A stretch of DNA of 64,000 nucleotides from Haloarcula marina. GTDB lineage: Archaea > Halobacteriota > Halobacteria > Halobacteriales > Haloarculaceae. The translations under genes and the position numbers were made by a program. Of the stretch, positions 1 through 64,000 are shown piece after piece (position 1 is the first letter of the stretch; each line of letters opens with the position of its first letter). The notes below the pieces were generated by a model that saw only the letters and a program-made list of their open reading frames with translations, did not search any database and had not been told where the DNA came from. The stretch spans positions 1,798,001-1,862,000 of the forward strand of contig NZ_CP100404.1 of the NCBI RefSeq assembly GCF_024218775.1, given 5' to 3'.

Positions 1-107
1 GTACGATTCCATGGGGGTCGTTGGCCGGTCGGCGCGGAGTATCTTGCGTTCCGGGCCCGACCACCGCCCGAAACTATCTATGTGTCGGGCAGAGTACACT
101 CCCCTGT

Positions 108-335
108 ATGTCCCACGAGTACGTCAGCGACCACGAGCACGACGTGTCGGCCGAGTACCTGTATCCCTCGGACGCCGACGTGCTCGCTATCCACGACGAC
201 GACGACGGCCGACTGGTCGTGGAAGTCGCTACGGTGTGTCCCGAGTGTAGCACGACGTTGGCGCTGGCCGCGCCGGTCGAGTCGGTGCGGGAGGTCGACG
301 TGGACCTGCCCCTGGACGACGACTACTACGACTGA
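108..335 (+). CDS. Small acidic haloarchaeal protein with one CxxC pair
   Basis: A 75-residue, strongly acidic protein starting MSHEYVS and ending in an Asp/Tyr tail. It has a single CPEC pair near residue 47, which may be half of a zinc site. The ATG was chosen because an AT-rich box (about 73-80) lies about 30 nt upstream, which fits leaderless transcription, and because the sequence upstream of it does not look coding. It converges on guaB. I do not recognise a functional family. Confidence 0.7.
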   Translation: MSHEYVSDHEHDVSAEYLYPSDADVLAIHDDDDGRLVVEVATVCPECSTTLALAAPVESVREVDVDLPLDDDYYD

Positions 336-368
336 GAGAATCCCGAGCGACCCGCCGAGCGGCGGCGA

Positions 369-1853
369 TTAGCTCTCGGGGCTGTAGTTCGGCGCTTCGT
401 CCGTAATCATCACGTCGTGCGGGTGGCTCTCCTGCTGGCCCGCCGCGGAGACGCGGACGAACTCGGCGCGTTCCTTGAACTCCGGAATCGTCTCGGCGCC
501 GACGTAGCCCATGCCGGACTGCATCCCGCCGACGAGTTGGTGGAGTTCGGAGGCGAGCGACCCCTTGTACGGCGTCGCGGCCTCGACGCCCTCGGGGACG
601 TACTCCTCGTTCTCGTCGTCTTCCTTGAGGTAGCGCTCGCCGCCGCCTTCGTTCATCGCGCCGACGCTCCCCATGCCGCGGTACTGCTTGTACTTCTTGC
701 CGTTCATGGTGATGACGCGACCCGGTGCTTCGTCGGTCCCGGCGAAGTACGACCCGAGCATCACCGCGTCGGCCCCCGCGGCGATGGCCTTGATGGCGTC
801 GCCGGAGTACCGAATCCCGCCGTCGGCGATGACCGGCACGTCGTGTTGGCTCGCCACGTCGGCAACCTGCGAGACGGCCGTAATCTGGGGCATCCCCGCG
901 CCAGTGACGACGCGCGTGGTACAGATGGAGCCGGGACCGATACCGACCTTCACGCCGTCGGCGAAGTCGACGACGGCCTCGGCGGCCTCCCGGGTGCCGA
1001 TGTTGCCGACGACCACGTCGGCGTCGACTTCGGCTTTGATTTCGCGGGCGCTGTCGATGACGTTCGCGTTGTGCGCGTGGGCGCAGTCGATGAACAGGAT
1101 GTCCGCGCCAGCGTCGGCGGCGGTCTGGGCACGGCCCACCTCGAACGGGCCGACGGCGGCCCCGACCCGGAGCTTTCCGTTCTCGTCGCGGGCGGCCTCG
1201 TCGTACTCGCGGCGCTGGAGGACGCCCTTCATCGTCACGAGACCGACGAGTCGGTTCTCCTGGTCGACGATGGGGACGCGCTCAATCTTGTGGTCGTACA
1301 TCAGTTCGAGCGCTTCCCGCGGCGTCACGTCTTCGGGGGCCGTGACCACTTCGTCGGTCATGGCCTCGGTGACGGCGTCGGACTCGCCGACTTCGAGGTA
1401 CGGCCGGATGTCGGTGCCCGAGATGATACCCAGCACTTCGCCGCTCTCCTCGTCGACGACGGGCGCGCCGGAGACGCCGCGGCGCTCCATCATCTCGTCG
1501 ACTTCCTTGACCGTCTGTTGGGGGCTGGCCGTGACGACGTCGCGGATGATGAGTTCGTCTGCGCGCTTGACGCGCTCGATTTCGGCCGCCATCTCCTCGG
1601 CGTCCATGTTGCGGTGGAGGACGCCGAGTCCGCCCTGCCGGGCCATCGCGATAGCCATGTCGCTCTCGGTGACGGTGTCCATCGCCGCGGTCAGCACCGG
1701 GACGTTGAGACTGACGCTCTTCGAGACGCGTGTGCCGGTGTCGGCCTCGTCGGGTTCGACGCGCGACTCCTTCGGTCGCAGGAGTACGTCGTCGAAGGTC
1801 AACGCTTCCGGGACGCGGAGTTTCTCGGAGAAAGGCTCGGAATCGTTCGCCAT
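369..1853 (-). CDS. guaB: Inosine-5'-monophosphate dehydrogenase
   Basis: This 494-residue protein oxidises IMP to XMP with NAD+, the committed step of GMP synthesis in the cytoplasm. The order is an N-terminal half barrel ([10 protein letters not shown], then [12 protein letters not shown]), a pair of CBS domains at roughly residues 100-215 ([20 protein letters not shown]) and the catalytic barrel with the active-site loop [10 protein letters not shown], whose Cys forms the covalent XMP intermediate. The flap region contains [11 protein letters not shown]. The ATG giving MANDSEPF was chosen; the reading frame extends upstream, but that part does not resemble the family. Length is normal for IMPDH. 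Confidence 0.97.
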
Positions 1854-2009
1854 GTAAGTCGTCCATGACCGCCGGGCAAAAACGTTGCGAGACGGCATCG
1901 CTCTGGTGTGTGGTGGCACAGCGTGTCCGGAATTTCGACGGTCAGCGGGACACCCGTCCAGTTTATGCGCCGAATTCACACGGTTCGCGGCGTGTGGTCC
2001 CCATTCTCA

Positions 2010-2046
2010 CACAACGTTTATACTGCAATGAGGAATAGTTATAGAT
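2010..2046 (+). promoter_or_regulatory. Archaeal promoter upstream of the small ORF / DUF5794-type gene
   Basis: The AT-rich TTTATA box at about 2017-2022 lies 25-30 nt before the ATG at 2047, the archaeal TATA to start distance. The rest of the guaB to 2047 gap (1854-2009) shows no convincing gene. It must also hold the guaB promoter reading leftward. Confidence 0.5.
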
Positions 2047-2217
2047 ATGCGCCACCCCGAACCTACCAGCGCGGCCACCGGTCAGCAAGCGACGTGCTTC
2101 TCGGCGGCTCAGAAGACATTTTCGGTGGGTTTCGGGAAGTGGACCTTCCCGCGGGCAGGACGCCGTCGAGACGGCACGGAAGCCACCCGTCGGGAACAGG
2201 GGTATCCCCGTCCGTAA
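2047..2217 (+). CDS. Possible small 56-residue leaderless ORF
   Basis: An ATG-to-TAA frame of 56 residues starting MRHPEPTSAA. It fills most of the 370-nt gap between guaB and the next membrane-protein gene and ends 6 nt before that gene starts. Its ATG sits about 27 nt after a TATA box, so any leaderless message from this promoter would begin here. The C-terminal half is Arg-rich, unlike a typical acidic haloarchaeal protein, so it could instead be leader RNA. No family recognised. Confidence 0.35.
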   Translation: MRHPEPTSAATGQQATCFSAAQKTFSVGFGKWTFPRAGRRRDGTEATRREQGYPRP

Positions 2218-2223
2218 CCGGAC

Positions 2224-3111
2224 ATGAGTAGCTCCAGACACCCGGTAGCACTCGACTTCGAGCGACAGGTCGGTCGCGGCGGGCGACTGCTCGCGACCGT
2301 CATGGGTCTCCCGTTAGTCGACGGTATCTTCCCCGTCCTCGTCCTCGCTGGGGCGCTGACGACGTGGACCGGCATGCTCGAAGTGGGCCTACTCGTCTTC
2401 GGGGGGTCCGCGATGGTCGCCGTCGTCCTCGCCGAGATGGAGGGCGGCCCCCGTGAACAGGCCCGAACCGTCCTCCTCATCGGCGCTGGACTGATTCCCA
2501 TCGCCGTCCTCGAAGCGGCCGTCGCCCCGACCATCGCGGGCGTCGTGGACCTCGCCGTCTTCGAGCGCTTTGCGGGTATCGTCATCATGGCCATCGCGGC
2601 CCAGACCGCGAGCGCCCGCATCGGCGAGATACTGCCACGCCCGGCCATCATCGTCGGCCTCGGCCTCCTCGCGAGCGTGGACCCGAGCGGCGCGTCCTTC
2701 GTCGTCGCGCTCGAACCCGCGACGCTGGCCCGCGCCGCGGCGACGGCGGGTATCGGCGTCGCCTTCGCCCTCGTGGTCGCCCTCGCAAGCCCGTGGCTCC
2801 GTAACGCTGTCGACATCGACCGCTTCCGCTTCGGGAGCGCCGTCGCGCTGGGCATCCTCGCCCTCTCCGTTCTCGGCCTGATGCCCACGACGGCCCCCGT
2901 CGCGCTGGCCGTCCTCGCCGTCACCGGCCTCCTCTCGTTCGACCCTGACAACGCCCGCGAGCGCCACACCGAGTACCACCCCGACGCCGTGGACCTGACC
3001 GCGGCGTTCGCCGACGGCGGGGCTTCACAGGGCGTCGCGGCCGACGAGCGAACCGACGACGGCGCAACCGTCGAGTACGACCCCGACGAGGAACGCGCCC
3101 CGTGGCTCTGA
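2224..3111 (+). CDS. DUF5794-type haloarchaeal integral membrane protein
   Basis: A 295-residue protein with about seven hydrophobic segments between residues 25 and 240 and an acidic, soluble C-terminal tail of about 55 residues ending in EERAPWL. The length and pattern match what I recall of the haloarchaea-restricted DUF5794 family, whose function is unknown. It lies directly upstream of a DUF5795-type gene, and the two are probably neighbours in other haloarchaea. The ATG begins MSSSRHPVALDFE. Confidence 0.8.
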   Translation: MSSSRHPVALDFERQVGRGGRLLATVMGLPLVDGIFPVLVLAGALTTWTGMLEVGLLVFGGSAMVAVVLAEMEGGPREQARTVLLIGAGLIPIAVLEAAVAPTIAGVVDLAVFERFAGIVIMAIAAQTASARIGEILPRPAIIVGLGLLASVDPSGASFVVALEPATLARAAATAGIGVAFALVVALASPWLRNAVDIDRFRFGSAVALGILALSVLGLMPTTAPVALAVLAVTGLLSFDPDNARERHTEYHPDAVDLTAAFADGGASQGVAADERTDDGATVEYDPDEERAPWL

Positions 3112-3155
3112 CGCTAAGGGGCAACGTTTAGGCGTCTCACGCGACGCACTCCTGT

Positions 3156-3383
3156 ATGGCCGACAACCGCGTAGTGCAAGGGCGGATGCAAACCCCTCAG
3201 AGCCTCGCCGAACTCATCGAAGGCGAGAGCGTGATGGACGCAGAACCGATAACCGACGCCGAGATGGACTGCCCTGAATGCGGCGAGAACGTCATCTCCG
3301 TCGGCTACATGCCCTCCGCGCTGGAGTTCGTCACTGGCTACAAGTGCCAAGAGTGTGACTGGTCAGACACCGACCGGGAGTAA
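3156..3383 (+). CDS. DUF5795-type small zinc-ribbon protein
   Basis: A 75-residue protein with a C-terminal zinc ribbon: CPECGEN at about residue 38 and CQECDWSD near the end give four Cys ligands. The N-terminal part is polar and probably helical. A TATA-like GTTTAG box (about 3126-3131) lies 28 nt before the ATG, so the transcript is probably leaderless. It sits just upstream of tRNA-Trp on the same strand. The specific function is unknown. Confidence 0.8.
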   Translation: MADNRVVQGRMQTPQSLAELIEGESVMDAEPITDAEMDCPECGENVISVGYMPSALEFVTGYKCQECDWSDTDRE

Positions 3384-3437
3384 CCGCCGTCCGGCAATCG
3401 AAATCCCTTTAATGCAACTCGGCTTACGCCGGAGTGC

Positions 3438-3618
3438 GGGGTCGTGGCCTAGTCCGGGAAGGCGGCTGACTCCAGAGGCCACGTGCCTGGGACGAAACTC
3501 CAAGGGCTGATATACTGAGCGACCGACTGATCATCGGTTCGCGACGATGACCCTCTGGAGTTCCGAGGCACAGGACGGAGATATCAGCCGATCGGGGGTT
3601 CAAATCCCTCCGACCCCA
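3438..3618 (+). tRNA. trnW: tRNA-Trp (anticodon CCA) with a 107-nt intron
   Basis: The acceptor stem pairs GGGGTCG (3438-3444) with CGACCCC (3611-3617), with discriminator A at 3618. The D arm is GCC/GGC, and the anticodon stem is GCTGA (3465-3469) with TCAGC (3584-3588). The anticodon CCA is at 3472-3474. The T arm spans 3594-3610 with loop TTCAAAT. The intron follows base 37, the usual archaeal position. The 3' CCA is not encoded. The last 15 bases with flank serve as the left attachment site of the downstream element, and integration leaves the tRNA intact. Confidence 0.97.
3476..3582 (+). ncRNA. tRNA-Trp intron, probable box C/D guide RNA
   Basis: The intron lies between G37 and A38. It contains a box C-like GATGA (3546-3550) and several CTGA box D-like motifs (3507-3510, 3514-3517, 3527-3530). 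CTGGAGT (3555-3561) is the exact reverse complement of exon bases 3469-3475 around the anticodon. GGCTGAT (3505-3511) is complementary to 3583-3589 at the 3' side of the anticodon stem. In Haloferax volcanii the tRNA-Trp intron guides 2'-O-methylation of C34 and U39, and the pairings here fit the same role. Confidence 0.8.
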
Positions 3619-3619
3619 T
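3605..3619 (+). repeat. Left attachment site (attL core)
   Basis: TCCCTCCGACCCCAT covers the end of the T arm and the 3' acceptor strand of tRNA-Trp plus one base past the discriminator. It is identical to 33327-33341. The flanking bases differ on both sides, so 15 bp is the full match. Confidence 0.9.
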
Positions 3620-3704
3620 ACCGTATAAAAGTAAAGCGGCACGTTCTGCCGCTTTCTCCCCACCGCTTCAGAGATGATTCTACCCCTATTTGGGGGTGTG
3701 CTGA

Positions 3705-3830
3705 ATGAGCCTCGATCAGCGTTCTGTAGCGGGGCTCCCACTCATCTGTGACCTCTGTGGCGAGGTCATCGAACAGGGCAACGAGCAACGCTGTCCAGCA
3801 ACCGACGACGGCCGGAGGTGTCGGCCCTGA
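3705..3830 (+). CDS. Tiny zinc-finger protein (41 residues)
   Basis: The first gene of the element, 85 bp inside attL. It encodes 41 residues with a CDLC pair and two further Cys near the C terminus (RCPA, RCRP), enough for one zinc site. Its stop codon TGA overlaps the ATG of the next gene by one base, which supports translation. Small CxxC proteins of this kind are common in haloarchaeal viruses and plasmids and are presumed to bind nucleic acid or protein. Confidence 0.6.
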   Translation: MSLDQRSVAGLPLICDLCGEVIEQGNEQRCPATDDGRRCRP

Positions 3831-4036
3831 TGCCCTCGTGCGACCACTGCGGGGCACACGTCTCGCCGACCTATTACCGCACGCGGAAGGGCAACGACGG
3901 CGACCTCCACGGTTGCCCCAACTGCACGAGCCCGGCGACGCGAGAGCGTGACGCCGCTGGCGTTTCTTCGAGCTACATCGTCCGCACCGACGCTGACGCT
4001 CGGAGTGTCGCCCGTGACGGGGGTGAGTCAGAGTGA
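3830..4036 (+). CDS. Small two-CxxC zinc-finger protein
   Basis: A 68-residue protein with CDHC at residues 4-7 and CPNC about 25 residues later, a classic four-Cys zinc ribbon, then a polar tail. It overlaps the genes before (1 nt) and after (GTGA, 4 nt), so it is part of a translationally coupled left-arm operon. Confidence 0.7.
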   Translation: MPSCDHCGAHVSPTYYRTRKGNDGDLHGCPNCTSPATRERDAAGVSSSYIVRTDADARSVARDGGESE

Positions 4037-4371
4037 CGCCGACGCTCGAAACGCCATGTCTCACGCAAGGGAAGTGGCTCACCTGTTCAACGGACTCCCG
4101 CCGCGTCGACGGGCACGAGTACTGCGGGCAGTGTTTCCCCAACGGCGAGGACAGCGTCGCCAGGTTTGGGGTCGAGACGTTCCTCTTGGGCCGGTTCTCG
4201 AGTGGGAAACTCCATCGGAGCGTCGACACTGGGAAAGAGGCCGATACATCCATGTTCGGGACCGACAATCCCGACCGGACGCTCGCCTCGCGACTGCTGA
4301 ACGACGAGGTAGAGGTCGCCCACCAGTTCGAATGGGACCGACAGCACTCGCCGACGGGCGGTGATGCGTAG
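4033..4371 (+). CDS. Hypothetical Cys-containing protein of the element
   Basis: A 112-residue protein that starts at a GTG overlapping the previous stop. Cys residues at about positions 9, 18, 31 and 34 (TPC, LTC, YCGQC) form a likely zinc site. The remainder is polar and acidic and I do not recognise it. A 13-codon frame (4372-4413) bridges to the next gene by overlap and may simply keep ribosomes coupled. Confidence 0.6.
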   Translation: MTPTLETPCLTQGKWLTCSTDSRRVDGHEYCGQCFPNGEDSVARFGVETFLLGRFSSGKLHRSVDTGKEADTSMFGTDNPDRTLASRLLNDEVEVAHQFEWDRQHSPTGGDA

Positions 4372-4409
4372 ATGCTGGACACGATGTTAGCTGACCGAGA
4401 GGTGTCGCG

Positions 4410-4769
4410 ATGACGCTGTACCCGACGGGCGGCGAGGCAGCCAGTATCGTCCTCGTCTATGTCTTCCTGGGGTGGTTCGTCGGCTGTCTCTACGGCGGCT
4501 ACAAGTGGGAGCGATTGAACCGCGACCGCTCACTCCACGAGCTTCTGGACCTCAACGACGGACGCCTCATCGCCGACGGCGGTCAGGAAACCTTCGAATG
4601 TGACGGATGCGCGGACGAGACGTCGACGAACAAGCGCAGGCGCTACCTCCCGCCCAGCCAACCCGACACGGGCGAACTGGAGACGGAGGCTCTCTGCCCA
4701 CAGTGCTCGACAGGGAAGGACTCTGCACGACTGTTTCGCGCGGTCAACGACCTTGGAGGGGAGCGATAG
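4410..4769 (+). CDS. Membrane-anchored zinc-finger protein
   Basis: A 119-residue protein with one N-terminal transmembrane segment (about residues 10-32) followed by a soluble domain with CDGC and CPQC pairs, a probable four-Cys zinc site facing the cytoplasm. It ends 7 bp before the convergent small ORF at 4777. Anchored CxxC proteins could tether element DNA or proteins to the membrane; that role is inference. Confidence 0.65.
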   Translation: MTLYPTGGEAASIVLVYVFLGWFVGCLYGGYKWERLNRDRSLHELLDLNDGRLIADGGQETFECDGCADETSTNKRRRYLPPSQPDTGELETEALCPQCSTGKDSARLFRAVNDLGGER

Positions 4770-4776
4770 ATGGTCG

Positions 4777-4932
4777 TTATCGGCGATTCGGTGCGTCGTA
4801 GTCATCCGAGAGGAAGATGCTGTCTTGCTCTGGGTCGAAGTATATCTCCAACGCACGGAGCGTACCAGCATACGCGGCGGCCATCACGAAGACGAATCCA
4901 ATCAGGGCCGGGAAGAGCAGGTCGAGGACCAT
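4777..4932 (-). CDS. Small single-span membrane protein, opposite to its neighbours
   Basis: A 51-residue protein made of a hydrophobic helix (about residues 2-28) followed by an acidic tail rich in Asp and Glu. It is the only leftward gene in the left arm and ends 7 bp from the convergent upstream gene. Composition is typical of a haloarchaeal small membrane protein, although it is short enough to need experimental support. Confidence 0.55.
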   Translation of the reverse strand: MVLDLLFPALIGFVFVMAAAYAGTLRALEIYFDPEQDSIFLSDDYDAPNRR

Positions 4933-5017
4933 TACTCGAACTGTGTCACCGCCGCTCGCTAAAGGAATATCGGTCACTCCCATGCCCCGGGATTCGTGGG
5001 GGAGGTGACGGTGCGTA

Positions 5018-5548
5018 ATGCCGTCGGCGACGCAGGCAGGCGACCGCCGCGAGCGGATGCGCTGTCCAAAACTCCTGGAACAGGTCGGCGAGGACCCCGC
5101 CCGCTGGTTGGACGCCGACCTCATGGGGAACGCCGGGCGGAAGCAACTCGTCTTCTCACTCATCAACGGCATCGACAGTCTCGAACGGATTACAGTGTGG
5201 CGTGCCGTCGAGAAGCGACTCGCGAACGAGCGCTACGCCGACGAGGCCCGAAACCCGCTCGACCAGCCACGGGCGGCGATTATGCAACGCCTCGATCAGC
5301 GCGAGGAGACACTCCGCCTCCAGGGCGAGCGTCCCGACCGACTCCCGTTCGGACCACGCGAGTCCTGTGAATGCTGTCAAGCCGACGGGTTCGTGACCGC
5401 CGCCGACCTTCGTGAACGTGACGCGAAGGAGCGTGCCCGGCTGACGGAAGGGTGGTCGCCCGACAGTGTCGACACGAATGAGACGACGCCGGAGACAGAG
5501 ACCGCGACGCTCGGCAAGTATGCCACCGACGGCGGTGAGGAGCGATGA
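5018..5548 (+). CDS. Hypothetical protein with a CxxC pair, upstream of the putative replication protein
   Basis: A 176-residue acidic protein with a mostly helical, charged N-terminal half and a CECC motif near residue 118. The ATG starting MPSATQAG was chosen. The last bases overlap the next gene (ATGA), so it is probably co-translated with the large winged-helix protein. Family not recognised; likely an accessory of replication or copy control. Confidence 0.65.
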   Translation: MPSATQAGDRRERMRCPKLLEQVGEDPARWLDADLMGNAGRKQLVFSLINGIDSLERITVWRAVEKRLANERYADEARNPLDQPRAAIMQRLDQREETLRLQGERPDRLPFGPRESCECCQADGFVTAADLRERDAKERARLTEGWSPDSVDTNETTPETETATLGKYATDGGEER

Positions 5549-7203
5549 CCGGTGTCTCGACGAGCATCGAGGAGGTCATCGACCTCCAGCCACACCGCAT
5601 CGGTGCGAATCTTGTGTTCGACGAGGGTGGTCTCTCTCCGTACTGGGCGGTGGTCAGTCAGTACGAACCCGACCTCGAAGACCGCGAGGAGACGTTCGTG
5701 TTCGACGGTACGGAGTACGATGTCGTCCGCTCGACGCATTGGACCGGCAAGATAGAGACCCCACCTTCGGCCACGTTCGACGGCGCGATGAACGAGTACA
5801 AACTCGGCGTGTATGCTGCGAACGACGAGAACGACGAACTCGGTGCGGACTTCACGTTCCGACCGGGGTTTCCAGAAGCGAAGCACGTCGAGACGGGCGA
5901 ACTCATCGGTGGGATGCCGACGCAGTGCCCCGAATCCATCCGCGTTCAGGTCGAATCGACGAATCTCTCGCAGTTCCAGGTGCTTGGGTTGCTCCAGTCG
6001 CTCGCGTCGCACCTCTCTATCGACGCGGGATACTTCGTCGACGCTCACGAGTGGTCGTCTATCTACGCACTCGAACTGTACGGACGCATCCTCCGCGAGG
6101 TCGCGACCGGGCGTATCGGCGGGAAAGGCGGCGTACTCGAACACCTCGCGCAGTTCTCGAACGGTCGCGGTCGCGGCGAGCACAAGTGGGACCACGAGAA
6201 GGTGAAAGCCCACTATGAAGCTGTCGCGCTGTCACCAAATAACTGGCAGCGGCTTCTCCCCGACCAGACGCTCGCGAAGCGGCTGAAGGCGTATCAACCG
6301 AAATGGGTTCGGTCAGAGGACACGGGTGACGACCCGCTCTATCACCACAAAATCGAATGTCAGTACTGGTCTGACTACTACCCAAATGGCGAGTCCGCGA
6401 TTCAGTGGCAGGGCTACGAGTCGGCGGTTGCGGAGTTCCGCCAAACGATCGTGAACGCGCTCCACTGGGCGGGCGTCGACTTCTCGCCGGAGTCTGACGT
6501 GTGGGTCGAGGACCCGTATTTCGAACCGGTTGAGGCCGACGACGCTGTCGACGTGTATCCGAACCCGATGCCTGACCTCGAACAGCAGGAACGGGCCGAT
6601 GCGCTCGACCAACTCGCTGGTCCGGAGACGACGGAAGGCGCGTGGGACGTCCTGGTCGCGATGACCGACGGCGGCGGTCGCCACTATCAAGCGGTTGCCG
6701 AGGACGCCGGGAAATCGGCGTCGACGGTGTATCGCGCGGCCGAGAAGTTCGGTGACATCATCGAGGTCGACAACGGCATGGTCCGATTCCGCGACGGTAT
6801 CGTTCGCGACCAGATTCGCGAGGTCGCCGAGCGCTGGCAGGCCACGAAAGACGCGACGACCGACGCACTCCGCCGCGTCGCCGACCGTGCCTCGCCGTTC
6901 TCTCGCCGCGATGACGGCGAACCGTCGGCGCTCGAACGGTGGGCGAACCGCCACGGTATCGTTATCCACTCGACGAGCGACCCACTGGAGATGGAGCTAC
7001 GAAAACCGGTCAGTCTACAGGATATCCTGAAGATACTCCGCTCCGGCCTCGACGCCGCGGAGGCGTCGCCACTGCCGACCGACCGCTTCGAGGACGCGCT
7101 CATCGACTGGAAAGGTCTCGATGGAGATGTTCGACGCGACCGCCGCGTCGTCGTCGACGGGCGGTTCCTCGGTAAGCACAACGTGGACCGACCCATCTGG
7201 TAA
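5545..7203 (+). CDS. Large winged-helix protein, putative replication protein
   Basis: A 552-residue protein resembling a haloarchaeal family I recall from plasmids and proviruses (DUF7845-like). The first 340 residues are a mixed domain with conserved-looking His/Tyr clusters (PLYHHKIECQYWSDYYP). Residues about 365-420 look like a winged helix (YQAVAEDAGKSASTVYRAAEKF). The C-terminal 130 residues hold another alpha/beta segment. It is the largest left-arm gene and is followed by a 417-nt non-coding region with two palindromes, the arrangement expected of an initiator and its origin. No catalytic Rep motif is clear, so replication is inferred. Confidence 0.6.
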   Translation: MTGVSTSIEEVIDLQPHRIGANLVFDEGGLSPYWAVVSQYEPDLEDREETFVFDGTEYDVVRSTHWTGKIETPPSATFDGAMNEYKLGVYAANDENDELGADFTFRPGFPEAKHVETGELIGGMPTQCPESIRVQVESTNLSQFQVLGLLQSLASHLSIDAGYFVDAHEWSSIYALELYGRILREVATGRIGGKGGVLEHLAQFSNGRGRGEHKWDHEKVKAHYEAVALSPNNWQRLLPDQTLAKRLKAYQPKWVRSEDTGDDPLYHHKIECQYWSDYYPNGESAIQWQGYESAVAEFRQTIVNALHWAGVDFSPESDVWVEDPYFEPVEADDAVDVYPNPMPDLEQQERADALDQLAGPETTEGAWDVLVAMTDGGGRHYQAVAEDAGKSASTVYRAAEKFGDIIEVDNGMVRFRDGIVRDQIREVAERWQATKDATTDALRRVADRASPFSRRDDGEPSALERWANRHGIVIHSTSDPLEMELRKPVSLQDILKILRSGLDAAEASPLPTDRFEDALIDWKGLDGDVRRDRRVVVDGRFLGKHNVDRPIW

Positions 7204-7620
7204 GCGGCTCCAACAGAGAGGCATCACTGTCCAGCGGTCGGTTTAGTTAATATACCAATCGCGTTCCAGCCGGTTACGGGCCGTAATTTTCCCGGTCGCC
7301 CACCCCGCCAGCGGCGGCCGTCGCGTTCTCTTTCGCACCTGGTGGGCAAGGCACCCTTAGGTAGTGTACCGAACGGTACACAATCCAAATACGCGCCCCT
7401 CCCTTTGGTCGGGCCGCACCCGCAACGCACCACGGACCGCAATACTACCGGATCTTGAATTCTACAGCTGCTATTGCAGAACTCCAGATTACACTTACTT
7501 ACCTTTCAAACACCCCATTCTGAATACCGGCCCATGTGATTCCATCTGGATTTGTACTGGATCTACCTAGAGATAATGACAGTGTAAAATGTTTAGTGGA
7601 TTGCATTTGTAGAGGTCATA
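7204..7620. other. Non-coding region with two palindromes (possible origin or operator)
   Basis: No convincing gene here. A perfect inverted repeat GTGTACCG-AA-CGGTACAC spans 7364-7381 and a second, TTACGG-G-CCGTAA, spans 7274-7286. The region is GC-rich at first and becomes AT-rich after about 7440, where base composition changes into the lipoprotein gene. It could be the replication origin for the upstream protein, an operator, or a terminator zone. Confidence 0.5.
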
Positions 7621-8661
7621 ATGAGACGGAGGAATCTGCTTGGTTTGTTGGGTGCAGGAATGACCTTGCTCGCTGGTTGCAGCAGTGACAATAGTGAGCC
7701 TCAACAGGTGAGTACCGATACGCCGAGAGAGACTGATAGCACGGCCGAGGAAGAGACTAGTACAGCGACAGAGGAGGGAACTGAAACAGCGACACAGGAA
7801 TCGGAGCCAGCAACCGCGGAAGCAATCATTGGAGAAGTTGTTGAGGGCGAGAGGCTCAGCATGGTCGTGCGAAACGTGTCTCGTACGACAGAAATAGGAG
7901 AGTTTCAGCAGGCAGACCCCGGTAACACTTTCGTAGTTATTCGGCTTGCCGTGAAGAATACGACCAGTGACCGCTTTGCAGATTTCAGCGGCTTCCTCCA
8001 GACTACACTAAGTGACAACGAGGATTTCAACTATGATCCGACTTTGGCTGTTACCGGTAGCTCATTTCAGAACGGTCAGTTAGCACCTGGAGAAGTCTCA
8101 CGTGGGGATGTTGTGTTCGAAGTACCAAAGGAATCCTCTGGACTCAGACTTCTATTCGATTTCGAAGTGTTCTCGTTCACCAATTTTGAGCAAGTCTTCA
8201 TTGATCTCTCTCAGGAAGATTCACCAATTGATGACCTAACGCAGAATCTTCAGGTCCAGATATACGGCATCGGCGACGCTATCGAATTCCAGGGAACAAC
8301 TACGACGGTCAACGGCGTGGAATACTCTACACAGGTTGGGGGAGAATTCGGTGCAAACGCAGAAGACGGGAACACGTTTGCTATCATTGACATTTCTGTT
8401 ACAAACGAAACCGGCGAAGAGCAGTCTGTTTCAACACTCCTTCAGATGGGCGCGAAAGACGATCAGGGCTTCAACTACTCACAAAGCCTTTCTGCCACCT
8501 CACAGCTAGACCGTGACTTCTCACAAGGTTCACCAATTCCTGATGGGGAGTCCCGCCGTGGAAGAATCGCCTACGAAGTCCCTCAAAGTGGAAAGCTATA
8601 TTGGACATTCGAATTTTCAGTTTTCGCCGACGGTGACAAGACTTTCTGGCAACTTCGATAG
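7621..8661 (+). CDS. Lipoprotein with two DUF4352-like domains
   Basis: A 346-residue secreted lipoprotein. It starts MRRRNLLGLLG and has a lipobox LLAGC at residues 16-20, with the twin-Arg pattern usual for haloarchaeal Tat lipoproteins. A Thr/Glu-rich linker follows. Two similar immunoglobulin-like domains (about residues 70-195 and 205-345) share the pattern of a beta strand, NTFVVIRLAVKN / NTFAIIDISVTN, and a later GEVSRGDVVFEVP / GESRRGRIAYEVP. This is the telocidin/DUF4352 type of duplicated domain. The DNA is AT-richer than its neighbours, suggesting cargo. Confidence 0.8.
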   Translation: MRRRNLLGLLGAGMTLLAGCSSDNSEPQQVSTDTPRETDSTAEEETSTATEEGTETATQESEPATAEAIIGEVVEGERLSMVVRNVSRTTEIGEFQQADPGNTFVVIRLAVKNTTSDRFADFSGFLQTTLSDNEDFNYDPTLAVTGSSFQNGQLAPGEVSRGDVVFEVPKESSGLRLLFDFEVFSFTNFEQVFIDLSQEDSPIDDLTQNLQVQIYGIGDAIEFQGTTTTVNGVEYSTQVGGEFGANAEDGNTFAIIDISVTNETGEEQSVSTLLQMGAKDDQGFNYSQSLSATSQLDRDFSQGSPIPDGESRRGRIAYEVPQSGKLYWTFEFSVFADGDKTFWQLR

Positions 8662-8773
8662 TACGCCAACGGTTGCTCAATATCAGTCTCTCAGACGTCC
8701 ACACGCCGGACACCAGCGTTCGGACATTGAGGCACATCGTACGCAGGCGACGAGCGGCACGTCGACGGCCCGC

Positions 8774-10420
8774 TCATCCCGAGAGCCTCCCGACCGCACT
8801 CGACGCCGCGTTGATGAGCGGTCGCCGGTAGCGATACGCCGCGACCGCCGCGCCGCCCGCCAACAGCACGACGCCGCCCGTCGACGCCCCGCCACCCGAC
8901 CCGGTCGGGCCGCCGAACGCTCCGCCAGTCCCGAACGACGCCGAGAGGTCCGTCGTCCCGTTGAACGTCGACCCGTTCGCGTACTCGCCCGAGTACGTCA
9001 TCATCGAGTCGTCCACATCCGAGGCGTTGCTCGTCACGCTGTCGTTCAAGAGCGCCTGATAGTACCGCGTCGCTTCGTCGAACTCGCGCGTCTGGTTGAA
9101 CAGCGCCGTGCCGTTCTCGTCGCGAATCGTGTAGTTGACACGGGTGACCGGCTCCGGAGACCGGACAGTGACCGACGTTCCGTCGTCCTCTTCGAGTTCG
9201 GCGAACCGCACGTCTAACCGCTCGTCGAGCGTCGGGGTCGTCTCGCCGGTCGCGGTCGGCGCGGCTGGCGTTCCGAGACTGGTCGTCTCGTCCCACAGGT
9301 CGGACTCCATGACGAGCGGCCCCTCGCGGATGGACTCGACGGCGATGAAACCGTACGTGTCCCACACCGCCGGATAATCGCTCGTCACTGTGAGGTTGTA
9401 GGTGCGACCGTCGACCATGCCGACGAACGCCCGGCCGTTGTGGTTGAACGAGCTCGTCGTCAGTGTTCCGTCCTCTCCGTAGACAGTCAGGCGCGGGTCC
9501 TCGTCCTCGAATATGGTCGCGTTCGTCCGGTCTTCCAGTGTGAACGCCATCTCGTAGCCGTACGAGAAGTCGACGCCCGAGGCGGCGCTCCCGGCAACCT
9601 CGATGTCCGTCGACGCTTTGCCGTACTCCGAGGAGTCGGCCGTAATCGTGTAATTACCGTCGTTCAACGACAGCGAGTAGTAGCCCGTCGCGTTCGTCGT
9701 CGTCGAGACGCCGGTCCCGGTTGAGACGTTGACGCCGGAGAGTGGGTCGCCGGTCTCGTCGAGGACACGGCCCGAGACCTCGCTTTTCGTCTCTGTCTCC
9801 GCCCGGATGTTATCTAAGAAGTACTCGGCTTCCACGGGACCCGCCGTTTGCAACGACGTGATTTGATTCAACGTAAAGGGCTTGCTCGTTTCTTCAAACA
9901 ACAATTCTCCATCGTGCGCCCATATCTGGTAATCTGCCGTGTTGTTCGTATAATCAATATTTGCTATCCGAATTGTGTACCATTTGTCCATTTCAGGATT
10001 AAATGTAGCAGATTCGTAACTTTGCTCGTTCTGGAAATAGATAACACCGCCATCTTTCGAGAGTCCGGCTATATCGTCTGCCGACGAAGTATCTCCGAAC
10101 TGCCCGATACCGTTCACATACGGGCCTAAGCTCTTGAAATACACATCGTATGAGACAGATGTGTATTGACCCTGTGGGAGATTGAGTACACCACTATCTG
10201 AAGTGGTGTCATATTGCCAGTGGAGCGAATCAGACCCTTCCGTCGCTGGAGCGGAGTTTACGTCATATCTGCCGCCGGGCGTGGAATACCAGCTAACCGA
10301 GTCCTCGAAACTCTCTAAGGAATCTCCACCAGTCGGCGCACCGACGGCCATGGGGACCGTGGATGCAACCAGTAGGGCGGCTAACAGTGCGACTTTCGCA
10401 GTTTGAAGTGGTTGTCTCAC
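8774..10420 (-). CDS. Secreted, C-terminally anchored surface protein
   Basis: A 548-residue protein. It has a signal peptide (about residues 1-28), an N-terminal beta-rich domain of about 190 residues resembling concanavalin/LamG folds, a carboxypeptidase-regulatory-like beta domain (SGRVLDETGDPLSGVNVSTG; residues about 215-285), two further beta-rich stretches, and a Gly-rich linker before a final transmembrane helix with a basic tail. Many N-x-S/T sites suggest glycosylation. The GTG start overlaps the upstream stop (TAGTG). DNA for the N-terminal domain (about 9780-10380) is clearly AT-richer than the rest. It is the last gene of the membrane operon and could be a receptor-binding or spike-like protein. 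Confidence 0.8.
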   Translation of the reverse strand: MRQPLQTAKVALLAALLVASTVPMAVGAPTGGDSLESFEDSVSWYSTPGGRYDVNSAPATEGSDSLHWQYDTTSDSGVLNLPQGQYTSVSYDVYFKSLGPYVNGIGQFGDTSSADDIAGLSKDGGVIYFQNEQSYESATFNPEMDKWYTIRIANIDYTNNTADYQIWAHDGELLFEETSKPFTLNQITSLQTAGPVEAEYFLDNIRAETETKSEVSGRVLDETGDPLSGVNVSTGTGVSTTTNATGYYSLSLNDGNYTITADSSEYGKASTDIEVAGSAASGVDFSYGYEMAFTLEDRTNATIFEDEDPRLTVYGEDGTLTTSSFNHNGRAFVGMVDGRTYNLTVTSDYPAVWDTYGFIAVESIREGPLVMESDLWDETTSLGTPAAPTATGETTPTLDERLDVRFAELEEDDGTSVTVRSPEPVTRVNYTIRDENGTALFNQTREFDEATRYYQALLNDSVTSNASDVDDSMMTYSGEYANGSTFNGTTDLSASFGTGGAFGGPTGSGGGASTGGVVLLAGGAAVAAYRYRRPLINAASSAVGRLSG

Positions 10421-10710
10421 TAGTGAACTACCTCCGAAATCTGGTTGAGTGCCTGTGCGACCAGCGAGCCGCCCGAGAGGTCGACGACGCCGACGTACGT
10501 CCCGACGGCCAGCACGACCGCGACAGCGCCGACGACGAACGAGGCGATACGGAGCCAGCGAGCGACGACGACCAGCAGGCCCGCGGCCTCTCTCGCGTAG
10601 TAGAGGCCGACAGCGGTCGCCGCCAGTGCCGAGACGAGTGCGCCCTCGACGCCGACGAACGGCGCGACCACCTCGGCGGCCGCACGGACGAGTTCGTAGA
10701 CGACTATCAC
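10420..10710 (-). CDS. Small membrane protein (two spans)
   Basis: A 96-residue protein with two or three hydrophobic segments (about residues 10-40 and 45-85) and few charged residues. Its stop overlaps the GTG of the surface-protein gene by one base. The 190-nt gap upstream (10711-10902) contains an AT-rich tract and may provide an internal promoter for this gene pair. Confidence 0.7.
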   Translation of the reverse strand: MIVVYELVRAAAEVVAPFVGVEGALVSALAATAVGLYYAREAAGLLVVVARWLRIASFVVGAVAVVLAVGTYVGVVDLSGGSLVAQALNQISEVVH

Positions 10711-10902
10711 GCGGGCGCACCTCCGCAGAACTGCGTGTGTCCGCGCGGGGGGACCCCCTCGTGTCCTATCTGAAGCACGCGCGCGTGTGAAGGCGAAATC
10801 TCGACCGGCGCGAGGCGGTCGCTCGACCCCGATTCGTCGAAGCGACCCCGTGGCCGAATCCGCTCAGATTTTTTAAATTTTTCTGAGCGAATGAGCTTCG
10901 TT

Positions 10903-12258
10903 TCAGACACCGCCGACCGCCTCCTGCCAATTGCGAAAGTCGATGCTGACCTCGGCGTCGAGTTTCGCCTGTGCCTTCAGATTCGGCCACTTGATGGGCG
11001 CGAAGTGCGGCGCTTTCCAGATGACGCCCTCGCCCGCATCCATGTCTGAGGTGAGGTCGGACTTCAGCGGACACGAGCGGTCGCCAGGAAGCGTCCGGCC
11101 GATGGGCGGCTTGTTCCCGTTCATCGTGAGCCGCCAGCGGATTTTCTGTCGGCCGAACTGGTGGACCTCAGAGAGTGCGTGGGCCTGATAGCCGAACGAG
11201 ACGCGTTTCTTCCGAGCGTCGGCGTACTTGTTCCGGAACCAGCGGAGTTTGTCGTAGTGCTCGTGAACGTCCTTCTCGGCGTCGGGGTCGAGCAGGTTCC
11301 CGGCCTCGTCGAAGTTGATGAACGTCGGATGCGGAAACGTGTCGCCCGAGATGCGGTGGGCGACGAACGCAAACCACCACTGGTCGGCGTCGGTCGGCTG
11401 GTTCGGCCCGTCCTCGTCGACCGGCGTCACTTCGCGGTAGTCGAAGTAGTTGAACTTCGAGACCTCCCGACACCCCCGATGCAACGGGTCGGGAAAGACG
11501 ACGTAGAACTGCCCCGGCATCAACTGGCCGACGAGGTCCTGTATGGACTCGTAGCGAACCACGTCGCGGGCGATGGCCTCCGGGCGGACCTCGAACTCGT
11601 CGACGGTCACATCCTCGGGCACGATACGGACACGCGTGTCCATGCCTTCCGGTATCGCGAGCGTCGCGAACGGCGCGAACGCCAGCCACTCAGTCCGCTC
11701 GTTCGTACCGGACTCGTCGACTGACTCCGCCCAAATGCAGGTCTCGTTGTTGTTTTCCATCCGCCAGAGAACCTGCGACAGCGCTAGCGTACTCTTGCCG
11801 CCGCCGGGTTCGCCGTGGACGAACAAGTCCGTGCCTTTCACCGCGCGTATGTCTCGAACGCGGTCGGGGTCGTCGGCTATCCACTCCAGCGTTTTCGCTC
11901 GGTAGCGCGGGTATCTCTCAAGTGCCTCGTGGGACGGGTTCGGGTCGCGAAAGTCGTAGTCGACCTTCCCCGCCAGCGCATCGAGAAGTTCGAGGTCGCG
12001 TTCGTCGGTGTGAACGATCGCGTCGACGAACGCCCGCGGGAACTTCGCGACCGCGGCGTCGTTCCGCTCGGCGGCCGCGAGGTACTTGTGCAGCGGCGGT
12101 ATCGAGAAGTGTCGGTGCAACTCCTCGCCGTCGTTGTGGTTCGGCGCTTCGACGTTGCCGAGCGCCTGACACGACTTCTCGTGTGGCTCAGTGGCTTCTC
12201 GTAGCTGTTCGCGTATCTTCGCCTGCGTATCGGCTTTGGGGTCGATTATCGTACTCAT
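10903..12258 (-). CDS. P-loop NTPase of the membrane module
   Basis: A 451-residue soluble ATPase. The Walker A motif is GEPGGGKST at about residues 149-157 and a Walker B-like strand TFINFDEAGN is near residue 311. A basic C-terminal region with RWRLTMNG follows. It resembles HerA/FtsK-type or virus-packaging and secretion ATPases more than AAA+ initiators; pleomorphic haloviruses likewise encode one NTPase next to their membrane and spike genes. It starts 4 bp after the upstream gene. It is the only obvious motor in the module, so it may power assembly, budding or DNA loading. Confidence 0.8.
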   Translation of the reverse strand: MSTIIDPKADTQAKIREQLREATEPHEKSCQALGNVEAPNHNDGEELHRHFSIPPLHKYLAAAERNDAAVAKFPRAFVDAIVHTDERDLELLDALAGKVDYDFRDPNPSHEALERYPRYRAKTLEWIADDPDRVRDIRAVKGTDLFVHGEPGGGKSTLALSQVLWRMENNNETCIWAESVDESGTNERTEWLAFAPFATLAIPEGMDTRVRIVPEDVTVDEFEVRPEAIARDVVRYESIQDLVGQLMPGQFYVVFPDPLHRGCREVSKFNYFDYREVTPVDEDGPNQPTDADQWWFAFVAHRISGDTFPHPTFINFDEAGNLLDPDAEKDVHEHYDKLRWFRNKYADARKKRVSFGYQAHALSEVHQFGRQKIRWRLTMNGNKPPIGRTLPGDRSCPLKSDLTSDMDAGEGVIWKAPHFAPIKWPNLKAQAKLDAEVSIDFRNWQEAVGGV

Positions 12259-12262
12259 CGTC

Positions 12263-13030
12263 TCACCAGTCCGGAGCCTCCGTATCGTCTGTCTGCCCCA
12301 CGTCGGGGCTTTCCTTGGCGCGGCCGCTCAGAACACGGACGCCACGCCGGAACGTCGGCAGAAGGTAGTGCGCCGCGAAGAGGCGGCGTGCCTGTGCATC
12401 TTTCTCGGACTCGCCGGTCAGAATCTCGACGGTGGACTGTTCGCGATAGACGCGCGTCACCCACTCTTTGCCGAGTTCGCCGTGTGTGGCGAGGAGCACG
12501 TCGTGGCCCCAGTCGAGGATTTCCGCGCGCTCCTCGAACCCGTCGAGAAGCGACCCGAGCGCCCGCTGTTGCCACTCTTCGAGTTCGGAGATAGCGGGCC
12601 GCATCGCGACTAAGCGTTGCCGTGTGGCTTCGTGAGCGTCCTCGTCGTCGGCGGCGTCGATGTACTCCGTTGCATCACCTCGGAGTCGCCGAAACGAGTT
12701 CCGGTGGGCAGGGTGGATGTAGTGAGCGAGAAACCACTCTCGGAGTTGCTCGGCCCTCCGCTCGTCGAGGTCGGTCATCTCGCCCCGGCGCTTGCTCGGG
12801 ACGACGAGCGCGGCCAGCAGGACGCCTTGGGACCCGCGGAACTGGCGCGTCATGTCCGAGTAGACGCGCGTGTCCAACCGTCCGAGCGTCCGGATGGTCA
12901 TCTCCTGCAACCACGTCAGCACGCGCTTTTCCGAGCGAAGTCCGTGCTGGAGTTCCGTCGTGAGTTCGCGAACGTCCTCAGTGAGGGTGACGAGTGCCGG
13001 ACGGTACGGCTTTGGGGCGGCGTCAGTCAT
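12263..13030 (-). CDS. Helical cytoplasmic protein of the membrane module
   Basis: A 255-residue, mostly alpha-helical soluble protein with no signal peptide or membrane helix and a high content of Arg and Glu. The ATG (MTDAAPKPY) overlaps the end of the large membrane-protein gene by 8 nt, and its stop is 4 nt from the ATPase start. It lies between the membrane protein and the ATPase and may be an adaptor. No family recognised. Confidence 0.7.
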   Translation of the reverse strand: MTDAAPKPYRPALVTLTEDVRELTTELQHGLRSEKRVLTWLQEMTIRTLGRLDTRVYSDMTRQFRGSQGVLLAALVVPSKRRGEMTDLDERRAEQLREWFLAHYIHPAHRNSFRRLRGDATEYIDAADDEDAHEATRQRLVAMRPAISELEEWQQRALGSLLDGFEERAEILDWGHDVLLATHGELGKEWVTRVYREQSTVEILTGESEKDAQARRLFAAHYLLPTFRRGVRVLSGRAKESPDVGQTDDTEAPDW

Positions 13031-14708
13031 CGTCGGCCACCTCGCCGTTAGAGAGCGGCGTGTCCCGTTTCCCCTCGGTGACTTCGTCGTCGGTCTCGGC
13101 ATCGAGGTCGGCGGCCGGGACTTTCTCGTCGGGGTCGTACATCCCCTCGACGAGCGTACGGTCGTGGGCCGCGACTTCGCGGTCCACGTCGCGCTGTTTG
13201 CGCATCCGCTCGCCGTCGAGTTTCTGTTTCAGTTCGTCGAACCGCTTGGCGTCGTCCACGTCCTCCGCGTACTGGAGCATCGTCGCGAACGCCGTCCGAA
13301 GGTGAACCGGCGCGGGTCGGACGGCGGCTTTCCCGTCGGTCGGGGTCGCCAGCCACACGAGGAGACCGCCGCCTGTGACGGCAGTCATGGCTACCGCCGA
13401 GGCGACGCCAGTGTAGACCGACGCCGCGGCCAGCATGACCGCGCCACCGATAGCCAGCCACTCCCCAGCGTGAACACGGTCCAGTGGCGGCCAGTCGAGC
13501 GTCCAGCCCTCTTTCTCGTAGAACAGCAGTTCCGGGGACTCAGGGTCGACGAGGAACATCTCATCCCACTTTCCGCTGACCGGAACGCGAGTCCGGAGTT
13601 GCTCGACGTTCTTCAACTCGGCACTCTTGCCGAACACGCGAGCGAGGAACGGGAAGACGCCCTGCGTGACGACGGCGACCGTCCTGTCCGGCTTGCGGAC
13701 GATTGTCTCCTCGCGAACTTCGGCGTCGACCATGTCGAACGCGTCGTCACCGGTCGGCGACTCGGCGTGTTCGAGCGTCGGTCGGACGAATCCGGCCGTG
13801 CTGACGCCGCTCGTGTAGGTCTCCAGCAGGATGATACCGAACAGGCCGACGACGTACAGCGAGACGATGTACTGCGCGTTCACGACGAGGTTCGCGATGC
13901 CCTCGTAGAACAGGAGGCCGCCGAGACCGGTCCCTATTGAGAGCGCCAGTATCCACGGGAAGTAGCCGTATCCCGGCCCTCTCCCCGCCCTGTCGAGTGC
14001 TCGCTTACAGACCAACCCGACGGCGAACCCGCCGATGACGATGATGAGGAGGAAGTCGACGATGACGCTCGCGATGTAGTCACCAGCGCTGTTGATGTCC
14101 ACGGACTGCGTGGTAGCGATGCTCTGGTGGCCGAAGTTGGCCCATCGTGCGTACTCTTTGCCCTCTATCCACATCGTCACGCGAACTTCGTCGTCGTGCT
14201 GACGGAGTGGAATCTCGACGGTCGGCCGACCGCGCTCGAAGGTGACGTTGTGGGTGACGTGGGTGACGTTCCGAGCGACCGGGACTGTGGTCGTCGTGTT
14301 ACCCTCTTGGACGACCTTCTGACCCTTCTGCCAGTAGGCGACGTGAACGGTCTCCTGCTGGTCCTCGTAGGTCCACGTCCGGAGATACACCGAGTTCCGA
14401 CCGACGGTGTGGCCCGGCGGTAGGTACTCGCCGCCGTCGGTCGCACCGACGTTCGCGAACGGGTTGTTCGCTGGCCAGTAGACCGCCCAAAAGAACTGTT
14501 CCTCGCCCATCCGGACGCTCGGAGGCGAGTTCGCTTGCCGCGGCCCGGTCTCTGTGAGGTCGTCGAGCGTGAGACCGTTGTCGGCGCTGGCGTTGCTCGT
14601 CGCGTTCCCGGTCGTCTGTTGGGCGTCGGCGAGACCGACGACGCCGACGACGGGAGCGGCGACGAGGAGAGCGGCCAGCGCGACCAGCACGATGGACGCG
14701 CGTTTCAT
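13023..14708 (-). CDS. Large multi-domain membrane protein (561 residues)
   Basis: It has an N-terminal signal sequence ending near residue 30, then an extracellular beta-rich domain of about 180 residues with several N-glycosylation sites (GNTTTT, RNVTHVTHNVTF). A membrane domain of about four helices (about residues 210-310) follows, then a cytoplasmic stretch, a further pair of helices (about 415-455) and an acidic, charged C-terminal tail. The topology suggests a scaffold linking the outside to the cytoplasmic ATPase. It overlaps both neighbouring genes, and no known family is evident. Confidence 0.75.
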   Translation of the reverse strand: MKRASIVLVALAALLVAAPVVGVVGLADAQQTTGNATSNASADNGLTLDDLTETGPRQANSPPSVRMGEEQFFWAVYWPANNPFANVGATDGGEYLPPGHTVGRNSVYLRTWTYEDQQETVHVAYWQKGQKVVQEGNTTTTVPVARNVTHVTHNVTFERGRPTVEIPLRQHDDEVRVTMWIEGKEYARWANFGHQSIATTQSVDINSAGDYIASVIVDFLLIIVIGGFAVGLVCKRALDRAGRGPGYGYFPWILALSIGTGLGGLLFYEGIANLVVNAQYIVSLYVVGLFGIILLETYTSGVSTAGFVRPTLEHAESPTGDDAFDMVDAEVREETIVRKPDRTVAVVTQGVFPFLARVFGKSAELKNVEQLRTRVPVSGKWDEMFLVDPESPELLFYEKEGWTLDWPPLDRVHAGEWLAIGGAVMLAAASVYTGVASAVAMTAVTGGGLLVWLATPTDGKAAVRPAPVHLRTAFATMLQYAEDVDDAKRFDELKQKLDGERMRKQRDVDREVAAHDRTLVEGMYDPDEKVPAADLDAETDDEVTEGKRDTPLSNGEVADDD

Positions 14709-14929
14709 CGGTTCTGTCGCGCCACCTCTCGGGCGGATTCGTCAACGCGTTTCAGGAGGACCAGCCCTCCGAGGAGTAGGAGTACCGACGGGGCGACCAC
14801 TCCGACGCTCCCCGACGCGGTCGCCGACCCGGCTGCGAATGCACCGGCCCCGAGCGCCGCGAATCCGATTACGGCATCGTCGACGACCGCCGGATGGGTC
14901 AGTGTCCGGAGTGGATACGGCTCAGTCAT
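14705..14929 (-). CDS. Small two-span membrane protein
   Basis: A 74-residue protein with two closely spaced hydrophobic helices (about residues 17-60) and a charged C terminus (KRVDESAREVARQNR). Both ends overlap neighbouring genes (8 nt upstream, 4 nt downstream), which supports it as a real gene in a coupled operon. Confidence 0.7.
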   Translation of the reverse strand: MTEPYPLRTLTHPAVVDDAVIGFAALGAGAFAAGSATASGSVGVVAPSVLLLLGGLVLLKRVDESAREVARQNR

Positions 14930-15401
14930 CGGCGACCTCCGCAGTGATACCGGTGTCGTGGCCGATGCTCTCGATGAAGACGCGGGACTCCGCATCGGCG
15001 GTGGCACACTCGCCCGAACAGTAGACGAACGTGCTCTGCTGGCGCTCGACGACGAGCGAGAGCGGGCCGAGGCGGGCGCGACGGGGCGTTCCCGATGCGT
15101 GAACTTCGACGAACTCGTCGGTCGCGTCACGACTAGAATGCGAGCGCACTATCTCGCCGCAGTGGTCGCACGTCGATTGGCACTCTGGTCTAGCGTTTTC
15201 GTAAGCGCCGATTCCGCCGAGAAGCGCGATTAAGCCGCCGATGACGATAGGCTCAATCCACGGTCCGCCCCAAACGCTCGCGAGGACGACCTCGCGGACA
15301 GTGTAGCTGATGCCCGCCACCGACAACCAGACTCCGCCCCAACCGAGTAGCGAGAGGTCTGACAGCCGGACGCTGTCGACGGAGAGGAACCTACCCGACA
15401 T
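14922..15401 (-). CDS. Membrane protein with a zinc-ribbon-like tail
   Basis: A 159-residue protein with two hydrophobic segments (about residues 15-70), then a soluble domain with CQSTCDHC and, about 60 residues later, CSGEC, the ligands of a probable zinc ribbon. The ATG (MSGRFLSV) overlaps the upstream gene by 11 nt. The mix of membrane anchor and zinc finger recurs in the left arm of the element. Confidence 0.7.
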   Translation of the reverse strand: MSGRFLSVDSVRLSDLSLLGWGGVWLSVAGISYTVREVVLASVWGGPWIEPIVIGGLIALLGGIGAYENARPECQSTCDHCGEIVRSHSSRDATDEFVEVHASGTPRRARLGPLSLVVERQQSTFVYCSGECATADAESRVFIESIGHDTGITAEVADD

Positions 15402-15780
15402 ACTCGTCGACCCTCCCGAAGACGAACACGACACCGATGAGCATCAACGCGAGTCCGATGAACTGGCCCGTCGAGAGCGTGAACAGTCCCGACAGCGCGC
15501 CAGCGCCGAGGCCGGTTACGCCGAGGTTCGAGACAACGAACGGATGCCCGACGATGAACTCGAAGCCGCCGGAGACGACAGCCCCGAGTTCGATGAGGCC
15601 CACCGAGACCGCCGCTCCGAGACCCATCGCCAGCGTCATCGCCCATTTTGTCGTCCTGTCCCACGCGATTTCGAGGTCCTCCGACCGGGCGTAGGCGACG
15701 CCGAACCGCGCGAGGAACACGAGACCGAGAACGGCGGCAACAGCGCCCGCGCCAGCCAACAGGTCGAGGCCGTACGGCAC
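15391..15780 (-). CDS. Four-span membrane protein
   Basis: A 129-residue protein with four hydrophobic stretches and Gly/Ala-rich helices, ending FVFGRVDEYVG. The GTG start overlaps the stop of the preceding micro-gene by one base (TAGTG). Size and pattern suit a small structural or pore-like component of the module. Confidence 0.7.
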   Translation of the reverse strand: MPYGLDLLAGAGAVAAVLGLVFLARFGVAYARSEDLEIAWDRTTKWAMTLAMGLGAAVSVGLIELGAVVSGGFEFIVGHPFVVSNLGVTGLGAGALSGLFTLSTGQFIGLALMLIGVVFVFGRVDEYVG

Positions 15781-15866
15781 TATCGCTCACCTTCCGGTCG
15801 GCGAGTGATGCGCCCTCTCCGTGAGGGGATTCTGTCCGTCTGTTTCGAGTGGTTGGTTCGTTTCAT
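15780..15866 (-). CDS. 28-residue basic micro-protein inside the operon
   Basis: An ATG-to-TAG frame of 28 residues, about 40 percent Arg/Lys/His, starting MKRTNHSK. Its ATG overlaps the upstream stop (ATGA) and its TAG overlaps the downstream GTG. It fills exactly the only sizeable gap between membrane genes. That double overlap is hard to explain unless ribosomes translate it, though it might serve only for coupling. Confidence 0.55.
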   Translation of the reverse strand: MKRTNHSKQTDRIPSRRGRITRRPEGER

Positions 15867-16150
15867 CGTTCGTTGTACCACGTTTTCGCACGGCTGGCGA
15901 GACGGTCCAGTTGCACGCCGACAAACAGGATTGCCGCCGCGAGGAGCACCTTCGTCCCGAGGTCGGCGAATCCGATTTCCGGGGCGATTGTTCCGGCCGT
16001 CACCGCAACTGCCGGGAACCACATCCCCGAGGTCGTCGAGACGAGGCTCCAGAGCGGTTCGAACAGCCCGAACCCGAGTTGCCCGACGGCACTCAGACCG
16101 AGTGCGCCAGCCGTCAGCGGGTGGGAAATGAGTTGTTTCAGTCGTTGCAT
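15863..16150 (-). CDS. Small membrane protein
   Basis: A 95-residue protein with a short basic N terminus (MQRLKQLISH), hydrophobic segments at about residues 12-32, 40-57 and 65-83, and a charged end. It starts 2 bp after the upstream stop and overlaps the basic micro-gene by 4 nt. Confidence 0.7.
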   Translation of the reverse strand: MQRLKQLISHPLTAGALGLSAVGQLGFGLFEPLWSLVSTTSGMWFPAVAVTAGTIAPEIGFADLGTKVLLAAAILFVGVQLDRLASRAKTWYNER

Positions 16151-16152
16151 GG

Positions 16153-16593
16153 CTATCTCAGCCCCAGCAGGTCGACGATGCTACTCCCGACCGGGATTTC
16201 GCCGAGGAGCGCGACGGCTACGCGGTAGCCGAGGTACAGCGTGACTGCCGTGAATCCGATAGCGAGAAACGGTCCGCCCGGTCCGGCGACCCGAACAGCG
16301 CTCCCTATCACCTGTTGTACCGACAGGTAGGCCGCGAGAAGGTCGATACCGATGCTCCCGAAGGCTCTGACGAGCGTCACGCGAATCCCGTCGAAGAATC
16401 CGGCGACTATGCCGAACGCCGATAGGACCGAATTGACACCGAACGCGCCGAGGTTCAGGACCGACCTGACGATGTAGCCGGAGATAATCGCGCCGACGTA
16501 CGTGACAGGGTTCCGAGCGAACGCAAATAGCGTCTTGGCGACGTTCTCCGGCACTCGAAGGGTGAACAGCGTCTCGTCACTGCTACCGGACAC
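16153..16593 (-). CDS. Multi-span membrane protein
   Basis: A 146-residue protein starting at GTG (VSGSSDETLF). A short amphipathic N terminus precedes about three or four hydrophobic segments. The segment GGPFLAIGFTAVTLYLGYRVAVALL is the clearest helix. The gene overlaps its upstream neighbour by 11 nt. No family recognised. Confidence 0.7.
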   Translation of the reverse strand: MSGSSDETLFTLRVPENVAKTLFAFARNPVTYVGAIISGYIVRSVLNLGAFGVNSVLSAFGIVAGFFDGIRVTLVRAFGSIGIDLLAAYLSVQQVIGSAVRVAGPGGPFLAIGFTAVTLYLGYRVAVALLGEIPVGSSIVDLLGLR

Positions 16594-16927
16594 GAGACAC
16601 CACCCACGCGATAGGGAACAGCGTCACCAGCACGATACCGAGCGCGACGAAGTAGCCCGCGAACCCGGCGTCGAGGACGAACGGCAGTGCTTCCGCAAAC
16701 CCTTGCTCAATGATGACGCTCGGGAGGCCGTAGACGATGCCGACGGCCTGCGCGAGAAAGTCGGTGTAGCCCGACAGCAGGCCTATCGGGATGTCGACCA
16801 GCGACAGGAACGCCGTGACGAACCCGCGGACGTAGGCGAAGATGCCAGCGCCGAACAGGACGATTCCGAGTTCGCGCCATTTGATGGAGACGCCGTCTGC
16901 GGCGATGTAGTCGCTGATTCGGACCAT
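16583..16927 (-). CDS. Multi-span membrane protein
   Basis: A 114-residue protein with three hydrophobic segments and a C-terminal basic residue cluster (WVVSRVR). The ATG (MVRISDYI) sits 1 nt after the stop of the upstream gene. It resembles its two neighbours in size and layout, so these small membrane genes may have arisen by duplication. Confidence 0.7.
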   Translation of the reverse strand: MVRISDYIAADGVSIKWRELGIVLFGAGIFAYVRGFVTAFLSLVDIPIGLLSGYTDFLAQAVGIVYGLPSVIIEQGFAEALPFVLDAGFAGYFVALGIVLVTLFPIAWVVSRVR

Positions 16928-16928
16928 G

Positions 16929-17390
16929 CTATTCTTCCTCGTTGTCCTCTTCGGGACCTTGGAAAAACGGCGTGGGAACGTCGAACGGCAGTCCAACAGC
17001 GAAGTTCCCTGTCTCAGGCCTTGAGATGTAGGCATTGACAAGCAACAGCGCCAGCAGGACCGCGCCGATTCCAAGCGCGAACGTCAGCGGCCCGACGTTG
17101 AACATCCCGCCCGGCCCGATTGAGGTCGCCGTGCCCAGTGCGCCGAACTGGATAATCGTCGCCGACCCGCCGAAAATCGCGTTGATGAGGTCGCCGACCG
17201 CACCGGTCAGCGTCGACAACGGGACGATAATCACGTCGGCGACGGTGAAGATGCCGCTCGCGAGGGCCGACCCGGCGGCGAAGAACACCGCGCCGATGCC
17301 CTGGAGGATGATACCGGCGAGGCTGTCGGCCGCGGCGGCCCGGTCGAACAGACGGCGGATACGTTTCCCGCCCGCGCCGGACGCGGACAC
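16929..17390 (-). CDS. Multi-span membrane protein
   Basis: A 153-residue protein. The GTG starting SASGAGGKR lies 2 nt after the upstream stop. It has a basic N-terminal segment (KRIRRLFDR), then four hydrophobic stretches rich in Gly, Ala and Ile, and an acidic tail ending EEDNEEE. It lies just downstream of the surface protein at 17393 and could be its membrane partner. Confidence 0.7.
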   Translation of the reverse strand: MSASGAGGKRIRRLFDRAAAADSLAGIILQGIGAVFFAAGSALASGIFTVADVIIVPLSTLTGAVGDLINAIFGGSATIIQFGALGTATSIGPGGMFNVGPLTFALGIGAVLLALLLVNAYISRPETGNFAVGLPFDVPTPFFQGPEEDNEEE

Positions 17391-17392
17391 AG

Positions 17393-18889
17393 TTACGACC
17401 CTCCGCCCACGAGGCGGCTCAGGCCGACAGCGCCCGCGATTGCGGCCACAACGCCGGTAATCTGGCCCCAAATGTTGGAGAAGAACCCGCCGCTACTGGT
17501 GTCAGTCGGGCCGCCCGTCATGCTCGTGTCTTGGAGCGTGTCGGCCTCCTCGTTCTGGAGGAGGACGACCATGTGGACGCGGTGGTTCGTGTCCGCGCTG
17601 GCGTCGGCGATGAACGTCGCCGTCGACCCCTGCGAACCGAACGAACTCGTGACGCTGGAGTACGCACCGTCCTCGTCGGTGAGGTTGCCGAACTCCTCGT
17701 CGGTGTCCGCACCGGTCGCGACCTCGGCGACCACGTAACGGGACTCGACGAGGCCCTGCTCGAACTCCAGCGAGATGGTCCCGTGGATGATGTCGATAGC
17801 CGACGGGACCTCCATGTCCCCGTACAGTTCGAGTTTCTGTGGGTAGTTGTAGTCGTCAGCCGACGAGAACTCCGTCCAGTACTCGTCGCTGTCGGTCAGG
17901 TCGGCGAACTGGTAGTGAACATCGTAGACCTTGAGGTCAGTGATGACGGCGTTGTCGAAGGCCGACCCCATCGTGTCGAGGCCGGTCAGCTTCGCGACGC
18001 CGCCCTCGTAGTAGTCCGTGACGCTCGTCGTTTCGAGGTCGCCGTCGTTGTCGGTGTCACGCTGGATTTCGCCGAGCGTGTCCGTGCTCTTCGTGCCGAG
18101 GTCGAGGCCCGCGACTGTGACAGTCACGTCGTTGTCGAGCCCGACGATTTCGACTTTCTGGATGCCGTCGAACGTGCCGTCACCGCTCCCGCCCATCGGG
18201 AGGTCCGACATCCGCTGTTGGAAAACGATGCCGTTGCCCGTGCTGTTCGCGACGACGGCCTCGTTCGAGGCGTCTCGCGAAGAGTTGAGTTCGGCGTAGC
18301 GGTAGTCACCGTCAGCGTCGACGGCGCGGAGTTCGGCCGTACCGTCGAGGGTGTCGACGTTCAGGACGCCGGTCATGACGCGCTTGTTCGCGTCGGTGGT
18401 GATGCTGACGTTGTCCGAGAGGGTGGCCGTCGCGGTCTCCGTGCTGGCGACCATGGCGGCGAACTGGAGTTTGTCGACGCCGTCAGCGTCGGCGTCAGTG
18501 ATGGACATCGACGAGGACGCACCCGAGGAGGTGGTCCAGTCGGAGGCGACGGTCCAGTTTGCGGAGTTCTCCACTTCGCCGTCGATGCGTGGGAACAGCG
18601 TGTACCGGTCAGCGTCAACCTTGTCGAAGCGGACGCCAACGGGTGTGTCCTGCGATTGGTTCACCGTCGCCGGGAGACGAGCGATTTCGCCGGAGTCGTT
18701 GTAGTACTCCAGTGGGTCGTCCATCTCGCCCCGGTCGTGGGTGACGATTGTGAGTTCGTCCTCGACGAACGTCGGGTTCGGTGCTTTCTCTGAAGTGAAG
18801 TTCACTCCGGGGGCCGCCGAGGCGGTCCCAAGAGCGGGCGATGCGATGAGGGTCAGCGCGAGGAATACGGCCAGTATCGGTTTTCTCAT
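17393..18889 (-). CDS. Secreted surface protein with C-terminal membrane helix (spike-like)
   Basis: A 498-residue protein with a cleavable signal peptide (ends near TASAAPGV, residue 27) and a long, strongly acidic beta-rich ectodomain with many Asp/Thr/Ser residues. A short linker (TGGPTDTSSGG) leads to a terminal transmembrane helix, IWGQITGVVAAIAGAVGLSRL. This matches the overall design of pleolipovirus spike proteins, but I see no diagnostic motif. It is the first large gene of the operon. Its start overlaps the stop of the upstream 68-residue gene (ATGA). Confidence 0.8.
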   Translation of the reverse strand: MRKPILAVFLALTLIASPALGTASAAPGVNFTSEKAPNPTFVEDELTIVTHDRGEMDDPLEYYNDSGEIARLPATVNQSQDTPVGVRFDKVDADRYTLFPRIDGEVENSANWTVASDWTTSSGASSSMSITDADADGVDKLQFAAMVASTETATATLSDNVSITTDANKRVMTGVLNVDTLDGTAELRAVDADGDYRYAELNSSRDASNEAVVANSTGNGIVFQQRMSDLPMGGSGDGTFDGIQKVEIVGLDNDVTVTVAGLDLGTKSTDTLGEIQRDTDNDGDLETTSVTDYYEGGVAKLTGLDTMGSAFDNAVITDLKVYDVHYQFADLTDSDEYWTEFSSADDYNYPQKLELYGDMEVPSAIDIIHGTISLEFEQGLVESRYVVAEVATGADTDEEFGNLTDEDGAYSSVTSSFGSQGSTATFIADASADTNHRVHMVVLLQNEEADTLQDTSMTGGPTDTSSGGFFSNIWGQITGVVAAIAGAVGLSRLVGGGS

Positions 18890-19092
18890 GCGGTTTCGGG
18901 GCGGTTCCGGTCGCTACCCGTGGTTTCGTGATACTGTTCGGCGTCGAGGTCGCGACTCGCGCCACCCGCCTCGTGACGGATTCGGGCGCGCTCTCGCTCG
19001 TCGATGTTTCGCCACTCTGTTCGGAACGGCCCTGGTGCGGAGTCAGCCGCGTTATCCGGCGGTTCGTCGCCGCCAGACTCGTGGTCAGGCAT
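18886..19092 (-). CDS. Small soluble protein at the head of the membrane operon
   Basis: A 68-residue, highly polar protein with no membrane helix, rich in Asp, Glu and Arg. It is the promoter-proximal gene of the leftward membrane module and overlaps the spike-like gene by 4 nt. The 5' leader may contain the hairpin CCCGCTG/CAGCGGG (about 19109-19127). A divergent promoter region separates it from the AbrB-like gene. Function unknown; a regulator or assembly factor is possible. Confidence 0.6.
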   Translation of the reverse strand: MPDHESGGDEPPDNAADSAPGPFRTEWRNIDERERARIRHEAGGASRDLDAEQYHETTGSDRNRPETA

Positions 19093-19246
19093 GGTAGAGG
19101 TACTAGCCCGCTGTTTCCCAGCGGGTTGCCCGCTCACCCACGGCTTAAGCCATATACTCCCCGCTGAGCGTACAGAACATGCGCCGCTGGTGCACCAACG
19201 TCGCCATGGAAGCTAAGTTTAATAGTCCAGATATGTCCCTTCCTCT
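19093..19246. promoter_or_regulatory. Divergent promoter region between the membrane operon and the AbrB-like gene
   Basis: Rightward, the box AGTTTAATAG (19216-19225) lies about 26 nt before the ATG at 19247. Leftward, a TATATGG-like element (about 19152-19160) precedes the membrane operon. A CCCGCTG/CAGCGGG hairpin lies between, close to the leftward start. The arrangement would let the AbrB-like protein control both directions. Confidence 0.55.
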
Positions 19247-19504
19247 ATGCAGAAACTTCAGAACCGGAACGGATCCGGTGTGGTGACGGTTCCGAAATCG
19301 TTCCTCGACCGTGACGGCCTCCTAGATGAGGATGGCGAGCCCGATGAGTCGCATCTCATGGTCGAGCGCCTCGGGGAGCGCGCCTATGTGGTGCGGGTTT
19401 GTGACGGCGACATTCCAGAATTGTCTGAGTGTGAGGAGATTCAACGAATCGCTGCTGAACGGATGCTAGACGAGGACGTATTTGGACGTCGGCAGGGTGA
19501 GTGA
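19247..19504 (+). CDS. AbrB/SpoVT-like small DNA-binding protein
   Basis: An 85-residue protein. The first 55 residues (QKLQNRNGSGVVTVPKSFL) match the swapped-hairpin AbrB pattern of a short strand, a turn, then VTVPK. The leaderless promoter is clear. It is divergent to the membrane operon, which makes it the best candidate regulator for that operon. AbrB-like proteins are also antitoxins, but no toxin gene follows it. Confidence 0.75.
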   Translation: MQKLQNRNGSGVVTVPKSFLDRDGLLDEDGEPDESHLMVERLGERAYVVRVCDGDIPELSECEEIQRIAAERMLDEDVFGRRQGE

Positions 19505-19684
19505 GGACAGGTTGATAGGTAGTCAGTACGGTACATTCAGCAAGCGAGGATCGTCCATTCCGCGTTTCAGTAATGAATCTTTTATCAATTAGGTCAACAA
19601 ATCACTCGGTGCCCAAATCCACTCTTTGTTCAGCACGTGCACATCAAAAATAATTGCAGCATCACCGACTCATAGCTAAATCAA

Positions 19685-20533
19685 TTACAAAACAGATTCC
19701 AAATCTTCAGAAATAAGCTCAACCCGAATCTGCCGGGTAAGTTCATTGAGTACCGTCGGAATAACCAGTGATAAATATCCGTCCTCAGACCAATCGATAG
19801 CATACTCAAGCATCCAAGTCGGGACCTCAGTTGTCAACTTCCACTGTGAATCTGTTTTATTGTCCTCTATATGGAACTGAGTCGCATTCGATACCTCACT
19901 ATCTGTGAGCGTTGCAGAAGCAAATAATGAGTCAGTATTCGACAACATTTCCTCGGGGAGCGTCCCGCGCAGGGCGACTGGGTAGCTGGTTGTAATGCTC
20001 GCGAAATGCCACCTATTTCTTTGAATTTCCGAAAAGTACGTGTTGACGGCGTTTTCAGCTTCTTTATGGGTCTGTGGATTATGCTGTCTAAGTATTTCAT
20101 CTACAACAGGACGGAGATGTCCGAGCGGAACCAGATAGATACCGTGGGCACGCGCCAATTTGATGGCACTAGATGAAAATCCTGAGGTCGAAAAGACGGC
20201 AAAACACTCCACTCGTCGGTCACCTGCTGGATCTCCTGATTGACTCTCATAATTTTCGTCGATGTCCTTTCGGACTGTGATCGCCTCGCGAATGATATCA
20301 ACTCCGACAGAGTAGTTTGGTTTGTAGCATTTTGCTTCGCCGAACAGCCGAATCGGATTTACAAACGGGATTGAGTGCTTGTATTGACCGAACGCATCTA
20401 ATTCGTGGTCCGCCCCACGACCCTCGAATTTGCCTGTACTCGGGTCAAACTTCGGGTCATCTCGATTAAGCCGGTCGTAGCCTTGATTGAGGAGTATCTT
20501 CTGGACGATTTGTTCCAGAACCTTGCCTTTCAT
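19685..20533 (-). CDS. PD-(D/E)XK family endonuclease (Mrr-like)
   Basis: A 282-residue protein. The N-terminal half shows the nuclease core: an early Glu (E7) in the first helix, Asp46 in HELDAF, and the E66-A-K68 signature in LFGEAKCYK, followed by a helix with GVDIIREAI. This matches Mrr_cat-type enzymes that cut DNA or modified DNA. The C-terminal half (about residues 150-282) is an unrecognised domain. A TTTAAAT box 28 nt upstream indicates a leaderless promoter. Low GC and its place in the cargo zone suggest a defence or inter-element conflict role. Confidence 0.75.
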   Translation of the reverse strand: MKGKVLEQIVQKILLNQGYDRLNRDDPKFDPSTGKFEGRGADHELDAFGQYKHSIPFVNPIRLFGEAKCYKPNYSVGVDIIREAITVRKDIDENYESQSGDPAGDRRVECFAVFSTSGFSSSAIKLARAHGIYLVPLGHLRPVVDEILRQHNPQTHKEAENAVNTYFSEIQRNRWHFASITTSYPVALRGTLPEEMLSNTDSLFASATLTDSEVSNATQFHIEDNKTDSQWKLTTEVPTWMLEYAIDWSEDGYLSLVIPTVLNELTRQIRVELISEDLESVL

Positions 20534-20841
20534 GCAAATCGAATCTGGGCGTGGGTTTAAATCAATATTTCAAACAGCATAATGGTCTCGCCTGTACCTC
20601 TGTGCCAGTGGGGAATGCGCCCAGCACACCTTCAACAAAATATCAGCGGATGAAGGTTTCAACAGAGCCGACTTACCCCCAATAGCGTAGCTTTGTGTCT
20701 CCTTCTTATCCATAAAATCCTAACACCGATAGGAATGGTTGGGACGCTTACAGTACACTGTCGGCCGCTGCCGGTCCTGATGTAGTTTGCAATACTGTAG
20801 GCACAGCATCTGCAGACACCGGTAGTTCCCCCAACGTCGGT

Positions 20842-20861
20842 GAGTGAGTCGTTACTCACTC
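20842..20861. promoter_or_regulatory. Perfect inverted repeat upstream of the 85-residue gene
   Basis: GAGTGAGT-CGTT-ACTCACTC ends 33 nt before the ATG at 20895, the position of an operator near the archaeal promoter. The rest of the 360-nt gap (20534-20894) has stop codons in all useful frames and only the leftward promoter of the nuclease gene. Confidence 0.5.
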
Positions 20862-20894
20862 TTTACTTTTTGAGCTTGCTTTCGGATAACAAGT

Positions 20895-21152
20895 ATGTCT
20901 GAAGCGACAGAGTTCGCGAAAGCGCAGGTATTCGGTCAGCATGATGGTCAGAGTGGGCGCCGAAATATGGTATTCCGCGATGGCAAGTTTAGGCTTGATG
21001 AACAAGGGAATCTCCACATAGAAACGCAAGAGGGGTATGTCACGTACAATTGGCGGTACTGGGAATCGATAAAGACAGATGAAGAGATTGAGAGCGAACG
21101 TGCGAATTTCAACGAGGAAATGTCTAAGAAGCTCTTTGGTGGGAACGAGTGA
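20895..21152 (+). CDS. Hypothetical 85-residue protein
   Basis: A polar protein starting MSEATEFAKAQVFG, predicted as a beta-rich middle (FRDGKFRLDEQGNLHIETQEG) flanked by helices. No Cys and no membrane helix. It is a single gene with a probable operator just upstream and lies convergent to the YdjM-like gene. Not recognised. Confidence 0.55.
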   Translation: MSEATEFAKAQVFGQHDGQSGRRNMVFRDGKFRLDEQGNLHIETQEGYVTYNWRYWESIKTDEEIESERANFNEEMSKKLFGGNE

Positions 21153-21179
21153 CCTACCAATGCTAACACGGCTACAACT

Positions 21180-22100
21180 TCAAAAATGAGGCGGTGATTC
21201 TCGATTCAGAATCATATCTCGACGTCCGTTCGCAGGGGATGGCGCATTCGCCAGCGATTGTCTCTTTCTATGTCGCCACTTTGACTTGTCTGTTATTAGA
21301 GCCTGGCCTTTTCCAAGATTTCCCCTCGGACGCGTATTTGTCCCCGCTCTCTGCATGAGCACGTCTTTCTGGGCTCTAAGTGCTTCGATTATCTCAGTCA
21401 ACTCTGATTTCGCTATCGAGAAGGTACCCTTTACTCGGCCTGCAATATCGGTGACTGGCTGGCGGATTTTCTGCCAGTCATCGTTAGAGAAAATGAGACG
21501 ACCGAGCACCGTAGCCCATGACACCACTGCGACAGCCACGCCAACCTGGTATAATAAAAGATTCAATTGTGGAGATACCGATGAAACAAGGCCAAGCGTG
21601 AATGAATGGGAAGAAATCGGCCAGAGCAATTGTAATGCTGACCCACCAACACCGTGGGTCGGAATATCTCCCAAACCGTGAAGACCAATACCCGAAGTGA
21701 TGGCAGTTCCAAAGAGAGAAGCATTTTCTCTAATGCTCGGAGCGACGTATTCCCGTAGAAACGGGATATTCCATTGCTTTGATATTGTGTCTAATGTATC
21801 GGCCACTCGCTTGCCAATGCGTGGTACGGAGTGTCTGAGGCCTTCCGCCGTAGCCAACGAATGTGTAACAGTGCGATGCCCCAGTCCCAGCGACAAGTCG
21901 TAATCGACAATACCTGAAACAAGCCCTGCAGTAGCGACAGCAGCTATTCCTTTCAGGACAACAGGGCTTCGATTGGCGAGTCTTTTTTCGAAGGTTTCTG
22001 TCTTCCTTTGCTTCTGTTGATCGAATCGTCTATGAAGCAGATAGGCAGTCCCCGCGCTAGCGATACCGAGGGTAACTCCAAGATGGCCCTGACGATACAT
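21180..22100 (-). CDS. YdjM/DUF457-type membrane-bound metal-dependent hydrolase
   Basis: A 306-residue protein. The conserved features of the family are visible: GHLGVTLG near the N terminus, SGIVDYDL and GLGHRTVTHSLA in the middle, and HGLGDIPTHGV followed by LLWPIS, giving the His/Asp metal ligands. Hydrophobic segments occur throughout the first 220 residues, and a basic, poorly ordered tail of about 85 residues follows. Related proteins act on lipids or phosphate esters at the membrane, but the substrate is unknown. It is AT-rich cargo. Confidence 0.75.
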   Translation of the reverse strand: MYRQGHLGVTLGIASAGTAYLLHRRFDQQKQRKTETFEKRLANRSPVVLKGIAAVATAGLVSGIVDYDLSLGLGHRTVTHSLATAEGLRHSVPRIGKRVADTLDTISKQWNIPFLREYVAPSIRENASLFGTAITSGIGLHGLGDIPTHGVGGSALQLLWPISSHSFTLGLVSSVSPQLNLLLYQVGVAVAVVSWATVLGRLIFSNDDWQKIRQPVTDIAGRVKGTFSIAKSELTEIIEALRAQKDVLMQRAGTNTRPRGNLGKGQALITDKSKWRHRKRQSLANAPSPANGRRDMILNRESPPHF

Positions 22101-22316
22101 AATATCACGTGATTATTTCTGCCAATCATGGCGTTCTTGAATCGAGTTCCAGCTATGCATCGTACCTTGCTCTGGATTACAACGCCTTTGTTAGAAGGTG
22201 ATAATTCGATTTGACAGGACCAAACCCCAGCATTGACGGAGGATTTCTTGGTTCTTGGTTGTCGTGGTAATCAGTGGACTAAGGTTTGGGCTGTGGAGAG
22301 GAGAGAGTTAACACAA

Positions 22317-22700
22317 TTACGTGAATCTGATGTCTTCTGGTTCAACTAAGATTTGAACGTCTTCCCCGTCGTGCGAACAGAGAAGGTCATCCCCGGCAGG
22401 TTCGTATTCGTGTCTTAGCTCGTCTCCACCATCTCGTGAGACAACGAGATGGTCAACGCGATTTTCGACACCCTTTGATTCGTTACCGTGTCCCGCTGGC
22501 AACGAGTACGAGTGATCGAGTAACAGGGAGCCATCTCTCGCGTAGACGGCTACAGAAAGCGAGACCTGTTGATCAGTGTGGTTCCTCGGGATGATTTCGA
22601 CGGTCGTTCCTTCTCCACTCCGCTCTCCGTCAAGGTCGAGGCAACCAGTTATTGTGAGACTGCACCCAAGAGCGGTGGAGAGGAGGGCACGTCGTTTCAC
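22317..22700 (-). CDS. Small lipoprotein
   Basis: A 127-residue lipoprotein. The GTG start (VKRRALLSTALG) was chosen because it places a basic N terminus and a hydrophobic core directly before the lipobox LTITGC (Cys about residue 20). The mature part is beta-rich (TVEIIPRNHTDQQVSLSVAVYARDGSLL), like small immunoglobulin-fold lipoproteins of haloarchaea. A longer ATG frame exists upstream but lacks signal-peptide logic. Confidence 0.65.
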   Translation of the reverse strand: MKRRALLSTALGCSLTITGCLDLDGERSGEGTTVEIIPRNHTDQQVSLSVAVYARDGSLLLDHSYSLPAGHGNESKGVENRVDHLVVSRDGGDELRHEYEPAGDDLLCSHDGEDVQILVEPEDIRFT

Positions 22701-22855
22701 GCATAAAATTCCAGTTGGGATCTGGAAAAGCCTTCTCACCGGTTGGTAGTACGCACATCTACTGAGCAGCGTATTCACCCGTTCAGCCCTGAAACGAAAT
22801 GGCCAGTCGAGAGATTGAGTTAGTCACAATGATACCGGTTAGTACTTATAGAGAG

Positions 22856-23197
22856 CTACGGTGCAATCGGAGTGTCGCGGTCGGTATTGAGTCCGCGGTG
22901 TGGCACATCACCAGAGAATTCAAATTCGTCGTACCAGACAGTAGGCCGTTTGGCCCGCCCGACATCTTCGAGCTCGATCAATCCGTAGTCGGTGAGTTCG
23001 TGGACGTTTTCGGTCACTTCGGGTGGATGCCGATCGACAAGGCGAGCGAGTTCGCGGATGCTGTCTGGTTCATGTTCAACAATCGCCTCTAGGAGTTCCA
23101 GATTAGTCGGCCGGAAGAGGCGGCCGAACGTCGCCAAACTCTCGATACTGAGTCGGGACGGTTTGGATTCGATATCTTCTCCGGCGTCAATAGCCAC
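22856..23197 (-). CDS. TumA/HVO_A0114-family wHTH antitoxin, N terminus shifted
   Basis: 113 residues from a GTG start. The winged helix is clear (LELLEAIVEHEPDSIRELARLVDRHPPEVTENVHELTDYGLIELE, residues about 33-77), as in the HVO_A0114 putative DNA-binding family that pairs with TumE-type toxins. In this frame a stop lies 15 nt before the GTG. The expected N terminus (ATG near 23262, MTQTLQITIG) is in another frame and would join at EDTLVAIDAG with a one-base change. The product may therefore be truncated but still bind DNA. Confidence 0.6.
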   Translation of the reverse strand: MAIDAGEDIESKPSRLSIESLATFGRLFRPTNLELLEAIVEHEPDSIRELARLVDRHPPEVTENVHELTDYGLIELEDVGRAKRPTVWYDEFEFSGDVPHRGLNTDRDTPIAP

Positions 23198-23286
23198 AAG
23201 GGTATCCTCTTACCTTTGCGGTCTGGACGCGTACCGATCGTGATTTGGAGCGTTTGAGTCATGGATTGGTGTGGGAGTGCAGTCTG

Positions 23287-23582
23287 CTACCATTCGATAC
23301 GTTTCTCGGGCGGGAGTGCAACACGCCAGGCCTGATAGTGTGACTGAAGTCCGTCGAATTTGATCTCGAATGCTTGTCCTGCGATATGGAGTTCGTGTGG
23401 GCCGTGATGGTTGTCATAGCGGATGATTGGTCGTTGGCTCCGGCCTCACCATAGTGGAAGGCGTATTTGATCTCTTCTGGATACTGGTCAGACTCTGGGA
23501 TATCGAGGATGCGTATCCGAGCGACAGTTCCGTCGTCGTAGGCCTGAATCTCATCTTCCAGCACTGCGACGTCATCGGCCAT
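23287..23582 (-). pseudogene. TumE-family (DUF6516) toxin gene with a frameshift
   Basis: The first 45 residues (MADDVAVLEDEIQAY, then EEIKYAFHYGEAG) are in one frame. The family continues in another frame as IIRYDNHHGPHEL, then HYQAWRVALPPEKRIEW and stop. A single-base indel near GCCGGAGCCAACGACC (about 23432-23447) separates the two halves. The unshifted frame runs on to a different tail ending HSHTNP. With its frameshifted partner antitoxin downstream, the pair looks inactivated, unless this is sequencing error. Confidence 0.7.
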
Positions 23583-23691
23583 CGCTAACTGTTAGTTTTA
23601 ATCCTAACATCATGAGTGTTAGAGTGAATACTAACATAATACGATTCATACCTTTCACACCAGCAGAAGCGTTCAGCAACCGATTATGCGG

Positions 23692-24291
23692 TCAATCATG
23701 ACCTATCTCAGCAAACGCGTCGTCGATGACTTCCTCACTGGGTGCGTTTAGGTAGGGTTCGATAGCAGCGAAACTGTCCCATCCCCCGACAGCCATTACG
23801 ACCCGCGGATTTACCTGCTCGTCGACCAGGAGGCGCTGAGCGAACCGTCGACGGAGGTCGTGAGTACTAACCTTCTCGAAATCTTCGTCACCAGTCGCCT
23901 TGGCGGCTCGACTCGCCGTCCGTCGGACGACCGCACGGACGCCGGGTTGCGAGAGGTCGATGTATGAGTCCTTCGGCGCGATGTTGTGTTCGTTCTGGTA
24001 GCGCTGGAGATCCCGCTCGACGCTGTCGGGGAGGTAGGCATCGCGAGGCTTTCCGCCGTTACCGCTCGTGTCCTTGCCTGCCCGGACGCGGAGGCGGTAC
24101 TGCCCGCGCTCGCTCTCTTTCACGTCGACAGGGCTGACCTGTGGGATTTCGAAGGCACGTAGGCCGACGAGCGCACCTAGCTGGATAATCAGGTCGTCGC
24201 GCTGGCTGTTCGTCGCCCGTCGGAGGTCATCGATTTCACTGTCGGTCAGCCAGACCTTGTGTTCCGTACCCCGGGTGGCCTCAATTCGCAT
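23692..24291 (-). CDS. Minimal tyrosine recombinase (catalytic domain only)
   Basis: A 199-residue recombinase with the catalytic set: R45 in GLRAFEI, H144-x-x-R147 in THDLRR, G170-W171 in VGGWD and nucleophile Y180 in IEPYL. It lacks the N-terminal SAM-like core-binding domain of normal integrases, being about 100 residues short. It belongs to a type seen in haloarchaeal elements. It is the second recombinase in this element and does not lie next to an att end, so it may act on resolution, inversion or an earlier nested insertion. Confidence 0.8.
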   Translation of the reverse strand: MRIEATRGTEHKVWLTDSEIDDLRRATNSQRDDLIIQLGALVGLRAFEIPQVSPVDVKESERGQYRLRVRAGKDTSGNGGKPRDAYLPDSVERDLQRYQNEHNIAPKDSYIDLSQPGVRAVVRRTASRAAKATGDEDFEKVSTHDLRRRFAQRLLVDEQVNPRVVMAVGGWDSFAAIEPYLNAPSEEVIDDAFAEIGHD

Positions 24292-24567
24292 TACGATTAA
24301 TTGAGTTTCCGCTAGGAAAGGTATTGCGGACAGCGCGGTCAGCCCGGATTCATACCGTATTTCGAGTGAAAGCTGATGTGTCTGTTACGACTTTTGGGAC
24401 AAGTCGTTATTCCTTATTGGCGTTCCCCGTTGGAGAGATAGCTGTTGCAGGATACGTGCACGCGCGGAAAATTAATGAGGGACTTTTTAATGCATCTGGC
24501 CCACCTAATATCTGGTCGGAGATCCCGGCCACGGTGCGGGATATGACCGCACCGAAGGTGTATAGAA

Positions 24568-24714
24568 ATGTCTGCGATTGTTTCGGTCTCGGGTGTTGCC
24601 GCACCCGGGATTGCGATTGTCTGCAGTGGAGCACTGGCGTTCGCAGGGTTCCACGCCACCGCGCTTGTCTTTCTGGCTGGCGGACTGGTGACGTGGGCCT
24701 ATGTGAACAAGTAA
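24568..24714 (+). CDS. Small hydrophobic protein (48 residues)
   Basis: An ATG-to-TAA frame of 48 residues, almost entirely two hydrophobic helices (VAAPGIAIVCSGALAF and ALVFLAGGLVTWAYV) with a charged end. It is followed immediately by several hairpins. Upstream (24292-24567) no other gene is evident. Plausible as a small membrane protein but too short for certainty. Confidence 0.5.
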   Translation: MSAIVSVSGVAAPGIAIVCSGALAFAGFHATALVFLAGGLVTWAYVNK

Positions 24715-24717
24715 CCG

Positions 24718-24868
24718 CTGGCGCAAGCCAGTTGGTCCCGCCTCTGGTGGGTTTCTGAGCAAAGGTGTATAGTCTGCGATGCCCTTGAGCGGGCAGTCTG
24801 CAGTGGGTTGGCTACACCGCCGTTGCCGCGGCGGTTCGCTTTGGTGGTCACAGGCCTCTCTGGTGACC
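24718..24868. other. Cluster of four hairpins in a gene-free stretch
   Basis: In 150 nt there are CTGGC-GCAA-GCCAG (24718-24731, a GNRA-type loop), GCCC/GGGC (24781-24794), ACCGCC/GGCGGT (24816-24835) and GGTCAC/GTGACC (24846-24868). The whole gap 24715-25110 has no convincing gene. It may be a structured RNA or a terminator array. Confidence 0.4.
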
Positions 24869-25110
24869 GTGTGAGAATACTGGTTACGCATTGAAAACGT
24901 TTGTGTGAATCATCTACCCGCCACCATCATCGCCCTCGTCGCGCTCCCGCCAAGTTCTACCACTGTGGCTTATTGGAAAAGTCGATACTCGTGAAGTTAT
25001 TTTAAACTTGGATTCGATGATGAGCCGTTCAGGTAGACCGGCGAGTATAGCGCTGAAGCACCTGCTAGTTGCAAACAATAATCCGAGTTCTCTATCAAAG
25101 CATTCCCGTG

Positions 25111-25569
25111 CTAAAACGGTAAGAACTCAATCACGGTAATCGCACTTCCGCTGATTGATAGGGCTGATGGTAACTTCTTTACCCGCTCCTCCCAGCTAGA
25201 ATGAGAGTCCATAAATTCCGGATCATGCAGCTTCTGCACAATCTCTCGAACCAGTTCCCGTGCCTCAGTCTCCGAATCCACACCATCACAATAAACTACC
25301 GCTGCACTCTCCGCCTCCGACGGTCGTTCACTTAGCAGCAACAACACTGGCAACCGCCCCATATCAATGTGCTCTTCTAACTTGGAGATCACCTCCTGCA
25401 TTCCCGCAACGTCCCCGGTCCGCACATACAGTTGGTCCCGGCCCATCTCTACCCCGATGTCTTCCAACCCTAACGAGGTTAGCGGATGCTTCCCACCGTC
25501 AAACGCTATTTCCAAGATATAAGCCTCACTTCCCTTTACCTCGCTCAAATTCGCTGAATATCGGGCCAT
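25111..25569 (-). CDS. Hypothetical 152-residue protein
   Basis: A soluble, acidic protein with an alternating alpha/beta pattern, no Cys cluster and one hydrophobic C-terminal strand (SALSISGSAITVIEFLPF). An AT-rich TATA (about 25590-25600) lies 26 nt upstream, a strong leaderless promoter. Not recognised. The DNA is AT-richer than the membrane module, so it is cargo. Confidence 0.65.
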   Translation of the reverse strand: MARYSANLSEVKGSEAYILEIAFDGGKHPLTSLGLEDIGVEMGRDQLYVRTGDVAGMQEVISKLEEHIDMGRLPVLLLLSERPSEAESAAVVYCDGVDSETEARELVREIVQKLHDPEFMDSHSSWEERVKKLPSALSISGSAITVIEFLPF

Positions 25570-25869
25570 ACTCCTATTTCACACCAATATTATTAATAAT
25601 TTAACATGAGTTGTTTACGCTCACTTTTCCTTGGAATTCAGGGGCCAGTTAGAGCAAGTGCCAGAGGTTTGTCTGACAATATATTTACTCGGCTGTCTGC
25701 AAAAAATAGCGGCCCTCACGCACAGGCAGCCTACTGAGGTCAACCCTCATTCATATCTGGAGATGGATGAAACGCTATTCCAAGCATTTGTAATTGAAGA
25801 GAGACCGCTGACAGCATTGTTCAAACTGCAAAAAATTTCATATATGTCATGATGGTGAGTGTCACACCA
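25570..25869. other. 300-nt gene-free stretch
   Basis: AT-rich. It holds the leftward promoter of the 152-residue gene at its left end. A possible 73-residue rightward frame (25631-25852) has no start signal or coding character, so I see no gene here. Confidence 0.5.
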
Positions 25870-26667
25870 TCACTCTGCAACAGAGGAAGTTGAGTTCATC
25901 TCATGTATCTGTAAATTCGCTTTATTATAGTACAGTCGACCACTATACTCCCAAGAGTAGGAGTCGGTGATAAGGACAGTCCCGGTCCTCTCCGGATTAG
26001 GGTATAGATCTTGAGACGGAGGTTCTGGTGTGTGATCTACAGTAAATACAACAATAGCACTATGACTGGGTAAGAAATCGTCTATCTGAATAGCACCGTA
26101 GCATGTCGTATTTGCTGGGCGCTTCGCGAACTCGCCAACCTGCACCGATTCTGATTGTGACGACATTACAGCAGTATCGAAATTGGAGATACCCAGCGAT
26201 GCACTGTCGACACAGCCATTGAATCGGATATTCAAGCTATAGCTGTCGATAGATCGTGCTCCACTGTGGCTAATATTTAGAATGTATCTTGAGTACGTGT
26301 CGTTTACGGGAAGGCTCGCTCTTTCGAGATCTTCTTCCGGGGGATCTCCTACCTGGTACACACCTACCTCTGGGGTTGGTTCTGATACAATACCGGTCGC
26401 GACTTGAGTATCGTAGATGAACGGTGCAAATGCTGGCCCCATCGCTGCGAAAGCGATGCCACCAACAACGCCACTAATTATAGCCATCCGGACCGGCTTA
26501 GCCAAATCGGCATCATCCACATCTGAGAATAGGGATGAAACGACTGCGTTGAATCCACGGTTGACTTTTGTCAGAAGAGAGTACAGGAATGCCCCGATGA
26601 CAAAGGCGACAAAAAGGCCAAAAACAAGGGTTAGTAGTAATTGAATTATGGCTTGGAGAGGAGTCAT
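25870..26667 (-). CDS. Membrane-anchored protein with extracellular beta domain
   Basis: A 265-residue protein with two transmembrane segments (about residues 10-32 and 58-85) separated by a short cytoplasmic loop (KVNRGFNAVVSSLFSDVDDADLAKP). A beta-rich domain follows, with RYILNISHSGARSIDSYSLNI as a typical strand pattern. No catalytic residues are obvious. A GTTTAAT box about 30 nt upstream provides a promoter close to that of orc. Function unknown. Confidence 0.65.
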   Translation of the reverse strand: MTPLQAIIQLLLTLVFGLFVAFVIGAFLYSLLTKVNRGFNAVVSSLFSDVDDADLAKPVRMAIISGVVGGIAFAAMGPAFAPFIYDTQVATGIVSEPTPEVGVYQVGDPPEEDLERASLPVNDTYSRYILNISHSGARSIDSYSLNIRFNGCVDSASLGISNFDTAVMSSQSESVQVGEFAKRPANTTCYGAIQIDDFLPSHSAIVVFTVDHTPEPPSQDLYPNPERTGTVLITDSYSWEYSGRLYYNKANLQIHEMNSTSSVAE

Positions 26668-26792
26668 TGACTAGCTCTGCCGATGCCAACTCTGCGATTA
26701 AACAAAAGAGTGTGAGATATAGCGGTATCATTTTCACTTCCACTCCGGACGGGTCGTCTTTTAGACCCTATCTGGCAACTATCCGGAATGCG

Positions 26793-27791
26793 ATGATTAC
26801 CGACGCCCGAGCGCTCCGCCCTGAGTATGTACCCCGAGACCTCCAACATCGCGAGGGACAGATTGACCACCTTTCGTCTGTCCTCGCACCGTCGCAACTG
26901 TCCTACGCCGAGAACGTGTGTATCTTCGGACCGCCGGGCGTCGGTAAGACGACCGTCGCGAAGTACACCCTCGGCCAGCTCGAACGTGAACGTCTCGGGA
27001 TCCGCTGGGCGTACGTCTCCTGTCTCTCGGAGTCCGCGACGGGTATCCTCCACGCCGCCGCCCGGAACGCCGACCTCGGCGCAGACCTCCGTCGGGAAGG
27101 CACGCCACGCTCGGAACCACTGCGTCGCCTCCGTGAGTATGACGACCAAATCGTCGTCATCCTGGACGAGGTGAGTGTCCTCGACGAAGAACCGCTACTG
27201 GCGCTGCACGAGATCTCGAACGTGTCGCTCGTGTGTATCACGACCTATGAGGACCACTGGTTCTCGACACTGTCTGGGCAGGCGACCTCTCGTATGCGGT
27301 CGGCGGCGACGGTCCTCCTGGACAAGTACAGTCACGCCGAGTTGGTCGATATCCTCAACGCTCGCGTGAGCCACGGGCTCATGACGTCGCACGTCGACGA
27401 CGATGTGGTTCCGTACGTGGCCGACCTTGCGGCCGGGGACGCTCGTCGCGGTATCGCGTTACTCCGTCGTGGCGTGACCCATGTCCAGGAGAGCGACACC
27501 GAGCGACTGACGGCCGACATTATCGACGAGACTGCCGACGGCGTGGAACAGGACATCCGGTCGCGGCGGGTGCGCTCGCTGGGGACACATCATCGGTTGC
27601 TGTTGCGGATCGTCGAGGATGCGGGCGAGGTCGACGGTGGGACGCTTCGCGAGCGCTACGAGCGCGAGGCCGACCGGCCGAAATCGGATAGTTCGCGCAA
27701 GCGGTATCTTCAACTCCTGCAGCAGTACGACCTCATCGAGCGCTTCGGGCAGAAACGAGGGACGATGTATCGGGCTGTTCGTAGGAGTTGA
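26793..27791 (+). CDS. Orc1/Cdc6-family replication initiator
   Basis: 332 residues, shorter than chromosomal Orc1/Cdc6 (about 400). The order is an N-terminal ALRPEYVPRDLQHREGQI segment, Walker A GPPGVGKTT (about residues 47-55), Walker B VVILDEVS (about 119), sensor-type RMRSAATVLLDKYS, the lid helices (GDARRGIALLRRG) and a C-terminal winged helix (about 250-330). The inner ATG is used; the frame extends upstream but lacks family sequence. It would bind the element origin and load the helicase. A CRISPR array follows 10 bp after its stop. Confidence 0.9.
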   Translation: MITDARALRPEYVPRDLQHREGQIDHLSSVLAPSQLSYAENVCIFGPPGVGKTTVAKYTLGQLERERLGIRWAYVSCLSESATGILHAAARNADLGADLRREGTPRSEPLRRLREYDDQIVVILDEVSVLDEEPLLALHEISNVSLVCITTYEDHWFSTLSGQATSRMRSAATVLLDKYSHAELVDILNARVSHGLMTSHVDDDVVPYVADLAAGDARRGIALLRRGVTHVQESDTERLTADIIDETADGVEQDIRSRRVRSLGTHHRLLLRIVEDAGEVDGGTLRERYEREADRPKSDSSRKRYLQLLQQYDLIERFGQKRGTMYRAVRRS

Positions 27792-27800
27792 GGATTCGGT

Positions 27801-28157
27801 ATCTTAACCGCATGAGAGTCCGTCTGAAACGTCCAGTCCGGCCGACCCATCTCCGCTACCACAATACTTCTTCCCCACAAGGGTCCGTCTGAAACCGTGC
27901 GACTGATGGCGGAGTCGTCGACTACCAGACCGCTTCAACCCCACAAGGGTTCGTCTGTAACACGACCTCGAATCGCTCGCGTTCGAGGCGACGCGCGCTT
28001 CAACCCCACAAGGGTTCGTCTGTAACCGAAACACTCCGATAGAGGGGTATCGGCTCCTCGAGGCTTCAACCCCACAAGGGTTCGTCTGTAACGCCGGAAT
28101 ACTCGCGTAGGTAAACGGCGTCGGAACGCTTCAACCCCACAAGGGTTCGTCTGTAAC
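27801..28157 (-). CRISPR. Mini CRISPR array, type I-B-like haloarchaeal repeats, no cas genes nearby
   Basis: Four identical 30-bp repeats begin at 27932, 27997, 28063 and 28128. Read on the minus strand they start GTTACAGACGAACCC and end GGGGTTGAAGC, the haloarchaeal I-B repeat type. Two degenerate copies at 27866 (about 5 mismatches) and 27801 (10 mismatches) mark the old end. Five spacers are 35 or 36 nt. The leader side is therefore at higher coordinates (28158 onward), and transcription would run leftward toward orc. No cas gene exists in this window, so it would depend on host Cas proteins. Confidence 0.95.
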
Positions 28158-28214
28158 CATGCCCCAATCACGGGCCATAGGCGATATAGAGCACGTTCTC
28201 ACAAAGTCGTTTCC

Positions 28215-28362
28215 GTCGACCCCCAATAGCCTCTGAACCCCCGGGGGTCGACGACACCCGCCGTCGACACTACTATCCCTCCACCGAACGACGACGAGTA
28301 ACACCCATCACCGAACCGCCGGACGGCAGCACTAACGCCCACTAACGCCCACGTTTACGCCC
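28215..28362. other. Candidate replication origin or CRISPR leader region
   Basis: GTCGACCCCC (28215-28224) and GGGGGTCGAC (28243-28252) form a perfect 10-bp inverted repeat with an 18-nt loop. Further on, the decamer ACTAACGCCC is repeated in tandem (28331-28350) and followed by the related ACGTTTACGCCC (28351-28362). No gene lies between 28158 and 28489. Inverted G-rich repeats and iterons next to an orc gene fit an archaeal origin, but the consensus ORB motif is not obvious. Confidence 0.45.
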
Positions 28363-28489
28363 GCTGTTCTGTGGCCGTCTGAACACACTGAAGCATCCGA
28401 TTTCTACGTCTCGTGTCCGAAATTCATCTTTCGCCCACCCGCACGCCCCAGCGCCTTTACAGGGCAGAGCATCGCTCGGCGTATGGCTG

Positions 28490-28645
28490 GTGACAGAAAT
28501 TCGCGACGAACCCCCGGACAACCCGGGATGGGGGTGGTCGACCGACGACCTGTTTCGAGAGACGACCGAAAACGGCGCGGGGTGGTTAGACCGTCGCGAC
28601 GACGGTCGCGAACTCGCCCTGTGCTGGCGTCGGGAGGAGGGTTAG
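28490..28645 (+). CDS. Possible small acidic protein (51 residues)
   Basis: GTG to TAG. 51 residues rich in Asp, Glu and Trp (NPGWGWSTDD, ENGAGWLDRRDD), a composition typical of genuine haloarchaeal proteins. It overlaps the convergent gene at 28586 by 60 nt at their 3' ends, which lowers confidence in one of the two. Confidence 0.4.
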   Translation: MTEIRDEPPDNPGWGWSTDDLFRETTENGAGWLDRRDDGRELALCWRREEG

Positions 28646-28834
28646 CCCGGCCAGTGCGAGTTCTCGCAGGACTGTCGGCGGCACGCCTGCGGTCCGAATC
28701 GCGGCGTCGAGTGTCCAGCGGTCGTGTGGGCTGTCGGCCGGGTCGAGCACCTCGACGGCGATGGTCGGCGCGGTGTCACGGAGCGACCGGGCCGCGCGTT
28801 CGACCCGGGCGCGGGCTTCGACGGTGCAGGTCAC
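28586..28834 (-). CDS. Small hypothetical protein, second gene of a leftward pair
   Basis: An 82-residue protein starting at a GTG that overlaps the stop of the preceding gene (GTGA). The sequence is helical and acidic (VERAARSLRDTAPTIAVEVLDPADSP). No motif recognised. It is probably under the control of the repressor-type motifs upstream of its operon. Confidence 0.6.
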   Translation of the reverse strand: MTCTVEARARVERAARSLRDTAPTIAVEVLDPADSPHDRWTLDAAIRTAGVPPTVLRELALAGLTLLPTPAQGEFATVVATV

Positions 28835-29136
28835 GCCATTGCCTCCTGGAGGTCGTCGACGAACGAACCGCCGACGCGCGGGCCGGTGTCCCAGCCGCGT
28901 TGGATGCGGACGTGTTCGGCCCACTCGCGAAGGGTGGCGAGCGGCGTGTCGTCGAGGACGTATTTCTCGGCGTCAGTGGTCGTCTCGGCGTTGCGCGGGA
29001 CGACGACCGCGGCGAACTCGTAGCTGTCCCAGTAGTGGGCGCAATCGTGGCCGTCGACGCCGAGAAAGAGCGGGCGGTTCTGGGTGAGCATCTGGCGGGC
29101 GATACGTTCTTCAGGATGGGGGTCGGATTTCGTCAT
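28831..29136 (-). CDS. Hypothetical protein, first gene of a leftward operon
   Basis: A 101-residue protein with the ATG at MTKSDPHPEE. It has the order helix (ERIARQMLTQNRP), beta strands (LFLGVDGHDCAHYWDSYEFAAVVVPR), then helices. It resembles short haloarchaeal provirus proteins of unknown function. It overlaps the next gene by 4 nt. The operator-like motifs at 29251-29290 lie in its upstream region. Confidence 0.65.
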   Translation of the reverse strand: MTKSDPHPEERIARQMLTQNRPLFLGVDGHDCAHYWDSYEFAAVVVPRNAETTTDAEKYVLDDTPLATLREWAEHVRIQRGWDTGPRVGGSFVDDLQEAMA

Positions 29137-29250
29137 GCGTTTTGGCGGAACCGACGCGCCTCGGTGGTAGGACACCGGGGCGATTCTCCGTCTTTGAGGA
29201 AAATCGACCAGCGGCGCGTGTGTTCCTACTCTAACGTAACGACTTGGGGG

Positions 29251-29290
29251 CACTTAGAACTTGCGCCTATCTACGAAAAAGTGCACTTAG
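29251..29290. promoter_or_regulatory. Operator-like motif cluster, left copy
   Basis: CACTTAG at 29251-29257 and again at 29284-29290, with CTTGCGC at 29260-29266 and TCTACGAAAAA at 29270-29280. The same motifs recur at 29681-29714, on the other side of the repressor gene. It lies upstream of the leftward operon and overlaps the end of the repressor gene. Confidence 0.5.
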
Positions 29291-29589
29291 GAATCTTTTA
29301 TTTCCTTCTCAACTCGTTCAAGTCCAGCATCTGTGATGAAGTAATACGCTCTCCGCGAAGAACTGTCTCCTTCAATCGGGGTTATTTCACCTTCCCGGAG
29401 TTTCTGAGTGTCCACCCGAAACAAGTCACCATCCTCTACGAGATCATTCAGGATGTTCTGCATAGTCCGGTAGGAGAAAGTGACTCTAAAGTGCCGATTA
29501 AGTCCCGCCCAAATCGCCAGAGGTGGGAGCGGTATGTCTTGCTGGGCAACAAACTCCAGCACCATCTCGCGGCGAGCCTCTGGAGGCAT
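29287..29589 (-). CDS. phiH1-repressor-like winged-helix regulator
   Basis: 100 residues from the ATG at MPPEARREMVLEFV; an upstream ATG would add 28 residues with no family support. The winged helix runs over most of the protein (PLAIWAGLNRHFRVTFSYRTMQNILNDLVEDGDL), with a wing strand and a final helix (YYFITDAGLERVEKEI). phiH1-type repressors maintain lysogeny in haloarchaeal viruses. Its place between two divergent early-type operons, with shared motifs on both flanks, supports a lysogeny switch. Confidence 0.75.
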   Translation of the reverse strand: MPPEARREMVLEFVAQQDIPLPPLAIWAGLNRHFRVTFSYRTMQNILNDLVEDGDLFRVDTQKLREGEITPIEGDSSSRRAYYFITDAGLERVEKEIKDS

Positions 29590-29680
29590 GTCCCCACCGT
29601 CGGAGAGATAGCGGTTATTTCCTCCGAATATGCTGGGATAAGTGAAACTAATGCATTTGTGGGGTTGTTGCACTATAACT

Positions 29681-29714
29681 GCACTTGTCTACGCAAAACA
29701 CTAAGTGCTTGCGC
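29681..29714. promoter_or_regulatory. Operator-like motif cluster, right copy
   Basis: GCACTTG near 29681, TCTACGCAAAA at 29689-29699, CTAAGTG (the inverse of CACTTAG) at 29701-29707 and CTTGCGC at 29708-29714. A CTATAAC box lies just left (about 29673-29679). The cluster precedes the rightward CxxC operon and faces the repressor gene start. Confidence 0.5.
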
Positions 29715-29742
29715 AATTCACAGGTTAGCTGAGGCCGACGCG

Positions 29743-30051
29743 ATGCTCCCTCGGGGGTCATACGCTCGTGAAAACGGGTGCGACGCCGTGTCATCACCAC
29801 GGGCGTCGCGTCGGTCCACGCAGGACCGCATGTCACGACACGCAACGCGGGTTGAAAAACGACCCGCAAAGTCCAATGAGGAAACGCGCAGTAACCGAGA
29901 CGCTTCTGCACCGTACGCATCGGCTACGGGTCGCTGTCCAACCTGCGGCGGCCCGGTCAACGGGTTCAACGCCGACGCCCGGGCGACCGTCTCGCCCTGT
30001 GGCCATAGCGCCGCCGAGACGACGCTGACGGCACTTTTCGAGCATCCATGA
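29743..30051 (+). CDS. CxxC zinc-finger protein, first gene of the rightward operon
   Basis: 102 residues from the ATG at MLPRGSYA; a second ATG at 29830 would give 73 residues and the true start is uncertain. The C-terminal part has CPTCGGP and a later SPCGHS, a small zinc ribbon. The N-terminal part is Arg/Ser-rich and disordered. The last bases overlap the next ATG (ATGA). Probably an early-expressed nucleic-acid or protein-binding factor. Confidence 0.55.
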   Translation: MLPRGSYARENGCDAVSSPRASRRSTQDRMSRHATRVEKRPAKSNEETRSNRDASAPYASATGRCPTCGGPVNGFNADARATVSPCGHSAAETTLTALFEHP

Positions 30052-30350
30052 CTGAAACCACGACCACCGACGAAAGTACCGACAACGAGGCTGTCCGAGC
30101 CGTCTTCCAGACCTACGAAGACGAGGCTTCCCTCGAACACGATGAGGCGGGCCACATCACGAATCACGACGAGCTCGTGAACGCCCGGCAGACCTATCGA
30201 GAGATTCGGTGGTTTCAGCGCGAGACCGTCGACACATTCGACCTGACAGTGGTCGACGCCGACCACCCGCTGTGGTGTGAGCGCGTCGCAACCCTCGAAC
30301 GGGGCGACAGTCTCCGCGTCGACGACCTCCGGGAGGATGACGATGCGTAG
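30048..30350 (+). CDS. Hypothetical acidic protein
   Basis: A 100-residue, very acidic protein, mostly helical, with a single Cys (LWCERV). It overlaps both neighbours in the right-arm operon. Not recognised. Confidence 0.65.
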   Translation: MTETTTTDESTDNEAVRAVFQTYEDEASLEHDEAGHITNHDELVNARQTYREIRWFQRETVDTFDLTVVDADHPLWCERVATLERGDSLRVDDLREDDDA

Positions 30351-31149
30351 CGAAGACGATACCGACTGCGTGAAGGCGTGCCCCGAATGCGACAGCACGG
30401 GCCTCTCGACGACGGTTCGAGACACCACCGACCACGACTACTACTGTCGGAACTGCACGGCCGAATTGGACGCCTACGACCTCGTCGAGCGTGAACGTTA
30501 CGAAGAGTCCGGCCTGCAGGGTCTCGCCGGGAAGCTTGCCCGGATGGACCCCGAGGAGGTCGGCGACGGTGACGGGCGACTGGTGACCGACGGCGGCCGT
30601 CGCAAGACACACATCGGCGACGCGGGCCTCTACATTCCGGCAGACCTCCGGGAGTTCGAGGGGCAGGTCGTCTTTCGGACGCCGCGCTGTACGATTCAGC
30701 ACTTCGGGAGTCAGGCGCTTGCGGCCTACTACGGCCTCATCGACGCCGACGACTTCGGCGACGTTGCGGAGATGCCCGACCCGAAGAATCCCGACCTCGC
30801 ACCGAATGGTCTGCGCATCACGCCACAAGGCGGTGAATCCGTCGAGTTTGAAGTCGAGACCGAACCAGAGATTCGGACCGATGGCGGCCCACAGTTCGAG
30901 ACGCCAGCAGAGAAACACCTCGTCGGTGAGGCGAACGTCGAGTTTCAATGTGCGGTCGCCGCGAACGACCAGTTCGACCATCCAAACCCGGAGTTCTGCG
31001 ATCACGAACCCGAGACCGTCACGCTCGATGACCCGGCGTACGTCGACGGAAACGGGAACATCCACGTTCCAGGGCGACCCGTGGAGTGCCCGGAGTGTGG
31101 GAATCCACACGAGTTCGTGTTTAACGGGGTTTGGGTGTTCTTCGGATGA
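30343..31149 (+). CDS. Zinc-ribbon protein of the right-arm operon
   Basis: A 268-residue protein. The N-terminal zinc ribbon has CPECDST and CRNCTAE (residues about 13-38). A middle domain carries strands and an IQHFGSQALAAYYGL helix, and a C-terminal half ribbon has CPECGNPHEF. An ATG 6 nt upstream is also possible. It overlaps neighbours by 8 nt and 4 nt. Such modular CxxC proteins are typical of haloarchaeal proviruses, and DNA binding is likely but unproven. Confidence 0.65.
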   Translation: MRSEDDTDCVKACPECDSTGLSTTVRDTTDHDYYCRNCTAELDAYDLVERERYEESGLQGLAGKLARMDPEEVGDGDGRLVTDGGRRKTHIGDAGLYIPADLREFEGQVVFRTPRCTIQHFGSQALAAYYGLIDADDFGDVAEMPDPKNPDLAPNGLRITPQGGESVEFEVETEPEIRTDGGPQFETPAEKHLVGEANVEFQCAVAANDQFDHPNPEFCDHEPETVTLDDPAYVDGNGNIHVPGRPVECPECGNPHEFVFNGVWVFFG

Positions 31150-31724
31150 CCGGCATCAACTGGCCTGCGGGCTTCGAGCGAACTCCCCAGCGTCGCCGTG
31201 AACCGAACCGCAACTTCGAGGTGCGGATGGGGCAGGTGACGGAAGACCTCGCGACGGAGATGAACCGCCTCAACCCGGACGAGTGGCGGGCCTCAATCGG
31301 CAACAGCCACACGAAGTCGAACACGCTCCCGCTCCATAACGCGAACCCAGAGGACCCCGGATTCGTCCTCCGCTGGACGAAGGATGGGCAACAGTTCGCG
31401 GTGGCGTGTGACGCCTACTCCCGCTTGCGAGACAACGCCCGCGAGGTCTGCTTGTGGGTTCACGAAACCCGGATGCGCGCGAACCGGGCGGTCGTCACTG
31501 GCGAAAGCGAATTTGCCGCGGCGCGGCTGCCGAGCGAGGACGACGAGACGGTCGTCGCGTCGCCGCCGCCCCACACTGTGCTCGACGTCGCACCCGACGC
31601 GCCCGACGACGCAGTGGAAGCCGCCTTTCGCGAGAAAGCGAAAGAGGTCCACCCGGACCACGGCGGGAGTACCGAGGCGTTTCGACAGCTGAAGGCCGCC
31701 AAGGAGGCGATGCTCGATGCGTAA
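31146..31724 (+). CDS. J-domain (DnaJ-like) protein of the element
   Basis: A 192-residue protein. The C-terminal 60 residues form a J domain: TVLDVAPDAPDDAVEAAF, then the diagnostic HPD in EVHPDHGG, then the helix FRQLKAAKEAML. The N-terminal 125 residues form an unrecognised domain (NPDEWRASIGNSHTKSN). J-domain proteins recruit host Hsp70 (DnaK), and virus-encoded versions can redirect it to replication or assembly. The ATG overlaps the upstream stop, and the 3' end overlaps the next gene by 8 nt. Confidence 0.8.
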   Translation: MTGINWPAGFERTPQRRREPNRNFEVRMGQVTEDLATEMNRLNPDEWRASIGNSHTKSNTLPLHNANPEDPGFVLRWTKDGQQFAVACDAYSRLRDNAREVCLWVHETRMRANRAVVTGESEFAAARLPSEDDETVVASPPPHTVLDVAPDAPDDAVEAAFREKAKEVHPDHGGSTEAFRQLKAAKEAMLDA

Positions 31725-32028
31725 CGCCACCAGCTACCGGACGACGGTGACCGGCCGCTCGGTCGTTTCCTACGGGCCGTCCGCCCACGTCGACGGGGAC
31801 GGCTACGTCCTGTCGTTTTCGACTGATGCGGGCCGAGTCGAGATACTCGTCGACGAGCGAGCGATGTACGACCTCTGGAGTGAGGTTCGGGGCGTGCCGT
31901 GGCCCGAAGCGACCCACGAGCAAGACGAACACGACCGGCTGGTTCGCCGAGTGCTCCATGCCGCAAACGATGCGGACACGGCGATGCTTCGAGAGATGCT
32001 CCGCACGCTCTGTGCGGAGCCGTACTGA
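31717..32028 (+). CDS. Hypothetical protein, last gene of the right-arm operon
   Basis: A 103-residue protein, with beta strands first (GRSVVSYGPSAHVDGDGYVLSF) followed by helices (WSEVRGVPWPEA, LVRRVLHAAND). Not recognised. It overlaps the J-domain gene by 8 nt, so it is co-translated with it. A tRNA-like hairpin follows 22 nt after its stop. Confidence 0.65.
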   Translation: MRNATSYRTTVTGRSVVSYGPSAHVDGDGYVLSFSTDAGRVEILVDERAMYDLWSEVRGVPWPEATHEQDEHDRLVRRVLHAANDADTAMLREMLRTLCAEPY

Positions 32029-32049
32029 GAACAAACTGAACTGCGGCCC

Positions 32050-32088
32050 GGACCCACTGGCGACTCCGGTTCGATTCCGGATGGGTCC
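32050..32088 (+). other. tRNA acceptor/T-arm-like minihelix (tRNA remnant or att-related)
   Basis: GGACCCA (32050-32056) pairs with TGGGTCC (32082-32088). The 17 nt directly before the 3' strand (32065-32081) are a perfect T arm: TCCGG-TTCGATT-CCGGA. Only 8 nt (32057-32064) replace the D and anticodon arms. It is a decayed or deleted tRNA rather than a functional one. Confidence 0.6.
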
Positions 32089-32091
32089 CTC

Positions 32092-32137
32092 GACAGCGAG
32101 CGCGTGTTAGCTTGGAACCCTACCCGCGCTCGCTGTC
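32092..32137. repeat. Perfect 13-bp inverted repeat upstream of the integrase gene
   Basis: GACAGCGAGCGCG (32092-32104) and CGCGCTCGCTGTC (32125-32137) with a 20-nt loop. CACACAGACCC then occurs twice in the following 45 nt, before the integrase start. This could be a transcription terminator for the right-arm operon, or binding sites for the integrase. Confidence 0.6.
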
Positions 32138-32214
32138 ACACACAGACCCATGCAAACGCACACAGACCCGCGTGTTGGTTGTTTCGCCCGTCCACCCGGA
32201 GGTGTTGGCTTGCG

Positions 32215-33267
32215 GTGAGCCCGCCACCCGTCGAGGACCCCAGTGACCTGTCGGTTCGGGAGATGTACGAGATGTTCCTCGACGCGAAGCAACTCGACTA
32301 CACCGAGGAGACGCTTCGGGACTACGAGACGCGACTCCGCCAATTCGTCGAGTGGGCCGAAGACGGCAACGAAATCGAGCGGATGGGCGACATCACTGGC
32401 TGGCAACTGGAGCAGTTCAAACCCTACCGGCAGGGCCAGGACCTCGCGCCGACCACGATGAAGGGCCAGATGACGGCGTTGAAAGTCTGGCTTGATTATG
32501 CGGCCGACATCGAGGCCGTCGACGACATGTTGCCCTACAAGGTCAACGTCCCGACGCTCACCCAGACGGAGGAGACCGACGACACGCTCCTGGAGGCCGA
32601 CGACGCGAAGGCGCTAATCGAGCACTACCGGGAATCACAGGTCGAGTACGCGACGGAGCGACACGTCGCCCTCGAACTCGCGTGGTTCACCGGCGCGCGC
32701 CTCGGCGCGCTTCGCTCGCTCGACGTGGGCGACTACCAGTCAGCGGACCAGCTCATCTGGTTCCGACATCACCCGGACTCGACGCCGCTGAAGAAGAAAG
32801 TCGACGGGGAACGCCCTGTCGGCCTCCCACCGGAGACCTGTGAGGTCCTGGATGTCTGGATTAAGTCGGTGCGTCCGGACAAACGCGACGGCGACGGTCG
32901 CCGCCCGCTCCTCTGTTCGCGACAGGGGCGGCCGTCCGTCTCCACCATCCAGAACTGGATCTATCAGGCGACGCTCCCCTGTGTCGCTTCCTCGTGTCCA
33001 CACGGGAAGGACCCACGTTCCTGTGAGTGGACCGAGCGCAGCAAAGCGAGTCAATGCCCGTCGTCGCGGTCACCGCACCAGGTGCGGACCGGGTCGATTA
33101 CGTGGCAACTGAACACCGGCCTCTCTTTCGAGGCCGTCGGCACGCGCGTCAACTCCGACCCCGACACGCTCCGCCGTTACTACGACAAGGCCAGCGATGT
33201 CGAGAAGCTCGAACAGCGACGGCGTGCCTTCGTCGAGAAACTCAACTTCGAATCCGATGATAGCTAA
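32215..33267 (+). CDS. Tyrosine integrase of the element
   Basis: 350 residues from GTG (VSPPPVEDP). An N-terminal SAM-like core-binding domain (MYEMFLDAKQLDYTEETLRDYETRLRQFVEW) is followed by the catalytic domain: Arg in TGARLGALRSL (about residue 162), H-x-x-R in SPHQVRTGSITWQL (about 287) and Tyr in DTLRRYYDKAS (about 322). A Cys-rich insert (CVASSCPHGKDPRSCEW) just before the HxxR could bind zinc. The gene ends 59 bp from attR. It would catalyse integration into and excision from tRNA-Trp. Confidence 0.93.
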   Translation: MSPPPVEDPSDLSVREMYEMFLDAKQLDYTEETLRDYETRLRQFVEWAEDGNEIERMGDITGWQLEQFKPYRQGQDLAPTTMKGQMTALKVWLDYAADIEAVDDMLPYKVNVPTLTQTEETDDTLLEADDAKALIEHYRESQVEYATERHVALELAWFTGARLGALRSLDVGDYQSADQLIWFRHHPDSTPLKKKVDGERPVGLPPETCEVLDVWIKSVRPDKRDGDGRRPLLCSRQGRPSVSTIQNWIYQATLPCVASSCPHGKDPRSCEWTERSKASQCPSSRSPHQVRTGSITWQLNTGLSFEAVGTRVNSDPDTLRRYYDKASDVEKLEQRRRAFVEKLNFESDDS

Positions 33268-33326
33268 CGATACTACCACCGATAGGCGAACCGAAAATAA
33301 CCATGCAGCCAAGCGATTTGCTGATG

Positions 33327-33341
33327 TCCCTCCGACCCCAT
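33327..33341 (+). repeat. Right attachment site (attR core)
   Basis: TCCCTCCGACCCCAT, identical to the 3' end of tRNA-Trp at 3605-3619. It marks the right boundary of the element, and core chromosomal sequence resumes after it. Confidence 0.9.
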
Positions 33342-33419
33342 TCTCTCAGTTACCGAAAATTGACGTAGCGAACAGTATCTCTGCATTCATCTGACGCTGG
33401 TCGCGGCGTAACCGTTGGG

Positions 33420-33539
33420 TCAGTCAGCGCTGTGAGCCGGGAGATGACCACAGTTTACGCAGCCGTTGTGTTTGGTCGTCTGGTAGTTCAGTTCAGAGCC
33501 GCACACCGCACAGTTGTAGCGAACGTGTTCCATCGGCAT
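33420..33539 (-). CDS. Small zinc-ribbon protein (39 residues)
   Basis: A 39-residue protein with CAVCG and CVNCG pairs and a His-rich tail, a complete four-Cys ribbon. The start is MPMEHVRYN; MEHVRYN 6 nt further in is equally possible. Tiny zinc-ribbon proteins of this sort are abundant in haloarchaea and some affect motility or biofilm formation. It is the first chromosomal gene right of the element. Confidence 0.7.
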   Translation of the reverse strand: MPMEHVRYNCAVCGSELNYQTTKHNGCVNCGHLPAHSAD

Positions 33540-33682
33540 AGTGTTAGGTAGAATGACAGATATAGCTTTCGTGGGATGGCGTGTCGTGGACGGGGCTGGC
33601 GGAAGCCCCGTTAACGACACCACCCACGTATTCCTCACCAGTTAGGTATCACGTGCATGCTGTACTGTGGGGTAATCAGAGT

Positions 33683-34063
33683 ATGGCGACGACGCAGGCA
33701 CAATACGACATCCGGGCCGACCGCGGGACGAACACGCTGTATATTGAACTGGCCGGAACACTGGACGGGCCGACGATAAAGACGGCGGCGGCTGAGACAA
33801 TCACGTCGGCGAAGCACCTCAGCGAGGGGTTCAGTGTGATAACCGACATCTCGAAGTTCAGACCACCGTCACCGGAAGCCGCAAAGCCCATCAAGCGGGC
33901 ACAGGCCGAGTTGAAAGAGATGGGCGTCGGCGATGTCGTCCGAATCGTCGACGAGGAGACGAGCACGGTTACGGAAAACGCGTTCCAGCGCCGGTCGCGA
34001 GCGGCCGGGTACGAGGGGAAGACCGCGAAGTCGGTCGAAGAGGCCGAGCGACTCCTCCACTGA
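33683..34063 (+). CDS. STAS/SpoIIAA-like hypothetical protein
   Basis: A 126-residue cytoplasmic protein with the alternating strand-helix pattern of STAS-like folds (NTLYIELAGTLDGPTIKTAAAE, then FSVITDISKFRPPSPEAA). An Arg/Gly-rich segment near the end (FQRRSRAAGYEGKTAKSV) may contact a ligand. It is a single gene. The specific function is unknown. Confidence 0.65.
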   Translation: MATTQAQYDIRADRGTNTLYIELAGTLDGPTIKTAAAETITSAKHLSEGFSVITDISKFRPPSPEAAKPIKRAQAELKEMGVGDVVRIVDEETSTVTENAFQRRSRAAGYEGKTAKSVEEAERLLH

Positions 34064-34105
34064 ATCCCGAAATCTCTTAGGCGATTTCTCCGCGACGGTG
34101 TACCG

Positions 34106-34417
34106 ATGAGCCCAATCACCGAGTCGCTCCCGGACCGGCCGCTGTCGTCGAGTGAGATACACGCCCTGGAAGCCCAGCGCGACGCGTACGGCGTCGCGCC
34201 GGTGGGCTTTGCGCCCGACCGGGACATCGTCGTCGCGTTCGTCGTCATCGTGGGCGGCGAACGGGGTCACAGTCTCGGCTTCGACACAGACGCGGAGCAG
34301 TGGGTGGTCGTCGAGTCGTTCGAGGACGGGGACGACTTCTCCGCGGTCACCGAACGCCTCCGGTCCTGGGTCGGCGACGACTGGGACGAAGAACTGGCCG
34401 AGGAGAACCGAGGCTGA
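34106..34417 (+). CDS. Hypothetical haloarchaeal protein
   Basis: A 103-residue acidic protein with a beta-rich centre (DIVVAFVVIVGGERGHSLGFDTDAEQWVVVESF) and an amphipathic C-terminal helix. Single gene, no motif recognised. Confidence 0.65.
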   Translation: MSPITESLPDRPLSSSEIHALEAQRDAYGVAPVGFAPDRDIVVAFVVIVGGERGHSLGFDTDAEQWVVVESFEDGDDFSAVTERLRSWVGDDWDEELAEENRG

Positions 34418-34623
34418 TAGCGGTCGACGTTCGTGTCATCTCGACTGAGAAATATTGAAGTACCTGTGTGCCTATCGTTAACATGGAACCCCCGAGTTCC
34501 CGGCGGGAACCACCGCCGTAGCTTCAGGGATTGGCATCGCCGGTCGAACATCGTCGGCGGGGCATGGCCACCCCGTCGACGGCGGTTCGGTTCGTGTTCT
34601 CCGCCAGTAATCGAGACACTACG

Positions 34624-35151
34624 ATGAGTGTTCTAGTTGCCGTGCTCCGGGTAGGTGAGACGCCGCCGATAGGGGCCGGAATGCGCCCGCGGTTCGAGGC
34701 GCACCTTTACGGCGGTGGTCTCCCGCGGTTCGTCGGCTACCGAGTCGACGACGGGCCACGACTCGTTCGCCTCTCGGGTACGTACGCGCCTGCCTTCTCC
34801 GAGTCACCGGCGTTTCCGGTCACGGACCTCCTGCTGGCAGTCCCCGAGTGTCGCGCGCTCTCCGCCATCGCCCAGCGACTCGATACGCTCTCCACGAAGG
34901 CCGAGGCGAACTACGGGCGCGACTTCACCGCGATGGTGTTCTCGACGGACGTCGAGTGGGGAAGCGACGGGTACGGGCGTCTCTTCGAAGCCCGGAGCCA
35001 ACTCGAAGCGCACCCGTTCGAGGGCGAGGTATCGCTCACGCTGACGCCCGGGGCGACGGCGGACCAGCGGACCGCACTCCGAGCGAACCTCGACCGGATT
35101 CGTGGGTCGACGCGCGTGTTCACGGAAGCCGACGGCGACGAGACGCCGTAG
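34624..35151 (+). CDS. Hypothetical protein upstream of dinB
   Basis: A 175-residue soluble protein starting MSVLVAVLRVGETPPIG, with no membrane helix or Cys cluster. Its 3' end is 40 bp from the dinB start on the same strand, so the two may share a transcript. Not recognised. Confidence 0.6.
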   Translation: MSVLVAVLRVGETPPIGAGMRPRFEAHLYGGGLPRFVGYRVDDGPRLVRLSGTYAPAFSESPAFPVTDLLLAVPECRALSAIAQRLDTLSTKAEANYGRDFTAMVFSTDVEWGSDGYGRLFEARSQLEAHPFEGEVSLTLTPGATADQRTALRANLDRIRGSTRVFTEADGDETP

Positions 35152-35191
35152 CGGGCGGAGCAGTTTTGGCGTCGGCGACGTAGCGACACGT

Positions 35192-36502
35192 ATGGACGCG
35201 GGTCGGCTCCCGGGAACGAACCAGCGCGAGCAAGTGGTCGCACACGTCGACATGGACTGCTTCTACGCAGCCTGCGAACGCCGCCGAGAACCCGCCCTCG
35301 ACGGCGAACCCCTCGTCGTCGGCATGGGCTACGAGAGCGGGACGACACACGGGGCCGTCGCGACAGCGAGTTACGAGGCGCGGGAGTACGGCGTCGAATC
35401 TGCGATGGCTATCTCCGAGGCGTTAGAGCGCTTGCCGCGGAAGGTTGAGGCGGCAGCGGACCCGGACCTGTCAGTGGACGACGCGGGATTCTACCGACAG
35501 GTGGATTTGGACCACTACGAGGCCGTCGCGGCCGAGGTGAATAAGATTCTCCACGAGACGGCCGACGTGGTCCGCGAGGTGAGCATCGACGAGGCGTACC
35601 TGGACGTGACCGACGAGGTGGGCTGGGACGACGCCGAAGCGTGGGCCGCCGACCTCAAGGCAGCCATCGAGGACTCAGTGGAAGTCGTCGCCAGCGTCGG
35701 CGTCGCGCCGACGATGAGCGCCGCGAAAGTCGCGAGCGACCACGACAAACCCGACGGCTTGGTCGTCGTCGAACCCGGAGAAGTACGGTCGTTTTTCGCG
35801 CCGCTCCCCGTCGAGGAAGTCCACGGGGTCGGGCCGGTGACCGTGCGCGAACTCGCCGAAATCGGCGTCGAGACGGCGGGTGACCTCGCAGAGGCGGACC
35901 CGGAGACGCTGGACGCGAAGTTCGGCGAGCGTGGGCGAGAGATTCGCCGGTACGCCCGCGGCGAGGACACGCGAACGGTGACGCCGCGCGGGGACCCGAA
36001 GAGCCTCTCTCGCGAGTCGGCGTTCACCGAGGCCGTCGAGGAAACGGCCGAGAAAGAACGGAAGGTCCGGACGCTCGCCGCCGCAGTCGCCGACCGGGCA
36101 CAGCGACGCGGCGCGCGGTATCAGACCATCGGTATCAAGGTGGTCGAACCGCCCTTCGACGTGAACACGCGCGCCCGGTCGCTGCCGGGACCGGTGGCCG
36201 ACGCCGACCTCGTGGAGTCGGTGGCGCTGGACCTCTTGGACGAGTTTACCGACGCCGCGGTCCGCAAAATCGGCGTTCGCGTCTCGAACCTCGACTTCTC
36301 TGTCGGCGAACAGGCGAGCCTCGCTGGGTTCGAGGGCGACGGTGGCGGAGCGGCCACGGGCAGGGGCGACCACGGAGACGACGACGGACGGAACGGACAG
36401 GCAAGCCTCGCGGCTTTCGAAGACACGACCGAAACCGCAGAGGTCACCGAGGACGGTGGCCCGCCCGCCGACGGACAGGCCTCGCTACGCGACTTCCGCT
36501 GA
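35192..36502 (+). CDS. dinB: DNA polymerase IV (Y-family)
   Basis: A 436-residue translesion polymerase. Palm motifs are AHVDMDCFYAACE (catalytic Asp) and REVSIDEAYLDVT (second acidic pair). The helix-hairpin-helix thumb has VHGVGPVTVRELAEIG, and the little-finger domain covers residues about 255-365. The tail contains three copies of a PCNA-binding motif, QASLAGF, QASLAAF and, at the extreme C terminus, QASLRDF. One such PIP motif is usual; three is odd. The start at MDAGRLPG follows a short intergenic region. Confidence 0.95.
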   Translation: MDAGRLPGTNQREQVVAHVDMDCFYAACERRREPALDGEPLVVGMGYESGTTHGAVATASYEAREYGVESAMAISEALERLPRKVEAAADPDLSVDDAGFYRQVDLDHYEAVAAEVNKILHETADVVREVSIDEAYLDVTDEVGWDDAEAWAADLKAAIEDSVEVVASVGVAPTMSAAKVASDHDKPDGLVVVEPGEVRSFFAPLPVEEVHGVGPVTVRELAEIGVETAGDLAEADPETLDAKFGERGREIRRYARGEDTRTVTPRGDPKSLSRESAFTEAVEETAEKERKVRTLAAAVADRAQRRGARYQTIGIKVVEPPFDVNTRARSLPGPVADADLVESVALDLLDEFTDAAVRKIGVRVSNLDFSVGEQASLAGFEGDGGGAATGRGDHGDDDGRNGQASLAAFEDTTETAEVTEDGGPPADGQASLRDFR

Positions 36503-36504
36503 CG

Positions 36505-36876
36505 CTACGCGACGCCGTTTTCGAGGTTTTCGAGTAACTTCCCGACAAACAGGCCCGCGCGCGGCGAGAGGGTGTCGCGTTCGGTGCTGGTGTCGGTGTC
36601 GGTTTCTGGGACCGTCGTGGGGTGGGCCGCCAGCGTCTCGACGAATCGCTGGCTGTGCGTCATCGCGTTGAGCATGTCGACGACGTCGACGACCATCCCC
36701 TCGTCGTCCGTGTCCATGTCGGGATAGCGGCGCCGTTCGGCGTCGGTGTACCGAATCGTCCACGCGGGACCGCCGACGGCGTCGACCACGTCGTCGAGCG
36801 GTGCGACTTCCAGCGGACCGTCGTCGCTCCCGACGCACACTGTCCCGTCCTCGACGAAAGTATCGTAGCGTTTCAT
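36505..36876 (-). CDS. Hypothetical protein convergent to dinB
   Basis: A 123-residue acidic protein from MKRYDTFVEDGTV; a GTG 6 nt upstream is an alternative. It has an N-terminal strand region, helices in the middle and a Thr/Asp-rich linker (ETDTDTSTERDTLSP) before a final helix. Its stop is 3 bp from the dinB stop. Not recognised. Confidence 0.65.
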   Translation of the reverse strand: MKRYDTFVEDGTVCVGSDDGPLEVAPLDDVVDAVGGPAWTIRYTDAERRRYPDMDTDDEGMVVDVVDMLNAMTHSQRFVETLAAHPTTVPETDTDTSTERDTLSPRAGLFVGKLLENLENGVA

Positions 36877-37017
36877 CCCCACATCACGCCGACTGTGTCA
36901 CATGAGGGCACGAATCACAATAGCAGTTGCTACCGAGTCAACATCGACCCATCGAGTATCTGACTAGCGTCTGACGGAGAGTTATGGGGTGTGGCCTGCT
37001 CTTGTGGGTAAGAACGC

Positions 37018-38781
37018 ATGGCAGAGACTGAACACATCACTGTCGCGGACACGAGTTCGGGGCCCGGCGGCGCCGAGGAACCGGGCCAGTCCGTCGACGT
37101 GCCGGTGGTCGAACTGCTGACGGGCCGCGGATTCATCACCGGCAAGTCCGGGTCGGGGAAGTCCAACACGGCCAGCGTCGTCGCCGAGAAACTGCTCGAC
37201 AACGGCTTCGGCCTCCTCATCGTCGACATCGACGGCGAGTACTACGGCCTAAAAGAGGAGTACGAGATTCTGCACGTCGGCGGCGACGAGGAGTGTGACA
37301 TCCAGGTCACGGAGGAGCACGCGGGCAAAATCGCCTCGCTCGCCTTGGAGCAGAACGTCCCCATCATCCTCGACGTCTCGTCGTTCTTGGACGAATCGGA
37401 GGCCGAGACGCTGTTGACCGAAGTCGCCAAACAACTGTTCGCCAAGGCGAAAAAGCAGAAACAGCCGTTTCTCTTGCTCGTCGAGGAGTGTCACGAGTGG
37501 ATTCCGGAGAAGGGCGGGATGGGCGAAGTCGGGAAGATGCTCATCAAAATCGGCAAGCGCGGGCGGAAACACGGCCTCGGAATCGTCGGCATCAGTCAGC
37601 GACCGGCCGACGTGAAGAAGGACTACATCACCCAATGCGACTGGCTGGTGTGGCACCGACTGACGTGGAACAACGACACGAAAGTGGTCGGTCGTATCCT
37701 CGACACCAACTACGCAGACGCCGTCGAGGACCTGAACGACGGCGAAGCGTTCATGATGACCGACTGGGCCGAGTCCGTCCGCCGCGTCCAGTTCCACCGC
37801 AAGCAGACGTTCGACGCGGGCGCGACGCCCGGCCTCGACGACTTCGAACGGCCGGAACTGAAGTCCGTCAGCGACGACCTCGTCTCCGAACTCGAAACGA
37901 TTAGCGAGGAGAAGCAGGCAACCGAGAACCGAATCAAAGACCTCCGCGAGGAACTGGACAAGAAGAACTCGCGCATCGCCGAACTGGAGACAGAACTACA
38001 GGACGCTCGCGACCTCCAGCGGATGGCCGAGCAGTTCACCGACGCCCTCGTCGGTCACGTCGAGGGGTACAACCCCGGACGAACCGCACAAGAGGAGATG
38101 CGGCGTCACCGCGAACGGTTCGTGACCAACGGCGACGCCCCCGACGCCCGCCACGACGGGGACTCGGATTCCAAGGCGGACGAAAACAGCGACGAGGGAG
38201 GCGAACCTGCGGACGCCACGTCCGGCGGCGGGTTCGGGGACGCGTTCAGCGCCTTCGCCGCCGGCGGGGCGGCGATGAACGGCGGCAGTCCCGACGAGTC
38301 GGACGCGTCTGCGAACGGGTCGACGACGAACGGTTCTGGAGGCGACCCCGACGAAGCGCTCGCGGCCGCGATTGCGGCCGTCGAGGACGATGCGACGGAG
38401 CAGAATACCTCCCCGGACGTGGACGAGGTCGAACCGGACGACGAGGCGAATCCGGTCGTCACCGACATCGTCGCCGACATCGACGCGATGGCGGAGAAGA
38501 CCCGCCGGATGCTCTCCTACTACCGGGCGCAGGGACCGGGAACGCCCCTCAACGCCCACTTCTCCGCTGGCGGGTCCGGCGACCGCACGTCGGCGTACGC
38601 CCGCAACCGGACGCTACGCCTGCGCGGCCTCATCGAACACGTCGGCCGCGGGAAGTACGACTATCGACTCCGTGACCTCGTCGACGAGGAATCGGACGCG
38701 CGGCTAGACGAGGACGAACGAGAGGAACTGGCCTCGCGCATCGAACGCGAAGCGGTCGACGGACATTCCACGTCGCAGTAA
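37018..38781 (+). CDS. HerA/DUF87-type ATP-binding protein with coiled coil
   Basis: A 587-residue protein. Walker A is TGKSGSGKSNT (about residues 41-51), the strand LLIVDIDGEYYG is next, and the Walker B-like LLLVEECHEW lies near residue 157. The GISQRPADVKK motif is typical of HerA-like translocases. A coiled coil (about 280-340, EEKQATENRIKDLREELDKKNSRI) and an acidic low-complexity linker (about 370-475) precede a C-terminal wHTH-like domain (RTSAYARNRTLRLRGLIEHVG). Haloarchaeal homologues are chromosomal. It may act in DNA or protein-complex translocation, but its exact role is unknown. Confidence 0.85.
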   Translation: MAETEHITVADTSSGPGGAEEPGQSVDVPVVELLTGRGFITGKSGSGKSNTASVVAEKLLDNGFGLLIVDIDGEYYGLKEEYEILHVGGDEECDIQVTEEHAGKIASLALEQNVPIILDVSSFLDESEAETLLTEVAKQLFAKAKKQKQPFLLLVEECHEWIPEKGGMGEVGKMLIKIGKRGRKHGLGIVGISQRPADVKKDYITQCDWLVWHRLTWNNDTKVVGRILDTNYADAVEDLNDGEAFMMTDWAESVRRVQFHRKQTFDAGATPGLDDFERPELKSVSDDLVSELETISEEKQATENRIKDLREELDKKNSRIAELETELQDARDLQRMAEQFTDALVGHVEGYNPGRTAQEEMRRHRERFVTNGDAPDARHDGDSDSKADENSDEGGEPADATSGGGFGDAFSAFAAGGAAMNGGSPDESDASANGSTTNGSGGDPDEALAAAIAAVEDDATEQNTSPDVDEVEPDDEANPVVTDIVADIDAMAEKTRRMLSYYRAQGPGTPLNAHFSAGGSGDRTSAYARNRTLRLRGLIEHVGRGKYDYRLRDLVDEESDARLDEDEREELASRIEREAVDGHSTSQ

Positions 38782-38802
38782 CCGCCCGCTGACGACTTCT
38801 GT

Positions 38803-39450
38803 TTAGTTCAGCGGTTCGACGAGGTCTTCGAGCGCCGCCCGAGGGTCGTCGGCCTTCGCGACGCCGCTCGCCAGCAGGACGCCCGTCGCGCCGAGGTCGC
38901 TGGCCGAGACGAGGTCTTCGCCGGTGGAGATGCCCGCGCCGCAGAGCACGTCCACGTCGCCGTCCACGCGGGCGGCGGCGTCGACAGCGCCGGTGACGAT
39001 GTCCGGGTCGGCCTTGCTCACGGGCGTCCCGGTCCCGATGAGTTCCGGTGGCTCGACGGCGACGGCGTCGGGGCCGAGGGCCGCGGCCGCGCCGATTTGC
39101 TCGGGGTTGTTGGCACAGACGATTGTTTCGAGGTCGGCCCGGTCGGCCGCGTCGAGGCTGGCATCGATGTCCGCGAGTTTCATGCGGTTCTCGGAGTGGT
39201 TCAAGAGCGTGCCGACCGCGCCCGCGTCGGCGACGGCCTCGGCGAGCGTACTGCCGGTGTGACTCCCGTACTCGTTGGGGCTGACGTGTTGCGCCCACGT
39301 CTCGACGCCCGTCTCGGCGACAGCGTCGATGTGGGCGGCCTGCGGAGCGACGGCAACGCGGACGCCGGAATCGTCGCTCACGTCGGCGGCGGCGGTCGCT
39401 ACTTCGATCGGGTCGCACGGATACGCCTTCAGGTTGACGAGGACGAACAT
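38803..39450 (-). CDS. tpiA: Triose-phosphate isomerase
   Basis: A 215-residue enzyme interconverting glyceraldehyde-3-phosphate and dihydroxyacetone phosphate. It is of the short archaeal type (about 215-225 residues). Visible are NLKAY with the catalytic Lys near the N terminus, LLNHSENR with the active-site His, [12 protein letters not shown] with the catalytic Glu (loop 6) and CGAGIS for phosphate binding. The ATG giving [10 protein letters not shown] was chosen because longer frames lack family sequence. Confidence 0.95.
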
Positions 39451-39539
39451 ATCTCCCTCACCGTAGGCCTTCGGCAAATAGGTTGCGAGGACGGTATCGA
39501 ACCGCGTCCTTATCACCGCCCCTCGGATGCTTCCGAATA

Positions 39540-40322
39540 GTGCCCTCACGAACCCGCGAGAACGCAGCTCCGGTGTCGTTCCTCCCGACGCTCGCCGCGA
39601 ACCTGTTTCCCCTCGTTGGCATCGCCGTCTTCGAGTGGCGTGTCGCGGAATTGCTGGCGGTCTACTGGGTGGAAATCGGCGTCGCGCTGGTCTCCTACGG
39701 CGTCGCCGCGCTGTTCGCGCGTCGACCGGTGGTACTCGACGGTCGACAGTTCTACCTCCCGGGCGTGAGCCCCGAGGCCGACCGCGCCGAGAAGTGGGAG
39801 CGCGACCCTCGCCCCCTCGACCTCCCGTGGTCGCTCCCACCGGTGTACCCGCGAAACGGCAGACTTGTCTTCCTGACGCTCGTCACGGGATTCGGCTTTC
39901 TGGGTTTCTTTCTCGCGGCATCGCCGGGCGTCGTGGAGAGTCTGCGTTCGCCGTGGCTCGGGCTAGCGGCGGCCGGGATGGTTCTCTCTGACTGGCAACA
40001 CCTTTCTCGCGAGTTCTTCAGCGAGAACCGCTACGAGGAGCTATCCGCGCACATGGTGCTGGAGATACCCGGCCGATTCCTCTTTTTCGCGGTCGCCTAC
40101 GTACTTCTCTTGGGGTCAATCGGTCTGCTCTCGCTCGTTTTCGGCATATTCCTCCTTCGAGAGATGGGCATCGTCGTTCCGGCGTTCGAGTTGGCGGACC
40201 TCTTCGCGGCGACGATAGTGGTGGGAAAGGTCGCCGTCGAGTGGTCGCGGTTCCGAGCAGAGACCGAGGCAGAGCCATCCGGGTTCGCGACGTGGTTCCT
40301 GCCGGAGGACCCGCGGGAGTGA
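39540..40322 (+). CDS. DUF6498-type membrane protein
   Basis: A 260-residue protein from a GTG start ([11 protein letters not shown]). It has about six hydrophobic segments and a soluble loop after the second ([23 protein letters not shown]). The pattern fits the haloarchaeal DUF6498 family, of unknown function. The final residues are polar ([21 protein letters not shown]). Confidence 0.75.
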
Positions 40323-40418
40323 GGGTGGCGGTGAGCGTTCCCCGAATGGATTCTGCCACCGACGGCGGCCGAGAGTGACCATTAAGACGGTGGGTGAACA
40401 ACTGTCCGCAGAGACGTT

Positions 40419-40982
40419 GTGACACTTGGGGACGCGAACGGAACACCGACAGTACTCGTCGTCGAAGACGAACAGCACCTCGCCGACCTCTACACGGACT
40501 ACCTCGCCGACCGGTACCGCGTGGAGACGGCTTACAGCGGCGAGGAGGGCATCGCGATGCTCTCGCCGGACGTCGACGTGGTACTGCTGGACCGTCGGAT
40601 GCCGGTCGTCTCGGGCAACGAGGTGCTCGCCGAAATCGAAGAGCAGGGCTACCCCTGTCGGGTGGCGATGGTGACAGCGGTGAATCCCGACTTCGACATC
40701 ATCGAGATGCGCGTCGACGACTATCTCGTCAAGCCGGTGACCCGCGAGGACCTGCGGGAAGTCGTCGAACGACTCCACAAAATCGCCGCCTACAACGAGC
40801 AACTGCAAGAACTCACCTCGCAAAAGCTCAAACGGAACGTCCTGCAGGTCGAGAAGACGCAGGCGGAACTCGAATCCAGCGAGCGCTATCGGCGCTTGCA
40901 GTCGGAAATCGCCGACATCGAGAAGAACGTCGACGCGCTAGCCGCGGAGTTAGACGTCGAGAAAGAAGACTTGCGCCTCTAG
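40419..40982 (+). CDS. HalX-domain response regulator
   Basis: 187 residues from GTG. The receiver domain (about residues 10-125) has the acidic pair in VLVVEDE, the phospho-acceptor Asp in VVLLDRRMP, and the Thr and Lys of MVTAVNP and LVKPVTRE. The C-terminal HalX domain is a helical coiled coil (YNEQLQELTSQKLKRNVLQVEKTQAELE). It lacks a DNA-binding domain, so output is probably by protein contact. Its stop overlaps the convergent MBF1 gene by 4 nt. Confidence 0.93.
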   Translation: MTLGDANGTPTVLVVEDEQHLADLYTDYLADRYRVETAYSGEEGIAMLSPDVDVVLLDRRMPVVSGNEVLAEIEEQGYPCRVAMVTAVNPDFDIIEMRVDDYLVKPVTREDLREVVERLHKIAAYNEQLQELTSQKLKRNVLQVEKTQAELESSERYRRLQSEIADIEKNVDALAAELDVEKEDLRL

Positions 40983-41515
40983 TCCTTCCGCTTGACTACG
41001 TCGCCGAGGGTGTAGCCGCCGCTGCTGTTGCCGCCGGACCACTCGGTGTCGTCCGAACTGCCGCCCGCGCTCAGGTCGATGTCGAGCGCGCGCTCCAGTT
41101 TCTTTCGCACGTCGTCGCTCGGGAGCGAGTTCCCCTGCTCCAGTTTGCGGATGAGGCTGGCCTTCTCGTTGAGTTGCTGGGCCAGGTCCTTCTGACTCAG
41201 GCCGCGGGATTCGCGGGCCTTCCGAATCTGGTCGTCGAAATCCTGCGCAATCTCGTCCATCTCGTCGAACATGTCCCGGCGGCGGGAACCCCCGGACGAC
41301 GACCCGGAGGACCCGCTGGACCCCGAAGAGGAACTGCTGGAGCTAGACCCGCTCGACGAGGTGGAGTACTTCGTCGAGGTGGACGACGAGGCGTCCTGAG
41401 TTTTGACCTCCGTACCGAAGTCGGTACACTCGTCGCAGACGTCGAGTTCGGCCCCCTCGATTTTCACGCGGTTCGGAGACGAAACCTCCTTGCCGCACAT
41501 CTCGCACTGAACCAT
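40979..41515 (-). CDS. Multiprotein bridging factor aMBF1
   Basis: A 178-residue archaeal transcription coactivator. An N-terminal zinc ribbon (CEMCGKE, CDECTDF) is joined by a long Ser/Gly linker (about residues 43-77) to a cro/C1-type HTH (QIRKARESRGLSQKDLAQQLNEKASLIRKLEQGNSLP), then a C-terminal tail. The poly-Ser linker is longer than in many homologues and very low in complexity. It probably bridges TBP to regulators. Confidence 0.93.
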   Translation of the reverse strand: MVQCEMCGKEVSSPNRVKIEGAELDVCDECTDFGTEVKTQDASSSTSTKYSTSSSGSSSSSSSSGSSGSSGSSSGGSRRRDMFDEMDEIAQDFDDQIRKARESRGLSQKDLAQQLNEKASLIRKLEQGNSLPSDDVRKKLERALDIDLSAGGSSDDTEWSGGNSSGGYTLGDVVKRKD

Positions 41516-41559
41516 GTCCCGGAATTGGACGGGCCACCGTATAAATGGTGCGCTGGAAA

Positions 41560-42165
41560 CTACAGCGCCCGCATCGAGTAGTAGAAGCGTTGGGCCGCGG
41601 TCACGTGGCCCACGACGGCGAACACGGCCAATAGAAGGCCCACCAGTCCGAAGCCACCGACCGCCGGTTGGACGAACGCGACGATTCCCGTGACGATTCC
41701 CACGAGGGCGAGCCGGTCGGCCCTACCGAGGAGACCGCCGTACACGCGGTCGAGGCCCACGGCTTGGGCCTGCGTCCCGAGGTACGAGGTCATGAGGACG
41801 CCGGTGACGGCGGCGATGCCGAGTATCCAGCGCTCCACACCGGCCGCGAGACCCACGATGATGACGATGTCGGCGTAGCGGTCGAGGACGTGGTCCAAGA
41901 GGTCACCGCCCGCCGAGGCCACGTCCATCTCGCGGGCGAGCGCCCCGTCCACGAGGTCCAGCCAGCCGTTCAGGAAGACGAGGACGGCCCCGACGAGGTA
42001 CAGCAGGGGGTCGGATGCGGCGACGGCGTAGACGCCGCCGGCGGCCACCGCCAGGAGGAACGCGAGGACGCTGACGCCGTTCGGCGAGAGGCCGACCACT
42101 TGCGCGGCCCCGACGAACGGTCCGAGCGCCCGGTCGGCGACCGAGCGGAACTGGTCGAGCGTCAT
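41560..42165 (-). CDS. CDP-alcohol phosphatidyltransferase family membrane enzyme
   Basis: A 201-residue membrane enzyme. The full CDP-AP motif D-x2-DG-x2-AR-x8-G-x3-D-x3-D is visible in DLVDGALAREMDVASAGGDLLDHVLD (about residues 70-95), flanked by about five hydrophobic helices. It transfers a phospho-lipid group from CDP-archaeol to an alcohol. In archaea with this gene arrangement it may be archaetidylinositol-phosphate synthase, though the substrate is not fixed by the sequence. The ATG overlaps the upstream stop (ATGA). Confidence 0.85.
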   Translation of the reverse strand: MTLDQFRSVADRALGPFVGAAQVVGLSPNGVSVLAFLLAVAAGGVYAVAASDPLLYLVGAVLVFLNGWLDLVDGALAREMDVASAGGDLLDHVLDRYADIVIIVGLAAGVERWILGIAAVTGVLMTSYLGTQAQAVGLDRVYGGLLGRADRLALVGIVTGIVAFVQPAVGGFGLVGLLLAVFAVVGHVTAAQRFYYSMRAL

Positions 42166-42668
42166 AGCCAGTCGAGGTAGGAGACGGTCCCGGCGCTCGG
42201 TTCGCGCTCTCCGGCGACCACGCGCTCGATTTCGGCGGCCACCTCGTCGGGGCCGCGGTCGGTCGTGTCAATCTCGTAGACGCTCTCGGTACCGTGACGG
42301 GAGACGGCTTCCGAGAGGACCACGTCGAGCGCCTCGGACTCGGCGTTCTCGTAGGCTTTCGAGTCCGAGTCGCCGCGCTCTCGCAGGCGCTCGACGATAC
42401 TGTCGGGGTGCGCGCGCAAGACGACTACGCGGTCGGCATCGAAGTTGTGTGCGAGATGGGACTCGAACAGCACGTCGTCGCGGCCGTCCAGCCACTCGGC
42501 GACGGCGTCCATGTCCGCGACGAGACTACCACGTTCCTCGTCCACGCCGGTGGCGAACTCCTCGGACTTGATGACCTCGTTGAGGTGGACGACAGGGATG
42601 TCGGTGTCCAGTCGGTCCGTCGCCGTCGTCTTGCCCGTCCCGGGCGTGCCGGTCACGGCGACTCTCAC
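42162..42668 (-). CDS. Adenylate kinase-like (Fap7/AK6-type) NTPase
   Basis: 168 residues from GTG. The P-loop is VTGTPGTGKTT (residues 5-15), followed by the NMP-binding region (VVHLNEVIKS) and LLFESHLAH-type segment (VLFESHLAHNF). The lid region has VVLRAHPDSIVERLRERGD. These are hallmarks of AK6/Fap7, which acts in small-subunit ribosome maturation as well as AMP phosphorylation. It overlaps hisC and the CDP-AP gene by 4 nt at each side. Confidence 0.85.
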   Translation of the reverse strand: MRVAVTGTPGTGKTTATDRLDTDIPVVHLNEVIKSEEFATGVDEERGSLVADMDAVAEWLDGRDDVLFESHLAHNFDADRVVVLRAHPDSIVERLRERGDSDSKAYENAESEALDVVLSEAVSRHGTESVYEIDTTDRGPDEVAAEIERVVAGEREPSAGTVSYLDWL

Positions 42669-43747
42669 GCCTCGACCACCTCGATGACTTCGTTCAGGAC
42701 CGAGACGGCCCGTCGGGTGTCCTCCTCGGTGCCGCAGGTGATGCGGATGCACTCCGGGAGACCGAACGAGGAGCAGTCTCGGACGATGACGCCTTCCTCT
42801 TGGGCGGCCGTGGCGACGGCCGAGGCGTCGCCGACTTCCGCGAGGACGAAGTTCCCGGCGCTCTCCCACGTGTCGGCGGCGAGTTCGTCGTAGATGTACT
42901 CGCGCGCCCACGCCGCCGTCTCGATGGAGCGTTCGACGTGGTCGTCGTCGGACAGCGCGGCGAGTCCGGCCCGGCAGGCCAGTTCGCTGGCCGAGAACGG
43001 CGTGTTGATTCGGGCGTACGCGTCGGCCCACTCTTCGGGGACCAGCGCGTACCCGAGGCGGACGCCCGCGAGACCGTACGCTTTCGAGAAGGTCCGCAGT
43101 ATCGCCACGTCGTCGCGTTCGTCCAGCAGGGGGCGTTTGCTCGGCGAGTCGGTGAACTCGCCGTAGGCTTCGTCGACGAGGACGAGCGTCTGCTCGTCGG
43201 TTTCCTCGGCGATGGTTCGGACCGCTTCGGTCGTGAACTCCGCGCCGGTCGGATTGTGCGGGCTGGTGAGGTAGACGATTCGCTCGCCGTCGTAGTCTTT
43301 CAACACGGTGTCAGCGGTCTGCGCGAAGTCCTCGGATTTCGAAATCGAGAACTCGTTCACCTCGCCGTGGTGGTAGCGGGCGCTCATCGCGTAGTAAGCG
43401 AACCCGGGCGTCGGAACGAGGACTTCGTCGCCGGGTTCGAGCATCGCCCTGGCGAGGCAGTCCAGCGCGCCGTCGCCGCCGTTCGACAACCACACCTGTT
43501 CCGGGGTCGTCTCCCACAGCGAGGCGAGTTCCTCGACGAGGTCGGCGTGGGACGACTTCGGATAGGAGTGCATCCGTTCGGCGGCGCCGCGGATGGCGTC
43601 GACCGCCATCGGACTCGGGCCGAACATGTTCTCGTTCGACGCGAGTTTCACCATCTCGTCTGGGTCGAGGCCGAGTTCACGGGCGACTTCCTCGATACCG
43701 CGACCCGCGCGATAGACCGTATGCGTAGAGAGGTCCCGTGTGTCCAT
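42665..43747 (-). CDS. hisC: Histidinol-phosphate aminotransferase
   Basis: A 360-residue PLP enzyme of histidine synthesis (histidinol phosphate from imidazole-acetol phosphate and glutamate). Visible are VKLASNENMFGPSP near the N terminus, SNGGDGALDCLA, the YLTSPHNPTGAEF substrate loop, LVDEAYGEF and the PLP lysine in RTFSKAYGLAGVRLGYA. The C-terminal Arg is in ECIRITCGT. The ATG at MDTRDLSTH fits the family. First gene of a three-gene overlapping operon. Confidence 0.94.
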   Translation of the reverse strand: MDTRDLSTHTVYRAGRGIEEVARELGLDPDEMVKLASNENMFGPSPMAVDAIRGAAERMHSYPKSSHADLVEELASLWETTPEQVWLSNGGDGALDCLARAMLEPGDEVLVPTPGFAYYAMSARYHHGEVNEFSISKSEDFAQTADTVLKDYDGERIVYLTSPHNPTGAEFTTEAVRTIAEETDEQTLVLVDEAYGEFTDSPSKRPLLDERDDVAILRTFSKAYGLAGVRLGYALVPEEWADAYARINTPFSASELACRAGLAALSDDDHVERSIETAAWAREYIYDELAADTWESAGNFVLAEVGDASAVATAAQEEGVIVRDCSSFGLPECIRITCGTEEDTRRAVSVLNEVIEVVEA

Positions 43748-43871
43748 GACTGTGCCAAACGGGTCGGGCGGCTTAAGCGTGCCCACCTGTGAGTCTGCGG
43801 TGGCCCGTGCTGGCCGTCTGGCCCCCTAGGGACCGAAAACGGTAACTCCCGATGGCGTGTGGGTCGGCCCA

Positions 43872-44570
43872 ATGCCGCTTCTCATCGACGTTCGGAAACT
43901 GACGCTCATCACCGAACTCATACAGGACGGCGCGGAGGAAGTCGCGGGGTCGCTGGCCGCTCTCGCGGGCGTCGACGCGTCGGTGGAGATAAAGAGCCTC
44001 TCCTTCGTCCAACCGGACGATATCGCCGCGGAGATGGGGACCGGGGAGATATACAGCGCGCGCGTCAGATTGACGGAACCGCCCTACGGCGTGTTCCTGA
44101 TGACGTTCTCGACAGCGACGGCCGCCGAAATCGCGGAGTTGATGACCGGTACGGAAGTCGACGACGGATTCACCCAGTTGCAGGAGTCCGCCTTACAGGA
44201 GATGTGCAACATCCTCACCTCCGGGTTCATCGACGGCATCGCGAACACGCTGGAGGCGACCATCGACATGGGGACCCCGACGGTCGAACAGGCCGAGACG
44301 ACGGCGGTGACCGACGCCGCGCTCTCGCACGTCCGCCGGGACTCGCTGACCATCGTCCTCGATTCGCTCGTCGACATCAAGGAGACGGACGTGGCGTTCT
44401 CCCTGCGAATCTTCCTCGTCCCGGACCCGGGATCGTTCGTCCACCTCATCGACCAACTCGACCGAGACGTGGAGAGCGGGAAGCCGACGAACGCCGACAC
44501 CGCCGACGTGGAGGAATTGGACATGTCTGGCGACGTGCAGGCGTTCGAGGACGCCTTCGGTGAGGACTGA
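43872..44570 (+). CDS. cheC: CheC-family chemotaxis protein
   Basis: A 232-residue protein. The CheC phosphatase signature helix is present in LQESALQEMCNILTSGFIDGIANTL (residues about 100-124), with the E..N pair that binds CheY phosphate, and the remaining sequence shows the pseudo-symmetric alpha/beta fold. An acidic C-terminal tail is usual for haloarchaeal members. It would dephosphorylate CheY or bind CheD. No other che genes are adjacent, so it is an orphan copy. Confidence 0.85.
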   Translation: MPLLIDVRKLTLITELIQDGAEEVAGSLAALAGVDASVEIKSLSFVQPDDIAAEMGTGEIYSARVRLTEPPYGVFLMTFSTATAAEIAELMTGTEVDDGFTQLQESALQEMCNILTSGFIDGIANTLEATIDMGTPTVEQAETTAVTDAALSHVRRDSLTIVLDSLVDIKETDVAFSLRIFLVPDPGSFVHLIDQLDRDVESGKPTNADTADVEELDMSGDVQAFEDAFGED

Positions 44571-44622
44571 CGTAGCCTGCCGATTTCCCGACGTTGAAGG
44601 GCCTGCCAGCTAACGTCGGACT

Positions 44623-45078
44623 ATGACTGCAGTCGACGCGGCCGTTTTCGCGACGCACCTCCTGTTCGCTGGCCTCTGGTCCGGGAGCGTTCTGTTCACA
44701 ACCTACGCCGTCCTACCGACGGCGCTGAACGGCGACACCCGAGCGGGGCCGCTCTCGGCGATAACCGGGAAACTCACGACGGTATCGCGGGCCAGCGCCC
44801 TGCTCCTGTTCTTGACCGGCGGACACCTCGCCGCCACGCGATACACCACCGAATCGCTGACCGGGAGCGGCCGCGGCTACCTCGTCCTCACGATGATACT
44901 GCTGTGGTTCGTCCTGGCGGGACTCGTGGAAGTCGCCACGTCGAAACTCTCCGACGGCTTCGATCAGAAGAAGGTCCGCGAACCGGCCCGCGACGCCCGC
45001 CCCTTCCTCCTCGGCGCGTCGCTGGTCGCGGTGTTGCTCCTCGTCAACGCCGGTGCGATTCTCGGCTTCTACTACTAG
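44623..45078 (+). CDS. CopD-like four-helix membrane protein
   Basis: A 151-residue protein with four hydrophobic helices. The first holds the conserved THLLFAGLWSGSVLF pattern, with His near residue 12, as in CopD-domain or Fe/Cu-related membrane proteins. Function in metal or heme handling is possible but unproven. The stop overlaps the convergent GMC oxidoreductase gene by 4 nt. Confidence 0.75.
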   Translation: MTAVDAAVFATHLLFAGLWSGSVLFTTYAVLPTALNGDTRAGPLSAITGKLTTVSRASALLLFLTGGHLAATRYTTESLTGSGRGYLVLTMILLWFVLAGLVEVATSKLSDGFDQKKVREPARDARPFLLGASLVAVLLLVNAGAILGFYY

Positions 45079-46718
45079 AGGCGCTCGGCCACGTGGTCGG
45101 CACACTTCAGCGCCAACGCCGCTATCGTCAGCGTCGGGTTCATCGACCCGGCGGTGACGAACACTGACGACGACGCCACCGAGAGGTTTCCCACGTCGTG
45201 GGTCCGTAACTGCGGGTCGACGACGCTCGTCGCCGGGTCGGACCCCATTCGCGTCGTCCCCATGTGGTGATACGCCGGGCCGGTCCCGCCGCCGTCCGGT
45301 CCGGCGGTCCACGAGATGTCGACGCCCAACTCGTCCAGTATCGACTGCTGAATGTCGGTCGCCCGCCGGAGCGACCGTTCGACTCTGTCGCCCCACGACC
45401 ACTGGATATCCGGAACGGGGTTCCCGTGATCGTCGGTCTGTGACGTATCGAGGGCGATGCGGTTCTCCTTCCGCGGCGGTTGGCCGACGAGGCCGCCCAT
45501 GGCGATGCTGTGGCCGTATGCCTCGCGGAGGCTTTCCAGAAGGGTATCCCCCCACTCGTCGGCCGAGAGCGCCAGTTCGACTGGCGACGGCCCGGCGTAG
45601 TTGAGGAACTCCAGTTTGATCGGCGAGAGAGGCGCATCGGATTCGGGGACCACCGTCTCGCCGTCCGCGACGCGTTCGACGGCTTGACCCGGGTCATCGT
45701 AGAACTGGTGGCACTCGCTGGTGATGAAGCCGACGTGGTTCTGCCGGGTTCGCTCGTCGATAGTGCCGCCAGCACCGGCGAAGAGGTGTTCCATGAAGTA
45801 CCGACCGACCAGTCCCGACGAGTTGGCGAGGCCGTCGGGGAACTGTTCGGAGCGAGAGAGGAGGAGGAGCCGTGGAATCTCGACGCCACCGGCCGCGAGG
45901 ACGAACTCGCGGGCAGTCTGTCGGTGTTCCGTGCCGTCCGGCGTCGCGTAGACGGCGGCGGTCACCCGTCCGTCGCGGTCGGTTTCGAGGCGCTGGACGG
46001 GAACCCTGTCCAGTACGGTCGCCCCCGCTTTCTCGGCGTCCTCGACGTGGACGCTGGCGTCGTACTTCGCGCCGGAGGGACACACGGGCTGACAGGTCCC
46101 GTACCCGACGCAGGGACCCCGGCCGTCGTATGCCTCGGAGTTGCGAGCGTTCGGGACCGAGTGCATCGCCACGCCGAGCGAATCGCAGGCCTCGGCGAAC
46201 AAGGAGTCGCTGTACGACGGCGGAAAGCCCGGGAGGGGATAGGGGCCGTCCCGCGCCGGTGCGAAGGGGTTGTCGGCATCCCCCGCGACGCCCAGCGCTC
46301 GTTCGGCGTCGGCGTAGTACGGCCGCAGGTCGTCGTAGTCGATGGGCCACGCCGGGTCGTCGTTGTCGTGACTGCCCTCGAAATCGGTGGGGTGGAGGCG
46401 CATCACCATCCCCTGCCAGTGAAGGGTCGACCCGCCGATGCCCTTCACGCGGGAGACGTTCAGCGGGTAGTATCGGTCGCCGCTCGCAGAGAAGTCGTCT
46501 CGCTCGCCGCCCATTCCCCAGACGGAGACGTCCGAATCGGGCCGAATTGCCGCTTCCATCTGGTCGGGCCTGTCGGCGAAGTCGAAGCGCGGCCCGGCCT
46601 CCAACACGACCACGTCGTGGCCGTCGCTCGCCAGTCGGCTAGCGACGAGCGCCCCCGCGGGACCCGCGCCGACGATACACACGTCGGCACGAGGGGCAGG
46701 CGTGCGGTCGACCTGCAT
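45075..46718 (-). CDS. GMC-family FAD oxidoreductase with Fe-S-type Cys motif
   Basis: A 547-residue protein. The FAD-binding GxGxxG is in CIVGAGPAGALVASRLA (about residues 15-30). GGSTLHWQG is typical for the family, and the C-terminal catalytic His/Asn region is HHMGTTRMGSDP and SMNPTLTIAALALK. In between is CVGYGTCQPVCPSGAKYD, a Cys cluster similar to the Fe-S ligand region of FAD-dependent sugar dehydrogenases. It probably oxidises a sugar or alcohol; the substrate is unknown. Confidence 0.9.
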   Translation of the reverse strand: MQVDRTPAPRADVCIVGAGPAGALVASRLASDGHDVVVLEAGPRFDFADRPDQMEAAIRPDSDVSVWGMGGERDDFSASGDRYYPLNVSRVKGIGGSTLHWQGMVMRLHPTDFEGSHDNDDPAWPIDYDDLRPYYADAERALGVAGDADNPFAPARDGPYPLPGFPPSYSDSLFAEACDSLGVAMHSVPNARNSEAYDGRGPCVGYGTCQPVCPSGAKYDASVHVEDAEKAGATVLDRVPVQRLETDRDGRVTAAVYATPDGTEHRQTAREFVLAAGGVEIPRLLLLSRSEQFPDGLANSSGLVGRYFMEHLFAGAGGTIDERTRQNHVGFITSECHQFYDDPGQAVERVADGETVVPESDAPLSPIKLEFLNYAGPSPVELALSADEWGDTLLESLREAYGHSIAMGGLVGQPPRKENRIALDTSQTDDHGNPVPDIQWSWGDRVERSLRRATDIQQSILDELGVDISWTAGPDGGGTGPAYHHMGTTRMGSDPATSVVDPQLRTHDVGNLSVASSSVFVTAGSMNPTLTIAALALKCADHVAERL

Positions 46719-46784
46719 CTCACCAGCGATTAGGCAAACCTAAACTTAGGCGTTGCCATCGCTGTCGAAAAGAATCTCCGCCGT

Positions 46785-47558
46785 TCAGGGAATCTTGACG
46801 GAGTGTTTGAGCGTGCCGAGACCCTCTATCTCTATCTCCACTTCGTCGCCGTCTTCGAGAGGGCCGACGCCCTCTGGGGTGCCGGTGGCGATGACGTCGC
46901 CGGGTTCCAGGGTCATGTACTCCGTAATCTCCGCGATGAGTTCTTCGACGGAGAAGATGAGGTGGTCGCGGGAAGAAGACTGTCGCACTTCGCCGTTGAC
47001 ACGACTCTCGATGGTGGCGTCCTCGGGAACGTGTTCGGGCGTCGCCACGAGGGGGCCGATGGGACAGGAGTTGTCGAACGCCTTGCCGCGGACCCAGTTC
47101 TGTTCCTTGTTCTGGTCGTCGCGGTTCGAGATGTCGTTGAGGCAAGTGTAGCCCGCCACAACGTCCATCGCGCCCTTCTCGCTGACGTTCTTGCACTGCT
47201 CACCGATGACGACGCCGAGTTCGGCCTCGAAGTCGATGCGCTCTTTCCCCGAGGGGAGCGTGAGGGTGTTCCCGTGGGAGGCCACCGAATTCGGCGCTTT
47301 GAGGAACAGCATCGGCCGGTCCGGGAGGTCCGAGTCCATCTCGGCCGCGTGGTCGGCGTAGTTGCGCCCCACGCAGACGATTTTCGTCGGTTCACACGGC
47401 GGCAGAATGTCCACCTCGTCGGGAGAGTACGTCTCGTCGCCGAAGGCGATACGGCCGTAAGGACCCGCCGCGGCCGTGACGACCGGTTCACCGTCTTCGA
47501 CGGTCCACCGACCGCCGCGGACGTTCCCCGCAGAATCGCGGAATCGGACTCGCTTCAT
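46785..47558 (-). CDS. Fumarylacetoacetate hydrolase (FAH) family protein
   Basis: A 257-residue cytoplasmic metal-dependent hydrolase/isomerase. It has a short N-terminal domain, then KIVCVGRNYADHAAEM, FLKAPNSVASHG and the acidic metal ligands in IDFEAELGVVIGEQ. DISNRDDQ and GDVIATGTPEGVGP are typical of the family. Homologues act on 2-oxo-hydroxyacids in aromatic catabolism or on fumarylpyruvate/acylpyruvates. No catabolic partner genes surround it, so the substrate is open. Confidence 0.9.
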   Translation of the reverse strand: MKRVRFRDSAGNVRGGRWTVEDGEPVVTAAAGPYGRIAFGDETYSPDEVDILPPCEPTKIVCVGRNYADHAAEMDSDLPDRPMLFLKAPNSVASHGNTLTLPSGKERIDFEAELGVVIGEQCKNVSEKGAMDVVAGYTCLNDISNRDDQNKEQNWVRGKAFDNSCPIGPLVATPEHVPEDATIESRVNGEVRQSSSRDHLIFSVEELIAEITEYMTLEPGDVIATGTPEGVGPLEDGDEVEIEIEGLGTLKHSVKIP

Positions 47559-47720
47559 GAAAATGACGACTCGGGGACGACGGATAAGCGTTTAGGAGGC
47601 GGGTCCCGCCGCCGCTGGGCGATTTCGACGACCGTCTACGGTGCCGTCGGCAGTTGTCTGACTCACGGCCGCTACGGGTGACCGAACGGCTTTTCAAATG
47701 CGCCGGGCTACGCTCGTCGC

Positions 47721-48455
47721 ATGAACGTTCTCGTCGTCGGTGCCGGGTCGATGGGGCGCTGGTTCGCACGGACGCTCCGCGCCCACACCGACGCGACACT
47801 CGCTTTCGCCGATGTCGACAGCGACGCCGCCGCCGAAGCGGCCGACGCCGTCGACGGCCGTGCCGTTCCGACAGACACTGACGAGCGCTTCGACGTGGTC
47901 TGTCTCGCGGTTCCGATGCCCGTCGCCGAGGCGGCTATCGAGTCGTACGCCGACCGCGCGACGGGTGCCCTCGTCGATGTCAGCGGGAGCATGACCGACC
48001 CGCTGGCCGCGATGGAAGCGGCCGCCCCGGAACTCCAACGAGCGAGTCTCCACCCGCTGTTCGCCCCGGAGAACGCGCCCGGTAACCTCCCGGTCGTGAC
48101 CGCCGCCGGTGGCGACCTCCTCGACACCGTCATGGGGGCGCTCTCCGCCGCCGGAAACGACACCTTCGAAACGACCGCCGCCGAACACGACGAGGCGATG
48201 GAGACGGTCCAAGCGGGCGCACACGCGGCCGTCCTCGCCTACGCTACGGCCTTCGAGGGCGTCCCCGACCGGTTCCAGACGCCCGTCTCTGCGGTCCTCG
48301 GGGACCTGGCCGAACAGGTCGCCTCGGGGGACGCCCACGTCTACGCCGACATTCAGGAGACGTTCGACGGGGCCGACCGGGTCGCCGACGCCGCCCAGCG
48401 AATCGCCGACGCCGACCGCGAGGCCTTCACCGAACTATACGAGGACCTCCGATGA
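47721..48455 (+). CDS. tyrA: Prephenate dehydrogenase
   Basis: A 244-residue enzyme of tyrosine synthesis (prephenate to 4-hydroxyphenylpyruvate). The NAD-binding motif is MNVLVVGAGSMGRWFA, the acidic strand end is LAFADVDSD, and LVDVSGSM plus LHPLFAPENAP mark the active-site region. The C-terminal helical dimer domain follows. It overlaps the Rsm22-like gene by 4 nt (ATGA). A shikimate-pathway pair lies 10 kb to the right. Confidence 0.92.
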   Translation: MNVLVVGAGSMGRWFARTLRAHTDATLAFADVDSDAAAEAADAVDGRAVPTDTDERFDVVCLAVPMPVAEAAIESYADRATGALVDVSGSMTDPLAAMEAAAPELQRASLHPLFAPENAPGNLPVVTAAGGDLLDTVMGALSAAGNDTFETTAAEHDEAMETVQAGAHAAVLAYATAFEGVPDRFQTPVSAVLGDLAEQVASGDAHVYADIQETFDGADRVADAAQRIADADREAFTELYEDLR

Positions 48456-49870
48456 ACGCCGAAACCCGTCAACAGGTTCGCGAGAACGCCCAGTACCTCC
48501 GTAACGTGCGCCCGCTGGACCCCGAGGAGATTCACGAGTACGTCGAGGGGCGACCACATCCCGCTGTCGTGAGGCAGATTCTCCGCGAGGAGGCCGTGGA
48601 ACTCGGCATCGTCGAGCGCGACGACGGAACCTTCGTTCCCGCGCCTGAGGGGGCACTCTCGGTCCCGTTCCACGGCGTCGAGCGATTCCCCGACGAGTAC
48701 GACGAGCGACTGGACGAGATACTGGCCGAGGCCTACGGCGACGACTGGGCGCGCGGCGAGAGCGGCGACAGACTCCGCGAGCGCATCCGGGCGTTCAAGG
48801 AACAGTACCTCCGGCAGGACGAGGTGAAGTACGACGAACTGACCGCACACGGGTACGCCATCTACCACTTACCGGGGTACTACGCGACGGCCCAGTACGT
48901 CCTCGGCGACCTGATTGCGGACGGCCTGCTCCCCAACCAACTCCGCGTCCTCGACGTGGGTGCTGGGGTCGGCGGCCCCGCGCTCGCGCTCCTCGACTTG
49001 CTCCCCGACGATGCCCTGCTCGACTACCACGCCGTCGAACCGAGCGCGGCCGCCGACGTACTCGCAGAACTGCTCGAGGACCCGGGGGCGAACGTCAGTG
49101 TGACCGTCCACCGGGAGCGAGCGGAGGAGTTCGACCTCGACGGCGTCGTCGCCGGGGGCGGTCCCTTCGACCTCGTCCTGTTCAGCAACGTCCTGAACGA
49201 GTTGGGAGACCCGTCGGCCGTCGTCGAGCGGTATCTGGGCGGCCTGGCCGACGACGGCACTCTCGTCGCCCTCGAACCCGCCGACCGCAACACCGCCCTC
49301 GGCCTGCGCGAGGTGGAGCGAGCGGTCGCCGACGACGGCCCGGCGACGGTGTACGCGCCGACGGTCCGCCTGTGGCCCCACCAGTCGCCGACGAGCGAAT
49401 CGTGGTCGTTCGACCGGAAACCGGACATCGAGGTCACGCCCACGCAGCGCCGACTCGACGCCGCGGGCGGCGACGACGGTGAGTTCGTCAACGTCGACGT
49501 ACAGTACGCCTACAGCGTCCTCCGACTGGACGGCGGGCGAGCAATCGAGATGACGCCGGACCGGGGGACCCACGCACCGATGGCCGACGCCGAGTCTTAC
49601 GTCACGGACCGAGTCAATCTGGTCGCGATAAAGCTCAGTCACGACCTCTCCGAAGAGGGGTCGAACTCGCTGTATCTGCTCGGCGACGGAAGCCAGCAGG
49701 TCGACCACTTCGCCGTCGTCACCGACCCCTCCCTGTTGAACGACGACCTGCGGCAGGCCGACTACGGCGACCTGCTCTCGATACAGAACGCGCTGGTGCT
49801 GTGGAACGACGACGAGGAAGCGTACAACGTCGTCGTCGACGGCGAGACGACCGTCGACCGGGCGCGGTGA
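48452..49870 (+). CDS. Rsm22-family methyltransferase-like protein
   Basis: A 472-residue protein. An N-terminal helical region (residues 1-140) precedes a Rossmann SAM-binding fold starting RVLDVGAGVGGPALALLDLL (about residues 163-182), with the acidic strand VEPSAAA and LVLFSNVLNELGD further on. The C-terminal half is beta-rich (YAYSVLRLDGGRAIEM, LVAIKLSHDLSEEG). This matches the Rsm22 family of ribosome-associated methyltransferases in archaea and mitochondria. Co-translated with tyrA. Confidence 0.8.
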   Translation: MNAETRQQVRENAQYLRNVRPLDPEEIHEYVEGRPHPAVVRQILREEAVELGIVERDDGTFVPAPEGALSVPFHGVERFPDEYDERLDEILAEAYGDDWARGESGDRLRERIRAFKEQYLRQDEVKYDELTAHGYAIYHLPGYYATAQYVLGDLIADGLLPNQLRVLDVGAGVGGPALALLDLLPDDALLDYHAVEPSAAADVLAELLEDPGANVSVTVHRERAEEFDLDGVVAGGGPFDLVLFSNVLNELGDPSAVVERYLGGLADDGTLVALEPADRNTALGLREVERAVADDGPATVYAPTVRLWPHQSPTSESWSFDRKPDIEVTPTQRRLDAAGGDDGEFVNVDVQYAYSVLRLDGGRAIEMTPDRGTHAPMADAESYVTDRVNLVAIKLSHDLSEEGSNSLYLLGDGSQQVDHFAVVTDPSLLNDDLRQADYGDLLSIQNALVLWNDDEEAYNVVVDGETTVDRAR

Positions 49871-49921
49871 CGAGCGCGGAACAGGCAGTGGGTTTTTCTC
49901 GCACACGACCCCAGACGGGAT

Positions 49922-50725
49922 ATGAACGACGACGAGCCGACGATTCTGCTGACGAACGACGACGGCATCGACAGCGTCGGGTTGCGGGCGATTTACCACA
50001 GTCTCTCGCGAGTCGGCGACGTGACCACCGTCGCACCCGCGGAGGACCAGAGCGCCGTCGGCCGCGCCCTCTCGCACGAAGTCGACGTGCGAGAGCACGA
50101 GATGGGGTACGTCGTCGACGGAACGCCCGCGGACTGCGTCGTCGCCGGACTGGAAGCGCTCGTCCCCGAAACCGACCTCGTGGTCGCGGGCTGTAACCGC
50201 GGCGCGAACCTCGGCGCGTACGTCCTCGGGCGGTCCGGAACCGTGAGCGCCGCCGTCGAGGCCACCTTTTTCGACGTGCCAGCCATCGCCGTCTCGATGT
50301 ACATCCCGGTCCGGGAGGACGCCGCGTTCGCCGACATCGAGGCCGACGCCGACAGCTACGCCGAGGCCGCACGCGCGACGGCGTACCTGGCCGACCACTC
50401 CCTCGGCGCGGGCGTCTTCGAGCAGTGCGACTACCTCAACGTCAACGCGCCCGTCGCCGAATGGGGGCCAGCGCCACTCGAAGTCACGAAACCTTCCCGA
50501 CTGTACGAGATGGACGCGGTCCGGAACGGCGACGCCGTGACGCTCCACGACCGCATCTGGGAGCGCATGGCCGACGGCGACATTCCAGACCCGGAGGGAA
50601 CCGACCGTCGGGCGGTCGTCGACGGAAACGTCAGCGTCTCGCCGCTGACGGCCCCGCACACCACCGAACATCACGAGTCGTTGGACGCCCTCGCGGAGAC
50701 GTACGACCCCGAGAGCGGCCCGTAG
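49922..50725 (+). CDS. surE: 5'/3'-nucleotidase SurE
   Basis: A 267-residue metal-dependent phosphatase acting on nucleoside monophosphates. The signature LLTNDDGIDSVGLRAIY is at residues about 9-25, with the DD pair binding metal, and APAEDQSAVGRALS and VAGCNRGANLG (third metal region) follow. GTVSAAVEATFFDVPAIAVS is also typical. Length is normal for the family. Confidence 0.95.
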   Translation: MNDDEPTILLTNDDGIDSVGLRAIYHSLSRVGDVTTVAPAEDQSAVGRALSHEVDVREHEMGYVVDGTPADCVVAGLEALVPETDLVVAGCNRGANLGAYVLGRSGTVSAAVEATFFDVPAIAVSMYIPVREDAAFADIEADADSYAEAARATAYLADHSLGAGVFEQCDYLNVNAPVAEWGPAPLEVTKPSRLYEMDAVRNGDAVTLHDRIWERMADGDIPDPEGTDRRAVVDGNVSVSPLTAPHTTEHHESLDALAETYDPESGP

Positions 50726-50757
50726 GTTGATACCCGTCGCCGCTCGACAGACAGACA

Positions 50758-51807
50758 ATGGCGACTGCTGTACATCGTCCCGGCGGGTCCAGACGGTTTC
50801 TCTTCGGCGCTGGCCTCGCAGTGGCGCTGTTCGCCGCGCTCGTTCTCTCGCTCGACGTTCGCACGACGGCCACGGAACTGATCGGTGCGAATCCGTGGTT
50901 CGTCGCGCTCGCCGTCTGCTGCTCGCTGTTCGCTCAGCTCTGCTGGAGCCTGACGACGGTGGCCCTCGTCGACGGCATCGACGGGTCGCTCCCCCGCCGT
51001 CGAATCCAGTTGGGGTACCTCTCTGGAACGTTCGGTAAGCAAGTCCTCCCCCTCGGCAACGTCGGCGGGTCTGCCATCCTCGCCTACGTCATCTCGGAGG
51101 ACCTGAACCACCGATTTCGGGACGTGTTCGCCGCGGTCACGGCGAGCGAACTGCTCGTGTTCTCGGGGTCGCTCGGCGTGGCCGTCCTCGGATTGGTCGC
51201 GCTGTTGGTCGACCCGGTCTCGGGCTTCGACGGGCCGCTCGTCCTCGCCCTGCTCGCGTCGGTCGTCTTCCTCCTCGTCGCTGGCGGTGCGGTCCTCGCG
51301 TACCGCCGCCGGTACATCGCCACCCTGGTCGCCTCTATGGCGTCGCTCGTCCGGTTGACCGTCGGGCGACTCTCGACGCGCGTCGGCCGACTGCTCGCAC
51401 CGCGGCGCGTCGAGGCGGGCATCGACTCGTTTCTGTCCGCGTTCGGCGCGGCGACCGGCGACACTCGGCGACTCGTCTTCGGGGCGACGGCCGCCGTCCT
51501 CGGCTGGCTTGCCTTCGCCTTCGCGCTCCTGTTCGGTTTCGCGGCCGTCGACGTCTCGCTCGCCGTCGGCCTCGCGCTGTTTCTCGCGCCCGCCAGCGGC
51601 GTCGCGACGTTCGTGCCGACGCCGGGCGGACTCGGCACGACGGAAGTCGGCCTCACCGCGTTTCTCGCGTTCCTCACCGGCGTCCCGCCGGAGGTGGCCG
51701 CCGCTGGCGTCCTGGTCTACCGCGTCGCGACGTACTGGGTCGTCGTCTCCGTCGGTGCGATGGCGTCGGTGTACCTCTCGGTGACCGTCTGGCACGCCCT
51801 CGACTGA
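50758..51807 (+). CDS. UPF0104/flippase-like (lysylphosphatidylglycerol synthase TM) membrane protein
   Basis: A 349-residue protein with eight or more hydrophobic segments. The family motif FVPTPGGLGTTEVGLTAFL is visible near residue 285, and GKQVLPLGNVGG near residue 95. Members are putative lipid or glycolipid flippases or regulators. The start MATAVHRPGG lies 30 nt after surE. Function inferred from family only. Confidence 0.85.
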   Translation: MATAVHRPGGSRRFLFGAGLAVALFAALVLSLDVRTTATELIGANPWFVALAVCCSLFAQLCWSLTTVALVDGIDGSLPRRRIQLGYLSGTFGKQVLPLGNVGGSAILAYVISEDLNHRFRDVFAAVTASELLVFSGSLGVAVLGLVALLVDPVSGFDGPLVLALLASVVFLLVAGGAVLAYRRRYIATLVASMASLVRLTVGRLSTRVGRLLAPRRVEAGIDSFLSAFGAATGDTRRLVFGATAAVLGWLAFAFALLFGFAAVDVSLAVGLALFLAPASGVATFVPTPGGLGTTEVGLTAFLAFLTGVPPEVAAAGVLVYRVATYWVVVSVGAMASVYLSVTVWHALD

Positions 51808-51858
51808 CCGTCCACCGGCGATGAGCAGGGTTATCGGCCCGCCACCGCTTGGTCCGAT

Positions 51859-52797
51859 ATGAGCGACCGTCGGGCCGCGGGACTGTTCGTCCTGCTGGCC
51901 GCCGTCTGGGGCACGGCCTTCATGGCCATCAAGGCCGGACTCGCCGACTTTCCGCCGGTCCTGTTCGCCGCGGTGCGGTACGACATCGCCGGTGCCCTGA
52001 TGTTGGGGTACGCCGCGACGACGAGCGACTACTGGGTGCCGCGAACGAGGGCAGACTGGCTCACCCTCGCCGTCGAAGCGACGCTCATCATCGCCCTGTA
52101 CAACGCCTTCCTCTTCGTCGGGGAACAGGACGTGACCAGCGCCGTCGCCGCCATCCTCATCGGGATGAGTCCGATTCTCTCGACGGTGTTCTCCCGCGCG
52201 TTCCTCCCCGATGAGCGATTGACGCTTATCGGCACGCTCGGCCTATTGCTGGGGTTCGTCGGCGTGCTCCTCGTCGCGCGGCCCGACACCGCAAACCTGC
52301 TCGGCGACGACACGCTCGCCGCCGCGTTCGTGTTGCTGGCCGCCGCGTGTGTCGCCCTCGGGAGCGTTCTCGTCCAGCGACTCGACGGCGGCATCTCCTC
52401 TGCGGGGATGGTCGCGTGGTCCAACGCCATCGGTGCGCTCTTGCTCCACGCCATCAGTTTCGGACTGCCCGGTGAATCCGTCGCCGACGTGACCCTCTCG
52501 GTCCGCGGTATCGCGGCCCTCGTCTACCTCGCCGTCTTCGCGAGCGCTATCGGCTACGTCGTCTACTTCGACCTCCTGGCCCGCCTCGGCGCTATCGAGA
52601 TAAACCTCGTCTCCTACGCCGCGCCGATATTCGCCGCCGTCGCGGGATGGCTGGCGCTCGAAGAGACGCTGGAACTGTACGACGCGGCCGGATTCGTCGT
52701 CATCTTCGCGGGGTTCGTCTTGCTCAAGCGACACGCGCTGGCGGCGGAACTCTCGCCCGTCGTCGACCGTCTCAGCGGGTTGTTCACCGGTCGCTGA
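51859..52797 (+). CDS. EamA-family (DMT) transporter
   Basis: A 312-residue inner membrane transporter with ten hydrophobic helices in two EamA repeats. The first holds AAVWGTAFMAIKAG near the N terminus, and the second starts near residue 150. EamA proteins export small metabolites, often amino acids or nucleotide-related compounds. The substrate cannot be read from sequence. Confidence 0.9.
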   Translation: MSDRRAAGLFVLLAAVWGTAFMAIKAGLADFPPVLFAAVRYDIAGALMLGYAATTSDYWVPRTRADWLTLAVEATLIIALYNAFLFVGEQDVTSAVAAILIGMSPILSTVFSRAFLPDERLTLIGTLGLLLGFVGVLLVARPDTANLLGDDTLAAAFVLLAAACVALGSVLVQRLDGGISSAGMVAWSNAIGALLLHAISFGLPGESVADVTLSVRGIAALVYLAVFASAIGYVVYFDLLARLGAIEINLVSYAAPIFAAVAGWLALEETLELYDAAGFVVIFAGFVLLKRHALAAELSPVVDRLSGLFTGR

Positions 52798-52836
52798 CCG
52801 CCCAACGTATTTGTCGGCAGGGGGTCAAGCGCGTCC

Positions 52837-53022
52837 ATGAACGCCGACGTTGTCTACATGGTTCGCCTCGCCGCCGTCTTTCTCGTCGCCGGAGCGCTCT
52901 TGGGTGCCGGAATCTGGACGTACTGGCGGCTCGGACTGGTGGTCGGACTCGCGGGCATCGCGCTGAGCGTCCTCCTCGTCTCCTACGCCGGGTACGACAC
53001 CTACCGCTTCGCGACGGCGTAG
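52837..53022 (+). CDS. Small two-span membrane protein
   Basis: A 61-residue protein with two hydrophobic helices (about residues 5-28 and 32-52). It is followed without gap by the convergent nickel-transporter gene. Conserved small size suggests a real gene, but nothing functional can be seen. Confidence 0.65.
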   Translation: MNADVVYMVRLAAVFLVAGALLGAGIWTYWRLGLVVGLAGIALSVLLVSYAGYDTYRFATA

Positions 53023-53910
53023 TCAGAACACGCCGAGGACGAACCCGATACCCATCCCGACGAGAACGACGGCCGAAAACAGCGGGAGGTAGGGGGTGTA
53101 CTGCTCGACCGTCTCCTCGAAGTGTGTATACCCCGCGAGCAACAGGAGCGTCAGGCCGACGATGCCGACGATGACCGTCAGCGCGTAGGCGGTCATCAAC
53201 TCTAGACAGTGGTTCGACCCGGCACACAGTGCGATTATCTCGAACTCCTCCTCGTGGGCGAACCCCAGCAGAAACGCGAACCACGCGATACCCCACATCC
53301 CGCGGTCGGCGGCGTCTTCGAAGTTGTGTGTCTCGTGAGAGTGCCCGCCGCCGAACGTTAGCACCGCGCGGATTCGGGCGACGACGCTGTTCCCGTCGTC
53401 GCCGTGGACGTGGCCGTGGCCGTCGTGCGTGTGGCCGTCGTCGTGGTCGTGAATGTGGCCGCTTTCGTGTTCGTGAGTATGCCCCTCGCCGTGGTCGAAC
53501 TTCGAGACGGCGTCGCCGTGACCGTGGTCGTCGGTCGCTTCGTCTCCGTAGGAGTGGGCGTGGCTGTGACCGTGCCGGTACTCTCGAACGCCCAGCAGTA
53601 GCAGTACGACGCCCGCGACGACGCTCACCGGGCCGCCTATCTCGACCCCCGGCGCTATCGTGAGCGGGTCGTTCACCTGCGTGAGGTCGAAGTACGCCTT
53701 CGCGTAGAAGAACACGGCGACCATCGCGATACTACTGACGAGGTGACCGACGCCGATGATGAAACTCGCTGCCAGTCCGTACACCCACTTGTTCGTCCGT
53801 TCGAGGGCGTACGATGCGGCGACCGGCCACCCGTGACCGGGCTCGACGCCGTGGACCGCGCCCAGTGCGATTGCCCCAAGTAACAGGCCAGTCGTCTCCG
53901 TGTGAAACAC
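53023..53910 (-). CDS. NicO/HoxN-type nickel or cobalt transporter
   Basis: 295 residues from GTG. The nickel-transporter signature is GAVHGVEPGHGWPVAASYAL in the first helix, with a second half near HEEEFEIIALCAGSNHC. Six membrane segments are seen. A cytoplasmic loop of about 75 residues (residues about 115-190) holds around 20 His (GHSHAHS, HGEGHTHEHESGHIHDHDDGHTHDGHGHVHG), typical of metal-binding loops. The frame continues upstream, but the promoter-like TATTAAC at about 53946-53952 argues for the GTG. Confidence 0.85.
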   Translation of the reverse strand: MFHTETTGLLLGAIALGAVHGVEPGHGWPVAASYALERTNKWVYGLAASFIIGVGHLVSSIAMVAVFFYAKAYFDLTQVNDPLTIAPGVEIGGPVSVVAGVVLLLLGVREYRHGHSHAHSYGDEATDDHGHGDAVSKFDHGEGHTHEHESGHIHDHDDGHTHDGHGHVHGDDGNSVVARIRAVLTFGGGHSHETHNFEDAADRGMWGIAWFAFLLGFAHEEEFEIIALCAGSNHCLELMTAYALTVIVGIVGLTLLLLAGYTHFEETVEQYTPYLPLFSAVVLVGMGIGFVLGVF

Positions 53911-54095
53911 GTCGGACCAATCGCAAACGAGCGTTTTAGGGCTTGTTAATACCGAGACGGGGTGGCGCTCATACTGTCGAGCGTCTCGTGGGCTGGATCC
54001 GCCGCGACTGCAGTGTGCTCGAACCTCCGGAAACACCCTTTTCTCGACGACATTTCAGATAGTTCTATTTATTTGGGCCGTGTGGATTCGAACCT

Positions 54096-54776
54096 ATGCA
54101 TGAACTCGTCGTCGATCTGTTGGCACGGAATCTCGATCACGTCGACGAATTCGAGTCGCTGTTCGACGACGTACAGGACGCCCAGCACCCCGGCGTCGTT
54201 ACTATCTGTTGCTCTGACTCCCGGGTCCTGCAGGACCAGATGTGGGGCAACGACGAACCGGGGAGCATCTTCACGTGCGGGAACATCGGCAACCGCGTCA
54301 TCCAGCACACGGAGGCCGGTGAAGTCGTTTCCGGCGACGTGCTCTACCCCATCGCGCACACCGGTACTGACACCGCCGTCGTCGTCGGCCACACCGGATG
54401 CGGCGCGGTGACGGCGACGTACGACGCGCTGACCGACGGCCTCTCGGACGCGCCGGGCATCGAACACTGCATCGACATCCTCGCCCCCCACCTCGAAGCG
54501 GGCGTCGAGGCGCTCCCGGACGACGTGGACCGCACGGGCGCTATCAATCGCCTCGTCGAGTACAACGTGGACCAACAGGTCGCGTTCCTGAGCGAGAGCG
54601 AGGACGTGCCGGACGAGACGACTGTCGTCGGCGCCGTCTACGACTTCCAAGACGTGTATTCGGGCCGCCGCGGCCAAGTCCACATCGTCAACGTCGACGG
54701 CGAGACGAGCGTCGCCGCTCTCGAAGACGAGCACTCGGAGATTGCGGACCGTATCGAGCGACTCTGGGAGTACTAG
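54096..54776 (+). CDS. Beta-class carbonic anhydrase
   Basis: A 226-residue zinc enzyme converting CO2 and bicarbonate. Zinc ligands are Cys39 in CCSDSR (with Asp41/Arg43 next to it), His99 and Cys102 in GHTGCGAV. The N-terminal helix and VVVGHTGCGAVTATYDALTDGLSD are typical. A TATTTATT box (about 54066-54073) lies 27 nt before the ATG, giving a leaderless transcript. Transcription is on its own. Confidence 0.93.
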   Translation: MHELVVDLLARNLDHVDEFESLFDDVQDAQHPGVVTICCSDSRVLQDQMWGNDEPGSIFTCGNIGNRVIQHTEAGEVVSGDVLYPIAHTGTDTAVVVGHTGCGAVTATYDALTDGLSDAPGIEHCIDILAPHLEAGVEALPDDVDRTGAINRLVEYNVDQQVAFLSESEDVPDETTVVGAVYDFQDVYSGRRGQVHIVNVDGETSVAALEDEHSEIADRIERLWEY

Positions 54777-54824
54777 AGACAGCGAAGTCGCAGGGCTGAA
54801 GTCGGCCGTCGACGAGGTGTGGAT

Positions 54825-55019
54825 ATGAGTTCCGAGCAGTCGTTGGACGTGGGGCGCGCCCTCGGGACGGTCCTCGCCGTCGCCGTCTTGGGCACCGTCG
54901 TCGGGTACTTTCAGCAGGGGTCGATAGCGGGGGGACTCAGAATCGGAGTGACCGTCGCCGTGGGTGTCGGCGTGGGTATCGTCCTCCTTCAGGCCGTGAC
55001 CCGTTACTTGGTCGACTAA
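54825..55019 (+). CDS. Small two-span membrane protein
   Basis: 64 residues from MSSEQSLDVG, with hydrophobic helices at about residues 11-28 and 36-58. A GTG 6 nt upstream is an alternative. It lies 48 bp after the carbonic anhydrase gene and could be co-transcribed. Function unknown. Confidence 0.65.
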   Translation: MSSEQSLDVGRALGTVLAVAVLGTVVGYFQQGSIAGGLRIGVTVAVGVGVGIVLLQAVTRYLVD

Positions 55020-55411
55020 CTCATCGCTCGTCGGAGACCGAATCCGGACGGATTTCGTCGAAGGCCCTTCGTAGAAATTCCCGGAAACGAACCGGACGTT
55101 ACACCGCCATCGGCCAACTTCGAGTTACCGGCTTTCCCGCTGCTCTACCTTGTTCAGGTAGCTGAAATCCATGATGGATTCTCGTGAAAATAGAGGATAT
55201 TTCAGGTTCAAGGGTGTCGATATCAGCCGCCACATCGCTTGAACCGCAACCGCATATAAAGTAACTACGGTGGTGGATATGATGCCTTGTTGAAACCATA
55301 ACTCGGTGGTCTGTTTCAGAAGCCATAGTGCATACACTGCGCTCATCTCTCAGAGCGACTCGGCCCGACTGGCCTACGAAGTAGAATATCTGTGAAGGTG
55401 ACTGTCACACT
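55020..55411. other. Gene-poor left edge of the 3-kb insertion
   Basis: 392 nt with no convincing gene. At 55125-55156 lies the second copy of the chorismate mutase 3' end. The sequence turns AT-rich after about 55150, which marks the edge of the foreign stretch. Confidence 0.6.
55125..55156 (-). repeat. Partial copy of the chorismate mutase gene 3' end
   Basis: Read on the minus strand it encodes LNKVEQRESR and a stop codon, exactly as the last ten residues of the chorismate mutase gene at 58132. Seven codons differ by synonymous third bases. Upstream residues no longer match. It marks the far end of an insertion at the gene's 3' end. Confidence 0.75.
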
Positions 55412-55870
55412 TCAGGAAGTACTGACGGCTTCAGCTTCGAGGATGGACTTCAAATTCTCACCTTCCTCTTTCATGTGTGTTCGGACTGCATCGAATTCAC
55501 GACGATTGAGCCGAGCACCGATGGGCCCGGTGCGGATTTTGATGCGCTGAGTAAGGATACAGCCGTCCCGGTGAGGATCGATAGTAAAGCTAATCGACGG
55601 CATGAGAAGCCCAACCAGCCGTGATGTCGGTCGAAACTCGATATATCTGTCGGGCTCGATCTCCGTGAACCGCACGGTCTTCTGCTGCCTCTTTCCCGCA
55701 ATTCGTTCCTCGAAGTAGGCTTTTGCTCCCTCTTCCAACCCGTCTCCGTCGATCCAACTAAACTCGATGTGATCCGGATGCCACTGCTCGTAATTTGCAT
55801 CCATTTTCTCGAAGAAGCGGTAGATATCTTCGGGACTCGCGTGTATTCTCGTGGTTTCCTCTAATAACAT
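55412..55870 (-). CDS. SRPBCC-family (START-like) protein
   Basis: A 152-residue protein with the helix-grip pattern: IHASPEDIYRFFEKMDANYEQWHPDHIEF, then beta strands (KTVRFTEIEPDRYIEFRPTS), ending in a long helix (FDAVRTHMKEEGENLKSIL). Such domains bind hydrophobic ligands, polyketides or lipids. Ligand unknown. It is AT-rich and lies in the 3-kb insertion, so it is probably transferred. Confidence 0.8.
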   Translation of the reverse strand: MLLEETTRIHASPEDIYRFFEKMDANYEQWHPDHIEFSWIDGDGLEEGAKAYFEERIAGKRQQKTVRFTEIEPDRYIEFRPTSRLVGLLMPSISFTIDPHRDGCILTQRIKIRTGPIGARLNRREFDAVRTHMKEEGENLKSILEAEAVSTS

Positions 55871-56050
55871 ATCAATATCGAAAATCGTCTTCCAATAGCT
55901 TAACCGTTTGTTCGAGCATGTCGTATATCTCTATCTCGACTATTTGATAGCGACTTCGGCAGAAAGAACTGGATGACCTCCATATATTGTCCGCGGAGAG
56001 TACCTGGCAAAAGAGTCGTATACGGAGAGTTGGAATTACACTGCCATTCA

Positions 56051-56584
56051 CTAAAGATCATCCAGATCGAGTGGCAGTTCCGACGCTTGGTGGTGGCCCG
56101 CGATGTCGGGTGGACTGACCCTGACAGCGAGTACCTCCCCTGTTGCGGTCGGTTCTCCCTCCGTTCCGAGTTTACTTTGGATGGTTGTCTTTCGGCCTAC
56201 GTCACCTTCGACCCAGGCGGTAAGGTGAACTGGTTGATCAAGCGGCGTGGGCTTGCGGTAGTCGACGCACAAATCCCGGGTCACAAATGCGATCCGCGGT
56301 GCACTACCCAGCGGACGTTCTTCTGCACGGTAGGCAAACGTGATCGCAGTCCAGATGGAGTGGCAATCGATCAATGACGCAATATGGCCTCCGTACATGA
56401 CATTCGGAGCACCGGAGGTGAACATCTCGTTGGGATCAACGGACGCAACGAGTGTTTCGGCATCATCCCCGAGATAACTCTTCAGTTGGAGTCCTTCGTC
56501 GTTCGCCGGGCCGCACCCATAACACGTGAGATCTGGCCAAGAGTGTTGGACTGGTTCGTCGTCAAGGTACTTTCCTTCGTCCAT
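56051..56584 (-). CDS. Hotdog-fold (PaaI-like) thioesterase
   Basis: A 177-residue protein. The hotdog core is visible in VMYGGHIASLIDCHSIWTAITFAY (long helix with the GG-H entry) and the strands VTRDLCVDYRKPTPLDQPVHLTAWV. An N-terminal CYGCGPANDEGL motif is common in this subgroup. It hydrolyses acyl-CoA-type thioesters; the substrate is unknown. It lies inside the insertion. Confidence 0.8.
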   Translation of the reverse strand: MDEGKYLDDEPVQHSWPDLTCYGCGPANDEGLQLKSYLGDDAETLVASVDPNEMFTSGAPNVMYGGHIASLIDCHSIWTAITFAYRAEERPLGSAPRIAFVTRDLCVDYRKPTPLDQPVHLTAWVEGDVGRKTTIQSKLGTEGEPTATGEVLAVRVSPPDIAGHHQASELPLDLDDL

Positions 56585-56774
56585 GGGGTACCAACGGACG
56601 GTCGCACTTATTTGGCATCGATAGTCCCGTTCATGACTCGAATATCCACACAGAGGAGGGATGTACTTGCGGTCGAAGTAGGAACTAATGAACTACCCTA
56701 CCCTATCCGCTCACGGCTCGGATTCATAGAAATAACGTCTATTATACATATTCAGAGAGTTCAAATGTCTACCC

Positions 56775-57051
56775 GTTCTAAGGGAGAGTATGCCGATGTT
56801 GCCACCCAAGATAGAAACGCTCCACAGCCGGTGGGAGGAGTCCGAGCGGGACAGGGAGTGTATCGGGTGGGCACGCGAAATGCACGAAGAGAGGGCTCCC
56901 TGCTCGACCGGCGGAGGCCACTTCGTCCCCGAGGAAGCGAGCAACAACAAGCCGCCTACCGCGAGAACTTCGATGGAGTGGTCAAGGGCAAAAACAACTG
57001 AGACCTCGAGAACCAGCCCCGATTCAACCACGATGTCGAACCGAGAAAGTA
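56775..57051 (+). pseudogene. Remnant of a berberine-bridge (BBE) FAD oxidoreductase C terminus
   Basis: One frame reads RWEESERDRECIGWAREMHEE then CSTGGGHFVPEE, the BBE-domain pattern WxxxxxDxxxIxWAREfxxxxxP. After a one-base shift near 56950 another frame reads AAYRENFDGVVKGKNN, an in-frame TGA and DLENQPRFNHDVEP, matching the family's AYGENYxRLVxLKxxYDPxNLFRxNxNI end. Only about 90 residues of a protein of about 450 remain, with a frameshift and a stop. Confidence 0.7.
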
Positions 57052-57060
57052 TGCATACCG

Positions 57061-57840
57061 ATGAATCTATCAAAACGAGTGAGTGAAATCGAGCCCCGGA
57101 TCGGCAGCTCCCCGTGGGAGGATCACGAGTACGTCCGCGGCTACTCGGTTATGGTAGCACCGTTCTCCTCGGGCGACCTGCTCGGGCTTCGAGTCTGGCC
57201 CCAGAGCGACTTCGGTCCATATGTTTCCGTCTGGCACCGAACACCCGATGGCGATTGGTCGATATACAGCGATGGTCTGTCTTTGGAGACGACGTGCTCG
57301 CGGTATTGGAACCCGGCCATTCAGCAAGCGAGTCTTACCAACATCGACGTCACGTGGACTGGGCCCAACGAGTTACGCGTCGAGATGGGAGAGCCACACT
57401 TCGTGTGGACGATGACGATCTCCGCCCCACTATTTCTGCGGGCCCTGAATGCGGTGAGTTCGAAGCTTCCGCTCTGGTCGTGGAAACCCGGTCTCTTGCG
57501 GTGGGGGCGGGAGTGGATGGCCAAACGCTTGCTCGGCATGGGCGATATCGACTTCTCGTTCACCATGCCGAGCGGTCAGGACACCATCATCATGCCGGAG
57601 GAGGTGTTTTTCATCGAAGAATCAAACGCCGAATTGAACGGTCGCTCTCTCGGTGACCCGGTTCAACTGGAGACGAACCCGACCATCGGGGGTGTTCCGT
57701 TACCGACCAGGTCGACCTTCGTACTCGGGCAGGTACACATGGAAACGACAGATCCCGAAGAATACAGGCAAACGCGAGAGCAAGCTCAGCGGTCGGTAGC
57801 GTCCTCTTCAACGGCGACAGTCGAATCAGACACTGAATAA
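57061..57840 (+). CDS. Hypothetical protein of the 3-kb insertion
   Basis: A 259-residue protein starting MNLSKRVSEIEPRIGSSPWEDHEYVRGYSVMVAPFSSGDLLGLRVWP. It is beta-rich, with one helix-rich middle (LKWGREWMAKRLLGMGD type). No membrane segment or Cys cluster. It resembles uncharacterised haloarchaeal proteins that sit near FAD oxidoreductases, which fits the broken one just upstream. Function unknown. Confidence 0.6.
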   Translation: MNLSKRVSEIEPRIGSSPWEDHEYVRGYSVMVAPFSSGDLLGLRVWPQSDFGPYVSVWHRTPDGDWSIYSDGLSLETTCSRYWNPAIQQASLTNIDVTWTGPNELRVEMGEPHFVWTMTISAPLFLRALNAVSSKLPLWSWKPGLLRWGREWMAKRLLGMGDIDFSFTMPSGQDTIIMPEEVFFIEESNAELNGRSLGDPVQLETNPTIGGVPLPTRSTFVLGQVHMETTDPEEYRQTREQAQRSVASSSTATVESDTE

Positions 57841-58131
57841 CTCCTGCGAACACGACAATGGCATCCGAAAATCGACCGACACCGTACTGACAGAACAGGG
57901 CCACGGTGTGACTACTGTACCTGAGCAAATCACTCAGACTGTCATCGAACTGGTGAGGCACTCTGCCGAGTGAGATGTCCTATTTGGTTCGGTCGAACGT
58001 AGGGAGAGTACAAAAAATCTCTCGACAGCGAAGTATAACGGCATTTATCCACCGGGAATCCGCAGAGCAGCTAACGGAAGAAGAAATCGACCTTCGACTA
58101 GCAGTAAACAGCCTGAGAAGCCCGTTATTGG
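57841..58131. other. Gene-free stretch before the chorismate mutase stop
   Basis: About 290 nt without a credible gene, AT-rich like the rest of the insertion. Confidence 0.4.
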
Positions 58132-58425
58132 TCACCGGCTCTCTCGTTGTTCAACTTTGTTCAACTCGATGAGCAGGCGAAAAGTCGCCTTCACGAGATT
58201 GGCGTCGACGTCGAACCGCTCGGCGTTCTCGCCAGCGCGGTCCATCACGGCCTGCTCCTGTTCCTCGTCGGTGGTCGGCAGGCCCTTCTCATCTTTGACC
58301 CGCGCGATGGTGTCGGCCACGTAGGTCCGTTGAGCGATTTTCTCGACGATTTCCTCGTCAATCGTCCGAATTTCGTCGCGCAGTTCGTCCAGAGACATGT
58401 CTTCGGGGTTCGGGTTCGTACTCAT
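58132..58425 (-). CDS. Chorismate mutase (AroQ-type)
   Basis: A 97-residue all-helical enzyme converting chorismate to prephenate, the branch to Phe and Tyr. The AroQ pattern is SLDELRDEIRTIDEEIVEKIAQRTYVADTIARVK (active-site Arg and Lys), with the C-terminal helix FRLLIELNKVEQRESR. The last codons (AAC AAA GTT GAA CAA CGA GAG) are AT-rich relative to the rest of the gene, suggesting the 3' end was supplied by the insertion downstream. It overlaps the shikimate kinase gene by 4 nt. Confidence 0.92.
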   Translation of the reverse strand: MSTNPNPEDMSLDELRDEIRTIDEEIVEKIAQRTYVADTIARVKDEKGLPTTDEEQEQAVMDRAGENAERFDVDANLVKATFRLLIELNKVEQRESR

Positions 58426-59297
58426 ACTGTGTGTGTTCCCTCTGTTTGGGTGGTGGTCAGCAGTGTCGTCCCGGGTCGTTCGTCCCACTGGTCCCGGATT
58501 GCTTCGAGCGTCTCGCGGTCGCCGACGGCGGTAAACGAGGGGCCGGTGCCCGACAGTGAGACGCCGTACACGCGGTCCATCGCCTCGACGATGGGGTCCG
58601 TGTCGAAGTCGAGGGCGGCGCAGAACGCGAGGCCGTTGACGGTCATCGCGCGGCCGTACTCGCCGTCGAGCGCGAGGTCTTCGACGAGGTGCGCCATCGG
58701 CGCGATGCGCTTACAGCGGTCCACGTCCGCGTCGGCGGAGAAGGACTGTTCGGGCGGCGTCCAGACCAGTACGTCCCAGTCGACGGCCTCGCGGCTGAGG
58801 ACTTTGTCGGCGTCGTTGTCGGTAACCGTGACGCCGCCGAGCATCGAGGCCGAAGCGTCGTCGAACGCCCCCGTAATCGTGACGCCCACGTCGCGGGCGG
58901 CCATCACGCCGAGGCGGGCCATGTCCTCGCGAGTCATTCGGTCGGTCGCGTCCAGTGCATCGAGCGACGCCATCACCGTCGCGTTGGCGGCCGCGCTGGA
59001 ACTCTTCAGCCCTGAAGCCATCGGAACCTCACTCTCGGTGCGGACGTGGCCGCCGACGACCGGCGGTTCGCCGACCACTTTCGAGCCGTGGGCGTCGACA
59101 ACGTACTCGATACATCGCTCGACGAGGCGCGTGTCGGCGTCGGGCGCGCCGTCCACCTCGCCCGTGTAGCCCGCTTCGTCCGTGAACAACTCGACCGTCG
59201 CGGTGGTGTACTCGTCGATAGCGAACGCAGACCCGTGGCCCGTCGCGAGGGCGTTCAGAACCGTCCCGGCGGCCGGTGCTGCTGCCGTCCCTTCCAT
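58422..59297 (-). CDS. aroK: Archaeal GHMP-type shikimate kinase
   Basis: A 291-residue kinase phosphorylating shikimate in aromatic amino acid synthesis. It is the archaeal type, unrelated to bacterial AroK. The GHMP ATP-loop is VPMASGLKSSSAAANA (about residues 91-106), with GSAFAIDEYTTATVEL near the N terminus and LSGTGPSFTAVGD as the C-terminal glycine motif. The inner ATG was used as the start. It forms an operon with chorismate mutase. Confidence 0.93.
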   Translation of the reverse strand: MEGTAAAPAAGTVLNALATGHGSAFAIDEYTTATVELFTDEAGYTGEVDGAPDADTRLVERCIEYVVDAHGSKVVGEPPVVGGHVRTESEVPMASGLKSSSAAANATVMASLDALDATDRMTREDMARLGVMAARDVGVTITGAFDDASASMLGGVTVTDNDADKVLSREAVDWDVLVWTPPEQSFSADADVDRCKRIAPMAHLVEDLALDGEYGRAMTVNGLAFCAALDFDTDPIVEAMDRVYGVSLSGTGPSFTAVGDRETLEAIRDQWDERPGTTLLTTTQTEGTHTV

Positions 59298-59390
59298 CGC
59301 ACGAATCTCCCGGCCCGGAGTATTTACCATCTGCGGAACCGGCCACGCCGACAACGCGTCGCTTTTCCCGACGCGGCCGGAAGCGCGGGT

Positions 59391-59822
59391 ATGAGCAATC
59401 GGTCGGACATCGCACCGGACACCCTCTCCGTCGAACTCACCGAGGACGGCGTGGCCGTCGAGTACCTCGACGGCCGGACGGCCTTCTACCACGGCGTCCC
59501 GGCGAAAACCGAAGCACGCGTGACGACTGCGCCGGGGAAGGACACGCACGTCCTCATCACCGACGCGACGGAGACGACGGGCGTCCTCGTCTACGTCAAC
59601 GACCTGCGGACCCACGACGACATCATCGAGTCCAGCGGCGTCGGGCGGGTCATCTTAGACGACGGCGAGGAAGACGAGTTGTTCCCCGGCGTCACCGTCC
59701 GGGACAAGCAGATGCGCGTCGTCGTCGACGTGGACTTCGCGGTGACCGACGGCCGCGTGTTCGTCTTCGAGGAGGACGAGATGGGCGAGCGGAGCTACGA
59801 AATCGTTCCCAGCGAGGACTGA
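59391..59822 (+). CDS. DUF5796-type haloarchaeal protein
   Basis: A 143-residue acidic, beta-rich soluble protein (TLSVELTEDGVAVEYLDGRTAFYHGVP, THVLITDATETTGVLVYVND). It matches what I recall of DUF5796, of unknown function, usually encoded next to the shikimate kinase operon in haloarchaea. The start at MSNRSDIAP is consistent with the divergent arrangement. Confidence 0.8.
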   Translation: MSNRSDIAPDTLSVELTEDGVAVEYLDGRTAFYHGVPAKTEARVTTAPGKDTHVLITDATETTGVLVYVNDLRTHDDIIESSGVGRVILDDGEEDELFPGVTVRDKQMRVVVDVDFAVTDGRVFVFEEDEMGERSYEIVPSED

Positions 59823-59918
59823 GACGCACCGCTATCCGAACTCGCCTCTACCCTCGTCCGCACAGCCCGCTGGGCGCCGGAAAAGCAAGGCCCACCGACT
59901 CGCGCCGCGAACGTCGCC

Positions 59919-60053
59919 TCACTGGATGTACGAGGGGTCCTCGTCGTCGCAGTTCTGCTCGTGCTGTCGCGCGTCGTTCTGGTCGTCGAACATCAGCCCA
60001 CAGGTCTCGCACTTGTACCAAGTCATCTCGTCGCGCTCGGTAGAGACCACCAT
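59919..60053 (-). CDS. Small C2H2-like zinc-finger protein (DUF7128-type)
   Basis: 44 residues. One zinc finger with CETCGLMF and RQHEQNC, close to a C2H2 or CCHC site. The start MVVSTERDEMTW was chosen because the N-terminal stretch looks family-conserved; MTW 27 nt further in is possible. Convergent on the DUF5796-type gene. Function unknown. Confidence 0.75.
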   Translation of the reverse strand: MVVSTERDEMTWYKCETCGLMFDDQNDARQHEQNCDDEDPSYIQ

Positions 60054-60138
60054 ATCCCTTAGTCCGACGGCCGTGCGTATATTGTTTTCCCGCGACACGA
60101 CGGGAACCCTCAAGAGGGCCGGACGGCTAGCGGACTCC

Positions 60139-62277
60139 ATGAGCGGGTCCAGCGACGACGGTATCGAACTCACGGTTGCCGGGGCGCACAAGCGCGACGC
60201 GGGACGCGGTATCGCGCGACTTCCCGAGTCAGTCCGGAGCGAACTCGGCGTCCTCAGTGGGTCGCCCGTCATCATCGAGGGCGACCGGATGACCGTGGTG
60301 AAGGTGTGGCCCGGCGACGACGGGGACGGCTCGTCGGTTCGCATCGATTCCGACACGCGCGCCAACGCCGGGGTCAACATCGGCGACACCGTCAGGGTCC
60401 GTGCGGGGTCGGTCACGGCCGCCGACGCCATCACCATCGAGCCACTGGATCCCCTGCCTGGAACCGACGAGTACGCCCACATGGTGCGGACGCGGTTGGT
60501 CGACCAGATGGTGCAGGTCGACGAGCGAACGCACGTCGATGGTCTCGGGACGTTCGTCGTCCGGTCGACGGAACCGGACGGCCCGGTTCGCGTGACCGAC
60601 GATACCGACGTGACGATTCGACAGCGCCCCGTCGACACCGGCCGACGACAGCGGTCGACCGGCGGGACGAGCGACCTGACCGGGGCGGCCGAGACGGCGA
60701 ACACCCCGCCCGCCGAGACGGAGACGGGCGTTAGCTACGAGGATATCGGCGGGTTGGACGAGGAACTCGACCGCATCCGCGAGATGATAGAGATGCCGCT
60801 GTCGGAACCCGAAACCTTCCGACGGTTGGGTATCGACCCGCCGAGCGGCGTCCTCCTGCACGGGCCGCCGGGGACCGGGAAGACGCTCATCGCCCGCGCC
60901 GTCGCCAACGAAGTCGACGCGTACTTCGACACCATCTCCGGCCCGGAAATCGTCTCGAAGTACAAAGGCGAGAGCGAGGAACGACTCCGCGAGGCGTTCG
61001 AACGCGCCGAGGAGAACTCACCGGCCATCCTCTTCGTCGACGAAATCGACTCCATCGCCGGGTCGCGCGACGAAGACGCCGACATGGAGAACCGCGTCGT
61101 CGCCCAACTCCTGACGCTGATGGACGGCCTCGAAGACCGGGGCCGGGTGGTCGTCATCGGGGCGACCAACCGCGTCGACGCCGTCGACCCGGCACTCCGT
61201 CGTGGCGGCCGCTTCGACCGCGAGATAGAGATAGGCGTGCCCGGGGAAGCGGGCCGCCGCGAGATTCTGGACGTACACACCCGCGAGATGCCCGTCAGCG
61301 ACGACGTGGACGCCGACCGCATCGCCGCACAGACCCACGGGTTCGTCGGGGCCGACCTCGCCTCGCTGACGACGGAGGCGGCGATGTCGGCACTTCGGGC
61401 CGACCGGGAGGACGCCGAAGTCACACAGGCGGACTTCGACGCCGCCCTCGCGACGGTCGAACCCAGCGCGATGCGGGAGTACGTCGCCGAGTCGCCCGCC
61501 GTCACCTTCGAGAACGTCGGTGGCCTCGAGGAGGTCAAACAGACGCTCACCGAGGCCATCGAGTGGCCCCTGGAATACGGCGACCTGTTCACCGCGACCA
61601 AGACGGACCCGCCGAGCGGTATCCTCCTCTACGGCCCGCCGGGGACCGGGAAGACCCTGCTCGCTCGCGCCGTCGCCGGAGAGAGCGACGTGAACTTCAT
61701 CCACGTCGCCGGACCAGAGATAATGGACCGCTACGTCGGCGAGAGCGAGGAGGCGGTCCGCGAACTGTTCGAACGGGCGCGACAGACCGCCCCGAGCATC
61801 ATCTTCCTCGACGAAATCGACGCCATCGCCAGCCACCGGGGGCAGGGCAACGAGGTGACAGAGCGCGTCGTCTCGCAACTGCTCGCGGAACTCGACGGCA
61901 TCACCGAGAACCCGAACCTCGTCGTCCTCGCGGCGACGAACCGTCGGGACATGATAGACGACGCCTTGCTCCGACCGGGCCGCCTCGAACAACACGTCGA
62001 AGTACCCAACCCGGACTTGGAGGCGAGAGCGGAGATTCTCCGCGTCCACACCGAGGGGAAACCGCTCGCCGACGACGTTTCGCTTCCCGACCTCGCGGCC
62101 GAAACCGACGGGTTCTCCGGCGCGGAACTGGAGGCAGTCGTCCGCGAAGCGTCGATGCTCGCGATTCGCGAAGCGGCCGACGAGATGGGTCCCGAGACGG
62201 CGAACGACCGGGCCGACGAGGTTACTATTACCGCCGCGCACTTCCAACGGGCGCTCGACCGGGAAGCCGAGCGCTGA
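60139..62277 (+). CDS. CDC48/VAT-type AAA+ ATPase
   Basis: A 712-residue protein. The N-terminal domain (about residues 1-165) has the substrate-binding double-psi barrel and a second half. A linker (TGRRQRSTGGTSD...) leads to D1, with Walker A GPPGTGKT and Walker B ILFVDEIDSIAG, and D2, with YGPPGTGKT and IIFLDEIDAIAS. Arg fingers are in the SRH segments (LRRGGRFDREI, LRPGRLEQHV). It unfolds and extracts proteins, often feeding the proteasome. Slightly shorter than the usual 740-755 residues, mainly in the C-terminal tail. Confidence 0.92.
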   Translation: MSGSSDDGIELTVAGAHKRDAGRGIARLPESVRSELGVLSGSPVIIEGDRMTVVKVWPGDDGDGSSVRIDSDTRANAGVNIGDTVRVRAGSVTAADAITIEPLDPLPGTDEYAHMVRTRLVDQMVQVDERTHVDGLGTFVVRSTEPDGPVRVTDDTDVTIRQRPVDTGRRQRSTGGTSDLTGAAETANTPPAETETGVSYEDIGGLDEELDRIREMIEMPLSEPETFRRLGIDPPSGVLLHGPPGTGKTLIARAVANEVDAYFDTISGPEIVSKYKGESEERLREAFERAEENSPAILFVDEIDSIAGSRDEDADMENRVVAQLLTLMDGLEDRGRVVVIGATNRVDAVDPALRRGGRFDREIEIGVPGEAGRREILDVHTREMPVSDDVDADRIAAQTHGFVGADLASLTTEAAMSALRADREDAEVTQADFDAALATVEPSAMREYVAESPAVTFENVGGLEEVKQTLTEAIEWPLEYGDLFTATKTDPPSGILLYGPPGTGKTLLARAVAGESDVNFIHVAGPEIMDRYVGESEEAVRELFERARQTAPSIIFLDEIDAIASHRGQGNEVTERVVSQLLAELDGITENPNLVVLAATNRRDMIDDALLRPGRLEQHVEVPNPDLEARAEILRVHTEGKPLADDVSLPDLAAETDGFSGAELEAVVREASMLAIREAADEMGPETANDRADEVTITAAHFQRALDREAER

Positions 62278-62518
62278 GGCGGCCCGCCGTCGGTATCACT
62301 CGACACACGGTTGCGGGAACGAAGGACGTAAGGAACGGGTAGAGATGGCGTCGCCGACGAGGAGTGGAAGAAGGCTGTCCGGACAGCCTTCGGCGGACGA
62401 GCGACGCCGTGTGGCCGAGCAGCGAGACGGGCTTAGTCGCTGGCATCGACGTGAAAAGCGCCTTGCCAGCAATCATTACTTTTGTAGCCACCGTTAAAAA
62501 AGGCCCGGTGTCGGCCGG

Positions 62519-63529
62519 TTACTCCTCGCGCTCTCCCCGGTCGGTTTCGTCGGTTTCAGCGGTGGCTTCGTCGTCCGCAGCGATGGGTTCAGCACCCGTC
62601 TCGGCCTCGGGGACGCCGTCATCGTCTCCGCTCGACCACGGACGCGGGAACCGTCGGCCTCGCAGGAGTCGCCTGACGCCGAGCGCCGGAATCGCGAGGA
62701 CGCCCACCCACGGCGCGACCGCCACCAGCGTCACCAGCGAGGCCCGGCCGAAGACGTACACGTCGTTCACAGAGCGCAGGAACACCGCCGTCAGCGACTG
62801 CTGGTGGTACTGGGTCCGAATCTGGTCGATACCGGGGTCCGGTTCCCGGAGCTCCACGCGGAGCGTCGAATACGCCACGCGCTGTTCGAGCGAGCGCTTC
62901 TGGGCTTCGAGGCGCTCAATCTCGCCCTGCACCTCGGACAGTTGCTCCTCGATGCGCAGGAGTTCCTCCGTGCTGTTGGCCTGCTCGTAGAACGTGCGCA
63001 GTCTGTCGCGGCGCTGGCGGAGGTTCTCCAGTCGCGCTTCGAGGTCGACCAGTTGGTCGGACACGTCCTGAATCTGCGTCTCCTCGGTCACGACGACGCC
63101 CTCTCGGGCCACGTCTTCCTGCATCGGTTCGTAGTCCTCCGCGGGCACTCGGAGGACGACGTAGCCGCTCCGCCACGTCGCATTTCCGCTCCGATGGAGT
63201 CGCTGGTCCGACTCGCCGACGTAGCCGCCGCGCTGGCGGGCCCGCGAGACGATAGCTGACCGGCTCTGCGAGAAGTTCTCGATTTCGACGACCATCCGCC
63301 CGGTCCTGATTATCGCCCGCTGCTGGACGACGCTGTCTGCCTGCACGCTCGACGCGCCGTCGCCAGAGTTCGCGCGCTGTTGCTCGGCGGCGGCCGATTG
63401 CTGTCCGCCGTCACCGCCGCTCCCGGCCGACATCTGTGACCCGTCGCTGCCACCGGCCCCACCCATACCGGTACACCCGGCGAGCAAGAGGAGGACCACC
63501 GACGCGAGGGCGAGTTTTCTGGAGGACAT
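62519..63529 (-). CDS. DUF4349-type membrane lipoprotein
   Basis: A 336-residue protein. The signal peptide has the lipobox LLLLAGC (Cys about residue 19), then a Gly/Ser/Gln-rich stretch. A DUF4349 domain follows (RAIIRTGRMVVEIENFSQSRSAIVSRARQRGGYV), with a long coiled coil (about residues 155-215, LVDLEARLENLRQRRDRLRTFYEQ). A transmembrane helix lies near residue 265, with an acidic cytoplasmic tail. Possibly a membrane-stress or polymer-binding protein. The gap to the CDC48 gene (62278-62518) holds no gene. Confidence 0.85.
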   Translation of the reverse strand: MSSRKLALASVVLLLLAGCTGMGGAGGSDGSQMSAGSGGDGGQQSAAAEQQRANSGDGASSVQADSVVQQRAIIRTGRMVVEIENFSQSRSAIVSRARQRGGYVGESDQRLHRSGNATWRSGYVVLRVPAEDYEPMQEDVAREGVVVTEETQIQDVSDQLVDLEARLENLRQRRDRLRTFYEQANSTEELLRIEEQLSEVQGEIERLEAQKRSLEQRVAYSTLRVELREPDPGIDQIRTQYHQQSLTAVFLRSVNDVYVFGRASLVTLVAVAPWVGVLAIPALGVRRLLRGRRFPRPWSSGDDDGVPEAETGAEPIAADDEATAETDETDRGEREE

Positions 63530-63608
63530 GACGACGGATACTCCTCACCGTTGGGGTATAGTTGCGACGGACGCTCAAAACGGCCTTTTTGTGAAAGAGC
63601 GACTGGTG

Positions 63609-64000
63609 TTATCGGAGCGTCGTCCGGCGGTCGGCCAGCGCCGGGAACTCCTCGCGGACCCGTTCGACTCGGTCGGGCGTTACGTCGGCCGTGACGAGCG
63701 CCGGTTCGTCGGCGGAACTGGCGAGCGTCGTCCCCCACGGGTCGTAGACGGTCGACCGACCGAGCAGTTCCGCGTCGGCGAACTGCCCCACGCCGTTGGT
63801 CGCTGCGACGTACATCTGGTTCTCGACGGCCCGGATACGGCCGAACAGTTTCCAGTGCTCGACGCGAGGGTACGGCCACGCGCTGGGAACGAGCGTAAGG
63901 GTCACGCCGTCGTCCACGAGTTGTCTGAACAGTTCGGGAAATCGGAGGTCGTAGCAGGTGGTGACGCCGATAGTGAACCCACCGAACTCGACGGTCGGAA
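63609..64000 (-). CDS. Nitrilase-superfamily carbon-nitrogen hydrolase (5' end beyond the window)
   Basis: 130 residues of the C-terminal part are present. The catalytic Cys lies in TCYDLRFPELFRQL (from about residue 15 of the visible part), followed by LTLVPSAWPYPRVEHWKLFGRIRAVENQMYV with the family Trp/Glu pattern. The N-terminal part with the catalytic Glu and Lys is cut off by the window edge. Hydrolyses amides, N-carbamoyl groups or nitriles; the substrate cannot be told. Confidence 0.88.
   Translation of the reverse strand, partial: PTVEFGGFTIGVTTCYDLRFPELFRQLVDDGVTLTLVPSAWPYPRVEHWKLFGRIRAVENQMYVAATNGVGQFADAELLGRSTVYDPWGTTLASSADEPALVTADVTPDRVERVREEFPALADRRTTLR

Follow-up and report, generated by a model that had tools for sequence, protein, structure and literature searches.

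A conserved operon of membrane proteins and a HerA/FtsK-type ATPase on tRNA-integrating haloarchaeal plasmids: a candidate DNA-transfer module

The stretch of Haloarcula marina DNA analysed here (64,000 nucleotides, referred to as the window) harbors a 16-gene operon whose core is conserved among haloarchaea and is carried by a family of integrative plasmids of ~26–35 kb that insert into tRNA genes. We give an even chance to the reading that the operon is a DNA-transfer module of this plasmid family, in which the ATPase L would pump DNA and the membrane would bud. The module probably exports the DNA of the element, whether in vesicles, in virus-like particles or through cell contact. The best reading is a self-encoded module analogous to those of pT26-2 and pR1SE and probably unrelated to either in sequence.

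The operon spans positions 8774–19092 and comprises 16 leftward genes on the minus strand. All fifteen genes of the original prediction are present in the place and orientation given there, but a further 28-codon ORF, G2 (15780–15866), had been overlooked and fills the gap between F and G. The close spacing predicted at the same time, mostly overlaps of 1–11 nt or gaps of a few bases, agrees with the measured junctions, at which genes overlap by at most 11 nt or lie at most 4 nt apart (gene by gene from A to O: -4, +2, +1, -11, +2, -4, -1, -11, -8, -4, -8, +4, -8, -4 and -1 nt). The gene set is a real operon, its co-transcription being predicted from this layout. An AbrB-like gene, S (19247–19504, plus strand), is a candidate operon regulator that occurs in 29 loci, usually divergent and just upstream.

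The first gene, A (18886–19092), encodes a soluble protein of 68 aa found in six loci. It is followed by B (17393–18889; 498 aa), a core anchored surface protein present in 42 loci, and by the core membrane proteins C (16929–17390; 153 aa), D (16583–16927; 114 aa) and E (16153–16593; 146 aa), found in 43 loci each, the D profile overlapping with that of C. F (15863–16150; 95 aa) is a core small membrane protein of 42 loci, G2 overlaps its two neighbours by 4 and 1 nt and is 64% identical to the copy in locus L036, and G (15391–15780; 129 aa, three helices) occurs in 25 loci. H (14922–15401; 159 aa) is lineage-specific and I (14705–14929; 74 aa), a small membrane protein, is clade-specific. The core membrane protein J (13023–14708; 561 aa) combines a predicted signal peptide, an ectodomain, about three further helices and a cytosolic part; K (12263–13030; 255 aa) is a soluble core protein and candidate adaptor, encoded directly upstream of the ATPase gene in 43 loci, and L (10903–12258; 451 aa) is the core ATPase. 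The clade-specific M (10707–10910; 67 aa, soluble) and N (10420–10710; a small membrane protein with two helices) precede O (8774–10420; 548 aa), a secreted or anchored surface protein found only in the window's clade (L006, L036), whose residues 215–285 match a carboxypeptidase-regulatory-like domain (Pfam PF13620, E 2.1e-13). By hydropathy, C, D, E, F, G, I and N are small proteins with one to three predicted helices each and H has a single one; small membrane proteins are thus present as anticipated, numbering seven to eight rather than about ten. Two proteins had been expected to pair a signal peptide with a C-terminal membrane anchor; B has the signal peptide and a C-terminal helix, whereas O has the signal peptide and only a weak C-terminal hydrophobic stretch.

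Gene order across haloarchaea had been proposed as a check on the operon. B-C-D-E-F-(G)-J-K-L was found in fixed order in all 40 sampled haloarchaeal loci (B in 39), and 43 loci in total show the conserved order, usually with a surface protein of ~1000 aa next in line, in whose place M-N-O stand here; this large protein, usual in the family, was missed by the original prediction. Of 391 haloarchaeal species, 69 have a member of the J family and 69 one of the L family; 67 species, from 23 genera, have both. This patchy distribution amounts to about one in six species (18%). Measured against three relatives (NG86), dN/dS ranges from 0.09 to 0.64 for B, C–G, J, K and L, and from 0.66 to 1.1 for M and N. 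The conserved order and the low dN/dS of the core genes place the gene set far beyond chance; together with the co-occurrence of J and L, they support the module as one functional unit. The coherent set of unannotated membrane and surface genes with a single P-loop ATPase that had been postulated is real, conserved and located on a mobile element. Most module proteins are annotated as hypothetical, none of 36 J members has a Pfam match, and no fold or family assignment was obtained for the small membrane proteins. Distant L relatives outside the module carriers lie in other gene neighbourhoods, lacking J, K and B.

The mobile element itself (3605–33341, ~29.7 kb), which the original prediction had not noticed around the operon, is bounded by a 15-bp direct repeat, TCCCTCCGACCCCAT, at 3605–3619, the tRNA 3' end, and at 33327–33341. 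Its attachment gene is an intron-containing tRNA-Trp (3438–3618, plus strand; Rfam RF00005, 46.8 bits; anticodon CCA by ARAGORN with introns), and the empty integration site is present in L107, a genome of the same genus. Next to the right repeat lies a gene for a tyrosine integrase, U (32104–33267, plus strand; Pfam PF00589, E 9.8e-6, just under the cut-off), homologues of which are present in all seven mapped chromosomal copies. Integrase, direct repeats at a tRNA 3' end and empty site together define an integrative element, and att repeats, integrase and a tRNA target (Trp, Lys, Met, Pro or Ile) recur in seven of the eight chromosomal copies examined. The element further encodes, all on the plus strand, P (5545–7203), a rolling-circle replication initiator of the Rep-Arvir/DUF7845 family described in PMC13107129 (residues 12–328, Pfam PF25227, E 5.7e-85, 286 bits against a cut-off of 27); Q (5018–5548; 176 aa), directly upstream of rep and also found in L005 and L006; and T (26667–27791), an Orc1/Cdc6-type protein (Pfam Cdc6_lid, E 4.7e-11). 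Free circular plasmids with the module exist as pNG300 (39.5 kb) and CP019157, and a 37-kb contig bears identical 15-bp ends. The mini-CRISPR spacers had no target at ≤8 mismatches in the sequences searched.

pNG300 (NC_006391) is a named, free family member with a cultured host, Haloarcula marismortui. The gene order C, E, F, J, K, L, followed by the ~1000-aa surface protein, is retained on this plasmid, but B was not detected and a gene for an additional AAA ATPase separates K from L. The module genes of pNG300 are annotated as hypothetical or AAA family ATPase.

Structure predictions assign folds to two of the core proteins. The AF2 model of L (pLDDT 92.4) places it in the HerA/FtsK superfamily, with a RecA-like fold carrying Walker A and Walker B motifs; it matches HerA (Z 16.0 over 218 residues) and the STIV2 packaging NTPase B204 (Z 14.3), and K155, D317 and E318 (Walker A and the DE of Walker B) are invariant in 39 sequences. 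L is thus a putative DNA-pumping motor, with the qualification that VirB4, packaging NTPases and the coupling proteins of conjugation all have this fold, which is also found in DNA repair. In the model of B (pLDDT 85.3), residues 94–270 form a CBM11-like beta-sandwich (CBM11 Z 13.5; HFTV1 turret Z 11.0), and no pleolipovirus spike is among the structural matches listed. This CBM-like domain, which resembles a halovirus turret, makes B a candidate for surface binding.

A resemblance in general design to pleolipoviruses and to plasmid-vesicle modules such as that of pR1SE had been noted in the original prediction. Pleolipoviridae share the logic of a small membrane protein, an anchored surface protein and an NTPase, and ORF9 of the betapleolipovirus HRPV-3 is homologous to P, but B, C–G, J, K and L lack profile similarity to HRPV-1, HRPV-3, HRPV-6 and His2 (hmmsearch and hhalign; at most 69%, reached over 57 aa of the ATPase, and <35% for the rest). 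The DNA of pR1SE travels in self-encoded vesicles (PMC10818511). Like the present elements, pR1SE-like plasmids and apHPVs (PMC10818511) are haloarchaeal, combine a membrane-protein block with a HerA/VirB4-like ATPase and surface proteins that vary, and can integrate; their S8 protease and ORF6-type coat protein were not found in the present elements, which are smaller and have their own Rep-Arvir. Profiles of B, C–G, J, K, L and f6 against the core of pHTUR05, a pR1SE-like plasmid used as a stand-in for pR1SE, yielded signal-peptide matches only (L versus ORF25, 0.4%). An equivalence of J-K-L with pR1SE ORF23-24-25, suggested by matching architecture, was dropped, the J–ORF23 match being confined to the signal peptide. 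With these comparisons negative, pleolipovirus or pR1SE kinship is unsupported, and of the proposed resemblance to pR1SE only the general design holds. The pT26-2 family of Thermococcales and Methanococcales (PMC6972569) likewise consists of plasmids, 17–38 kb in size, that are free or tRNA-integrated. Its core, for which DNA transfer has been hypothesised, is one conserved block that encodes a single HerA-like ATPase of ~450 aa together with small membrane proteins of several helices and large surface proteins with an anchor; carbohydrate-binding and carboxypeptidase-regulatory domains occur in it (PMC6972569). It differs in its hosts and in an MCM replication gene in place of Rep-Arvir; the seven homologous core genes that mark the family were not found, and module comparisons with its member pMEFER01 gave HH probabilities ≤2%, single sequences on the pMEFER01 side being such that a remote ATPase kinship could escape.

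The envelope or vesicle-forming machine of the original prediction is a candidate reading. Membrane-particle packaging is tentatively favoured in our analysis over contact-dependent, conjugation-like secretion, which we regard as unlikely, if the most serious rival. In that rival, J and the small membrane proteins would form a mating channel, L would be the coupling or secretion ATPase, Rep-Arvir a nicking relaxase, and B and O adhesins keeping mating cells in contact. The structural matches of L to TrwB (Z 13.7) and VirB4 (Z 13.4) are about as good as those to packaging NTPases. Rep-Arvir is similar to Rep_trans, which is the fold of the relaxase of ICEBs1, and some of the DUF7845 elements have been classified as integrative and conjugative (PMC13107129); some of the present elements may be among those listed there as integrative or conjugative. 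However, the operon has one ATPase instead of a VirB4 and VirD4 pair, no T4SS membrane component was matched in Pfam or NCBIfam among the scanned proteins, and MOB-suite, trained mainly on bacteria, rates all plasmid carriers as non-mobilizable.

A further reading, which appears improbable, takes the element for the provirus of a temperate virus from a new family with simple enveloped virions, pleomorphic or lemon-shaped, that B–O would encode. Its size and tRNA integration are compatible with this, the B domain is turret-like, and Rep-Arvir and Cdc6 (T) have homologues (E 1e-98 and 4e-123) in LSV-48N, a temperate lemon-shaped virus with a circular genome of ~25 kb (PMC12714723). Nevertheless, no module profile matched the structural genes of LSV-48N, His1, His2, HRPV or SNJ1 (HMMER/HHalign), the module is absent from the phage records searched, and IMG/VR scans with L, as single sequence and aligned, recovered no relative; the alignment of B contains no stretch of sufficient conservation for such a scan. 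Of 39 L members, 31 match the protein cluster phrog_22963, but it could not be traced to a named virus: phage records gave no tblastn hit to five members of the L family. The provirus and the membrane-particle reading differ mainly in name and particle type. Least probable of all is a domesticated or host-beneficial apparatus for surface display, secretion or cell–cell interaction that merely travels on mobile elements: several surface proteins have adhesion-type domains and the analogous pT26-2 core is retained in degenerate copies (PMC6972569), yet in the mapped copies the module goes together with att repeats, an integrase and replication genes, and its distribution is patchy (69 of 391 genomes).

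In the membrane-particle reading, homology suggests that the integrase would cut the element out of tRNA-Trp, that Rep-Arvir would replicate it by rolling circle, and that L would use ATP to drive the circular DNA through or into a membrane patch. Architecture points to the remaining steps: the small proteins C–G and J would assemble into a membrane complex, K would bridge this complex and the ring of the HerA/FtsK-type motor L, the patch would bud off either as a vesicle with proteins on it or as a simple enveloped particle, and B and O (elsewhere the ~1000-aa protein) would be exposed on its surface and attach to a recipient cell. The papers found describe neither particles nor a vesicle proteome nor a transfer assay for any family member.

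Haloarchaea exchange DNA extensively, and the present module may bear on how they do so. It is frequent (18% of the sampled species), uniform and almost wholly unannotated, and the elements that carry it now have defined ends, an identified replication gene and known plasmid forms. As pNG300 is a sequenced plasmid of the cultured Haloarcula marismortui, transfer by vesicle, virus or contact is directly testable. Tentatively, and somewhat short of even confidence, B, C–G, J, K and L with a variable large surface protein may represent a new, sequence-unrelated class of membrane-particle DNA-packaging machine; integrative plasmids would then travel in vesicles that they encode themselves, and this solution would have arisen independently of pR1SE and, putatively, of pT26-2, as the third of its kind.

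The leftward operon at 8774-19092 is present as originally predicted, and comprises 16 ORFs, namely genes A (at the 19092 side) to O (at the 8774 side) and, between F and G, an ORF of 28 codons, with junctions of -11 to +4 nt between successive ORFs. It is almost unnamed by curated libraries: its sole Pfam match is a carboxypeptidase-regulatory-like domain in O (outside the operon, Pfam matched a DUF7845 protein), NCBIfam gave no assignment for operon proteins, and the ATPase L matched one PHROGs family of unknown function. Membrane helices were taken from a hydropathy scan only. By reading, the intergenic region at 19093-19246, between the operon and a divergent AbrB-like gene, contains the palindrome CCGCTGGGAAACAGCGG and a TATA-like stretch, a candidate operator/promoter of the operon.

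The operon is carried by an integrated element. One copy of the 15-bp repeat TCCCTCCGACCCCAT lies where a tRNA-Trp gene with an intron (3438-3618) has its 3' end, and a second 60 bp past a tyrosine integrase gene (32104-33267), together bounding ~29.7 kb. In L107, a locus of the same genus, homology to 1923-3618 of the window is followed after 152 bp by homology to 33971-35299, showing that the element is absent there. The ~630 bp right of the element (33342-33970) are likewise absent from this empty-site relative. tRNA-end repeats were found in seven of the eight chromosomal copies examined, window copy included (targets Trp, Lys, Lys, Met, Pro, Ile and Trp), with repeats of 15-21 bp, elements of 26-35 kb and a homologous integrase at one end. 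Free forms of this family include the circular Haloarcula marismortui pNG300 (39,521 bp), Haloarcula taiwanensis CP019157, a 37-kb contig whose two ends carry the same 15 bp, and a 163-kb Halosegnis marinus plasmid bearing the module apparently in two copies (L003; NZ_CP119803.1:134547-136085); the latter plasmid also carries a family B DNA polymerase. In pNG300 (L122), a further AAA ATPase gene (35979-37928) separates K from L, so the single ATPase of the original prediction is not a universal feature.

The DUF7845 protein is the replication initiator Rep-Arvir (286 bits, Pfam), of a family that a recent study showed to drive rolling-circle replication of pleolipovirus SNJ2 (PMC13107129). A second replication gene encodes an Orc1/Cdc6 protein; LSV-48N, a lemon-shaped virus, has homologues of both genes. 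Elsewhere in the same genome, a further, truncated DUF7845 gene (L113; C1:2923670-2924101) is likely a remnant of another element. The element also contains a mini-CRISPR array (27866-28157, minus strand) of four exact 30-bp repeats (RF01337) and a degenerate fifth, possibly a weapon against competing elements; its four spacers (35-36 bp) had no match among the sequences compared, and no cas gene was noticed in the element. A 199-aa ORF (23692-24291, minus strand) resembles, by reading, the catalytic domain of a second tyrosine recombinase and is perhaps a remnant of another insertion, and a possible Mrr-type restriction endonuclease at 19685-20533 (minus strand; Pfam E 0.0011, below cut-off) would be cargo of the element.

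Of 391 haloarchaeal genomes sampled from the class, 69 contain relatives of L, and an independent search with the J profile also yielded 69 genomes (67 shared with L; 23 of 86 genera). Gene order is conserved across the sampled haloarchaea: C/D-, E-, J-, K- and L-family genes follow a single order in all 40 ATPase loci fetched with 20-kb surroundings (39 genomes), and B is present in 39; ORFs in these loci were called mechanically, leaving 5'-end lengths uncertain. Profiles of C, D and E match one another, so these families are possibly paralogous. After L (or ahead of J), 39 of 43 module loci encode a ~1000-aa protein that combines a signal peptide and a large ectodomain with four to five helices at the C-terminus. 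Neither the window nor its near relatives L005, L006 and L036 encode this protein, and in L042 it is cut off by the end of the contig; the window clade has M-N-O in its place. Between window and relatives, dN/dS is 0.09-0.64 for core genes and 0.66-1.1 for M and N. Five genomes of the phylum that are not among the sampled module carriers (L114-L118) encode distant L-family ATPases (whole-genome search E 1e-26 to 1e-10, calculated per genome). The genes around these ATPases differ from the module but include small membrane proteins, and may represent other mobile elements.

Structural matches to the confident model of L (pLDDT 92) include HerA (Z 16.0), the packaging NTPase B204 of STIV2 (14.3), TrwB, a coupling protein of conjugation (13.7), VirB4 (13.4) and FtsK (12.3); K155, D317-E318, R349 and a PDP motif (256-258) are invariant. 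In the B model, the ectodomain is all-beta and residues 94-270 form a CBM11-like sandwich (Z 13.5), a fold shared with the Haloferax tailed virus 1 turret (Z 11.0). Shared fold by itself proves no function.

Profiles of B, C, D, E, F, G, J, K and L were compared with proteins of HRPV-1, HRPV-3, HRPV-6, His1, His2, SNJ1 (B, J, K and L only), LSV-48N, the pR1SE-like core of pHTUR05 and, for the pT26-2 family, plasmid pMEFER01; pHTUR05 was taken as a pR1SE relative from PMC10818511 and its S8-peptidase gene block. No module protein had a convincing relative in these viruses and plasmids, leftover matches being P-loop or signal-peptide segments. Beyond the proposed likeness, these profiles do not support kinship with pleolipovirus spikes and NTPases (HRPV-1, HRPV-3, HRPV-6, His2) or with pR1SE-type plasmids (pHTUR05 core). 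Similarity of design remains with pR1SE, which is known to spread in vesicles that it encodes itself (PMC10818511). In architecture, the pT26-2 core comes closest: nine of its 12 proteins have membrane helices, and it includes carboxypeptidase-regulatory and carbohydrate-binding domains and an ATPase resembling VirB4 and B204; a novel DNA/protein transfer mechanism was proposed for this core (PMC6972569).

The best-supported reading makes the operon a module for DNA transfer that belongs to an integrative plasmid. Contact-dependent conjugation, the main rival to transfer by vesicle or particle, appears less likely: Rep-Arvir resembles Rep_trans relaxases, L resembles coupling proteins and some DUF7845 elements are stated to be integrative and conjugative (PMC13107129), but a second conjugation ATPase is lacking. 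This lack, the pR1SE analogy and the many small membrane and displayed surface proteins suggest that the DNA-transfer module might act through a vesicle or enveloped particle. A new virus family is less probable still, although sequence alone does not part it from a vesicle. Anchored carbohydrate-binding domains and HerA-type motors, as modelled here, would be expected of a DNA-transfer particle or apparatus.
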